Positions 1 to 34,936 of a DNA stretch of 34,936 nucleotides are shown piece after piece. The DNA lies in assembly GCA_021790425.1 (NCBI GenBank), contig JAJYEA010000020.1:1-34936 (forward strand), written 5' to 3'. This stretch comes from Thermoplasmata archaeon. GTDB lineage: Archaea > Thermoplasmatota > Thermoplasmata > Lutacidiplasmatales > UBA184. A program made the translations under genes and the position numbers. Below the pieces are notes generated by a model. The model saw nothing but the letters and a program-made list of their open reading frames with translations, searched no databases and was not told the origin of the DNA. Position 1 is the stretch's first letter, and every line of letters starts with the position of its first letter.

Positions 1-90
1 AAGCAATACCTCGGGCGCGCAGTCTATGTGGTGGTCCGCAAGCCCGGGGCCGATGTGAGTGACAGGACTCTCCGCCGGCGGCGAAAGTGA
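1..90 (+). CDS. C-terminal end of an unidentified protein (5' truncated)
   Basis: Frame 1 is open from the window edge to a TGA at 88-90 and encodes about 29 residues, with a beta-strand-like stretch (YLGRAVYVVVRKPG) and a basic end (RRRRK). The next gene starts 93 bases later behind its own TATA-like box, which fits a gene end here. The family cannot be named from so little sequence, and it may be a chance open frame. Confidence 0.35.
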   Translation, partial: KQYLGRAVYVVVRKPGADVSDRTLRRRRK

Positions 91-140
91 GCGGGTGGGT
101 CACCCCCTAAATGTGTCCCACACCCGGCTCGCGGGAAGGG

Positions 141-146
141 CTTAAG
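141..146 (+). promoter_or_regulatory. TATA-like box for the cyclophilin gene
   Basis: CTTAAG in a GC-rich spacer, about 40 bases before the ATG at 184. A GAGGT at 170-174 could serve as ribosome binding site, so this transcript probably has a short leader. Confidence 0.5.
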
Positions 147-183
147 CGGGTCTCCCGCCTCACCGGGGGCCGAGGTAACGGGC

Positions 184-651
184 ATGGCGAATCCGAAGGT
201 GGCGATGGAGACGACGATGGGGAACGTGGAGATCGAGCTCTTCCAGGACCGTGCTCCGAAGACGGCGGGGAACTTCCGCACGCTGGTCGAGAAGGGATTC
301 TACAACGGGCTGGTCTTCCACCGGGTCATCGACGGGTTCATGATCCAGGGCGGGTGCCCGAAGGGCACCGGCACCGGGGGCCCGGGATACGAGATTCCCG
401 ACGAGTTCGGCGCCGGGCTCCGCCACACCTCCGAGGGCATCCTCTCCATGGCGAACGCAGGGCCCAACACCGGCGGGAGCCAGTTCTTCATCACGCTCGC
501 GCCCACCCCGTGGCTCGACGGCAAGCACGCCATCTTCGGCAAGGTCACGAAGGGGATCGAGATCGTCCGCGCCATCGGCAAGGTGCCGGTGGACGGGAGC
601 GACCGGCCCCGGACGCCCGTCAAGATCACGAGCGCGAAGATCGTCGGGTAG
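184..651 (+). CDS. Cyclophilin-type peptidyl-prolyl cis-trans isomerase
   Basis: A 155-residue single-domain cyclophilin, the normal size for a cytosolic prokaryotic PPIase; no signal peptide is visible. It catalyses cis-trans isomerisation of X-Pro peptide bonds and helps protein folding. Family landmarks are [13 protein letters not shown] near residues 40-52, the GTGTGGPGY loop, [10 protein letters not shown] near 95-104 and [12 protein letters not shown] near 112-123; these contain the active-site Arg, Phe, Met and Gln of the family. The ATG at 184 has a GAGGT nine bases upstream. Its 3' end overlaps the convergent 2H phosphoesterase by 26 bases. The family assignment is very secure; the client proteins are unknown. 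Confidence 0.95.
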
Positions 652-1264
652 GCCGGCGGACCCGCCGCGGGCTCCGTTCCCCTCCGGGCCGCCGGGCCCT
701 TCCCCGGAGCGGGAACGTCCGTACCGGTTCTTGGACCGTCCCGTCGTCCCCCACGAGCGTGAGATTGTCGATGCGGATCTTCCAGCGATAGTCCCCGGGG
801 GCCAGGATCTCGAGGGCCTCCCGCATCGACCGCCGGGAGAGCGGGACCGCGTTCCGCACGTCCCCGTACGCGAGGGAGATGTGCGGGTACCATGAGTTCG
901 GACGATAGTGGGGGGATTCCTTCCGGGCATGGGGGGAGCACAGGTGCCAGAGCCGCCGGTGGAACGCCCGGAGCCGGGGATCGCGCGCGAGCGCGATGTG
1001 GATGACGGGCCACTTCCCTTCGAACGTCGCGAGGCCCCGCGCGCGGACGTCGAAGGGGGGCGTCTCCCGGGCCAGGGTCTCGAGCGCCGCGATGACCCCG
1101 TCCGGATCGTACTCCAAGGCGAGATGGTAGCTGAAGTGCGGGAAGGGCATGATGAAGACCCCCTGGAGCCCCAGCTCCCGGTCGAGGGTCTCCCAGATCG
1201 CCTTCACGCGCTCGCTGGAGCGACGGTCGAGGAGCGACACCACTCCCCGGAAGACGGACGGCAT
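626..1264 (-). CDS. 2H phosphoesterase / 2'-5' RNA ligase-like protein
   Basis: A 212-residue protein resembling the 2H phosphoesterase superfamily (ThpR/LigT and relatives), which opens cyclic phosphodiesters or acts on RNA 2'-phosphates. The second H-x-S/T motif is clear ([10 protein letters not shown], His about 128). The first is probably PHFS or YHLA at residues 43-49. The distance between the two and the total length fit the family. The C-terminal 25 residues are Arg-rich and low complexity, where the gene runs into the convergent cyclophilin gene, so that tail may be poorly conserved. The start has a CTTATG TATA-like box 30 bases upstream, suggesting a leaderless mRNA. The substrate is not predictable. 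Confidence 0.7.
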
Positions 1265-1292
1265 GGCCGGAGGGCGAGAGCGGTCCCGGGGG

Positions 1293-1298
1293 CATAAG
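1293..1298 (-). promoter_or_regulatory. TATA-like box for the 2H phosphoesterase gene
   Basis: CTTATG read on the minus strand, about 30 bases upstream of the ATG at 1264. The spacing predicts transcription starting within a few bases of the start codon. Confidence 0.5.
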
Positions 1299-1325
1299 CC
1301 CGCCGGTCCCCCGGGGCGGGCCGGG

Positions 1326-2195
1326 TCAGATCGCGCCGGTACGCGAGTGCTCGTAGCTCGCCCGCAGGGCCTCGAAGTACCCCTCGGGGGAGCCGACCGA
1401 GATCCACCGCTCCTTCGATGCGTCGCTCACGACGGCGAGCACCTTCTTCCCCTGGCCGATGAGCCGCGCGATCCCAGAGGTGACCTCGAGCTCGCGCTCC
1501 GTCCCGTCCACCGCCCGGAGGGCGCGGAAGATCCCGGACTCGAAGACGTAGAGCGCCGTGGCCGCCCAGGAGCTCTTGGGCTCCTTCGGCTTCTCCTCCA
1601 TCCCGGTCACGCGGAGGAAGGAGTGGCCGCGGAACGTGCCCGCCTGGGTCCCCTCCACCACACCGTAGCGGCGGGGGTCCTTGACCTCCCGCACGAAGAC
1701 CACCGCGGCGGCCTTCTCGCGCTCGCGGAGGTCGGCCATGAGCTTCATCGCCCCCCCGTGCACCGGCTCGAGGAGCAGGGCGTCGGCGGCGTGGAGGAGG
1801 AACGGGGAGTCCCCGACGGAGTCCTCGGCCTCGAGGAGGGCGTTCCCGAACCCGCGCGGGGCGCTCTGCACCACCCAGTTGAGCCGGAGCCGGGCCAGCA
1901 TCTCGTCCAGCGCGACGGTCTCCGTCAGTCGCTCCTGGTGGTGCGCGTGACGTGCCAGGAGGTCCGTGTCCGGGGTGAAGTAGCGCACGACGGCCTCGAC
2001 GTCCCGGCCGGCGACCATGGTGATGCTCGTGACGCCAGCGCCGTACAGGGTGCGGACCACGAGGTGGGCGACGGGCGCGAGGACGGGCACCCCGTCCCGG
2101 CCGCGGTAGAAGAGGGGCAGCATCTCCTTGCGCAGGCCGCGCGTCACGGGCAGCATCCGCGTGCCTTCCCCGGCGAGGGTGACCACGCCCCTCAT
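1326..2195 (-). CDS. Sugar-phosphate nucleotidyltransferase
   Basis: A 289-residue NTP_transferase-fold enzyme expected to join a sugar-1-phosphate to an NTP, giving an NDP-sugar and pyrophosphate. Visible motifs are the N-terminal G-E-G-T-R-x-L-P loop with KEMLP (residues about 9-27), the Q-S-A-P-R-G-F-G-N-A nucleotide/sugar loop near 108-118, HAADALL (the place of the usual metal-binding G-D) near 132-138, and MEEKP. It has no left-handed beta-helix tail, so it is of the short GalU/RmlA type. The N-terminal signature is less canonical than in the other two nucleotidyltransferases of this window (7372-8220 and 10464-11540), so the sugar is uncertain. It is last in a six-gene operon, its ATG overlapping the preceding TGA as ATGA, which also fixes the start. 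Confidence 0.75.
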   Translation of the reverse strand: MRGVVTLAGEGTRMLPVTRGLRKEMLPLFYRGRDGVPVLAPVAHLVVRTLYGAGVTSITMVAGRDVEAVVRYFTPDTDLLARHAHHQERLTETVALDEMLARLRLNWVVQSAPRGFGNALLEAEDSVGDSPFLLHAADALLLEPVHGGAMKLMADLREREKAAAVVFVREVKDPRRYGVVEGTQAGTFRGHSFLRVTGMEEKPKEPKSSWAATALYVFESGIFRALRAVDGTERELEVTSGIARLIGQGKKVLAVVSDASKERWISVGSPEGYFEALRASYEHSRTGAI

Positions 2196-3712
2196 CGTTC
2201 CTCTACGCTCTCCGGCACGAGCCCGTGCCATCGCACTGTGAATCCGAGGGCCTCCAGCATCGCGGTCGACAGCGACCATCCGGCTAGGACACGCTCCACC
2301 TTTTCCACGCTCGGCAGGGCCCCCCGCACCTCGGAGCGGATCCGGGGCACCAGGTCCTGCTGAACGGCGAACCCCCCTCCGCATAAATAGCCTCTCTCCT
2401 CGAGCAGCCGCACGGCGGTCGCGGGGTCCACGTCCGCCGACCGGGCGATGGACTCCACGGTGCAGACCGGGGATGCCAGGACGAGGTCTGCCGCCTTCAC
2501 GTCGTGGCGGCGTCGTGCGGGCGGAAGGATGCTCCCGAAGTACTGCGCCAGGACGCGTTGCCACACTTCCTCGGGCCCCGCTTTCCCCCTGCCCAGGGCG
2601 ACCTGCCCTTCGCCGGCCAGGGACTTCGTCACGGCGAAGTCCGCCTCCGTCACGATCAGGTAGGGGGGATGGAGCCGGGCGGTGCGGGCGAGCTTGCCCT
2701 CGAGCCACTCCCGGGACCAGAAGCCGACGGCCTCGAAGGCCACCTCCTTTCCCCGGCCGGAGACGACAAGGTCCGGGAAGAGGAGGCCCGTTTCCGCCGG
2801 GTGAGGCTTCGGGGAGGGGTCGACCCGGAGCCCGGCCGCGGCCGCGAGCCGGACGAGGGGCTCGAGGGAGGGCGGTGGCCCGGGTGCCGGTGCCTCCTCC
2901 GGCTCGACCCCGAGATGGGATTCGACCGAGGGGTCCAGGCGCAGGGTACGGGACCGTTTCCTCCCGTCCGACCCGGCATGCGCGATCTGGGCCTCCAGCT
3001 TCCACCCGGGCAACGGGAGGAGGATCGGAAGGAGCCGGGCGAGCGCGGCCCCGTAGCGCTCCGTCCCATGGAGGAAGGAGACCACGCCCTCGATCCGGAG
3101 GAGCGGCGGAGGTCCCTCCTGGGCCGTGAACATGAGCCCCAGGCGCCTGATCCGCGCGATCGCCGTCCGGTGAACGCCGGTCGTGTCGAAGGAGACATTG
3201 ATCTGCGAGGCGCGGAAGAGGAGCGTCTGGCATTGCCCCATGTTGAAACGGCGGAGGAGCTCGGGGGCCTCCGGGGCCCGGACCTCCTCGAGAATCTCTT
3301 CCTCCTCGAGATCGGCCCACATCTGGACCGCGGCGGCCTCGGGGTCCATCGCGAGCTCCCGCCCGAGGGCGGTGAGCGCCGCGTGGCGTTCCCCGGGGGT
3401 GACCGCAGGTTCCCGGTGCGCGTCGAAGATCCGCCGGCGGACCTCGGCCGGAGGGGGACCGGGCCGGATGCGGAAGAGGCTCTCGCGCTCGACGAGGAGC
3501 GCGAGCGCGCGCACGATCTTGTACGACCGTGCCCCCTCCTCGATCTCCCGGATCTGTCGCTCGACCTCGCGGCGGGGTCTCCCCTTGGACCGTCGGAAGG
3601 CCGTGAGCACCCCCTCCGCCATCCCCCGTTGGTCCTCCCCGAGGAACTGTGGACGCACCTGGTCCCGGTAGACCCGGGCCACCAGGAGGCCCCGGGGGAG
3701 CAGGGTGCTCAT
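2192..3712 (-). CDS. Bax1-like DUF790 nuclease, XPB partner
   Basis: A 506-residue protein matching the archaeal DUF790 family in length and layout. Archaeal members (Bax1) are known to bind XPB and act as a structure-specific endonuclease in a nucleotide-excision-repair-like process. The N-terminal half begins MSTLLPRGLLVARVYRDQ and contains the conserved NMGQCQTLLFRA stretch near residues 160-172. The C-terminal half carries a PD-(D/E)xK-like segment: F-P-D-L-V-V, then a V-A-F-E-A-V-G-F-W strand near residues 335-355. The gene lies directly after XPB with an ATGA overlap, the arrangement typical of XPB-Bax1 pairs, and its own TGA overlaps the next ATG. Function is inferred from family and neighbour. 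Confidence 0.85.
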   Translation of the reverse strand: MSTLLPRGLLVARVYRDQVRPQFLGEDQRGMAEGVLTAFRRSKGRPRREVERQIREIEEGARSYKIVRALALLVERESLFRIRPGPPPAEVRRRIFDAHREPAVTPGERHAALTALGRELAMDPEAAAVQMWADLEEEEILEEVRAPEAPELLRRFNMGQCQTLLFRASQINVSFDTTGVHRTAIARIRRLGLMFTAQEGPPPLLRIEGVVSFLHGTERYGAALARLLPILLPLPGWKLEAQIAHAGSDGRKRSRTLRLDPSVESHLGVEPEEAPAPGPPPSLEPLVRLAAAAGLRVDPSPKPHPAETGLLFPDLVVSGRGKEVAFEAVGFWSREWLEGKLARTARLHPPYLIVTEADFAVTKSLAGEGQVALGRGKAGPEEVWQRVLAQYFGSILPPARRRHDVKAADLVLASPVCTVESIARSADVDPATAVRLLEERGYLCGGGFAVQQDLVPRIRSEVRGALPSVEKVERVLAGWSLSTAMLEALGFTVRWHGLVPESVEER

Positions 3713-5073
3713 CCGTCCTCCTTCGGCCGGGCCGTGCCCCCCATGCCGCGCTTCCGTCGCGCCGCGGTCCCCTCCTCCGTCGTGTCGACGGAGAGCACCT
3801 CGTAGAGCACGGCCCGCTTCCCCTCGCGGGGGCGCAGGATGCGGCCGAGGCGTTGCCGGAACTGCCGGGGGCTCCCCGACCCCGAGAGCATGATCCCCAC
3901 CGAGGCCTCCGGGACGTCGACCCCCTCGTCGAGGACCCGCGACGTGGCGAGGACGAGGTTCCGCCCCTCCTTGAACCGGGCCAGGTACTCGCGCCGCTCC
4001 TCCTCCCCGGTCTTGTAGGTGATGCAGGGGACCAGGAGGGCGCGGGAGAGATCGTACGCCTGGGAGGTCTCGTCCGTGAAGATGATCGCCCGTTCCCCCC
4101 GGTGGTGGGAGAGGATCGTGCGCACGGCCTCGAGCTTCGCCCGCGGGTTGAACGAGATGGACCGGGCCTGCCGCCAGGCGATCAGGGCCTCCCGTCCCTC
4201 CGGGTTCCACGACCGCCGGATGAAGGCATCGAAGTCCCAGGGGCCCCGGAAGCGCATCCGATGGCGGCGGAGGTAGCTCGTGAAGACCTCCCGGTGCCGC
4301 TCGTACTCCTCCATCTCGTCGGGGCCGAGGGCGACCTTCACCTTGACCAGGGAGAAGTCCGCGAGGTACTCGGTGAGCTCCTCGTACCCCCGCTCGAAGA
4401 TCTTCCCCCCCATCAGCTGTTGGAGCTCGAGGTGGAGGAGGTCGGCGCGCTCGTAGGTCGCGGTGAGGCCGAGCCGCGCGGGGGCGAGGTACATCTCGGC
4501 GATATGGCGGAAGGACGGGGAGGGGAGGTGGTGCACCTCGTCCACCACGAGGAAGTCGAAGCGATTCCCGAGCGACTCGGCCCGCAGGAGCGCCGAGTCG
4601 TAGGTGGAGACCGTGAGGGGGCGGACGTCCGCCGCGCCCCCTCCCAACCGCCCCACCTCCTGGTGGAAGACCTGGGAGAGCTTCGTGACCCACTGGTCGA
4701 TCAGGTCGAGGGTGGGGACCACCACGAGCGTGGAACCGGAGACGGCCCGGATGGCCTCGAGGGCCACATGGGTCTTGCCGGCGGCGGTGGGCAGCACGAT
4801 CACGCCCATCTGCCCCCACCGTCGCCACTCCTCCACGGCCTCCTGCTGGTACGGCCGCAGTTGTTCGGAGTGCTCGAACCGTGGGGCCGGAAGGGCCTCC
4901 ATGGCGCGGTCCTCGAACTCTCCGGCCGGGAGACCGCGCCCCCAGGCGAGGAGCTTCCCATACTCCATGCCGAGCGCCCGGTACGCCCCCGCCCGCTCGT
5001 CCCAGAGACCGTACGGGGGCTTCCGTCCCTGGACCAGCACGGTCCCCTTGTCGTAGGTGAGGACGGTGCTCAT
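3709..5073 (-). CDS. XPB-type DNA repair helicase (SF2)
   Basis: A 454-residue superfamily 2 helicase of the archaeal XPB type. Motifs in order: LRPYQQEAV (72-80), Walker A LPTAAGKT (94-101), Walker B DEVHH (178-182), LGLTAT (201-206) followed by E-R-A-D where XPB proteins carry the RED motif, TSRVLDEGVDVPEA (motif V) and QRLGRILRP (motif VI, about 407-415). It should unwind DNA around lesions together with Bax1, encoded next with an ATGA overlap. Its own start overlaps the TGA of the UDP-glucose dehydrogenase gene, so a repair helicase is translationally coupled to sugar-nucleotide genes. The basic, Gly-rich C-terminal 20 residues are probably disordered. Confidence 0.92.
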   Translation of the reverse strand: MSTVLTYDKGTVLVQGRKPPYGLWDERAGAYRALGMEYGKLLAWGRGLPAGEFEDRAMEALPAPRFEHSEQLRPYQQEAVEEWRRWGQMGVIVLPTAAGKTHVALEAIRAVSGSTLVVVPTLDLIDQWVTKLSQVFHQEVGRLGGGAADVRPLTVSTYDSALLRAESLGNRFDFLVVDEVHHLPSPSFRHIAEMYLAPARLGLTATYERADLLHLELQQLMGGKIFERGYEELTEYLADFSLVKVKVALGPDEMEEYERHREVFTSYLRRHRMRFRGPWDFDAFIRRSWNPEGREALIAWRQARSISFNPRAKLEAVRTILSHHRGERAIIFTDETSQAYDLSRALLVPCITYKTGEEERREYLARFKEGRNLVLATSRVLDEGVDVPEASVGIMLSGSGSPRQFRQRLGRILRPREGKRAVLYEVLSVDTTEEGTAARRKRGMGGTARPKEDG

Positions 5074-6416
5074 CGGGTACCGAGCCCGACCGCGCGGTAC
5101 CGTACCCCGGCACGCGAGAGGCGGGCGGGGTCCACCGAGCGACGGGCATCCACCACGGCGCGTTGCCGGAGCCCCTTCCAGATCTTGGTGGGGGCGGTCC
5201 GGAACTCCTTCCAGTCCGTGTGGATCACGGCGATGTCCGATCCGCGGGTCGCCTCGGCCAGGGACAGGGTGAAACGCACCCTCGTTCCCACGCTCCTGCG
5301 GAGCCGGTCCGGCATCCCCTTCCGGAACTCTTCCGCCGCATGGGGGTCGTAGAGCCGCACCGAGGCCCCCCGTCGCAGGAGCTCGGCCAGGATGGGGTAG
5401 GCACGGGATTCCCGGCAGTCGGAGGTGCCGGCCTTGAAGGAGAGTCCGAGCAGCGCCACCACGCTGCCGTCCAGCGAGGGGACCAGCTCCGCGGCCACGT
5501 CCACGACATGCCGGGGTTGGTCCTCGTTGGCGGCCAGCGCGGCTTCCGCGAGCCGCGCGGAAAGCCCCTCGCCCTTCGCCCAGGCGGCGAGGGCACGGAC
5601 GTCCTTGGGGAAGCAGCTGCCACCGAACCCGGGCCCGGCCACCAGGAAGCGGGGGCCGATCCGCGGATCGAGCCCGACCGCATCCATCACGGGGCGGTAG
5701 TCCACCCCGGCCCTCTCGGCCATCGATGCGATCTCGTTCGCGAAGGAGACCCGGGCCGCGAGCATCGTGTTCGAGGCGTACTTCACGAGCTCCGCTCCGG
5801 CCGGGGGAAGGACGACGATCGGGGCGTGGAACGGCGCGTAGAGCGCGCGAAGCACCGCCTCGGATTTGCGATCCTGGGTGCCGAGGACGATGCGGGCGGG
5901 GTGGATCGCATCCGCCACCATCGTCCCTTCCGCGAGGAACTCGGGGTTCGAGGCGACGGAGAACCCCCGCCCCGCGGCCTTGCGGCTCCTCCGGGCGAGG
6001 ATCGGGGCCACGACCGAATCGGCCGTTCCCGGGACCACCGTGCTCTTGACGACGAAGAGCCGCCAGTCGGGGATCCGGGCGAGGAGGGTGCCGAGCTCCT
6101 CGGCGGACGCGCGCAGGAAGGAGAGGTCAATCGACCCGTCGGAGCCGCTCGGGGTCGGCAGGCAGAGGAAGATCACCTCGCACCGCGCGAGGAGGTCGGC
6201 CGCGCTGTCGGCCATGGAGAGGCGACCGAGCTTCGACTGACGGGCGAAGAGCTCGGGGAGCCCCTCCTCGTAGAGGGGGGCCACTCCCTTCCGGAGCGCC
6301 TCGGCCCGCGCCTGGTCCAGGTCGTACCCGACGACCTTGTGCCCGACCTTGGCGAGGGCGACCGCCGTGGCGAGGCCGACGTACCCCATGCCCACGATTC
6401 CGACACGCCGGGGCAT
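5070..6416 (-). CDS. UDP-glucose / UDP-sugar 6-dehydrogenase
   Basis: A 448-residue NAD-dependent nucleotide-sugar dehydrogenase that oxidises the C6 hydroxyl of UDP-glucose (or a relative) to a carboxylate in two steps. The Rossmann motif GMGYVGL is at residues 9-15, SNPEFLAEG at about 157-164, a conserved Lys at 212, and the catalytic Cys268 within GFGGSCFPKD. Length is typical. Between galU-like and UDP-glucuronate-decarboxylase-like genes, UDP-glucose to UDP-glucuronate is the most economical reading; UDP-GlcNAc or GDP-mannose dehydrogenases are alternatives. The start at 6416 follows the previous stop by five bases with GGTGAG just upstream; the stop overlaps the XPB start (ATGA). Confidence 0.9.
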   Translation of the reverse strand: MPRRVGIVGMGYVGLATAVALAKVGHKVVGYDLDQARAEALRKGVAPLYEEGLPELFARQSKLGRLSMADSAADLLARCEVIFLCLPTPSGSDGSIDLSFLRASAEELGTLLARIPDWRLFVVKSTVVPGTADSVVAPILARRSRKAAGRGFSVASNPEFLAEGTMVADAIHPARIVLGTQDRKSEAVLRALYAPFHAPIVVLPPAGAELVKYASNTMLAARVSFANEIASMAERAGVDYRPVMDAVGLDPRIGPRFLVAGPGFGGSCFPKDVRALAAWAKGEGLSARLAEAALAANEDQPRHVVDVAAELVPSLDGSVVALLGLSFKAGTSDCRESRAYPILAELLRRGASVRLYDPHAAEEFRKGMPDRLRRSVGTRVRFTLSLAEATRGSDIAVIHTDWKEFRTAPTKIWKGLRQRAVVDARRSVDPARLSRAGVRYRAVGLGTR

Positions 6417-6421
6417 CGATC

Positions 6422-7375
6422 TCACCGCCGTGTCCCCTGCACGACCGACCGGAAGTATTCGGAGGTGAGTTGCAGCCCCTCCTCCAGCGAGACCCGGGGC
6501 CTCCACTTGAGGATCTTCCGCGCCCGGGTGATGTCGGGGCGCCGGCGCTCCGGGTCGTCCCTGCCCCGGGTGATCCGCACGATCTTCGAGCGGCTCCCGG
6601 TGATCTCGCGGATCTGCTCCGCGATCTCGAGGATGGAGTGTTCGGTGTCGGGGTTGCCGAGGTTCACCGGTCCCTCGACCCGGTCGACCTCCGCGAGCGC
6701 GCGCAGGCCGCGCACGAGGTCGCTGACGTAGCAGAAGGAACGGGTCTGCCGGCCGGTGCCCTGGACCGTGATGGGGGCTCCCTTCCACCCCTGGACGAAG
6801 AAGTTCGAGATTACCCGCCCGTCCTCCGGGTCCATCCGGGGGCCGTAGGTGTTGAAGATGCGGGCGATGCGCACGTCGACCCCCCGGCTGGTGCGCCAGG
6901 CCATGGAGAGCGCCTCGGAGAACCGCTTCCCCTCGTCATAGCAGGAGCGGGGCCCCACCGGGTTCACGTGCCCCCAGTAGGACTCGGTCTGGGGATGGAC
7001 CTCGGGGTCACCGTAGACCTCCGAGGTGGAGGCGAGGACCATCCGCGCCTTGCAGGCGGCCGCATGGGCGAGGAGGCGGGCCGTGCCGCGCGAGTTGACC
7101 TCGAGCGTCTCGAGCGGGTGCTCCTGGTACCGCGGTGGGGAGGCCGGGGAGGCGAGGTGATAGATCACGTCGACCTCGGCGCGGGGGACCCTCCGGCTGA
7201 CGTCGATGCGGGAGAAGTGGAACTGCGGATAGCGACGGAGGGGTTCGAGATTCTCCCGCCGTCCGGTCAGGAAGTTGTCCACCCCCCAGACCTCCCATCC
7301 GTCGGCGAGGAGGGACTCCGAGAGGTGGGAGCCCACGAAGCCCGCGGCGCCCGCGACGAGGGCCCGTCGGGTCAG
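6422..7375 (-). CDS. UDP-glucuronate decarboxylase (UDP-xylose synthase)-like SDR
   Basis: A 317-residue extended short-chain dehydrogenase. Family-specific signatures are HLASPASPPRYQ and the run STSEVYGDPEVHPQ followed by Y-W-G and CYDEGKR, which holds the catalytic Tyr-x3-Lys. These are hallmarks of UDP-glucuronate decarboxylases, which convert UDP-glucuronate to UDP-xylose with internal NAD recycling. Start choice: the NAD-binding GAAGFVG lies upstream of the first GTG (7336), so that start is too late. The only frame-preserving candidate before an in-frame TAA (7388-7390) that includes the motif is CTG at 7375-7373. It overlaps the galU TGA as CTGA, mirroring the ATGA overlaps elsewhere in this operon. 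The CTG start is inferred. Confidence 0.85.
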   Translation of the reverse strand: MTRRALVAGAAGFVGSHLSESLLADGWEVWGVDNFLTGRRENLEPLRRYPQFHFSRIDVSRRVPRAEVDVIYHLASPASPPRYQEHPLETLEVNSRGTARLLAHAAACKARMVLASTSEVYGDPEVHPQTESYWGHVNPVGPRSCYDEGKRFSEALSMAWRTSRGVDVRIARIFNTYGPRMDPEDGRVISNFFVQGWKGAPITVQGTGRQTRSFCYVSDLVRGLRALAEVDRVEGPVNLGNPDTEHSILEIAEQIREITGSRSKIVRITRGRDDPERRRPDITRARKILKWRPRVSLEEGLQLTSEYFRSVVQGTRR

Positions 7376-8220
7376 TGTCCCACCCCCTTAAGGAGATCCA
7401 GCACGGCGGGCCGGAGCTGGGGGTCGCGCAGCGCGAACTCGAGGTTCGTGCGGAGCCAGATCTTCCGGTCACCGATGTCGTAGCGCTTGCCGGAGAAGGT
7501 GACCGCGTAGAGCTTCTCCTTCTGGCGGAGGTGGTCGAGGGCCGAGGTCAGCTGGACCTCCCCCCTCCGGTCGGGAGCGGTCTTCGCGATCGCGTCGAAG
7601 ATGGTCGGGGTGAGGAAGTAGGCACCGGTGATCCCCAGCCGGCTCGGGGCCTCCTCGGGCCTCGGCTTCTCCACCATCTGTTCGACCTGGAAGACACCGG
7701 GGGCGACCTCGGGACCGGCCACGATCCCGTAGTCGGCCACCTTCTCGGTGGGCACGGTCTCCACGGCGATCACGGAGGAGGCCCCTCCCAGCTCCACGAA
7801 GCGCTGGTGGAGCTGCCGGAGGAGGGGCGGGTCGCAGACGTTGATCGTGTCCCCGAGGAGGACTCCGAAGGGCTCGGCCCCGACGTGATGGCGCGCGCAG
7901 TAGACTGCGTCGGCGAGCCCCCGGGGCTGGCGCTGCCGGACGAAGAAGATGGACACGCGGTCCGTGAGCCGCTCGAGCTCCTCGAGCTCGGGCGCCTCCC
8001 CGATCGGGCCGAGATCGGGGTTGTGGTCGAAATAGTCCTCCACGGCCCGCTTGCCGCGGCCCGTGATGATCACGATGTCGCTGGCCCCCGCGTCCACCGC
8101 CTCCTGCACGACATAGTGGATGACGGGCCGGTCCACCACCGGGAGCATCTCCTTCGGCATGCTCTTCGTTGCCGGGAGAAAACGGCGGCCGAGACCGGCG
8201 GCCGGAATGACGACCTTCAT
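7372..8220 (-). CDS. galU: UTP-glucose-1-phosphate uridylyltransferase
   Basis: A 282-residue GalU-type enzyme making UDP-glucose from UTP and glucose-1-phosphate. The N-terminal signature PAAGLGRRFLPATKSMPKEM (residues 6-25) is near-identical to bacterial GalU, followed by RQPRGLADAV (about 112-121), LLGDTI (metal-binding Asp) and a VEKP motif; length fits. It is first in the six-gene minus-strand operon, so it probably supplies UDP-glucose to the dehydrogenase and decarboxylase that follow. The ATG at 8220 is preceded by a TATA-like CGTTAAGG about 30 bases upstream. Confidence 0.93.
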   Translation of the reverse strand: MKVVIPAAGLGRRFLPATKSMPKEMLPVVDRPVIHYVVQEAVDAGASDIVIITGRGKRAVEDYFDHNPDLGPIGEAPELEELERLTDRVSIFFVRQRQPRGLADAVYCARHHVGAEPFGVLLGDTINVCDPPLLRQLHQRFVELGGASSVIAVETVPTEKVADYGIVAGPEVAPGVFQVEQMVEKPRPEEAPSRLGITGAYFLTPTIFDAIAKTAPDRRGEVQLTSALDHLRQKEKLYAVTFSGKRYDIGDRKIWLRTNLEFALRDPQLRPAVLDLLKGVGH

Positions 8221-8246
8221 CCGCGCGCCGTGGAGAACGCGGGGGG

Positions 8247-8254
8247 CCTTAACG
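8247..8254 (-). promoter_or_regulatory. TATA-like box for the galU-to-nucleotidyltransferase operon
   Basis: CGTTAAGG on the minus strand, about 30 bases before the galU ATG. No other candidate promoter was seen within the six-gene operon, and most joints overlap, so it may drive all six genes. Confidence 0.45.
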
Positions 8255-8334
8255 TCAGGGGTCCCGTCACGGGCCCCCCGGGGTAAGCGGCCCGGGAAGG
8301 TCGCTGAGGGGGCCTCCATCCGCTTGCAATGTGC

Positions 8335-8341
8335 CTTATAT
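8335..8341 (+). promoter_or_regulatory. TATA-like box for the small membrane protein gene
   Basis: CTTATAT, about 65 bases upstream of the ATG at 8404. Unlike most promoters here it predicts a leader of about 40 bases. Confidence 0.4.
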
Positions 8342-8403
8342 GGCCCCCACCCTGTCTGGTGACCGTTCTCGCAACGGGCGTGCGAGCGATACGGGGGACG
8401 CAA

Positions 8404-8598
8404 ATGCTGTACTTCGACGAGGACGAGTTCAAGAAGATGGTCTTCGGCGTCGGCGTCGGGATCCTGGCGGTCATGGTGCTGTGGTTCTTCGAAGGGGCGC
8501 ACGCGGACGCCTTCGGCACCTTCTGGTACGCCATCCTCCTGCTGGCGGCGGGCATCGGCATCATCGCCTTCGCCGTCTGGTGGATGATCGACTGGTGA
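8404..8598 (+). CDS. Small two-helix membrane protein, unknown function
   Basis: A 64-residue protein: an acidic N-terminus (MLYFDEDEFKK), a hydrophobic helix about residues 12-28 (MVFGVGVGILAVMVLWFF), a short polar turn (EGAHADAF) and a second helix about 38-60, ending WWMIDW. It is probably an integral membrane protein with both ends on the same side. The ATG at 8404 is preferred over an in-frame upstream start at 8329 because the latter would begin before the TATA-like box and add a Cys/Pro-rich stretch without conserved character. No family is recognised. It is divergent from galU. Confidence 0.6.
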   Translation: MLYFDEDEFKKMVFGVGVGILAVMVLWFFEGAHADAFGTFWYAILLLAAGIGIIAFAVWWMIDW

Positions 8599-8635
8599 CC
8601 GGTCCCCGCCGGGGGAGGACGAGCCCCCCGCGCCG

Positions 8636-8641
8636 TTTTAT
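8636..8641 (+). promoter_or_regulatory. TATA-like box for the 66-residue protein gene
   Basis: TTTTAT in an otherwise GC-rich spacer, about 36 bases upstream of the ATG at 8675. Confidence 0.4.
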
Positions 8642-8674
8642 GGGGTGGGGGCGTGAACATCGCGGGAACGGGTC

Positions 8675-8875
8675 ATGACGGGAAGCGAGGAGGAGGCGGT
8701 CAGCAAGGGCATCTTGGAGGGGCTCATCGACGCCCTCACCGACAAGCACACGCAGATGGAGATCGAGTTCAAGCGGCTCTCCGTGACGCTGCCGGGACAG
8801 AAGACGGCGATCGAGATCAGCGGGTCCATCACGGTGGCGGTCCGCATGTCGGACACGCCGGTCGCGCAGAGCTAG
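8675..8875 (+). CDS. Small soluble protein, unknown function
   Basis: A 66-residue acidic protein without membrane segments. Residues about 5-34 look helical (EEEAVSKGILEGLIDALTDK); residues 35-60 look like beta strands (FKRLSVTLPGQKTAIEISGS, then ITVAVRM). The pattern of one or two helices followed by a hairpin could suit a small oligomer, but no family is recognised. It has its own TATA-like box and ends 10 bases before the convergent 123-residue gene. The ordered strand pattern and dedicated promoter favour a real gene. Confidence 0.6.
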   Translation: MTGSEEEAVSKGILEGLIDALTDKHTQMEIEFKRLSVTLPGQKTAIEISGSITVAVRMSDTPVAQS

Positions 8876-8885
8876 CCCCCGACGC

Positions 8886-9257
8886 TCAGAGGATCCGGCC
8901 GAGCTCGCCCGACCGGGCGAGGGCCCCCACGTCGGCCCGGATGTGTCCGGTGAGGGCGCTGATGTCGCGCCCCATCCACAGGAGTTCCTTCCCCTCCTTC
9001 TCGAGGATGATCTGCCAGCCGATGTGGTCCAGGGAACGGGCGAACCCGAGCGCCCGCCACATCCCGATCCGGTGCTCGTGGAGGATGGATACCTGGCCCG
9101 GTCCGTTTCCGTCCAGCAGCCCGACGTCGAACGCGAGGTTCTTCCGCGCCGGGTCCAGGTCCACGACGGGGACCTCCCCCACCGTGACCTTCAGGGAGCC
9201 GCCGCGGAACTGGCCGAGCAGGCCGAGCAGCCGGCCGAGCTCGTCGGGACCCGCCAT
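8886..9257 (-). CDS. Hypothetical protein, 123 residues
   Basis: A soluble-looking protein of 123 residues. It has a Gly/Leu-rich N-terminal helix (DELGRLLGLLGQF), then alternating strands (SLKVTVGEVPVVDLD, NLAFDVGLLDG, QVSILHEH, GWQIILEKEGKELLWMGRD) and a C-terminal helix. The strand pattern resembles a small alpha/beta domain with two aspartate-rich turns (DLDPA, GLLDGN), but no catalytic motif can be named. The ATG at 9257 lies about 30 bases from a TATA-like AAAGTACTT, giving a likely leaderless transcript. It is divergent from the Nudix gene. Not recognised. Confidence 0.65.
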   Translation of the reverse strand: MAGPDELGRLLGLLGQFRGGSLKVTVGEVPVVDLDPARKNLAFDVGLLDGNGPGQVSILHEHRIGMWRALGFARSLDHIGWQIILEKEGKELLWMGRDISALTGHIRADVGALARSGELGRIL

Positions 9258-9282
9258 GCGGATGGTATCCCCTCCGCTCTAC

Positions 9283-9291
9283 AAGTACTTT
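9283..9291 (-). promoter_or_regulatory. TATA-like box for the 123-residue protein gene
   Basis: AAAGTACTT on the minus strand, the most AT-rich stretch between the divergent genes, about 30 bases from the start at 9257. Confidence 0.4.
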
Positions 9292-9333
9292 CGTCTCGAG
9301 GTCCCGGCGGGCTGGCGCGCGGGGCCCGGCGAG

Positions 9334-9340
9334 GCTTAAG
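9334..9340 (+). promoter_or_regulatory. TATA-like box for the Nudix-methyltransferase pair
   Basis: GCTTAAG centred 27 bases upstream of the ATG at 9364, so the transcript is probably leaderless. The next gene follows closely and probably shares it. Confidence 0.55.
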
Positions 9341-9363
9341 GCGACCGTTCCCTTCAGGAAGGC

Positions 9364-9819
9364 ATGTACCCCGCCTACCAGATGGCCCACGTCGGGGTCA
9401 AGGGACTCCTCTTCCGGGCCGACCGGCTCCTCATCCTGCATCGCAGGGACGACCTCAACCTCGTCCCCGGGCTCTGGGACCTGCCGGGCGGCGGGGTCGA
9501 GACCGGCGAGACGCTGGAGGGCGCGCTCGACCGCGAGGTGCGGGAGGAGACCGGGTTCCGGGTGCGGGTGGGCCCCCCGGTGCACGCCTGGATCTCGCAC
9601 CACCCGCTCCGGACCGGCGGGATCCACGAGAGCACCATCGTCTGCTTCGAATGCCGTCTCCGGGCGACGGGAGAGCCCCGCATCGACCCGGGGGAACACA
9701 GCGAGTTCGCCTGGGTCTCCTCCCGCGATCTGGCCCGGTACCCGATGCCGCAGGGGATCCGGGACTCCGTCCGCAAGGGGTTCGCGACCCGTCGGAACGG
9801 CGGGACGCGGGGGAGGTGA
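9364..9819 (+). CDS. Nudix hydrolase
   Basis: A 151-residue Nudix-fold pyrophosphohydrolase that cleaves a nucleoside diphosphate linked to some moiety X. A perfect Nudix box (G-x5-E-x7-R-E-V-R-E-E-T-G-F) spans residues 43-65 and holds the metal-binding glutamates. The preceding strand LWDLPGGGVETGE and the later EFAWVSSRDLARYPMP fit the fold. Nothing visible fixes the substrate; sugar-nucleotide genes nearby make NDP-sugars one possibility, but this is weak. The downstream methyltransferase follows so closely that the two probably form one transcript. Confidence 0.92.
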   Translation: MYPAYQMAHVGVKGLLFRADRLLILHRRDDLNLVPGLWDLPGGGVETGETLEGALDREVREETGFRVRVGPPVHAWISHHPLRTGGIHESTIVCFECRLRATGEPRIDPGEHSEFAWVSSRDLARYPMPQGIRDSVRKGFATRRNGGTRGR

Positions 9820-9851
9820 GCACGGTGGGCGACCCTCCCAGGAGCCTGCCC

Positions 9852-10445
9852 ATGATCCCGACCCGCGAGGACCGGATGTGCCAGGCGAAAGCCCTGGACA
9901 ACGTGTTCCGCCGGCGTTTCGGCCCCCCCTCCCGCCTGGTGGACCTCCTCGACGTGCGGGAGGGAATGACCGTGGCCGACCTCGGCGCCGGCGTGGGCTA
10001 CTACGCCCCCGAGGTCCTCCGCCGGATCGGGACGAAGGGGCGGCTCTACCTGGTGGACATCGATGAGGAGAACCTCGCGATCGCCCGACGGCGGTGCGGG
10101 AATGACCCGCGACTGACGGTGATGACGGGGACGGCGGCGAAGGTCCCGGGCATCCCCGACTCGAGCGTGGACCGGTGCCTCCTCTCGCTCGTGCTCTGCT
10201 GCCTTGCGGACAAGTCGGGCGCGATCGGCGAGACCTGGCGGGTCCTCAAGCCGGGCGGGGTCGCGGTCGCCACCTTCCCGTATCGGGCCCGGCGTCCCCC
10301 TGCCAAGAGCCGGCGCCTGGGCCTCACGCGGGAGATGTTCCAGGAGCTCGCGAGCGGGAGGCCCTGGACGGTGGAGCAGCTCCCAGGGCGCCTGGTGCGG
10401 CGGTACCGTTTGCGGAAGCCGCCGACCGCGGCCGGGAGCCCCTGA
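9852..10445 (+). CDS. Class I SAM-dependent methyltransferase
   Basis: A 197-residue Rossmann-type methyltransferase. Motif I VADLGAGVGYYA, with the acidic end of strand 2 (LVDIDEEN) about 30 residues on, places SAM. The segment SVDRCLLSLVLCCLAD and then WRVLKPGGVAVATFPY are the usual post-I and strand 5-6 features of UbiE/Methyltransf_11-like enzymes. The substrate is not predictable; small-molecule or arsenite-type methyltransferases share this fold, but no Cys triad is clear. Start: ATG at 9852 has AGGAG seven bases upstream. A GTG at 9816 overlapping the Nudix stop as GTGA would add 12 residues and is the alternative. The 3' end is 18 bases from a convergent operon. Confidence 0.85.
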   Translation: MIPTREDRMCQAKALDNVFRRRFGPPSRLVDLLDVREGMTVADLGAGVGYYAPEVLRRIGTKGRLYLVDIDEENLAIARRRCGNDPRLTVMTGTAAKVPGIPDSSVDRCLLSLVLCCLADKSGAIGETWRVLKPGGVAVATFPYRARRPPAKSRRLGLTREMFQELASGRPWTVEQLPGRLVRRYRLRKPPTAAGSP

Positions 10446-10463
10446 CCGGTCGCGGCTCCGGGC

Positions 10464-11540
10464 TCAGAGCACCACTTGGCTCGCGTCGCCCAGTACGAAT
10501 GAGTGTCCTTTGGGAAGGTGCCGGCGCTCGGTCATCGTGGTTCCGCGCCCCACGATGCTGTCCACGATCCGGAAGGGGACGTCCACGGTGACGTTCTCCA
10601 TCAGGATGCTCCGCTCCACCTCGGCCCGGCGGATCACCGAGCCGTCCCCGATCGAGGTGTACGGCCCGATGTAGGCTCCGGATTCGATCCGCACGTTCTG
10701 GCCCAGGACGACGGGCCCCCGCACCGTGGCCCCGGCGGCGATCTCGCCGCCCGGTCCGAGGGCCACGTGCCCGCTCACGTTCGCTCCGTGGTCGATGCGC
10801 CCCTCGACCCGGAAGAAGGCAGGGGGGCGGGACGCGAGCACGCGTTCGTTCGCCTCCAGGAGGTCGTTCGGCTGCCCGGTGTCCTTCCACCAGCCATCGA
10901 GCTCGATGACCTGCACCTTCCCCGTCCGCTGGTGCAGGGCCCAGATCGCATCGGTGATCTCGAGCTCGCCGCGGGCGGAGGGTTTCAGCGACTCGATGAT
11001 CGGGTGGATGGCGGGGGTGAAGAGGTAGACGCCGATGAGGGCGAGGTTGCTCTTCGGGAGCGCGGGCTTCTCCTCGATGGAGACGATGCGGGACTGCCCG
11101 TCCAGTTCGACCACCCCGTAGTGGCGCGGGTCCTTCACCTTCACCGCCCCGACCACGGCCGTGGCGTCGCCCTGGGCGAAGCGCTGGACGTACGGGGCCG
11201 CGCCGTGCTCGAGCATGTTGTCCCCCAGGTACATCAGGAAGTCGTCCTCGCCGAGGAACTCGCGGGCGCAGAGGACGGCGTGGGCCAGACCTTTGGGGTC
11301 CCCCTGCGAGATGTAGTGCACCCGCACCCCGAAGCGGGAGCCGTCCCCGATCTGCTCCTCGATCCCTTCCTTGATCGGGCCCAGGATGATGGCGACGTCC
11401 CGCACCCCCGCCTCCTTGAGGTGCTCGAGCCCGTAGTAGAGCAGCGGACGGTTCGCGATCGGGAGCATGTGCTTGTTCCCGTTCCATGTCAGCGGGCGCA
11501 GCCGCGTTCCGTGGCCGCCCGCGAGAAGGAGGCCCTTCAT
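10464..11540 (-). CDS. rmlA: Glucose-1-phosphate thymidylyltransferase, long archaeal type
   Basis: A 358-residue sugar nucleotidyltransferase with a C-terminal left-handed beta-helix. The N-terminal loop LLAGGHGTRLRPLT (residues 4-17) and MLPIANRPLLYY, then YLGDNM, IEEKP and LELDGWWKDTGQP-like features (ELDGWWKDTG) match dTTP:glucose-1-phosphate thymidylyltransferases. From about residue 245 on, hexapeptide-like repeats (GANVSGHVALGPGGEIAAGA and following) form the helix. It should make dTDP-glucose for RmlB encoded upstream in the same operon. The ATG at 11540 overlaps the preceding TGA (ATGA); a longer in-frame start nine codons upstream lies in the neighbour and is less likely. Sugar specificity is inferred from the neighbours. 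Confidence 0.88.
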   Translation of the reverse strand: MKGLLLAGGHGTRLRPLTWNGNKHMLPIANRPLLYYGLEHLKEAGVRDVAIILGPIKEGIEEQIGDGSRFGVRVHYISQGDPKGLAHAVLCAREFLGEDDFLMYLGDNMLEHGAAPYVQRFAQGDATAVVGAVKVKDPRHYGVVELDGQSRIVSIEEKPALPKSNLALIGVYLFTPAIHPIIESLKPSARGELEITDAIWALHQRTGKVQVIELDGWWKDTGQPNDLLEANERVLASRPPAFFRVEGRIDHGANVSGHVALGPGGEIAAGATVRGPVVLGQNVRIESGAYIGPYTSIGDGSVIRRAEVERSILMENVTVDVPFRIVDSIVGRGTTMTERRHLPKGHSFVLGDASQVVL

Positions 11541-12130
11541 GGCCGGACCACCTCGACCCTCTCCCACCCGAAGGGAAGGCCGCCGGCCGCCGGGATCGGG
11601 AGCTCCGCGAAGGGGACCCTGCCCTCGTCAGCCGGGTCGTAGAGCCGGGTGGGGTAGTTCTGGAGCAAGAACGGCTCCTGCGACAGGTTCCCGATGCAGT
11701 GGTACACCTGGGGGGGAATGGTCACGAGGTAGGTGGTCGCGTCCTCCTTCTTCCGCGGCCGGGTCGCATTCCAGGTCGGCTCGGCCCCCGCCATCCGCGC
11801 GAGCGTGAACCGGCCCTCCGTCGGACTCCGAGGGCGGGCGTCGTAGAGTGCGAGCACCATCTCCCCGAGGAGGACCACGAACCGGTCCACCTGGTGCTGA
11901 TGGACGTGCCAGCGGTCCGCGTCCCGCATCTGCCCGGGGACCGTGAGCGACAGATAGCTCATCGCGAAGGTGTCCCCCTTCACGGTGGTATCGTCGGACC
12001 GCAGGGTCTCGACGAGGAACCCCCGGGGGTCATGGTGGGCGGTGCGCGGAAGCACGACAACGTCCTGGATCCCGATCTCGGTCGGGGACACCGTGCGGAG
12101 CTTCGGCACCACGATGCCGCCGAAGAACAA
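11537..12130 (-). CDS. rmlC: dTDP-4-dehydrorhamnose 3,5-epimerase-like cupin
   Basis: A cupin-fold protein of up to 197 residues between rmlB- and rmlA-like genes. DPRGFLVETLR near residues 34-44 is the RmlC N-terminal signature, the His-rich RWHVHQHQVDRFVVLLGEM (about 93-111) occupies the catalytic-histidine strand, and a later IPPQVYHCIGNLS resembles the P-x-G-x-x-H strand. RmlC epimerises dTDP-4-keto-6-deoxyglucose at C3 and C5. The catalytic strand differs enough from classical RmlC (HxHQHQ in place of GLHFQ) that a related sugar epimerase or isomerase is possible. The start is uncertain: TTG at 12130 is used here; GTG at 12112 or 12109 would shorten it by 6-7 residues. The stop overlaps rmlA (ATGA). 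Confidence 0.8.
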   Translation of the reverse strand: MFFGGIVVPKLRTVSPTEIGIQDVVVLPRTAHHDPRGFLVETLRSDDTTVKGDTFAMSYLSLTVPGQMRDADRWHVHQHQVDRFVVLLGEMVLALYDARPRSPTEGRFTLARMAGAEPTWNATRPRKKEDATTYLVTIPPQVYHCIGNLSQEPFLLQNYPTRLYDPADEGRVPFAELPIPAAGGLPFGWERVEVVRP

Positions 12131-12139
12131 GGCGAGGGC

Positions 12140-13123
12140 TTAACCGTTGTGGGGACGGACGAGGGGCTCCCACCAGGAGCGGTGCTCCTGGTACCAGGCG
12201 ACCGTGCGGGCGAGCCCCTCGTCGAAGCTCACCTCGGGCTTCCATCCGAGGCTCTCCCGGAGGTGCGAGGGATCGATGGCATAGCGCCGGTCGTGCCCCA
12301 GCCGGTCCGCCACCGGCTCGATGCTCTCGGGCTCGCGGTGCAGCAGGGCGAGCAGCCGGGCGAGCACCTCCCGGTTGGACCGTTCCCCGTCCGCACCGAC
12401 GAGGTAGGTCTGTCCCGGTGTTCCCCGGCGGGCGATCGCGGCGAGCGCCCGCGCGTGATCCTCCACGTGGATCCAGTCCCTCACGTTCGCCCCGTCCCCG
12501 TAGAGGGGCACCTTCTTTCCCTGCAGGAGGCGGGTGATCGCGAGCGGGATGAGCTTCTCCGGGTGCTGGAAGGGTCCGTAGTTGTTCCCGCAGTTGGAGA
12601 TCAGGACCGGAAGGCCGTAGGTGTGATGGTAGGCCCGCGCCAGGTGGTCGGCGGCCGCCTTGCTCGCGGCATACGGGCTTCGCGGGTCGTAGCGGGAGGT
12701 GAGCGTGAACCGGAGCTCGGGATGGTCGAGCGGGAGGCTCCCGAAGACCTCGTCCGTGGAGACGAGGAGGAAGCGCCCCACGTCGTGCTTCCGGGCCCCT
12801 TCGAGGAGCGTCCGGGTCCCGAGCACGTTCGTGGTCAGGAAGGGGGCGGGGTCCGCGAGCGACCGGTCGACGTGCGTCTCGGCCGCGAGGTGGAGCACCA
12901 GGCCGGCTCCGCGGAGGGCGGTGTCCACGACGTCCGGGTCGACGATGTCCCCGAGGACGAACCGGATCTTCCCGGCTTGCTCGAGCGGGGCGAGCGACTC
13001 GCGGTGACCGGCGTAGGTGAGCTTGTCGAGCACCACCAGCTCGTCCTCCGGGTAGGCATCGGACCAGTGGTAGGCGAGGTTCGCCCCGATGAACCCGGCA
13101 CCGCCCGTGAGGATGACCTTCAT
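12140..13123 (-). CDS. rmlB: dTDP-glucose 4,6-dehydratase
   Basis: A 327-residue extended SDR. The NAD-binding TGGAGFIGANL is at residues 6-16, HLAAETHVDRS at about 78-88, STDEVFG at 122-128 and the catalytic Tyr151-x3-Lys155 in SPYAASK, all typical of RmlB. It converts dTDP-glucose to dTDP-4-keto-6-deoxyglucose. It is the first gene of rmlB-rmlC-rmlA, the order in which the products would be used except that rmlA comes last. The ATG at 13123 lies about 26 bases from a TATA-like CTTAACT, so the mRNA is probably leaderless. Nine bases separate its stop from the TTG of rmlC. Confidence 0.93.
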   Translation of the reverse strand: MKVILTGGAGFIGANLAYHWSDAYPEDELVVLDKLTYAGHRESLAPLEQAGKIRFVLGDIVDPDVVDTALRGAGLVLHLAAETHVDRSLADPAPFLTTNVLGTRTLLEGARKHDVGRFLLVSTDEVFGSLPLDHPELRFTLTSRYDPRSPYAASKAAADHLARAYHHTYGLPVLISNCGNNYGPFQHPEKLIPLAITRLLQGKKVPLYGDGANVRDWIHVEDHARALAAIARRGTPGQTYLVGADGERSNREVLARLLALLHREPESIEPVADRLGHDRRYAIDPSHLRESLGWKPEVSFDEGLARTVAWYQEHRSWWEPLVRPHNG

Positions 13124-13145
13124 CGTTCTTCTCGAAAGGAACGGG

Positions 13146-13152
13146 AGTTAAG
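13146..13152 (-). promoter_or_regulatory. TATA-like box for the rmlBCA operon
   Basis: CTTAACT on the minus strand, about 26 bases upstream of the rmlB ATG, in the short gap after the stop of the large ATPase gene. Confidence 0.55.
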
Positions 13153-13184
13153 ACATTGTGCTGCGGGCCCGGTCGCCGCGCGTG

Positions 13185-16100
13185 CTACATCGGGGGAGGC
13201 TCGCGGGGAAGTCGCGTGGCGGCTCCCGTCCGGAGATAGATCTCGGCCGCCATCGTGGAGAACCGCTCGGAGGCGTCCACGGTCCCGAACGTCAGCTCCC
13301 ATCGCGAGAGCTCGTCCAGGGAGTGGGCCTCCTCGATCACGTCGCGCACCGTTCGTGCCACCTCGAGGGCCCGCTCGGCGGCCCTCCGGGAGTCGTCGCG
13401 CTCGCCGCGGACCCGCGCGAGCTGCGCCTGCGTCCGGTAGTACGCCGGGACCTCGTGGGGCTTGAGCGTGGCCGCAGGGTCTCGGACGGTCGCGAGCGCG
13501 CTGGCCGCCCCCGGGATGTCCCCGAGGGCGAGGCGCGCGGCGGCCAGGGTGACCTGGTAGCCCGCGATGGGGCCGGTGGCGTTGCTCGCCCGGATCCGCT
13601 GGACCGCGGCCTCGAGCCGCTCGACCGCCCGTTCGGCGTGCCCTTCCGCCAGGTCGATCCGGGCCTCGGGGAGCAGGAAGAGCTCCTCATCGGCCCCCAT
13701 CGCGAACCGCCGGGCCACGGTCCGTCCTTCGTGGATGAAGTCGCGCGCCCGGTCGTACTTCCCCATCAGGATGTAGAGCGAGGCGAGGTCCCAACAGGAG
13801 GTGGCCGTGCCCGTGACGTTCCCGCGGTCGCGCAGGATGCGATGGTAGACGAGCTCGGCTTCCTCGGCCCGTGCGAGCTCCCCGTGATAGACCGCCGTCA
13901 CCGCCTCCAACCCGAGGAAGTAGGCCCGGAATCGGTCGAGGCCGAGGCGCTCCGCGAGCGCCCGCCCCCGGGCGAGGCAGTCCTCGTACGTCGGCTCATC
14001 GTCCAGCTCGCGGGCCGTCCAGCCCGCATCGTAGTACCACCGGTCGATGAGCCACGAGGGCACCGCTCCGCCGACCGCGATCGCGTCCCGGTAGGCGGCG
14101 AGGGCGGAGCGGAGGTGGCCGCGCGAGTACTGGAGGTTGCCCTCGATCGCCCGCTCGAGCGCGTGGAAGAAGGGCGGGATCGCTTCCCCCTGGGCCTCCA
14201 GGTTCTCCCGGAGCTGGTAGATCTGCCGGTGGGCGCCCTCCGGGTCCTCCTGGCTCGCCACGAAGGCGCGGTAGGCGGCGATCGTGGCGTGGGGCCCCGG
14301 GGTCGCCCAGAGGTCCATCAGGAGCTCGAGCATGCGGTCGACCGCCGGGTGGCGTCCCACGATGGAATGGAGACGGAGCGTGTACTCCTGCCCGATCTGG
14401 AGGCGCTCGTCCGTCCCCGTCCGGTCCGTCTCCAGCAGCTCCTGGAGCCAGCGGTGGTAGCGCTCGACGGTCTCCGGTGATGTCTCCGCGATGCCCCGCT
14501 CGATGGCGCGCTTCACCCACGTCGGCCCGTCGTGGACATTGCGCGCCAGGTGGAACAGCCGGGCGACCCGCTCGACGTCCTCCGGGCGATGATGCGCGCT
14601 CCAACGGGCGAGCGTCTCGGCATCGGCTCGGAGCCGGGCCTCGGGGACCTCGGAGAGGAGCGCCTCCCAGACCAGCTGGTGGGCGAAGGACCACCGTCCG
14701 CCCGGCTCCTTCGGGCGCTCGAGCAGCCCGTGCTGTCGCGCCATCCGGTCGAAGGTGGACGTGAGCTCCGGGAGGGGGCGCCCGAGCGCGGCCGCGAGGT
14801 GGGCCGGCTCGAACTCGCTCCCGGCCACGGCGGCGAACTCGAGCAGGCTCCGGTCCTCGGGGGCGAGCATCCGGAGGCGCCGGAGCACGAGGCGCTTCAA
14901 CGTGTCGGGGAGGTGCAGGCCGTCCCCGTCCCCGGAGGAAGGGGGGATCTCGAGGACTGCCTGCCCGCCCCGCAGCGCGAGATGACCGTCAGCCCGCAGC
15001 TGCCGCACGAGCTCGAGCAGGAAGTAGGGGCTCCCTTCCGCCTTGTCGAGCAGCGGGCTCAGGCTCCCCGTTCCCGGGCCGAGCCGGGGGGGTGCTCCCA
15101 GCAGGTGTCCGCAGAGCTCGGCCAGGGAGGTGTCCTCCATCCGTCCCAGCGGGAGGGGGGCGAGCGTGCCCTCGCGGCGCATCGCGTCGAGGGTCTCCTC
15201 GAGCGGAGCATCCCCCGCCTCCGTGACCATCTCCCCCTCCGTCTCGCGCAGGGAGGCCACGATCAGGACGGGAAGCCCCCGGGTGTTCCGGGAGAGGAAC
15301 TGGAATGCCTGGAGGGACTGCGGGTCGGCCCACTGCAGGTCGTCGAGGAAGAGGACCTGGGGGCGCTGACGCGCCCACTTCTCAATCGACTCGAGGTAGC
15401 GGAGCATGACGATGGCGGGGGCTTCCTCGACCCTCACGGGCTCGGCGACCGCCGGGCGGTTCGCGCTCCGGACCTCTCCCTCCCCGTTGAGGAGGGCGAC
15501 CTCGCGCGCCTCGAGGGCCAGGGGGTTGTAGGAGACGAAGAGGAACCCTCCGGTGGCCTCGACCCAGTCCCGGAGGAACTGGACGAGCTTGAGGACCGGT
15601 AGGAACTGGTTCTGGCTGACGAGGTACTCGAGCCCGGAGATGCCCACCACGGCCCCGGGCTTCGACTCGAGGTGACGGCCCGCGAGCTCGGCCATCGTGT
15701 CGAGCGCGGTGGGATTGAGCGTCCCGGGGGCCTCGACCCGCGAGAGCCCGAGCACGCGGGTCTCGGGGCCGAGCCCGGGGAACTTCTGCCGCAGGCCCGC
15801 CTCCCGCTCCCGGGAGATCAGGAGCGTGGGGTGCTCGCGGGAGAGCTCCACGAGGCTCTGGAAGAAGCGGGTGGGCCGTTCCTCCTCGAAGAGGAGGACG
15901 GGAGGGATCTTGGGGCCCCCGTCCGTCGTGTCCGCGGGAGGCCTCCCGTCCGGCTCGGCCTGGCGGAAGATCTGGTAGAAGGGGAAGTAGGCATTGTTCG
16001 CCTCCTTGAGGCAATACCCCCACCGGATGTCGAAGCCTCGTGCCCGGCTCCGGTCCTCGAGCCAGTGGAGGAGCCGGGTCTTCCCGATGCCCGTGGGCCC

Positions 16101-16217
16101 CTGCACCGTCCAGGTGCTGCCATGCCCTGCCACCGCCTGGTCGAGCGCCGCCTCCAAGAGCGTGCGTTCGCGAGCGCGCCCGACGAACGGAGGACCCTGT
16201 GCAACGGCCATCTCCAT
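13185..16217 (-). CDS. Large P-loop ATPase with inserted DUF835 domain and TPR-like tail
   Basis: A 1010-residue AAA/STAND-like protein. Residues 10-60 begin an ATPase domain (FVGRARE, Walker A GPTGIGKT at 40-47). About 106-248 match the archaeal DUF835 pattern (PTLLISRE, GLEYLVSQNQFLPVLKLVQF, then FVSYNPLALEAREV). The ATPase core then resumes with Walker B VLFLDDLQWAD at 288-298 and a sensor-like VLIVASLRETEG. About 430-560 look like a winged-helix or STAND helical region (LKRLVLRRLRMLAPEDRSLL). From about 600 to 990 lie TPR-like helical repeats. Such proteins usually act as nucleotide-dependent regulatory scaffolds. ATG at 16217 has GGAGGGG upstream. It is not coupled to rmlB. The partner or ligand is unknown. 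Confidence 0.85.
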   Translation of the reverse strand: MEMAVAQGPPFVGRARERTLLEAALDQAVAGHGSTWTVQGPTGIGKTRLLHWLEDRSRARGFDIRWGYCLKEANNAYFPFYQIFRQAEPDGRPPADTTDGGPKIPPVLLFEEERPTRFFQSLVELSREHPTLLISREREAGLRQKFPGLGPETRVLGLSRVEAPGTLNPTALDTMAELAGRHLESKPGAVVGISGLEYLVSQNQFLPVLKLVQFLRDWVEATGGFLFVSYNPLALEAREVALLNGEGEVRSANRPAVAEPVRVEEAPAIVMLRYLESIEKWARQRPQVLFLDDLQWADPQSLQAFQFLSRNTRGLPVLIVASLRETEGEMVTEAGDAPLEETLDAMRREGTLAPLPLGRMEDTSLAELCGHLLGAPPRLGPGTGSLSPLLDKAEGSPYFLLELVRQLRADGHLALRGGQAVLEIPPSSGDGDGLHLPDTLKRLVLRRLRMLAPEDRSLLEFAAVAGSEFEPAHLAAALGRPLPELTSTFDRMARQHGLLERPKEPGGRWSFAHQLVWEALLSEVPEARLRADAETLARWSAHHRPEDVERVARLFHLARNVHDGPTWVKRAIERGIAETSPETVERYHRWLQELLETDRTGTDERLQIGQEYTLRLHSIVGRHPAVDRMLELLMDLWATPGPHATIAAYRAFVASQEDPEGAHRQIYQLRENLEAQGEAIPPFFHALERAIEGNLQYSRGHLRSALAAYRDAIAVGGAVPSWLIDRWYYDAGWTARELDDEPTYEDCLARGRALAERLGLDRFRAYFLGLEAVTAVYHGELARAEEAELVYHRILRDRGNVTGTATSCWDLASLYILMGKYDRARDFIHEGRTVARRFAMGADEELFLLPEARIDLAEGHAERAVERLEAAVQRIRASNATGPIAGYQVTLAAARLALGDIPGAASALATVRDPAATLKPHEVPAYYRTQAQLARVRGERDDSRRAAERALEVARTVRDVIEEAHSLDELSRWELTFGTVDASERFSTMAAEIYLRTGAATRLPREPPPM

Positions 16218-16243
16218 CCAGCCCCTCCCAAGGCGAGCACTCG

Positions 16244-16250
16244 TAATACT
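16244..16250 (-). promoter_or_regulatory. TATA-like box for the large ATPase gene
   Basis: AGTATTA on the minus strand, about 30 bases upstream of the ATG at 16217. The gap 16218-16329 holds nothing else recognisable. Confidence 0.4.
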
Positions 16251-16329
16251 CCTTCAGGAGGAGGGCGCGTCCCCAGTTCGGAGCGCGCCGCAGACGGGTC
16301 TGGTGTCGATCGAGACGAGGCCGGCCCTC

Positions 16330-16650
16330 CTAGTGCGCGGGAACGGCCGCGGCGGGCCGCCGGGTCCCGGTCTCGTCCCCCGCTTCTCCGGTCTCCGTCT
16401 CCCGCTCCTCGAGGGGGACCGGTGATGTCGCATCGTCCCGGCCCAGGCTCACGTTCGGTTCGCGCCCCCGGACGAGGGACCACCCTCCGCGGAGCACCGC
16501 CTCGATCCGTCCCCGGCTCCGCCCTCCGGGGAACCCCTCGTCCGTCTCCGGGGATGCCCGGCGGTACTCGTCGCCCAGGTACTGTGCGAGCTCTCGGTCG
16601 ACCCGTTTCCGGGGGACGCCCAACTCCTCGCCGTCCCATCCTCTCGCCAT
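16330..16650 (-). CDS. Hypothetical protein, 106 residues
   Basis: A 106-residue polar protein. The N-terminal 45 residues look structured (GVPRKRVDRELAQYLGDEYR, an amphipathic helix); the rest is rich in Gly, Arg, Glu and Thr and probably disordered, with an acidic patch (PLEERETETGEAGDETG). No family is recognised. The gene is preceded by the most AT-rich stretch of this region (16682-16735), which supplies good promoter candidates, the main reason to accept it. It lies 112 bases upstream of the large ATPase gene on the same strand. Confidence 0.5.
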   Translation of the reverse strand: MARGWDGEELGVPRKRVDRELAQYLGDEYRRASPETDEGFPGGRSRGRIEAVLRGGWSLVRGREPNVSLGRDDATSPVPLEERETETGEAGDETGTRRPAAAVPAH

Positions 16651-16695
16651 GTTCTGCCTCGGCGGCCCGAGCGTGAGAGGGGATATAGACTTTCT

Positions 16696-16716
16696 GTCAA
16701 CACTATATATTTTGAC
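16696..16716. promoter_or_regulatory. Inverted repeat GTCAA-N11-TTGAC enclosing a TATA-like core
   Basis: GTCAA (16696-16700) and TTGAC (16712-16716) are perfect inverted repeats flanking the 11-base core CACTATATATT, which reads as a TATA-like element on either strand. A second CTATAT lies at 16683-16688 on the minus-strand side. The element sits between the divergent genes at 16650 and 16851, nearer the first, and looks like a promoter with an operator around its TATA box. Confidence 0.45.
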
Positions 16717-16813
16717 CCAAAAAGTATGTACATCGGCACCGCCGGCGCAAGAACGGGAAGCCCGCCCCCGTGGCGTAGCCGCTCGGCCGGAAGAGCGTGG
16801 GCGGGGCCCAACC

Positions 16814-16819
16814 CTTATG
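16814..16819 (+). promoter_or_regulatory. TATA-like box for the P-loop kinase gene
   Basis: CTTATG, about 35 bases upstream of the ATG at 16851. Confidence 0.45.
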
Positions 16820-16850
16820 CGGGCCCTCCGGCTCGGACCGGCGATATCGG

Positions 16851-17375
16851 ATGGCGCCCGCTCCCCAGGTCGTGGTCTTCGCCGGTCTTCCCGGGACGGG
16901 GAAGTCGACCCTCGCCCGCGCGGTGGCCGGGCGCCTCGGGGCCCTCTGGCTCCGGGTCGACACGATCGAGGCCGCCCTGCTCGCGGCCGGACTGCCCCGC
17001 TCCTTCGAGACGGGGCTGGCCGCCTATCTCGGGGTCCGTGACGTCGCCGCGGACCACCTCGCGATGGGCCGGTCGGTCGTCATCGACGCCGTGAACGGGG
17101 TGGAGGAGGGACGCCGGATGTGGCGGGAGCTGGCCCGCGAACACCGGGCCGAGCGCTACGTGGTCGAGGTCGTCTGTGGCGACCCCACGGAGCACCGGCG
17201 CCGGGTGGAGGGCCGCACCCCTCCGACCCCTCCGCTCCCGAAGCCGACGTGGGAGGAGGTCCTCCACCGGGAGTACCTTCCGTGGACGGAGCCCGTGCTG
17301 CGCGTGGACTCCACGGCACCGCCGGAGGAGAGCGTGGAGCGGATCCTCGGCTATTGTTCCCGTCCTCCCGCCTGA
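16851..17375 (+). CDS. Small P-loop kinase-like ATPase (AAA_33 type)
   Basis: A 174-residue P-loop NTPase with Walker A GLPGTGKST at 12-20 at the very N-terminus, a D-T-I-E at about 37-40 and a VVIDAVNG strand near 76-83 as the probable Walker-B-like strand. The C-terminal lid contains paired Arg residues (HRRRVEGR) and W-E-E-V. This is the layout of the AAA_33/zeta-toxin/chloramphenicol-phosphotransferase-like kinase group, which phosphorylates small molecules, nucleosides or tRNA-linked substrates. The substrate is unknown. It lies 65 bases before an rmlD-like gene on the same strand, but spacing and a possible separate promoter argue against strict coupling. Confidence 0.8.
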   Translation: MAPAPQVVVFAGLPGTGKSTLARAVAGRLGALWLRVDTIEAALLAAGLPRSFETGLAAYLGVRDVAADHLAMGRSVVIDAVNGVEEGRRMWRELAREHRAERYVVEVVCGDPTEHRRRVEGRTPPTPPLPKPTWEEVLHREYLPWTEPVLRVDSTAPPEESVERILGYCSRPPA

Positions 17376-17440
17376 CGGCGCCCGCGGGTCGGGGCGGGCC
17401 ACAAACATGAATAGCCCGGGTCCCGTCCGCCCTCCTCACG

Positions 17441-18442
17441 ATGGCAGAGCCCTCGTCCTCTCCTCGCGTTCTCGTGCTCGGCGCCACGTCGCTCGTGGGC
17501 AGCCACTTCGTGGTCTACGGGGGGAGCGGCCCGGTCCTCGTGGCGGGCCGGCAGGACCCCCGGCGCCGGGGGTTTCCCGTGGAGGGGTTCACCCGGGTCG
17601 ACCTCGGTGACGAGGAGGCCGTCCGGAAGCTCGTGCGCACCACGGAGGCGACGGCGGTGGTCAACTTCGTGGCCCGGACCGACGTCGACGGGTGCGAGTC
17701 GGAACGGCCCCGGAGGGGGGATCGGCCCGCCCACCCGGACCGGGGGAGCGCCTGGGTGCTCAACTCGGAGCTGCCGCGATGGCTCGCGGAGGAATCCGCG
17801 TCCCGGGACCTCTTCCTCCTGCACCTCTCGACCGACTTCGTCTTCGACGGAAAGGCGGGCCCCTACTCCGAGGAGGAACCGCCCTCGCCGCTCGGCCCGG
17901 GCCTGGGATGGTACGGCTACACCAAGGGGGTGGGCGAGTCGCCCGTCGCCGGACTGGCCCGGAAGGGGAAGGCGGCCATCGTCCGGATCTCGTACCCCTA
18001 CCGGAGCGGCTTCGAGGGGAAGCTGGACCTCGCACGAGGCCTGCTGATGCGCCTCGCGAGCGGCACGCTCCTCCCGATGTACACCGACCAGGAGATCACG
18101 CCCACGTGGGTCCCCGACGTCACCGACACGCTCTCGGCCCTCCTCGTCGCCCGGCGCGGGGGGATCTATCACGTGGCCTCCCCGACGGTGACCACCCCCT
18201 ACGGGTTCGCCGAGGCGCTCATCGAGGAGATCGGCGTCGGGAAGGGCGATCTCACGGGCGCCCGCCTGCAGGACGTCCAGGACCCCCACAGGGCCCCCCG
18301 GCCCTTGCACGGCGGGCTCCGCCTCCACAACGTGCGGCGCCTCGGGGTCCGGCCGACGGATTACCGCGAGGGGATCCGGAAGCTCGTGGCCGAGCTCGGC
18401 GCTACGCCCCGAAGGGCAGGGTTCCCGGCTTCTCCACCGTGA
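17441..18442 (+). CDS. rmlD: dTDP-4-dehydrorhamnose reductase-like SDR
   Basis: A 333-residue extended SDR resembling RmlD, which reduces the C4 keto group of dTDP-4-keto-L-rhamnose with NAD(P)H. The N-terminal VLGATSLVGSH is at 12-22, followed by an RmlD-like region VVNFVARTDVDGCE, STDFVFDGKAGPY at 130-142 and a catalytic Tyr158-x3-Lys162 (YGYTK). It has an odd Arg/Pro-rich insertion at about 88-104 (ERPRRGDRPAHPDRG). The rest of the rml set lies 4 kb away on the other strand, which supports this function if the final sugar is a deoxyhexose. The last 41 bases overlap a convergent gene. The C-terminal residues after about 320 look poorly conserved. Confidence 0.78.
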   Translation: MAEPSSSPRVLVLGATSLVGSHFVVYGGSGPVLVAGRQDPRRRGFPVEGFTRVDLGDEEAVRKLVRTTEATAVVNFVARTDVDGCESERPRRGDRPAHPDRGSAWVLNSELPRWLAEESASRDLFLLHLSTDFVFDGKAGPYSEEEPPSPLGPGLGWYGYTKGVGESPVAGLARKGKAAIVRISYPYRSGFEGKLDLARGLLMRLASGTLLPMYTDQEITPTWVPDVTDTLSALLVARRGGIYHVASPTVTTPYGFAEALIEEIGVGKGDLTGARLQDVQDPHRAPRPLHGGLRLHNVRRLGVRPTDYREGIRKLVAELGATPRRAGFPASPP

Positions 18443-18839
18443 CGCGCGCCGTCCCCCGGCTGGCGGTGGAGACCGTGCGAACGAGGGCCGAGACCATCTC
18501 CTCCACGAACCGGCGGGGTCGGTCGGGACGCGCCGGGTCGACGGCCGCCTTCGGGGCATCCCAGTAGACCAGGCACCCGCCCCCGGTCGACACGATCCGG
18601 AGGACGATGCGGACGAGGGTCGTGGGGACGGAGGGGTTCGGGCGGGAGAGCGAGAGCGTGACGCGCGTGGCGTTCCGTCCCTCGAGCCCCACTTCAGAGG
18701 CGGCCGCGGAGTATCCCAGCTCGGCGAAGTACTCGGTGAGGTAGCGGGTCAACCGTTCCCGGCCGACCCCGCGGCAACGGAGCCAGATCCCTCCCGGTTC
18801 CCGGGCGTGGACGTCCCCCGCATCCCCCTCCTCGCTCAC
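18402..18839 (-). CDS. Hypothetical protein, 145 residues, downstream of trmJ
   Basis: A 145-residue protein with an acidic N-terminus (SEEGDAGDVHARE), then GGIWLRCRGVG, a helix (RERLTRYLTEYFAELGYS), strands (NATRVTLSLSRP, LVRIVLRIVSTGGGCLVYW) and a long C-terminal helix before a strand (GTARVTVEKPGTLPF). The compact alpha/beta pattern could be a small ligand-binding or ferredoxin-like fold, but no family is recognised. The start is the GTG at 18839-18837, overlapping the trmJ TGA as GTGA, so it is the last gene of the prefoldin-ftsY-trmJ operon. Its 3' end overlaps the convergent rmlD-like gene by 41 bases. Confidence 0.7.
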   Translation of the reverse strand: MSEEGDAGDVHAREPGGIWLRCRGVGRERLTRYLTEYFAELGYSAAASEVGLEGRNATRVTLSLSRPNPSVPTTLVRIVLRIVSTGGGCLVYWDAPKAAVDPARPDRPRRFVEEMVSALVRTVSTASRGTARVTVEKPGTLPFGA

Positions 18840-19579
18840 GGCGTGCGCCTCCGGCCCTTGGCGTTGCGCGGGGGCTGGTAGAGGATCCGGCGGAAGAGCC
18901 CCATCATCATGGTGTACTCGTGCTCGCTCGCCATCGCGCGGCCCAGGAGCCGGCGGTAGAGGAGGAGCATGTTCTTCCGCTTGTGGCGGGGATAGCGGAA
19001 CTGTTCCATCGCCTTCGCCAGCAGCCCGAGGAAGACCTCCTTCTCCCGGGCCCGCAACGGGATGGGTTCGGTCCGCTGCAGGGCGGACCCCGCGAGGCCG
19101 AGGTACGTCGCGTAGAGGAGGACGGCGGCAGCGTGGGAGAGGTTCAGGGTGGGGGACGCGGGCGACGTGGGGATCCACACGATGAGGTCGCACCGCGCGA
19201 GCTCCCCGACGTTCAGCCCGTTGTCCTCGGGCCCGAAGAGGAGCGCCACCTTGCCCTGGATCCCGCCCGCCAGGTGCCCCCACTCCTCCGGCGTGACCGA
19301 GCGGCGGAGGTAGGACTCGGTCCGTCCGGTGGACAGGTCCGTGGTGCCGATCACGAGGTCGGCGTCCGCGATCGCCTCCTCCACCCGGGAGACCACCTTC
19401 GCCTCCTTGAGGATGCGGAGACCGGCCATGGCGCGACGCCGTGCCTCCTCGCCCAACTTGGCGCGGGGCGCAACGATCACGAGGCGGGAGACATCGAAGT
19501 TGCTCATCGCCCGGGCGACCGCGCCAACGTTCCCGTCCTCCTTCGGGCGCAGGAGGACGACGGTGAGCTCGACCGGCAT
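18836..19579 (-). CDS. trmJ: tRNA (cytidine-32-2'-O)-methyltransferase TrmJ-like (SPOUT)
   Basis: A 247-residue SpoU/TrmH-family 2'-O-methyltransferase with a C-terminal extension of the TrmJ type. The SAM-binding knot motifs LLFGPEDNGLNVGEL (about 92-106) and LNLSHAAAVLLYATY (about 124-138) are clear, and the N-terminal strand ELTVVLLRPKEDGNVGAVAR carries the motif-1 Asn. Archaeal TrmJ methylates the ribose of C32 in tRNA. The last 90 residues (YRRLLGRAMASEHEYTMMMGLFRRIL) form the helical region seen in TrmJ. The stop of ftsY lies only two bases before its ATG; the next gene overlaps its stop by GTGA. Confidence 0.9.
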   Translation of the reverse strand: MPVELTVVLLRPKEDGNVGAVARAMSNFDVSRLVIVAPRAKLGEEARRRAMAGLRILKEAKVVSRVEEAIADADLVIGTTDLSTGRTESYLRRSVTPEEWGHLAGGIQGKVALLFGPEDNGLNVGELARCDLIVWIPTSPASPTLNLSHAAAVLLYATYLGLAGSALQRTEPIPLRAREKEVFLGLLAKAMEQFRYPRHKRKNMLLLYRRLLGRAMASEHEYTMMMGLFRRILYQPPRNAKGRRRTP

Positions 19580-19581
19580 CC

Positions 19582-20559
19582 CTAGGAGTGGTTACCTCCC
19601 GAGGGGGAAAGGAGACGGTCGACCATCCATTGGGGATCGAAGGGGCGCAGGTCGCCGTAGCCCTGCCCCATCCCCACGAAGACGATGGGCTTCTTCACCA
19701 CGTAGGCGACGGAGAGCGCGGCCCCGCCCTTCGCGTCCGCGTCGAGCTTCGTCAGCACCACCCCGTCGAACCCGAGTTCCTTCTCGAAGAGCCGCGCCTG
19801 CTCGACGAGGTCGTTCCCGGAGAGCGCGTCTCCCACGTAGAAGGTCAGGGTGGGGTTCACCACCCGGCGGATCTTCTTCGCCTCCTCGATGAGGTTCTCG
19901 TTCGTGTGCTGGCGGCCCGCCGTGTCGACCAGGACCACCTCCACGTGCCGCTTCCGGGCGTGCTGGACCGCGTCAAAGGCGACCGCGGCGGGGTCGGCCC
20001 CGGTCTCCTGGCGGATCACGCGCACCCCGACGCGCTCCGCGTGCACCTCGAGTTGCTCGATCGCGCCCGCCCGGAAGGTGTCCGAGGCGGCGAGGACCAC
20101 CGTGTGCCCCTGGGCGGTGAGCCAGTGCGCGAGCTTCGCGAGGGTGGTGGTCTTGCCGCTCCCGTTCACCCCGATGAAGAGGAGGATGAAGGGCTTGGGC
20201 GACTCCCGGATGCGCGCCTCGAGATCGAGGGGGGGCCGCGAGAGGATCTTCAGCACGGTCTCCCGGAGCGCGTGCTCGATGGCCTCCTCGGCCTCCCCTC
20301 CCCACCGGATCTTCTTCCCCTCCAGCGAGGTCCGCACCCGCTTCTTGACGTGCTCGATGACCTCGACCGCGACGTCCGACTCGAGGAGGGTGATCTCGAG
20401 CTCGTCCAGGACCCGCTCCACGTCCTTCTCCTTCAGGGCGTGGCCGAACCCCTCCGTGAAGGGAGTGGCGGTCGGGGCCGTCGGCTTCGGCGTTTCGGGG
20501 GCCGCCTCCGATGGAGGGGGCTGCGAGAATCCGAGGCGCTCCTTCAGGCGCGCCCACAT
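19582..20559 (-). CDS. ftsY: Signal recognition particle receptor FtsY
   Basis: A 325-residue SRP-type GTPase with a short Pro-rich N-terminal linker (residues 12-36) in place of the acidic A domain of many bacteria, then the N domain (about 37-115) and the G domain. GTPase motifs are FIGVNGSGKTTTLAKLA (128-144), DTFRAGAIEQL (160-170), DTAGRQ (212-217), TKLDADAKGGAAL (270-282) and the closing GMGQGYGDLRPF. It docks SRP-ribosome complexes on the membrane. In archaea ftsY often follows prefoldin alpha, as here, seven bases from its stop. The start is well fixed by the family N-terminus. Confidence 0.95.
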   Translation of the reverse strand: MWARLKERLGFSQPPPSEAAPETPKPTAPTATPFTEGFGHALKEKDVERVLDELEITLLESDVAVEVIEHVKKRVRTSLEGKKIRWGGEAEEAIEHALRETVLKILSRPPLDLEARIRESPKPFILLFIGVNGSGKTTTLAKLAHWLTAQGHTVVLAASDTFRAGAIEQLEVHAERVGVRVIRQETGADPAAVAFDAVQHARKRHVEVVLVDTAGRQHTNENLIEEAKKIRRVVNPTLTFYVGDALSGNDLVEQARLFEKELGFDGVVLTKLDADAKGGAALSVAYVVKKPIVFVGMGQGYGDLRPFDPQWMVDRLLSPSGGNHS

Positions 20560-20566
20560 CGTGGCC

Positions 20567-21037
20567 TTACGGGCGCGGGGATCGGGTCGCCGCGGGCGGG
20601 GTCCGCATCACCGCCTCGATCTGTTGGGAAAGCATCTGCGCCTCGCTGTCGACGCGCTGGACCTGCTCCGAGACCTCCCGCTGGGCATTGGTGAGGCCCT
20701 GCTTGCGTTCGTTCAGGATCTCGAGGGCCTTGGCCCGCTCGACCTCGGCCGCGAGCCCGCTGCCGATGCTGATGAGGACCCGCTGGTTCGCGTCGGGCTG
20801 CACCTTGACGAACGTCTCCGCGCCGACCGGGGTCAGGAGGGGAGACCCCTGGGGGAGGTGGTCCCATTCCTCGAGCGTCTGGGTGGCCCGCTCATGCTCG
20901 GTGAGGGACATCCGCAGGAGCTCCTGCTGGCGCAGCAGGGAGGTCAGCTCGTTCCGGTACTCCTCGAGGCGTGCGAGGGCCTCCTGCACCGTGGCCTCGA
21001 CCGGACCCGACTCTGTCTCCTCGCGAGATGCGCTCAT
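20567..21037 (-). CDS. pfdA: Prefoldin subunit alpha
   Basis: A 156-residue protein with the prefoldin-alpha plan: an N-terminal coiled coil (about 15-55), a central beta-hairpin region with two strands (LLTPVGAETFVKVQPDA, RVLISIGSGLAAEV), and a C-terminal coiled coil (about 95-145). Two alpha and four beta subunits form the hexameric holdase that captures unfolded chains for the thermosome. The ATG at 21037 is used; upstream in-frame starts to 21112 would run through the TATA-like box. Promoter TTAATAA is about 26 bases upstream, so a leaderless message is likely. It is first in the pfdA-ftsY-trmJ operon. Confidence 0.9.
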   Translation of the reverse strand: MSASREETESGPVEATVQEALARLEEYRNELTSLLRQQELLRMSLTEHERATQTLEEWDHLPQGSPLLTPVGAETFVKVQPDANQRVLISIGSGLAAEVERAKALEILNERKQGLTNAQREVSEQVQRVDSEAQMLSQQIEAVMRTPPAATRSPRP

Positions 21038-21060
21038 GGGGCTTCTCAACACGGGGGCGG

Positions 21061-21068
21061 TTATTAAT
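21061..21068 (-). promoter_or_regulatory. TATA-like box for the pfdA-ftsY-trmJ operon
   Basis: ATTAATAA on the minus strand, about 26 bases from the pfdA ATG. The spacer to 21195 is unusually AT-rich in its middle (21105-21142) and probably also holds the promoter of the divergent HxlR-like gene. Confidence 0.55.
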
Positions 21069-21194
21069 GCTAGTGCTCGGGCCCGCGAAACGACCCTTAT
21101 GGGAGAACTCATATGTTCGTTATGCTATTACATCGTAGTGAAACCGGGATGACTGCTCGGCGGAACCACCACCTTCGGAGGAAGCGGCCTGAGA

Positions 21195-21806
21195 ATGTCC
21201 AAACGCACGCATCTTCCTCGCGCCCGGGGTCGGGCCGAGGCGGAAGGTCCCGACGACGGGTCTAGTCGCTCCCCGCCCCGGGAGCCCCGGTCCACCGCGC
21301 CCCGAAGACGGTTCGCCGCCGCGTCCCCGCGGGACCCGCCCCCCTCCCCCGGGTCCTACCTGAAGGAGTTCCACGAGTTCGCCCGGGCGACGAGCGCCTT
21401 CTCGAAGTCCGTCACGGACCGCGCCCGGGACCTCGAGGCCCTGACGGACGACTCCTCGGCGCTCGAGAACGTGGAGCTCGCGCGCCGGATCTTCGGCAAG
21501 TGGTCGCTCGAGATCTTCACGGCCCTCTTCTCCCGCAAGGCGATGCGCTTCCAGGAGATGCGGAACTCCATCGGGGGGGTGAGCGCCCAGGTGCTCTCCC
21601 AGCGGCTCCACGCGCTGGTGGAGGAGGGCCTGGTGCGCCGCACCGTGGTGGCCTCGACCCCGCCCCAGGTGACCTACTCGCTGACGCGGCACGGGACGAC
21701 CGTGGCCCACCTCGGGGAACCGGTCTTCCTCTATCTCCGCCTCACGCACAAGATGCGGAAGGCTGGCGCGAACGACGGCACGGTCGTGCCCGCGACAGAG
21801 CTCTGA
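21195..21806 (+). CDS. HxlR-family winged-helix transcriptional regulator
   Basis: A 203-residue protein with a DNA-binding winged helix at about 95-185: LARRIFGKWSLEIFTALFSR, then FQEMRNSIGGVSAQVLSQRLHALVEEGLVRR, the recognition-helix region of HxlR proteins, and a wing (TYSLTRHG). The Cys that some HxlR redox sensors carry just before GKW is absent (it is Phe-Gly-Lys). The first 55 residues are Arg/Pro/Ser-rich and look disordered, and a helix of about 55-90 may help dimerise. A start further downstream is possible. It is divergent from pfdA and convergent with the XRE-CBS gene. The target is unknown. Confidence 0.85.
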   Translation: MSKRTHLPRARGRAEAEGPDDGSSRSPPREPRSTAPRRRFAAASPRDPPPSPGSYLKEFHEFARATSAFSKSVTDRARDLEALTDDSSALENVELARRIFGKWSLEIFTALFSRKAMRFQEMRNSIGGVSAQVLSQRLHALVEEGLVRRTVVASTPPQVTYSLTRHGTTVAHLGEPVFLYLRLTHKMRKAGANDGTVVPATEL

Positions 21807-21845
21807 CAGCCCGCGCCCCCCACCGCGATCGGGCGGAAGCGCGGC

Positions 21846-22406
21846 CTAGAGCCCTCGGAAGAGGTCCGCCTGGGTGAGGATCCCGACGGGCTTGCCGCGC
21901 TCCGTGATCAGGACCGCGGGGGCATGCTTGAGGAGCGCCGCCGCGACCTTCCCGGGGGTGCTCGCGTCCAGGGTCGGGAAGGGTTTCTGCATGACCTCCC
22001 CGACGGTGACCTGCTCGAGGGGCCGCGACTTGCCATGGTCCGCCAGGCACTCCACCACCCTCCGGTCCGTGAGGCTCCCGACGATGTACTCCCCCTCCTT
22101 CACGGGAAGCTGGCTCACGCCGTGCGTGCGCATCAGGTGGGCTGCGACCGTGAGCCGGTCCCGCGGCCTCACGGTGATCATCGTCCGTGTCGCGAGGTGA
22201 CCCGCCGGGGCCTCGCGCGTGTTCTCCTCCCCGATCCGCTCCAGCGTCTCGTAGAGCGCGACCACGTTCCGGTAGGAGGGCTCCACCTTGCCCCGCTCGA
22301 TCTTGGCCACGAGCGACTGGCTCACGCCGGCCAGCCGCGCGAGCCGACCCTGCGTGAGCCCGGACTGGACCCGGCGCCGCCGGAGCTCGGAGAGCGGGGG
22401 GAACAT
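21846..22406 (-). CDS. XRE-family HTH protein with paired CBS domains
   Basis: A 186-residue regulator: an XRE/HTH_3 domain at about 5-58 (RVQSGLTQGRLARLAGVSQSL, then VAKIERGKVEPSY), then two CBS motifs (about 67-122, with HGVSQLPVKEGEYIVGSLTDR; about 130-186, ending VGILTQADLFRGL). CBS pairs usually bind adenine nucleotides or SAM, so this is probably a ligand-controlled repressor or activator, a form common in archaea. It is divergent from the threonine operon with only 88 bases between start codons, in which a perfect 10-base palindrome lies. The ATG is about 24 bases from a CTTATAGG box, so the transcript is likely leaderless. Confidence 0.92.
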   Translation of the reverse strand: MFPPLSELRRRRVQSGLTQGRLARLAGVSQSLVAKIERGKVEPSYRNVVALYETLERIGEENTREAPAGHLATRTMITVRPRDRLTVAAHLMRTHGVSQLPVKEGEYIVGSLTDRRVVECLADHGKSRPLEQVTVGEVMQKPFPTLDASTPGKVAAALLKHAPAVLITERGKPVGILTQADLFRGL

Positions 22407-22425
22407 GACCGTGGGACGCGAAATT

Positions 22426-22433
22426 CCTATAAG
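22426..22433 (-). promoter_or_regulatory. TATA-like box for the XRE-CBS gene
   Basis: CTTATAGG on the minus strand, about 24 bases upstream of the ATG at 22406. Its upstream end overlaps the palindrome at 22432-22441. Confidence 0.55.
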
Positions 22434-22441
22434 AATATTCT
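22432..22441. promoter_or_regulatory. Perfect 10-base palindrome, candidate operator
   Basis: AGAATATTCT is a perfect palindrome in an otherwise GC-rich chromosome. It lies between the TATA-like boxes of the divergent XRE-CBS regulator and threonine operon, touching the first. The position suits autoregulation and control of the operon, but binding is not shown by the sequence. Confidence 0.4.
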
Positions 22442-22452
22442 GTGCAACGCGA

Positions 22453-22459
22453 CTTAACT
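22453..22459 (+). promoter_or_regulatory. TATA-like box for the threonine operon
   Basis: CTTAACT, about 39 bases upstream of the thrC ATG at 22495, which leaves a leader of about 10-14 bases. Confidence 0.5.
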
Positions 22460-22494
22460 ACGGACCCGGGTTCCGCAACGCTCGAGGCAAGCGC

Positions 22495-23841
22495 ATGGGA
22501 GCACGGAAGGCAAAAGGTCGGAAGAGCGAGATCACCTTGGAGGAACTGGCGGACGAAGGGTCGTTGGCGGCCGCGCTCACCTGCGAGGAGTGCTCCACGC
22601 TCTTCCCGTTGGACGCGCGCACCGCGTGCGACCGGTGCTTCGGACCCCTTTCCGTGGTCTACGGCCACGGGCCGTTGCGGGGGACCTCGCCGGACGAGGT
22701 GCTGGCCGGTCGCGCTCCGGGGCTGTGGCGCTACCTCGAGCTCCTGCCTCCGGTCTCGCCCGCCTCCCGGGAGCGGGTCCCGCTCGGCCCCTCGCCGTTG
22801 CGTCCCGCCCCGAGGCTCGCGCGGGCGCTCGGCCTCCGGGAGCTCTGGCTGAAGGAGGACCTGGCCCTCCCGAGCGGTTCGTTCAAGGACCGGCCGGCCG
22901 GGTTCGCGGTGGCCTACGCCCGGGACCTGGGGTACCCCGCGGTGGGCTGTGCCTCCACCGGGAACCTCGCCGCGGCCACGGCCCGGGCCGCGACGCTGTC
23001 GGGGCTCCCGGCGTGGACGTTCGTCCCCGCCGGGCTGCCAGAGGCGAAACTCCTGCCCGTGCGCATCTTCGGCGGTGGGATCGTGGAGGTCGAGGGGACC
23101 TACGACGACGCGAACCGGGTCGCCCAGGTCCTTGCGGACGAGGACCGCCTCGGTCTGGTGAACATCAACCTGCGCCCCTACTACGTCGAGGCCTCCAAGA
23201 CCCTCGCGTTCGAGATCCTGGAGGAGCGCCATTGGGACCCTCCGGCGGTGTGGGGCATCCCGCTCGGCTCCGGGGCGCTCCTCTCGGCGACGTTCCGCGC
23301 GCTCATGCAGGTCCAGGACATCGGGTGGCTCGATAGCTCCGAGGAGGAGCTCCCCCGGCTGGTCGGGTCCCAGCCGGAGGGATGCGCCCCCATCGCGGAA
23401 GCGTTCCGGAAGGGGTCGGAGGAGATCGTTCCCGTCGCCCATCCCGAGACCATCGCGGAGAGCCTCGCCATCGGCAACCCCGCCTCGGGCTACGACGCGC
23501 TCGGCGCCATCCGCAAGACGGGCGGTGCCGCCGATGCTCCTACTGCGGACGAGGTACGGTGGGCCCTGCGCGAGGCCGCGCGCCTCGAGGGGGTCTGGTC
23601 CGAGCCTGCGGGAGGCACCGTGCTCGCCACGTTCAAGCGCCTGGTCGATCAGGGCACGCTGGACCGCTCGGACTCCGCCGTGGCCTTCCTCACGGGGGCG
23701 GGATGGAAGACCCCCCCGGTCTGGGAGGGCCAGGACCTCGGACCCCGCCTGCGCGTCTCGGCCCGGGAACGGTCCCTCACCCTGCCCGACCTTGCCGCCT
23801 TCCCCTCGCTCGCGGGAGCCGCGGCGCACGGAGAGGTCTGA
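22495..23841 (+). CDS. thrC: Threonine synthase-like PLP enzyme
   Basis: A 448-residue fold-type II PLP enzyme. A four-Cys zinc ribbon (C30-x2-C33, C45-x2-C48) precedes the catalytic core, as in many archaeal threonine synthases. The PLP lysine is K131 in GSFKDR, followed by CASTGNLAAATARAA, which binds the substrate carboxylate. The usual GNAGN phosphate-binding loop of PLP is replaced by PLGSGALLSATFRA. It should convert O-phosphohomoserine to threonine, and the operon supplies that substrate (hom, thrB). Because a MoaD/ThiS-like gene follows five bases later, a related sulfhydrylase role is an alternative. The ATG at 22495 has a close TATA-like box. Confidence 0.85.
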   Translation: MGARKAKGRKSEITLEELADEGSLAAALTCEECSTLFPLDARTACDRCFGPLSVVYGHGPLRGTSPDEVLAGRAPGLWRYLELLPPVSPASRERVPLGPSPLRPAPRLARALGLRELWLKEDLALPSGSFKDRPAGFAVAYARDLGYPAVGCASTGNLAAATARAATLSGLPAWTFVPAGLPEAKLLPVRIFGGGIVEVEGTYDDANRVAQVLADEDRLGLVNINLRPYYVEASKTLAFEILEERHWDPPAVWGIPLGSGALLSATFRALMQVQDIGWLDSSEEELPRLVGSQPEGCAPIAEAFRKGSEEIVPVAHPETIAESLAIGNPASGYDALGAIRKTGGAADAPTADEVRWALREAARLEGVWSEPAGGTVLATFKRLVDQGTLDRSDSAVAFLTGAGWKTPPVWEGQDLGPRLRVSARERSLTLPDLAAFPSLAGAAAHGEV

Positions 23842-23845
23842 GGCC

Positions 23846-24127
23846 ATGGTCCACGTGTTCTTCTCCGGTGCCCTCAAGGCCGTGACGAACGGGGTCGCCC
23901 GCCTCGAGCTTCCCGACTTCGCGGAGGGCGACCTCGACACCCTCCTCCGGTCGCTCGCGGGCCGGTTCGGGCCCTCGTTCTCGGATCGCCTCACGGAGGA
24001 CGGGCATCTCCGGCGGTATGTGAACGTCTTCGTCAACGGTGAGGACGTCCGGTTCGCCCGCGGACTGCAGACCCCCGTCGGTCCTGCGGACTCGGTCGAC
24101 TTCATCCCGGCCGTGGCGGGGGGGTGA
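23846..24127 (+). CDS. MoaD/ThiS-like ubiquitin-fold protein (small sulfur carrier)
   Basis: A 93-residue beta-grasp protein of MoaD/ThiS type. It begins VHVFFSGALKAV, has the helix DTLLRSLAGRFGPSFSDRL, the strands YVNVFVNGEDVR and DSVDFIPAVAGG, and ends with a bare Gly-Gly, as required for C-terminal adenylation and thiocarboxylation or for protein conjugation. It sits between threonine synthase (five bases upstream) and homoserine dehydrogenase. No E1-like (ThiF/MoeB) or molybdopterin genes lie nearby. It may serve molybdopterin, tRNA thiolation or SAMP-like conjugation, or donate sulfur to a PLP enzyme of the operon. Confidence 0.9.
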   Translation: MVHVFFSGALKAVTNGVARLELPDFAEGDLDTLLRSLAGRFGPSFSDRLTEDGHLRRYVNVFVNGEDVRFARGLQTPVGPADSVDFIPAVAGG

Positions 24128-24132
24128 GGCCC

Positions 24133-25215
24133 ATGGAGAGTGTACGTCCAAGGATCTTCCTCCTCGGGTTCGGTGGCGTGGGGCGTACCCTGGCCCGTCG
24201 GCTCCTGGAGAAGGGGCCGATCCGCGCCCCGGGGTGGAACGTCGTCGCGGTCGCCGATTCCCGGGGAGTGCTGTACGACGAAGGCGGGGTGGACCTCGCC
24301 GAAGCGCTCCGGGTCAAGGAGACGACCGCCTCGCTCGGCCCGGCCGGGGCGCGCGCCTGGGATGCCCGAGAAGCTCTCGCCCGGGTCGTGCCCGACATCG
24401 TGGTCGAGGCGACCCTCTCGGACCCCCTACGGGGCGAGCCAGGGACGGGTCACGTGCTCCAAGCCCTGCGCGGGGGCGCCGACGTGGTGACCTGCAACAA
24501 GGGTCCGCTCGCGGTCCGCTACGTGGAGGTCGAGCAGGCCCTTCGCGAGTCGGGCCGCCGTCTGCGGTACGGTACGACGGTAGGAGGTATCGTTCCCATC
24601 TTGGAGACGCTCGTCGAACGTCTCCCGGCGGCGGAGATCACCGGAGTGGACGCGGTGCTCAACACCTCCACGCAGTTCGTGCTCCACCGGCTGGGATGCG
24701 GGCTCTCGTTCCCGCAGGCCTGGGAGGAGGCTCGCCGGCTGGGCTACACGGAACCCGACCCCCGGCGGGACCAGGAGGGATGGGATGCCGCGATGAAGGC
24801 CGCCATACTCCACAACCTGCTCTTCGGGCGTCCCATCGCCCCGGCCGACGTGCGTCGGGAGCCGCTCACGCCCGACAGCGAGGCGCGGGCGCTCCGGGCG
24901 ATCCAGAACGGGGGACGGCTCGTCTCCCTCACGCGCGTGCGCTCCGGTCAGGCTTCGGTAGAGCTCACCGAAGTGGACGCCGACAGCCACTGGGTGCTCC
25001 CCGGTGGCGTCAATCGCTTCTGCATCGAGACCCGCCGTGCGGGAACGCTCACCTTGGAGGGGCGGGGGGCGGGCCCGGAGGAGACCGCGAGCGGGCTCTT
25101 GGCGGACCTCCTCACGCTCCTGCGAGGGTCGGGCCCCTCCTCTGCCTCCCCTCCGATCGGGGAAAGGTATTCCCTGCCCCGCCCGGCGTGGACGCCGGCG
25201 GGGGCGGTCGGGTAG
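24133..25215 (+). CDS. hom: Homoserine dehydrogenase
   Basis: A 360-residue monofunctional homoserine dehydrogenase reducing aspartate semialdehyde to homoserine. The NAD(P) fold starts with LLGFGGVGRTLAR (10-22), followed by VTCNKGPLA and the catalytic region RYGTTVGGIVPI. NTSTQFVL stands for the usual NGTTNYIL, and EPDPRRDQEGWDAAMKAAIL carries the catalytic Asp and Lys. A C-terminal ACT domain is absent, so threonine feedback through this enzyme is not expected. The ATG at 24133 is used; a GTG at 24124 overlaps the preceding stop (GTGA) and is possible, adding three residues. Aspartokinase and homoserine kinase follow in the operon; asd is not in the window. Confidence 0.92.
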   Translation: MESVRPRIFLLGFGGVGRTLARRLLEKGPIRAPGWNVVAVADSRGVLYDEGGVDLAEALRVKETTASLGPAGARAWDAREALARVVPDIVVEATLSDPLRGEPGTGHVLQALRGGADVVTCNKGPLAVRYVEVEQALRESGRRLRYGTTVGGIVPILETLVERLPAAEITGVDAVLNTSTQFVLHRLGCGLSFPQAWEEARRLGYTEPDPRRDQEGWDAAMKAAILHNLLFGRPIAPADVRREPLTPDSEARALRAIQNGGRLVSLTRVRSGQASVELTEVDADSHWVLPGGVNRFCIETRRAGTLTLEGRGAGPEETASGLLADLLTLLRGSGPSSASPPIGERYSLPRPAWTPAGAVG

Positions 25216-25222
25216 GTTCTCC

Positions 25223-26278
25223 ATGTCGAGCGTCGTTACCGAGGGCGGCTACCGGCATGCGAACGGGCCGAAGGGGCCCTTCCCCCCGGAACCGGCCCGG
25301 CGGTCCGGACTGCCCCCGCTCACCGCCTTCGCGCCCCCCGGGGTGCGCCCCCGTTACGTGCGGGTGGAGGCCCCGTGCAGCATCGCCAACGTCGGCCCGG
25401 GCTTCGACCATCTCGCGGTCGCCCTCGCGTCGCCCGTGGACACCCTCGAGCTCCGGTACGCCTCGCGATGGGGGTTCGAGGTGGTGGGCGACAGCGACCT
25501 GCCCGCTTCCTGGGAGGAGAACGCGGCCGGCGTCGCCGCCCGCTCCCTCTTCCAACGGTTCGGCCCGCCGGGCGTGCTGCGGGCCCGGCTGGTCAAGGGA
25601 TTCCGCGGCTCGAGCGGCATCGGCTCCAGCGGGGCCTCGGCCGCCGCCGGGGCCTTCGCCGCGGCGGCCCTCCTCGGACTCGACCCGGAGGATCCGGGGG
25701 TCGTCGGTGCCGTCGTGGAGGCCGCGCTCGCCGGTGAGGAGGCCGCGAGCGGTGCGCGCCACCTCGACAACGTGGCGGCCAGCCTGTTTGGCGGGCTCAC
25801 GTTCTCGGAAGCGGAAGATCCCCCGCGGGTCCACTCCGTCTGGCCAGGGGCTCCCGCGACCTGGGTCATCGCGGTCCCGGACCTCCGGCTCTCCACCCGG
25901 GAGTCCCGGGGCGTGTTGCCCGCCCAGGTTCCCTTCGGTGACGCGGTGATCAACGTAGCCCGTGCCTCTGGCCTCCTGCTCGGCTGGGTCCAAGGGGACC
26001 TCGCCTTGGTGGGCCGCAACTTCGGCGACCGCCTGGCGGAACCGTACCGCGCTCCCCTGGTGCCCGGGTTCGAGGTCGCCCGTCGGCGGGCGCTGGCCGC
26101 TGGCTCGTACGGCGTAATGCTATCGGGGAGCGGACCGGCCCTCGCCGCGCTCGTGCCTCCGACCCGGGTCGGGGCCGTCGGTAAGGCCTTCCGCGAGGCG
26201 TTCCACTCGGTCGGCCGAGCGGTTGACGTTCTGACCTCCGGGGTCGGCGCCGGAGCCCGTCTCACGGGGTGGTCGTGA
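25223..26278 (+). CDS. thrB: Homoserine kinase (GHMP family)
   Basis: A 351-residue GHMP kinase that phosphorylates homoserine to O-phosphohomoserine, the substrate of threonine synthase. The ATP-binding GSSGIGSSGASAAAG lies at 129-143, the N-terminal strand APCSIANVGPGFDHL at 50-64 and the C-terminal GVMLSGSGPALAALV near 295-310. Compared with E. coli ThrB (about 310 residues) the protein has about 45 extra N-terminal residues, Pro-rich and probably disordered; a GTG at 25343 would remove most of them. The ATG at 25223 is eight bases after the hom stop, which fits the packed operon. Downstream, the lysC GTG overlaps its TGA. Confidence 0.9.
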   Translation: MSSVVTEGGYRHANGPKGPFPPEPARRSGLPPLTAFAPPGVRPRYVRVEAPCSIANVGPGFDHLAVALASPVDTLELRYASRWGFEVVGDSDLPASWEENAAGVAARSLFQRFGPPGVLRARLVKGFRGSSGIGSSGASAAAGAFAAAALLGLDPEDPGVVGAVVEAALAGEEAASGARHLDNVAASLFGGLTFSEAEDPPRVHSVWPGAPATWVIAVPDLRLSTRESRGVLPAQVPFGDAVINVARASGLLLGWVQGDLALVGRNFGDRLAEPYRAPLVPGFEVARRRALAAGSYGVMLSGSGPALAALVPPTRVGAVGKAFREAFHSVGRAVDVLTSGVGAGARLTGWS

Positions 26279-27069
26279 GCGCCGCCGACCTCCTCGTGGT
26301 CAAGTTCGGGGGATCCGGACTCGCGACCGCGGAGCGGATCGTCGAGGCGGCCCGGGCCGTCCGGGATCACCCTGCCCGCGGGAAGCTTGTCGTGGTCAGC
26401 GCCCCGGGAACGACCACGGACCGGCTGTGGGAGACCCTCCGGAGGTCCGGGGACAGCCTCGACCCGGCCGACATGGCCTCCGTGCTCTCCCTCGGCGAGC
26501 GGCTGAGCGCCCGCCTTCTCGCCGCCGTGCTCCGCTCGCTCGGGGTCGCGGTCGTCGAGGTCGAGCCGGAGGACGCACGCTGGCCCATCGTCACCCGCGG
26601 CGGGTCGCTGGGGGCCCGGCTCGATTTCGATGCCAGCCGGGCGAGGGCCATCGCGGGTCTCCGTCCCCTCCTGGACGAGGGCGCGACCGTGGTGGTCTGC
26701 GGCTTCCTCGGAACAGAGGACGGCCACGTGACCACGATGTCCCGCGGGGGGAGCGACACGACCGCGGTGGCGTTGGGGAGGGCGCTCGACGCCCGGGAGG
26801 TGCTGCTGGTGAAGGACGTCCCCGGGGTCTTCTCCGACGACCCCCGGCAGGTCCCCGGGGCCCGCCGGCTCCCGGAGGTCACGGTCGAGTTCCTCCGAGG
26901 GGTGGCCCGCCGAGGGGGTCGGATCGTGGCGCTCGAAGCCCTCGACCACCTGGGCCCGGGCCCGGTCGTGCGCATCGTGCCCCGGGGCCCGTCCCTCCTG
27001 GGGCATGCGGGCACGACGGTGGTGGCGCCCGCTCCAGCGGACCCGAAGGGCGGGGCCCTGTCATTCTAA
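26275..27069 (+). CDS. lysC: Aspartokinase, short form without ACT domains
   Basis: A 264-residue aspartate kinase of the amino-acid kinase fold: VVKFGGSGLA at about 8-17, then SLGERLSARLLA and MSRGGSDTTAVALG, which bind the substrate and ATP, and VLLVKDVPGVFSDDPRQV, the ATP-binding lid. The catalytic domain fills the whole protein; the two ACT domains that give feedback inhibition in ordinary aspartokinases (about 400-450 residues) are missing. A stop follows the catalytic domain directly, and no ACT-only gene is adjacent. Start: GTG at 26275 overlapping the thrB stop (GTGA); GTG at 26269 would add two residues. It should make aspartyl phosphate for the first step of threonine synthesis. Confidence 0.88.
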   Translation: MSAADLLVVKFGGSGLATAERIVEAARAVRDHPARGKLVVVSAPGTTTDRLWETLRRSGDSLDPADMASVLSLGERLSARLLAAVLRSLGVAVVEVEPEDARWPIVTRGGSLGARLDFDASRARAIAGLRPLLDEGATVVVCGFLGTEDGHVTTMSRGGSDTTAVALGRALDAREVLLVKDVPGVFSDDPRQVPGARRLPEVTVEFLRGVARRGGRIVALEALDHLGPGPVVRIVPRGPSLLGHAGTTVVAPAPADPKGGALSF

Positions 27070-27091
27070 CTACTTGTATTCGGTATTCCCG

Positions 27092-27098
27092 TTAAATA
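27092..27098 (+). promoter_or_regulatory. TATA-like box for the SHOCT membrane protein gene
   Basis: TTAAATA, about 28 bases upstream of the ATG at 27123, in an AT-rich patch that begins after the lysC stop (27070). It fits a leaderless start. Confidence 0.55.
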
Positions 27099-27122
27099 CA
27101 TCCGGAGAATTCGCATGGAACA

Positions 27123-27530
27123 ATGTCCGGAAACCAGTCGACAGTGTGGGCGAGCGACCACCGGTCTCCTTGGCTAGTCGCGGGGATCCTCGTCGTCGTG
27201 ATCATCGTGGGCGTGGTCGTGATGATGATCGCCATGGCCTCGTACTGGGGGTGGAACTCCGGCACCACCGTGGGGTACGGGTACATGATGGGTGGCTATG
27301 GCGGGGGCGGGTGGTGGGCCCTCATGATGCTCCCGATGGCGGCCGGCGCGATCCTCTTTGTGATCCTCCTGGTGCTGCTTCTCGTGCCGGGTCGGTCGTC
27401 CACCGTGACCGTCCTTCCTCCGACGACGGGCACTCCGGGAGAGGTACTGGATGCCCGCTACGCGCGGGGGGAGGTCGGCCGCGACGAATACCTGCGGATG
27501 AAGGAGGATCTGCGGGCTCCCCCGCGTTGA
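27123..27530 (+). CDS. Two-helix membrane protein with SHOCT domain
   Basis: A 135-residue protein. Helix 1 spans about 18-40 (LVAGILVVVIIVGVVVMMIA), followed by a Met/Tyr/Gly-rich loop (GYGYMMGGYGGGGWW), helix 2 about 66-88 (MMLPMAAGAILFVILLVLLL) and a C-terminal SHOCT motif at about 103-132 (GTPGEVLDARYARGEVGRDE, then YLRMKEDL). SHOCT motifs are short C-terminal helical elements found in many membrane proteins and thought to help oligomerise. The protein starts a group of redox genes, so it may be their membrane organiser, but this is a guess. It ends 28 bases before the next gene. Confidence 0.85.
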   Translation: MSGNQSTVWASDHRSPWLVAGILVVVIIVGVVVMMIAMASYWGWNSGTTVGYGYMMGGYGGGGWWALMMLPMAAGAILFVILLVLLLVPGRSSTVTVLPPTTGTPGEVLDARYARGEVGRDEYLRMKEDLRAPPR

Positions 27531-27558
27531 GCCTGATGAGGGGCCGGGGGAGATACCC

Positions 27559-28362
27559 GTGACCGATTGGACACGGGTGGAGAAGCTGCGCACCCGCGGC
27601 ATGGCCTGGGACGAGATCGCCGACGACCCCCGGGTGGGGTTCTCCTCTCCTTCCGGGACCGACGCGGGCCGGGCGCTCAAGGCGCTGTACTTCCGGCGCC
27701 GCTCTACCACCCACGATCGGTCCCGGGGACGGCCTCGGCCTGTCACCGATGCGGGAAATCGCTCCTGGCTACATCTCTCCCGCCGCGGGATCGTGGTGCT
27801 GGCGCTCGCGGCCGCCTTCGTCGCGGTAGTCGGCTACCTCCTCGTGCAACCTCCGGGAGAGAGCGGGGCCCCTACGGGGTGGGTCGGGAAGACCGCCCCG
27901 GGCTTCTCCCTCGCCATCGCGAACCAACCCGGAACCTTCACCCTGTCCTCGGCCCGGGGACATCGCGATGTCCTCCTCTTCTTCAACGAAGGGTTGAGCT
28001 GCAGCCCGTGCCTGACCCAGATGGAGGAGTTGGACGCGAACGATGCGGACTTCACCTCGCTCAACGTGGAGGTGGTGCAGATCACGGGCGATTCCCAATC
28101 CGACATGGCGACCTGGGCCTCGAACGATCACGTCACGAACACGATCGTTTGCGCCGACCCCACACTCCAGGTGTCCAACCTCTACGACACGACCGGCGCC
28201 GCCGTCAGCATGATGCCGGGGAGCGCCCCCGGGCACACCTTCATTCTCGTGAACGAGTCGGGGACCGTGATCTGGCGCGCGGACTATGGGCCCTCCGACA
28301 TGTCCGTCCCCCTCTCGGAGATCCTCCAGAACGTGAGGAGCGCCCAGACGCAATATGGGTGA
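27559..28362 (+). CDS. Membrane-anchored thioredoxin/peroxiredoxin-like protein
   Basis: A 267-residue protein: an N-terminal cytosolic segment of about 70 residues (DWTRVEKLRTRGMAWDEIAD looks like a small helix-turn-helix fold), one membrane helix at 76-96, then an extracytoplasmic thioredoxin fold with PGFSLAIANQPG, LLFFNEGLSCSPC (CSPC at 148-151), the strand VEVVQITGDSQSD and a cis-Pro-region-like GSAPGHTFILVNESGTV. It is like TlpA/AhpC-type thiol reductases or peroxidases. The start is GTG at 27559. It precedes a small thioredoxin and a CcdA-like protein, from which it probably receives electrons. The N-terminal segment is unusual for TlpA proteins. Confidence 0.82.
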   Translation: MTDWTRVEKLRTRGMAWDEIADDPRVGFSSPSGTDAGRALKALYFRRRSTTHDRSRGRPRPVTDAGNRSWLHLSRRGIVVLALAAAFVAVVGYLLVQPPGESGAPTGWVGKTAPGFSLAIANQPGTFTLSSARGHRDVLLFFNEGLSCSPCLTQMEELDANDADFTSLNVEVVQITGDSQSDMATWASNDHVTNTIVCADPTLQVSNLYDTTGAAVSMMPGSAPGHTFILVNESGTVIWRADYGPSDMSVPLSEILQNVRSAQTQYG

Positions 28363-28365
28363 GCC

Positions 28366-28635
28366 GTGACGGAGGTGCTGGTCCTCGGCCGGGAGGGATG
28401 CACTCCGTGCCTGCGGGTCACCCGGCTCCTCGGCGAGATAGCGCGGGAGCGGCCCGGGCTCACCATCCGCGAGGTCCTGATGGACTCGGAGGAGGGCATT
28501 GCGCTCGCGCTGGAGAACGGCATCCTCGTCCCTCCCGCGGTGTTCCTCGACGGTAGCCTCTGGGCGAAGGGCAAGATCCGGGAGGAGGACCTCCGGCGGG
28601 CGCTGGGGGCGCCCTCCGCGCCCGGGGTCCCGTGA
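28366..28635 (+). CDS. Small thioredoxin-fold protein, CTPC active site
   Basis: An 89-residue thioredoxin/glutaredoxin-fold protein with a CTPC motif at 13-16 (GREGCTPCLRVTRLLGEI) and a cis-proline region NGILVPPAVFLDG near 52-64. This is the small, soluble redox type common in archaea. It starts with GTG at 28366, four bases after the previous stop, and its own TGA overlaps the GTG of the CcdA-like gene (GTGA). It would carry electrons between cytosolic reductase and CcdA. The short size and absence of a signal peptide place it in the cytosol. Confidence 0.9.
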   Translation: MTEVLVLGREGCTPCLRVTRLLGEIARERPGLTIREVLMDSEEGIALALENGILVPPAVFLDGSLWAKGKIREEDLRRALGAPSAPGVP

Positions 28636-29621
28636 TCGCGGCGTTCCTGGCCGCCACGCTCATCGTGGCGTTCCTCGCGGGAATGGTCGCACTGGCGATG
28701 CCGTGTTGCTTCACGGTGCTCCTCCCCGCGTATCTCGCCAAGTCGTTCGAATCCCTCACGGGGCGTGTCGGGATGACGGCGATTTTCGGGGCGGGGATCG
28801 CGACCATCCTCCTCCCCATCGCGATGGGGCTCACCTACTTCACCACCTTTCTCACCGTGAACCACCCTCTCTTCTTCGTGATCGGAGGGTTCTTCATGGT
28901 CGTTCTCGGGCTCTTGACCTTGTGGGGAACGTCCGTCATCCCCATGTTCAGTTTCGATGTGGATCTGAAGCGCAAGGATGCCCCCTCGGTCTATGCCCTG
29001 GGCGTCTTCTCGGGAGTGGCGAGCTCCTGCTGCGCCCCGGTCCTGCTCGGCGTGCTCGTGCTCGCCACCCTGTCCGGCAGCTTGCTGTTCGCCTTCTTCG
29101 TCGCCCTCGCGTACGTCGCGGGGATGGTCTTCCCCCTCCTCCTCATCGCGCTCTGGTGGGAGCAACGGGCGCGGGCCTCGCCGACCTTCCTGCAGGGCCG
29201 TCTGATCCACCTGAACATCTTCGGCTCGGACCTGTCGGTCCACTCCTCCAAACTGGTCGCCGGGATCCTGTTCATCGCGATGGGGTCCGTCACGATCACG
29301 TTGGGCGTGATGGATCGGATGATTTCCGTGCCCGGGTCCCAGGTCTTCGGCATCTACCAAGGGGTGATCGAGAGCGCGCTCCTGTCCGCATTGAACGGTT
29401 GGGCTGGCGTGGCGGTGACGGTAGCGGTCCTCCTCGCGCTCGGCCTGCTCTTCTACCACCTCCGACGTCGGCCGACCCCCATCGCGCGGAATCCCACCTC
29501 CGCGGCCGACGCAGAGACCCCGCCCCTGGAGGCGACGGCGGATCTCGCGGCGCAGGACGGCCGAGGTCTGACCGTCCCGCCCACGGTGACCGTGGGGGCC
29601 CCTTGGATGGAGCCTAAATAG
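28632..29621 (+). CDS. CcdA/DsbD-like thiol transporter with two vicinal Cys pairs
   Basis: A 329-residue polytopic protein with about six membrane helices (about 5-27, 45-68, 78-98, 120-150, 153-172, 215-245) followed by one more near 272-290 and a polar C-terminal tail. Cys-Cys pairs lie in MPCCFTVLLP (25-26) and ASSCCAPVLLG (133-134), at the positions where CcdA has its two single membrane cysteines. CcdA/DsbD proteins move electrons from cytosolic thioredoxin across the membrane to extracytoplasmic thiol proteins, and the neighbours are just those. The vicinal pairs and the adjacent CAPVLL resemble the metal-binding pair of MerT-type mercury transporters, so a metal role cannot be excluded. 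GTG start, GTGA overlap. Confidence 0.85.
   Translation: MIAAFLAATLIVAFLAGMVALAMPCCFTVLLPAYLAKSFESLTGRVGMTAIFGAGIATILLPIAMGLTYFTTFLTVNHPLFFVIGGFFMVVLGLLTLWGTSVIPMFSFDVDLKRKDAPSVYALGVFSGVASSCCAPVLLGVLVLATLSGSLLFAFFVALAYVAGMVFPLLLIALWWEQRARASPTFLQGRLIHLNIFGSDLSVHSSKLVAGILFIAMGSVTITLGVMDRMISVPGSQVFGIYQGVIESALLSALNGWAGVAVTVAVLLALGLLFYHLRRRPTPIARNPTSAADAETPPLEATADLAAQDGRGLTVPPTVTVGAPWMEPK
29613..29620 (+). promoter_or_regulatory. TATA-like box for the CGNR protein gene
   Basis: CCTAAATA at the end of the CcdA gene, about 28 bases upstream of the ATG at 29645; its last bases are the CcdA stop codon. An SD-like AGGAGG (29620-29625) follows directly, with ATG at 29628 opening a six-codon reading frame that ends by overlapping the CGNR ATG as ATGA. 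Confidence 0.4.
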
Positions 29622-29644
29622 GAGGCCATGCACTCTCTCTACCT

Positions 29645-30271
29645 ATGACGTCCTCTTGCTGTGACCCGGCCCAGGGCATCAAGTCCCTCTCCGTGGATTT
29701 CGCGAACACGGTCGCGTGCTCAGCGTGCCGGGTGGGGGATGGGCTCGCCTCGGAGGCTGCGGCGCGACGATGGCTTGCCGATCACGAGTCCCTCCTCGGT
29801 CCGACCAAGGGTGCCGTGCCGCTCGCGGACCTCCTACGCTTCCGGACCATCATCCGGGGACTCTTCGACGCCGCCCTCCGGGGGACTCCCCCTCGGCCCG
29901 GAGACGTGAAGGAGCTGAACCGTTGGGCCCGCGCGGCCCCCTCCTACACCGTCCTGTCCTGGGGGGATCGGTCCCGTTCCGTGGCCGCCGAGTCACTCGC
30001 CAAGGACCCCAAGAGGGCGCTGCTGGCCAAACTGGCCACGTGCACCGCCGAAACACTGGGGGAGATGACCGACGGTCGTCTCCGGCGATGCGAGGGTGAG
30101 GGGTGCGATCACTTCATCATCGCCCGGACGGCCGGACAGCGGTGGTGCTCTGTCACGGGGTGCGGGAACCGCGCCCGGGCCGCGCGTCACTACCTGCGGG
30201 TAAAGGCCAAGCGGGGCCCCGCCCCTAGGGCCCCCCCGTCCCTCCCCTCTCGCGCAGCACGTCAGGCGTGA
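29645..30271 (+). CDS. CGNR zinc-finger protein with ABATE-like N-terminal domain
   Basis: A 208-residue protein of the ABATE/CGNR type. The N-terminal domain begins with a Cys-rich stretch (SSCCDPAQGIKSLSVDFANT, with CSAC at 25-28), where SLSVDFANT matches the usual LDFVNT. The C-terminal zinc finger at about 145-185 has C-x4-C, then WCSVTGCGNRARAARHY, with the CGNR tetrapeptide. Family members are thought to bind DNA and act as regulators, often next to transport or metabolic genes. The four N-terminal Cys are unusual in the family and could sense thiol redox state or a metal. Its place directly after the CcdA gene supports a role with the redox module. Confidence 0.88.
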   Translation: MTSSCCDPAQGIKSLSVDFANTVACSACRVGDGLASEAAARRWLADHESLLGPTKGAVPLADLLRFRTIIRGLFDAALRGTPPRPGDVKELNRWARAAPSYTVLSWGDRSRSVAAESLAKDPKRALLAKLATCTAETLGEMTDGRLRRCEGEGCDHFIIARTAGQRWCSVTGCGNRARAARHYLRVKAKRGPAPRAPPSLPSRAARQA

Positions 30272-30894
30272 TCCTGGAGTTCCGGGACGCGTTCGCTCGA
30301 ACCCCTGGCTGAGGCGAAGACGACCGCGCCGAATCGGGCGCATATTCGCAGCCCCGTGCGCCCGCCCGTATCGGTCGGGGGAACCGCCGACCGGACGATC
30401 CTCACGAGGCGGGGCGAATTCCGCACTAGATGGTGCCCTGCAAGGTGCTTCGGACAAGCTCCCGTCAGGAGCGGAAACGGGGGATCCGATGGGCCCGGCC
30501 CAGGACAGCGGTCCTTGCGGCCCTATTGGTGGCATCGACGATCCTCGAAGGGGCCCCCGGTCTTGGTTTTTCGCGGACCCCATCGTCGGTCCGGCCGCCC
30601 CCCGTGCGGGGGAGTGGCGCCCGGAAACGCAGTGCAATGCCGACAGGGCGTGTCGAGATCCTTCCCTCCACCTTGCCGGGCGGGCTCGAATCCGGGGGGG
30701 GAACTACAGTGGAGGCCCCTCTCGTGCGACGCAACGCTCCGGACCACCAGCGGATGCTCTCCGTCCTGGAGGAATCGGTTACTCTGCGGTCTCATGCTGG
30801 AGGATGCTCGGGGTGTCCAGTTCCAGTTCTCGAGACGAGACTCCCGGCGTCACGCGGGACCCGGCCGCGCCTTTCTAATCAACATGCTTAGACC
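30272..30894. other. Stretch with no convincing gene upstream of doxX
   Basis: About 620 bases after the CGNR gene. Open frames of 130-180 codons exist on both strands, but none has conserved character; the best is described at 30430-30891. The stretch has a 7-base inverted repeat (CGGTCGG at 30370-30376, CCGACCG at 30385-30391) and a short C-run/G-run hairpin (30599-30612). The codon composition of the frames is not clearly gene-like. It may be degraded coding sequence or a non-coding RNA region. Confidence 0.5.
30430..30891 (+). CDS. Doubtful small secreted protein
   Basis: A 153-codon frame. A basic N-terminus (RKRGIRWARPRT) followed by a hydrophobic run (AVLAALLVASTILEGAPGL) resembles a signal peptide or anchor, and a CSGC lies near the C-terminus. 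The remaining residues are low-complexity Arg/Pro/Ser and look like translated GC-rich noise. There is no clear promoter or ribosome binding site. It may be a decayed exported protein; it could equally be chance. Confidence 0.2.
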   Translation: MVPCKVLRTSSRQERKRGIRWARPRTAVLAALLVASTILEGAPGLGFSRTPSSVRPPPVRGSGARKRSAMPTGRVEILPSTLPGGLESGGGTTVEAPLVRRNAPDHQRMLSVLEESVTLRSHAGGCSGCPVPVLETRLPASRGTRPRLSNQHA

Positions 30895-30944
30895 AAGTAA
30901 TTAGAATTGGCCTATCGCTTAAGAACAAGTGAAGTAGTTAGAAT
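30895..30944 (+). promoter_or_regulatory. doxX promoter with paired direct repeats
   Basis: AAGTAATTAGAAT (30895-30907) and AAGTAGTTAGAAT (30932-30944) are near-perfect direct repeats 37 bases apart that flank a TATA-like GCTTAAGA (30917-30924). The ATG of the DoxX gene is at 30959, so transcription should start near 30947-30950, just after the second repeat. TTCTAAT at 30873-30879 is an inverted copy of part of the repeat. Repressor sites around a TATA box are a common archaeal arrangement; the winged-helix gene at 31580 is the obvious candidate binder. Confidence 0.5.
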
Positions 30945-30958
30945 CCCGGTTCACATCC

Positions 30959-31570
30959 ATGAGCAGGGCAGATGCAGGGCAGCAGGATTCGGCGACGTGG
31001 GACACCGAAGAGGCCGGTCGGAACACGGGGGTGCCGCCCGAGAAGGCTTCTTCCTGGAAGGCAGGAGACCACACGGACAAGCTGCTGGCTTCCCTGCGGA
31101 TCACCTTCGGTGCCATCTTCCTCTTCGATGGGATCCTCAAATGGGCGATCTTTGCCACCGGGAGCATGCAGGGCACCCTGGTGAGCATGTGGATGCTCTC
31201 TCCAGCGCCCCCATCGATCATCCTGTCCAACTGGCTCTTGTTCGGCGTACTGGTCGCCATAGGGGAGACGCTTGGCGGGGTCTTCCTCATCGTGGGCATC
31301 TTCCAGAAGCCGGCCGCTCTGTGGAGTGCGGCGATCATGCTTTCCATCTGGATCTACGGCGGCATGGGCGGTTGGGTGGGCATGAACGCCTCGGGGTTCG
31401 GCTACAACACCGATCCCGGGGGAGACCTGATGATGGTCCCGGTCTTCCTCTTCCTGGCGTTCATTCCCAACGTCTACAGCCTCTCGGCGTACCTGAGGCT
31501 CCCGGAGCGCTTCCCGTTCGCCACGCGCGGCACCTTCCGTCGCAACGCGCTGGCGATCCTTTTCCGGTGA
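30959..31570 (+). CDS. DoxX-like membrane protein
   Basis: A 203-residue protein with a polar N-terminus of about 40 residues and four predicted membrane helices: about 42-60 (LLASLRITFGAIFLFDGILK), 87-112 (ILSNWLLFGVLVAIGETLGG), 116-136 and 158-175. The residues RITFGAIFLFDGILKW and AIGETLGGVFLIVGIF are typical of DoxX/DoxD-type proteins, subunits or relatives of thiosulfate:quinone oxidoreductase, and of many uncharacterised four-helix redox membrane proteins. The function in this genome is not known; the nearby thiol genes make a redox role reasonable. The start follows a TATA box with direct repeats, and the winged-helix gene begins nine bases after its stop. Confidence 0.78.
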   Translation: MSRADAGQQDSATWDTEEAGRNTGVPPEKASSWKAGDHTDKLLASLRITFGAIFLFDGILKWAIFATGSMQGTLVSMWMLSPAPPSIILSNWLLFGVLVAIGETLGGVFLIVGIFQKPAALWSAAIMLSIWIYGGMGGWVGMNASGFGYNTDPGGDLMMVPVFLFLAFIPNVYSLSAYLRLPERFPFATRGTFRRNALAILFR

Positions 31571-31579
31571 GCGTTCGCG

Positions 31580-32035
31580 GTGACGTCAGCGGTCGTTCAC
31601 GGGACGGCGGGGCGACCGGTCGAGGGACGGGAGAGGCTTCCGCTCACCCAGAAGGAGGTCGTGATGGAGGCCTTGGGTCACAAGGTTACCCGAGAGATCC
31701 TGTTCACGCTCGACCGAGGCCCCATGTCGGCACGGGGCTTGACCCGGGCCCTGGGGCTTCCCCAATCGACGGTCTACTTCAACCTCCACCGCCTCCAGCG
31801 GCTCGGCCTGGTCGGGGTCGACCAAACGTCGCGAACGGGCAAGGGGAGGGCCCAGGCCCTCTTCCGCAGTCAAACGAGCATGATCTGGTTGCCCTTCCGA
31901 ACGTGGGTCACGCGTCTTTCTGGACGAGACATCCACCCGCCACCGAGAGTTACCCCTCGGGCCGGACGCGCGGGACGGGACGGCGCCGCGACCCCGAGCG
32001 CGACGGGAGGCTACGGTCCAGATACCTGCCAATGA
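31580..32035 (+). CDS. Winged-helix transcriptional regulator (ArsR/HTH_20-like)
   Basis: A 151-residue protein with a winged helix at about 28-95: VVMEALGHKVTREILFTLDR, then MSARGLTRALGLPQSTVYFNLHRLQRLGLVGVD. This is an ArsR/MarR-like DNA-binding core. The last 40 residues are Arg/Pro-rich and look disordered. Start: GTG at 31580 lies nine bases after the DoxX stop; ATG at 31664 is a strong alternative because AAGGAGG (31652-31658) lies just upstream and the domain begins about there, giving 123 residues. No metal-binding Cys are evident. It probably controls the DoxX promoter, with the paired repeats as candidate sites. Confidence 0.82.
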   Translation: MTSAVVHGTAGRPVEGRERLPLTQKEVVMEALGHKVTREILFTLDRGPMSARGLTRALGLPQSTVYFNLHRLQRLGLVGVDQTSRTGKGRAQALFRSQTSMIWLPFRTWVTRLSGRDIHPPPRVTPRAGRAGRDGAATPSATGGYGPDTCQ

Positions 32036-32371
32036 CGACCTCCCCACGATCCTTAACCCGCCTTCCGAGGATGCCGGCAAAGGCACCTGAGGGGCTGGTA
32101 CCCCTTCCGGTCGCTCCGCGGAGCACGTAACGCGACCGCGGGGGGGCGTCCGATCCCCCTGGTCGTTCGCGGAGGGGGGGTCGACCGGGCGGTAGTCGAA
32201 CGCTCCCGTACGCGCCGAATCTCCGACGTGCCCGATTCCTCGCCCCCCGCACGTTGCCGCGACCAACGCGGGGGCTCATGGCGCGCGGCCCCCTTCTTCC
32301 CGCTCGGGCCCGCAGTCTTGCGGATCCGTCAGGAGTGGGACGTGAGATCGCACGGGGTCTGTTTGCCGAGC
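32036..32371. other. Convergent intergenic stretch with nothing recognised
   Basis: About 336 bases between the stops of the regulator (plus strand) and the MFS gene (minus strand). Frames cross it, but none starts or ends as a plausible gene. There are GC-rich runs (32136-32190) and one patch near 32050-32060 (CCTTAACC) resembling a TATA box, but no RNA gene or clear terminator was seen. Confidence 0.5.
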
Positions 32372-33643
32372 TCAGTACTCGACGTCGCGCAGCGAGCGCA
32401 TGGTCAGCGCACCGAGGGCGATGACGACCGTGATTGCAGCTCCGGAGATGACGAGTGCCCCGGCGACCGACCAACGCGAGGCCATCCACCCGGCCGCCAG
32501 GGGACCCATCGGACCCGTGGCCATCACCAGGGCGAAGAACGCGGACATCACGCGACCCCGCAGTCGGTCCGGGACCTTCGCCTGGAGGAGGGTCTGCATG
32601 GGGAGGTTCGTGACGGTGATGGTGATCCCCAACCCGACCATCAGGGCGAGCGCCAGGGGAATGTTCGAGACCAGGCCCACGGCCAGCACGATGAGTCCAA
32701 CGCCCATCCCCCCGGCCAAGAGGAAACGTCCCGCCGACTTGCGCGTGTCGGCGTTCCCGATGGCCACGGCCCCCCCGAGCGAGCCCGCGGCGACCGAGGC
32801 ACCGAGGAGCCCGTAGACCGTGGCCCCTCCGTGGAGGACGAAGGCGGCGTAGGGGGCGAACAGGGCGCTCATCGCGTTGCCGAAGAAATTGACGAGCATG
32901 CCGATGACGATGATCTCGAGCATGAACCGGTTGTCGCGAACGAAGGCGAAGCCCTCGCGGAACTCCGTGAAGAACGAGGAGCGCGACGTGCCCGGCGCGG
33001 GCGTGGCGGGGCGGGTCGGGCCGTGCACCGAGAGGAGCAGGAGGGCGGCCGCGAAGAACGTCAGGGTGTCGTACTCCATCGGGATCGTCACCCCGAAGAG
33101 GGCCACGACCACCCCTCCCACGGAGAGGGCGACGATCTGGTTGAAGGACCCGCTGAGCGAGAGCAGGCTGTTCGCCGGGGTCAGGTCCTCGACCGCGAGG
33201 AAGGAGGGGACGTAGGCCTCCGTGGCGACCCCGACCAGGCGCGCGCCGGCCCCGAGGACCAGCACGATCCCGAAGATGACCCACAGGGAGGCGACCCCCT
33301 CGAGCACCAGGAAGGCGAGCACCGCCACGACGCCGCCTTCGAGGAGGTTCGTGCCCACGAGGACGCGTTTCCGGTCCCAGCGGTCGAGATAGACCCCCAG
33401 GAAGGGGCCGATCACCACGGCCGGGAGGATGGTCCCGGTGACGACGATGCCCACATCGAGGACGGACCGGGTGGTCTCCAGGACGAACCAGATGAGCGCG
33501 ACCTCGAAGATGAAGTCGCCCGACTGGCTCACCAGCTGGGCCAGCCACACGCGGAGGAAGGCGGGTTGGCGGAGGACGCGGCCATAGCTCGGCCGGCCCG
33601 GTTTCGTCTCGCCCGGGCCCTGTGGGTGGGTCTCCTCCGTCAT
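32372..33643 (-). CDS. Major facilitator superfamily transporter, EntS/MFS_3-like
   Basis: A 423-residue protein with twelve predicted membrane helices. FLRVWLAQLVSQSGDFIFEV (about 29-48) and YLDRWDRKRVLVG (about 84-96) in the loop after helix 2 match the MFS_3 family of drug and siderophore exporters, and LRGRVMSAFFALVMATGPMG near 370-390 is the second copy of the loop signature. It most likely pumps a small molecule out by proton antiport; the substrate is not predictable. The gene follows a DNA methyltransferase gene with an ATGA overlap, so the two are translated together. Confidence 0.9.
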   Translation of the reverse strand: MTEETHPQGPGETKPGRPSYGRVLRQPAFLRVWLAQLVSQSGDFIFEVALIWFVLETTRSVLDVGIVVTGTILPAVVIGPFLGVYLDRWDRKRVLVGTNLLEGGVVAVLAFLVLEGVASLWVIFGIVLVLGAGARLVGVATEAYVPSFLAVEDLTPANSLLSLSGSFNQIVALSVGGVVVALFGVTIPMEYDTLTFFAAALLLLSVHGPTRPATPAPGTSRSSFFTEFREGFAFVRDNRFMLEIIVIGMLVNFFGNAMSALFAPYAAFVLHGGATVYGLLGASVAAGSLGGAVAIGNADTRKSAGRFLLAGGMGVGLIVLAVGLVSNIPLALALMVGLGITITVTNLPMQTLLQAKVPDRLRGRVMSAFFALVMATGPMGPLAAGWMASRWSVAGALVISGAAITVVIALGALTMRSLRDVEY

Positions 33644-34917
33644 GGGGCCTCCCGCCGAAGGACGAGGAGGCGCTCGACCGCGATCCCGTCCGGGGACCGG
33701 TTCCGCCGTCCCCGGAAGAGACGGTGCCCCCGGATCGGGTCCTCGAGCAGCCGCTCGAACGCGTACCCCTCGGGTTCGAGATGCTCCCAGAAGATCTGGG
33801 CGTAGGGCATCTCCACCCCGGCGAAGGTCGCATTCCCGACGAAGAGGGCCGCATGGCCCCCGGGCTCGATCCGGCCGAGGACGCGCCCCAGGACGAAGAG
33901 GATGGAGGCGAAGTAGCGCTCGCAGTTCTTCCTCGCCGGGCCCTCGATGCGCGGGAGGAGCTTCTCGTAGGTGGGGGAGTTCACCCGGAACGGGGGCGGG
34001 GACCGGTAGGGGATCTCCCGGTGGGTCAGGTCGGTGATCTCGCTATCGGTGAGCCCCATCCACGCCAGCTCGAGCTTGACGCTGCGGATGTACTCGTGGG
34101 CGATGCCGTACGGCGGGGAGGTAAGGACCAGCCGCACCCGCCGGCGGGGGGTGTACTCGAGGAGGTCCGTCCTCTCCCGGACCAGCGCGCGTCCTCCGCG
34201 ATATCTCTGCTCGAAGTCACGGGATGCCGCGTAGACCGCCTCGAGGTTCGACCGGAGGTCCTCGCGCAGGGCGCGGCGATAGTCCCCCCGGACCATGCGA
34301 GTGATCTCGGCCGTCTTGCGACGGGACTTGAAGAGCTTCGGGACCACCGCGTCCGCGTACGAGAAGCGCCGGGTCGTCCGCAGGAGGGCGATCAGAAGGA
34401 GCGGGTGGGGGTGGTCGTGATAGCCCCCCCAGAGCTGGCCGAGCGTGTCGAGGAGCTCGGGCGGGTGCCAGTACCCGATTCGGGACCATGGGGGGCGATA
34501 GCGCGACCGACTGGTGGTCACCGCACGGTATCCCCGCTCCAAGTCCTCCCAGGAGGCCCCCCGGTAGGTCTTCGCGGCGACGAGCGGGCCGAGCATCGGG
34601 CTGAGGTCCAGGCTGAGGGAGTTCCGGCCCGTCAGCAGGGACTCCACCGCCACCGTGCCGGAGCCCGCGAAGGGGTCGAGGACCCAGTCGCCCGGCCGGG
34701 AGTACTGGTTCAACGACCAGCGGACCACCTGGGGGATAAAGCGCGCCGGATAGTAGTACATCCCATGCGACGCATAGGTGGTCGACGGAACCTCTGCCAC
34801 CCAGTCCCGGAAGGAGGCCCGCTCGGCGGGCAGACGACGGTTCCCTCGCAGGGAACGGGGTCGGATCACCGGCCGTCCGGGTCCGTCCGTCTCCTGCCTT
34901 CCGCCCCGGTAGCTCAT
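33640..34917 (-). CDS. DNA methyltransferase (N4-cytosine/N6-adenine type)
   Basis: A protein of about 425 residues with motif I DPFAGSGT (81-88) and motif IV TSPPYG (266-271) about 180 residues later. SPPY usually marks N4-cytosine methylation but also occurs in N6-adenine enzymes. The long stretch between the two motifs may hold the target-recognition domain. A preceding FRDWVAEVPSTTYASHGMYYYPARFIPQ is like the motif X region. No restriction endonuclease gene is visible, so it may be an orphan enzyme. Start: ATG at 34917 is used; a TTG at 34932 or a start beyond the window edge is possible, so the N-terminus is uncertain. Its stop overlaps the MFS start. Confidence 0.85.
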   Translation of the reverse strand: MSYRGGRQETDGPGRPVIRPRSLRGNRRLPAERASFRDWVAEVPSTTYASHGMYYYPARFIPQVVRWSLNQYSRPGDWVLDPFAGSGTVAVESLLTGRNSLSLDLSPMLGPLVAAKTYRGASWEDLERGYRAVTTSRSRYRPPWSRIGYWHPPELLDTLGQLWGGYHDHPHPLLLIALLRTTRRFSYADAVVPKLFKSRRKTAEITRMVRGDYRRALREDLRSNLEAVYAASRDFEQRYRGGRALVRERTDLLEYTPRRRVRLVLTSPPYGIAHEYIRSVKLELAWMGLTDSEITDLTHREIPYRSPPPFRVNSPTYEKLLPRIEGPARKNCERYFASILFVLGRVLGRIEPGGHAALFVGNATFAGVEMPYAQIFWEHLEPEGYAFERLLEDPIRGHRLFRGRRNRSPDGIAVERLLVLRREAP

Positions 34918-34936
34918 CAAGTCCCGTCGCAAGACG

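What the first reader, a model, noticed from the sequence alone, without database searches (positions are those of the whole stretch)
23846..24127. MoaD/ThiS-like sulfur carrier inside the threonine operon
Seen: a 93-residue beta-grasp protein ending Gly-Gly is placed between threonine synthase and homoserine dehydrogenase, five bases from thrC and overlapping or nearly touching hom. Known: some sulfur carriers (CysO with CysM; HcyS in homocysteine synthesis) work with PLP enzymes and are encoded beside them. Inference: the carrier may bring sulfur to O-phosphohomoserine, so this operon could make homocysteine as well as threonine. A role in tRNA thiolation or SAMP-like conjugation is also possible.
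Basis: partly seen in the sequence, partly recalled or inferred. Interest (0 to 1): 0.66.

Follow-up and report, generated by a model that had tools for sequence, protein, structure and literature searches.

The report
Homocysteine-making gene pair mislabelled as threonine
In this archaeon a small sulfur-carrier protein sits beside an enzyme annotated as threonine synthase, and comparison across many genomes suggests the pair instead puts sulfur into homocysteine, the precursor of methionine.

Summary
In detail: a 93-aa ThiS/MoaD-family protein ending Gly-Gly lies 4 nt after a thrC-like gene and 5 nt before hom, followed by thrB and an aspartokinase gene. The pairing is ancient. In a scan of named genomes with the linked-ThrC profile, 79 of the 80 best relatives have a carrier directly downstream, in archaea and bacteria; in ammonia-oxidising archaea it is fused to an E1 enzyme. 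These ThrC-like enzymes form one clade (100/100) apart from ordinary threonine synthases and differ from them at active-site positions. All 26 other genomes checked hold a second ThrC-like gene. Bacterial members, including an actinomycete, stand behind SAM riboswitches. The window's genome has its own MoaD+MoaE, a cysteine-synthase carrier with the only E1, no MetX and no HcyBio. Most likely this is an archaeal MetM/MetO-type system: thiocarboxylated carrier plus O-phosphohomoserine gives homocysteine. That chemistry is published for Streptomyces, so this is a new member of a known kind. Whether the enzyme also makes threonine is open. No biochemistry was done.

The parts
21846..22406 (-). 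HTH_3 + CBS-pair regulator, divergent, 88 nt upstream of the operon; proposed sensor/regulator of the operon
   Evidence: Pfam HTH_3 and CBS. Same gene at the same divergent place in 6 of 6 testable genomes of the family (window included) and 7 of 7 f11 loci, but in 0 of 6 f25 loci and 0 of 79 further named loci
22407..22494 (.). intergenic region shared by the regulator and the operon (presumed promoters)
   Evidence: sequence; no Rfam element reaches its threshold in the window
22495..23841 (+). ThrC-like PLP enzyme; proposed MetM-type O-phosphohomoserine-dependent homocysteine synthase
   Evidence: PALP 203.6 bits and TIGR00260 192.5 bits; lies in the carrier-linked clade, 100/100; carries the clade's signature residues
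23846..24127 (+). sulfur carrier protein (MetO-type), 93 aa ending Gly-Gly
   Evidence: Pfam ThiS; beta-grasp model close to CysO; conserved family A2
24133..25215 (+). homoserine dehydrogenase (hom); the only one found in this genome
   Evidence: PF00742 130.9 bits; single match in the genome
25223..26278 (+). homoserine kinase (thrB), makes O-phosphohomoserine
   Evidence: NF002288 257.1 bits over cut-off 194
26269..27069 (+). aspartokinase catalytic domain (lysC-like), 266 aa, no ACT domain reported
   Evidence: PF00696 129.2 bits; asp_kin models below their cut-offs

Best explanation
The gene is a MetO-type sulfur carrier and the neighbouring 'thrC' is its partner, a MetM-type homocysteine synthase. 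The proposed route runs from aspartate through homoserine to O-phosphohomoserine by the operon's kinase, Hom and ThrB, with aspartate-semialdehyde dehydrogenase encoded elsewhere (not searched). The genome's only E1, a carrier-E1-rhodanese fusion at G000:C74, adenylates the carrier's C-terminal glycine and its rhodanese domain delivers sulfur, giving a thiocarboxylate. The ThrC-like enzyme eliminates phosphate from PLP-bound O-phosphohomoserine, and instead of water (which would give threonine) the carrier's thiocarboxylate adds at C-gamma. Homocysteine is then freed by hydrolysis or by the JAMM protease encoded next to the E1, and is methylated by the core MetE-like enzyme or used in transsulfuration. 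Shown here: gene content, conservation, clade, signature residues, and SAM-riboswitch control in bacterial relatives. Inferred: every catalytic step in this organism. Whether the enzyme also makes threonine, being the only ThrC in this genome, is unresolved.
For: Linkage: 79 of 80 best named relatives have the carrier next door. Clade: 28 of 28 linked enzymes plus 1 unlinked form a 100/100 clade that includes SAM-riboswitch members and a cyanobacterial one; 37 other unlinked ThrC-like rows lie outside. Second ThrC in the same genomes: 26 of 26, of which 25 have a second match over the curated cut-off. In two families of the class the canonical thrC sits with hom while the linked thrC sits with the carrier. 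SAM riboswitch RF00162 on the same strand, 55, 62 and 492 nt upstream of thrC-carrier in L176, L194 and L180 and 13 nt upstream in Nonomuraea L245; in L185 at the head of a hom-thrC-thrB-lysC-(thrC-like)-carrier cluster. Own genome: one E1; CysM-JAMM-carrier/E1/rhodanese cluster; MoaD+MoaE apart; MetX 0, HcyBio 0; core MetE-like enzyme 1. Signature residues: T. thermophilus ThrC T88, N157, R160 and N188 become L158, R227, Y230 and S259. Published precedent MetM/MetO as cited in PMC12172450 (passages).
Against: The window enzyme is the only ThrC-like protein in a 98.6%-complete genome, so it could simply be the threonine synthase; TIGR00260 scores it over its threonine-synthase cut-off. PMC12172450 reports threonine synthase activity in vitro for a cyanobacterial enzyme of this kind and saw no methionine rise in cells. 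No SAM riboswitch in the window, in 9 of 9 cyanobacterial loci, or at L178 and L187. The genome holds three full-length PF01053 enzymes, which could make homocysteine by transsulfuration. A core MetE-like gene is in all 22 genomes searched, operon or not, so it does not discriminate. The homoserine O-succinyltransferase family was not searched. The carrier tree is poorly resolved.
Confidence: 0.8

Rival explanations
1. Bifunctional: the single ThrC-like enzyme makes threonine with water and homocysteine when loaded carrier is present, so the operon serves both amino acids.
For: No other ThrC in G000 or in G013. A cyanobacterial member has threonine synthase activity in vitro according to PMC12172450.
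Against: Residues aligned to T. thermophilus R160, N188 and T88 are replaced in the clade. Three same-genus genomes G002-G004 (91-98% complete) have no ThrC and no Hom, so the genus tolerates lacking threonine synthesis.
Confidence: 0.4
2. Ordinary threonine operon; the carrier serves another pathway (molybdopterin, tRNA thiolation or SAMP-like conjugation) and is only co-transcribed.
For: Profiles name the carrier SAMP1/moaD_arch below their cut-offs. SAMP1 and Urm1 are among the fold neighbours.
Against: Linkage to this ThrC subfamily in 79 of 80 loci across phyla. MoaD beside MoaE, a C48 74-aa Gly-Gly protein, a C2 SAMP1-like carrier and a cysteine-synthase carrier are encoded elsewhere.
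Confidence: 0.08
3. The carrier regulates the ThrC-like enzyme by covalent conjugation (SAMPylation) rather than feeding sulfur.
For: A JAMM protease (best model desampylase, below cut-off) and an E1 are in the genome.
Against: SAM-riboswitch control of the pair in bacteria fits sulfur/methionine metabolism. The closest folds are CysO-type sulfur carriers working with enzymes.
Confidence: 0.05
4. Homocysteine is made plant-like by a PF01053 enzyme from O-phosphohomoserine and cysteine, and the ThrC-like/carrier pair makes some other thiolated product.
For: Three full-length PF01053 enzymes in the genome, one next to cystathionine beta-synthase.
Against: Strong PF01053 matches occur in 21 of 23 genomes searched whether or not the operon is present, and the neighbouring CBS suggests the homocysteine-to-cysteine direction.
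Confidence: 0.07

Closest known systems
MetM/MetO of Streptomyces albulus (Hasebe et al. 2024, Appl Environ Microbiol 90:e01247-24; paper not held, seen only as cited in PMC12172450)
   Same: Threonine-synthase-like PLP enzyme with a ThiS/MoaD-type carrier encoded next to it; O-phosphohomoserine as substrate is available here (ThrB in the operon); an actinomycete relative behind a SAM riboswitch lies in the same clade
   Different: Archaeal; set in one operon with hom, thrB and an aspartokinase; no SAM riboswitch but a divergent HTH-CBS gene; no second threonine synthase in the genome; activity not tested
CysM/CysO/Mec of Mycobacterium tuberculosis (Mec recalled)
   Same: Carrier delivers sulfur to a PLP enzyme; nearest solved folds include CysO proteins
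   Different: CysO feeds cysteine synthesis. In this genome that role fits a separate CysM-like/JAMM/carrier-E1-rhodanese cluster at C74
HcyS/HcyD/HcyF with MetY of Wolinella (recalled, not seen in a call)
   Same: Carrier-based homocysteine synthesis
   Different: Uses a MetY-type enzyme and O-acetylhomoserine; here the partner is ThrC-like and MetX is absent
Microcystis ThrC with metO-like neighbour (PMC12172450)
   Same: ThrC-like/carrier pair; the authors report 51.6% identity to MetM
   Different: Studied as a threonine synthase/deaminase; cyanobacterial; genome context differs

Membership tests
MetM/MetO-type homocysteine synthase system | ThrC-like PLP enzyme and sulfur carrier encoded side by side | tested here: met
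   79 of 80 relatives
MetM/MetO-type homocysteine synthase system | Enzyme belongs to the same clade as SAM-riboswitch-controlled actinomycete and cyanobacterial members | tested here: met
   100/100 clade with L245 Nonomuraea and L172. The S. albulus sequence itself was not available
MetM/MetO-type homocysteine synthase system | Carrier ends Gly-Gly and an activating E1 exists | tested here: met
MetM/MetO-type homocysteine synthase system | Upstream SAM riboswitch (reported for S. albulus in PMC12172450) | tested here: not met
   No Rfam match in the window. PMC12172450 says the Microcystis gene also lacks it, so it is a trait of some members and not a defining one
MetM/MetO-type homocysteine synthase system | Homocysteine formed from O-phosphohomoserine and carrier thiocarboxylate | not testable with these tools
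   needs enzyme assay
Canonical threonine synthase | Residues aligned to T. thermophilus T88, R160 and N188 (recalled as contacts of the substrate phosphate) | tested here: not met
   L158, Y230, S259 in the window enzyme; T, R and N in 21, 21 and 19 of 21 canonical rows
Canonical threonine synthase | Makes threonine | not testable with these tools
   needs enzyme assay; it is the only ThrC in the genome
MoaD (molybdopterin synthase small subunit) | Encoded with or working with MoaE | tested here: not met
   MoaE sits beside another carrier at G000:C47; none beside the window gene
CysO | Encoded with CysM/JAMM | tested here: not met
   The CysM/JAMM cluster at C74 has its own carrier domain
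SAMP1 | Score over the NF041918 cut-off (60 bits) | tested here: not met
   40.8 bits

The most novel reading that the evidence does not exclude
The ThrC-like/carrier pair is a main entry of sulfur into methionine in much of the archaea (ammonia oxidisers with the carrier fused to its E1, Bathyarchaeota, Thermoplasmata) as well as in several bacterial phyla. In the window's lineage the whole 'threonine operon' is really a methionine operon: the only Hom and ThrC-like enzyme of the genome serve homocysteine, under a CBS-domain regulator that may sense S-adenosylmethionine.
Probability: 0.45. Interest if true: 0.75.

Novelty: new member of a known kind. Interest (0 to 1): 0.62.

Why it matters
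If true, many archaeal genes annotated as threonine synthase are homocysteine synthases. That would fill a gap in methionine synthesis for archaea without MetX or HcyBio and correct metabolic models. It gives a residue signature and a gene-neighbour rule for telling the two enzymes apart, and it adds another case of ubiquitin-like carriers feeding sulfur to PLP enzymes.

Tried and rejected
MoaD role: rejected, since MoaE sits with another carrier. CysO role: rejected, since CysM/JAMM has its own carrier fused to the E1. HcyBio route: 0 of 23 genomes. MetX route: 1 of 22, G245 only, 7% contaminated. MetE as a discriminator: useless, present in 22 of 22. A SAM riboswitch in the window: none. Carrier tree: too short to resolve; it only weakly separates the C74-type and C2-type carriers from the linked ones.

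Rows dropped: two short ThrC rows, L233 and L235. Of the 159 remaining rows 70 were kept after thinning at 68% identity. The second tree left out five long-branch rows (L111, L237, L098, L212_1720, L222) and added L245, giving 66 rows. One of the five, L222, is an unlinked row that fell inside the linked clade in the first tree. The linked rows that seeded profile A1 were chosen because they were linked, so the tree contrast is not blind; linkage in the 80 scanned loci was not selected for. Two of the 80 (L148, L149) are cut by the contig end. L121 is the named record of G061, already in the seed set.

Read as passages only: PMC12172450, PMC11237513, PMC13257386, PMC2948915, PMC1779556, PMC8397731, PMC7311316, PMC12452182. 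Hasebe 2024 was not held: nothing seen; details beyond the citing paper are recalled. The term searches inside PMC1779556 and PMC2948915 found no 'ThrC' or 'homoserine'. I found no paper on an archaeal ThrC/carrier pair in those nine searches, which cover open-licence papers only.

Full report
Observation. The ORF at 23846-24127 (+) encodes a 93-residue protein ending PAVAGG. Pfam assigns it to ThiS with 40.4 bits against a cut-off of 22.5; NCBIfam's SAMP1 and moaD_arch models match below their cut-offs. Its AF2 model (pLDDT 90.8) is closest to Amycolatopsis BexX/CysO (4n6e), a Thermus MoaD-related protein and M. tuberculosis CysO; the family profile finds the same CysO entries by sequence. 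It lies 4 nt after the stop of a ThrC-like gene (22495-23841) and 5 nt before ATG 24133 of hom. thrB and an aspartokinase catalytic domain follow.

The genome. G000 is 98.56% complete in 153 contigs. ThiS-family searches give four places. C47 is a MoaD next to MoaE. C74 is the N-terminal domain of a 491-aa carrier-E1-rhodanese fusion encoded after a JAMM protease and a CysM-like cysteine synthase. C2 is a SAMP1-like protein. C29 is the window gene. A further 74-aa Gly-Gly protein at C48 matches no family. The C74 fusion is the only E1. PALP enzymes number four. By the NCBIfam hits and, for the tryptophan-operon member, by my reading of its sequence, they are cystathionine beta-synthase (C122), CysM-like (C74), the window ThrC-like enzyme and TrpB (C4). 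So there is no second threonine synthase. HcyBio is absent (0 of 23 genomes) and MetX is absent from G000 (1 of 22 genomes has a match, G245 only). Three full-length PF01053 enzymes are present, none over the MetY model's cut-off. A core MetE-like enzyme is present.

Conservation in the class. Of the first 30 loci brought by the carrier search, those of G021, G013, G036, G008, G012 and G061 show thrC-carrier-hom-thrB, and G083, G112, G094, G120 and G104 show thrC-carrier. In family f25 the order thrC-carrier-thrB recurs (five loci with a readable carrier and thrB; in L089 and L090 a canonical thrC-hom pair lies on the same contig). In f11 a canonical thrC sits next to hom on another contig. 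Hom was searched in 22 genomes. Among 17 of family f1 it occurs in exactly the 7 that hold the thrC-carrier operon and is absent from the other 10; the 17 were not a random sample. Same-genus genomes G002-G004 have neither ThrC nor Hom.

Conservation beyond. A profile of 16 linked enzymes (A1) was used for the one scan of named genomes. The 80 best loci come from Nitrososphaerota, Thermoplasmata, Bathyarchaeota, Hydrothermarchaeota/Geoglobus, Methanohalophilus, cyanobacteria, Solirubrobacterales, Chloroflexi, KSB1 and unnamed lineages. A carrier domain lies directly downstream in 79 of 80 (43 free or cut by a contig end, 36 fused; the exception is L162, Caldarchaeum). In the ammonia oxidisers the carrier is fused to a ThiF-type E1, confirmed by Pfam on three examples. 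Several carriers extend past Gly-Gly (GG-AGF in G061, GG-I, GG-WM and others), as if they needed trimming. In all 26 genomes behind chosen named loci a second ThrC-like match exists at E <= 1e-20, over the curated cut-off in 25; G000 and G013 have one only.

Tree and signature. In an IQ-TREE analysis of 66 rows, 28 of 28 linked enzymes plus one unlinked (L162) form a clade with 100/100 support, apart from 37 other unlinked ThrC-like rows. A first tree of 70 rows gave the same clade with two unlinked members, one on a long branch. Comparing 27 linked with 21 canonical rows, 20 columns separate the groups; among the cleanest are L158/T, R227/N, Y230/R, S234/Q, S259/N and A325/R. Against T. thermophilus threonine synthase (1uim) these are T88, N157, R160, Q164, N188 and R242. 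I recall, without a call, that T88, N154, S155, R160 and N188 contact the substrate's phosphate in that enzyme, and that the released phosphate helps add water. Losing them would fit an enzyme that lets phosphate go and accepts another nucleophile. This is inference.

Regulation. SAM riboswitches (RF00162) lie on the same strand upstream of the pair in L176, L180 and L194, and in L185 at the head of hom-thrC-thrB-lysC-(thrC-like)-carrier: 4 of the 15 loci searched, namely 4 of 5 non-cyanobacterial bacteria, 0 of 9 cyanobacteria and 0 of 1 archaeon. A Nonomuraea locus found by protein search has riboswitch (2825-2966), ThrC-like gene (2980-4215) and carrier in a row, matching what PMC12172450 says of metM in S. 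albulus. The window has no Rfam match. Instead a divergent HTH-CBS gene is conserved in 6 of 6 testable f1 genomes and 7 of 7 f11 loci, and found in none of the others. CBS pairs often bind adenosyl compounds (recalled), so SAM sensing is a testable guess.

Interpretation. The pair looks like MetM/MetO. The simplest mechanism is elimination of phosphate from PLP-bound O-phosphohomoserine and addition of the carrier's thiocarboxylate, with release by hydrolysis or the C74 JAMM protease. One further pointer: PMC11237513 reports a cysH-thrC fusion in three Thermoplasmata assemblies (passage), again tying this kind of gene to sulfur; I did not test which ThrC clade that is. Against a pure homocysteine role stand the lack of another ThrC in G000 and the in vitro threonine synthase activity reported for a cyanobacterial enzyme of this kind, in whose cells methionine did not rise (PMC12172450). 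I therefore hold homocysteine synthesis at 0.8 and additional threonine synthesis at 0.4; the two overlap.

Novelty. The chemistry and pair are published for Streptomyces and noted for cyanobacteria. New here, as far as the nine searches of open papers show, are the archaeal members, the E1 fusion in ammonia oxidisers, the near-full aspartate-to-homocysteine operon, the HTH-CBS gene and the residue signature. The primary paper was not held, so I cannot say whether its authors listed archaea.

Noticed in passing
G000:C74 (L052:4463-7442 -): CysM-like cysteine synthase, JAMM protease and a carrier-E1-rhodanese triple fusion in a row: a CysO/CysM/Mec-like cluster with everything needed to load carriers; the fused carrier would need cutting after Gly-Gly.
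   Followed up: partly
L102, L105, L107, L108, L112, L117, L118 (family f1): ThrC-like genes outside the linked clade; two of the holders (G005, G050) lack homoserine dehydrogenase altogether, so their substrate is unclear.
   Followed up: no
L066:9839-10123 (-) and L121: The G061 carrier has three residues (AGF) after Gly-Gly, suggesting proteolytic maturation.
   Followed up: partly
L162 (Caldarchaeum): Linked-clade ThrC with full signature but no carrier next door.
   Followed up: no
window 26269-27069 (+): Aspartokinase of 266 aa with no ACT domain reported, so possibly not feedback-regulated in the usual way.
   Followed up: no
window 13185-16217 (-): 1010-aa AAA_16 ATPase with DUF835 and weak MalT-like TPR matches.
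   Followed up: no
window 1326-13123 (mostly -): Nucleotide-sugar cluster: two tested NTP_transferases, UDP-glucose-type dehydrogenase, 4,6-dehydratase and weak RmlC-like epimerase.
   Followed up: no
window 27559-29621 (+): AhpC/TSA protein, thioredoxin-like 89-aa protein and an unassigned 329-aa protein just after the operon.
   Followed up: no
G000:C48 (L081:17827-18051 -): 74-aa protein ending Gly-Gly with no Pfam or NCBIfam match; possibly another carrier.
   Followed up: no
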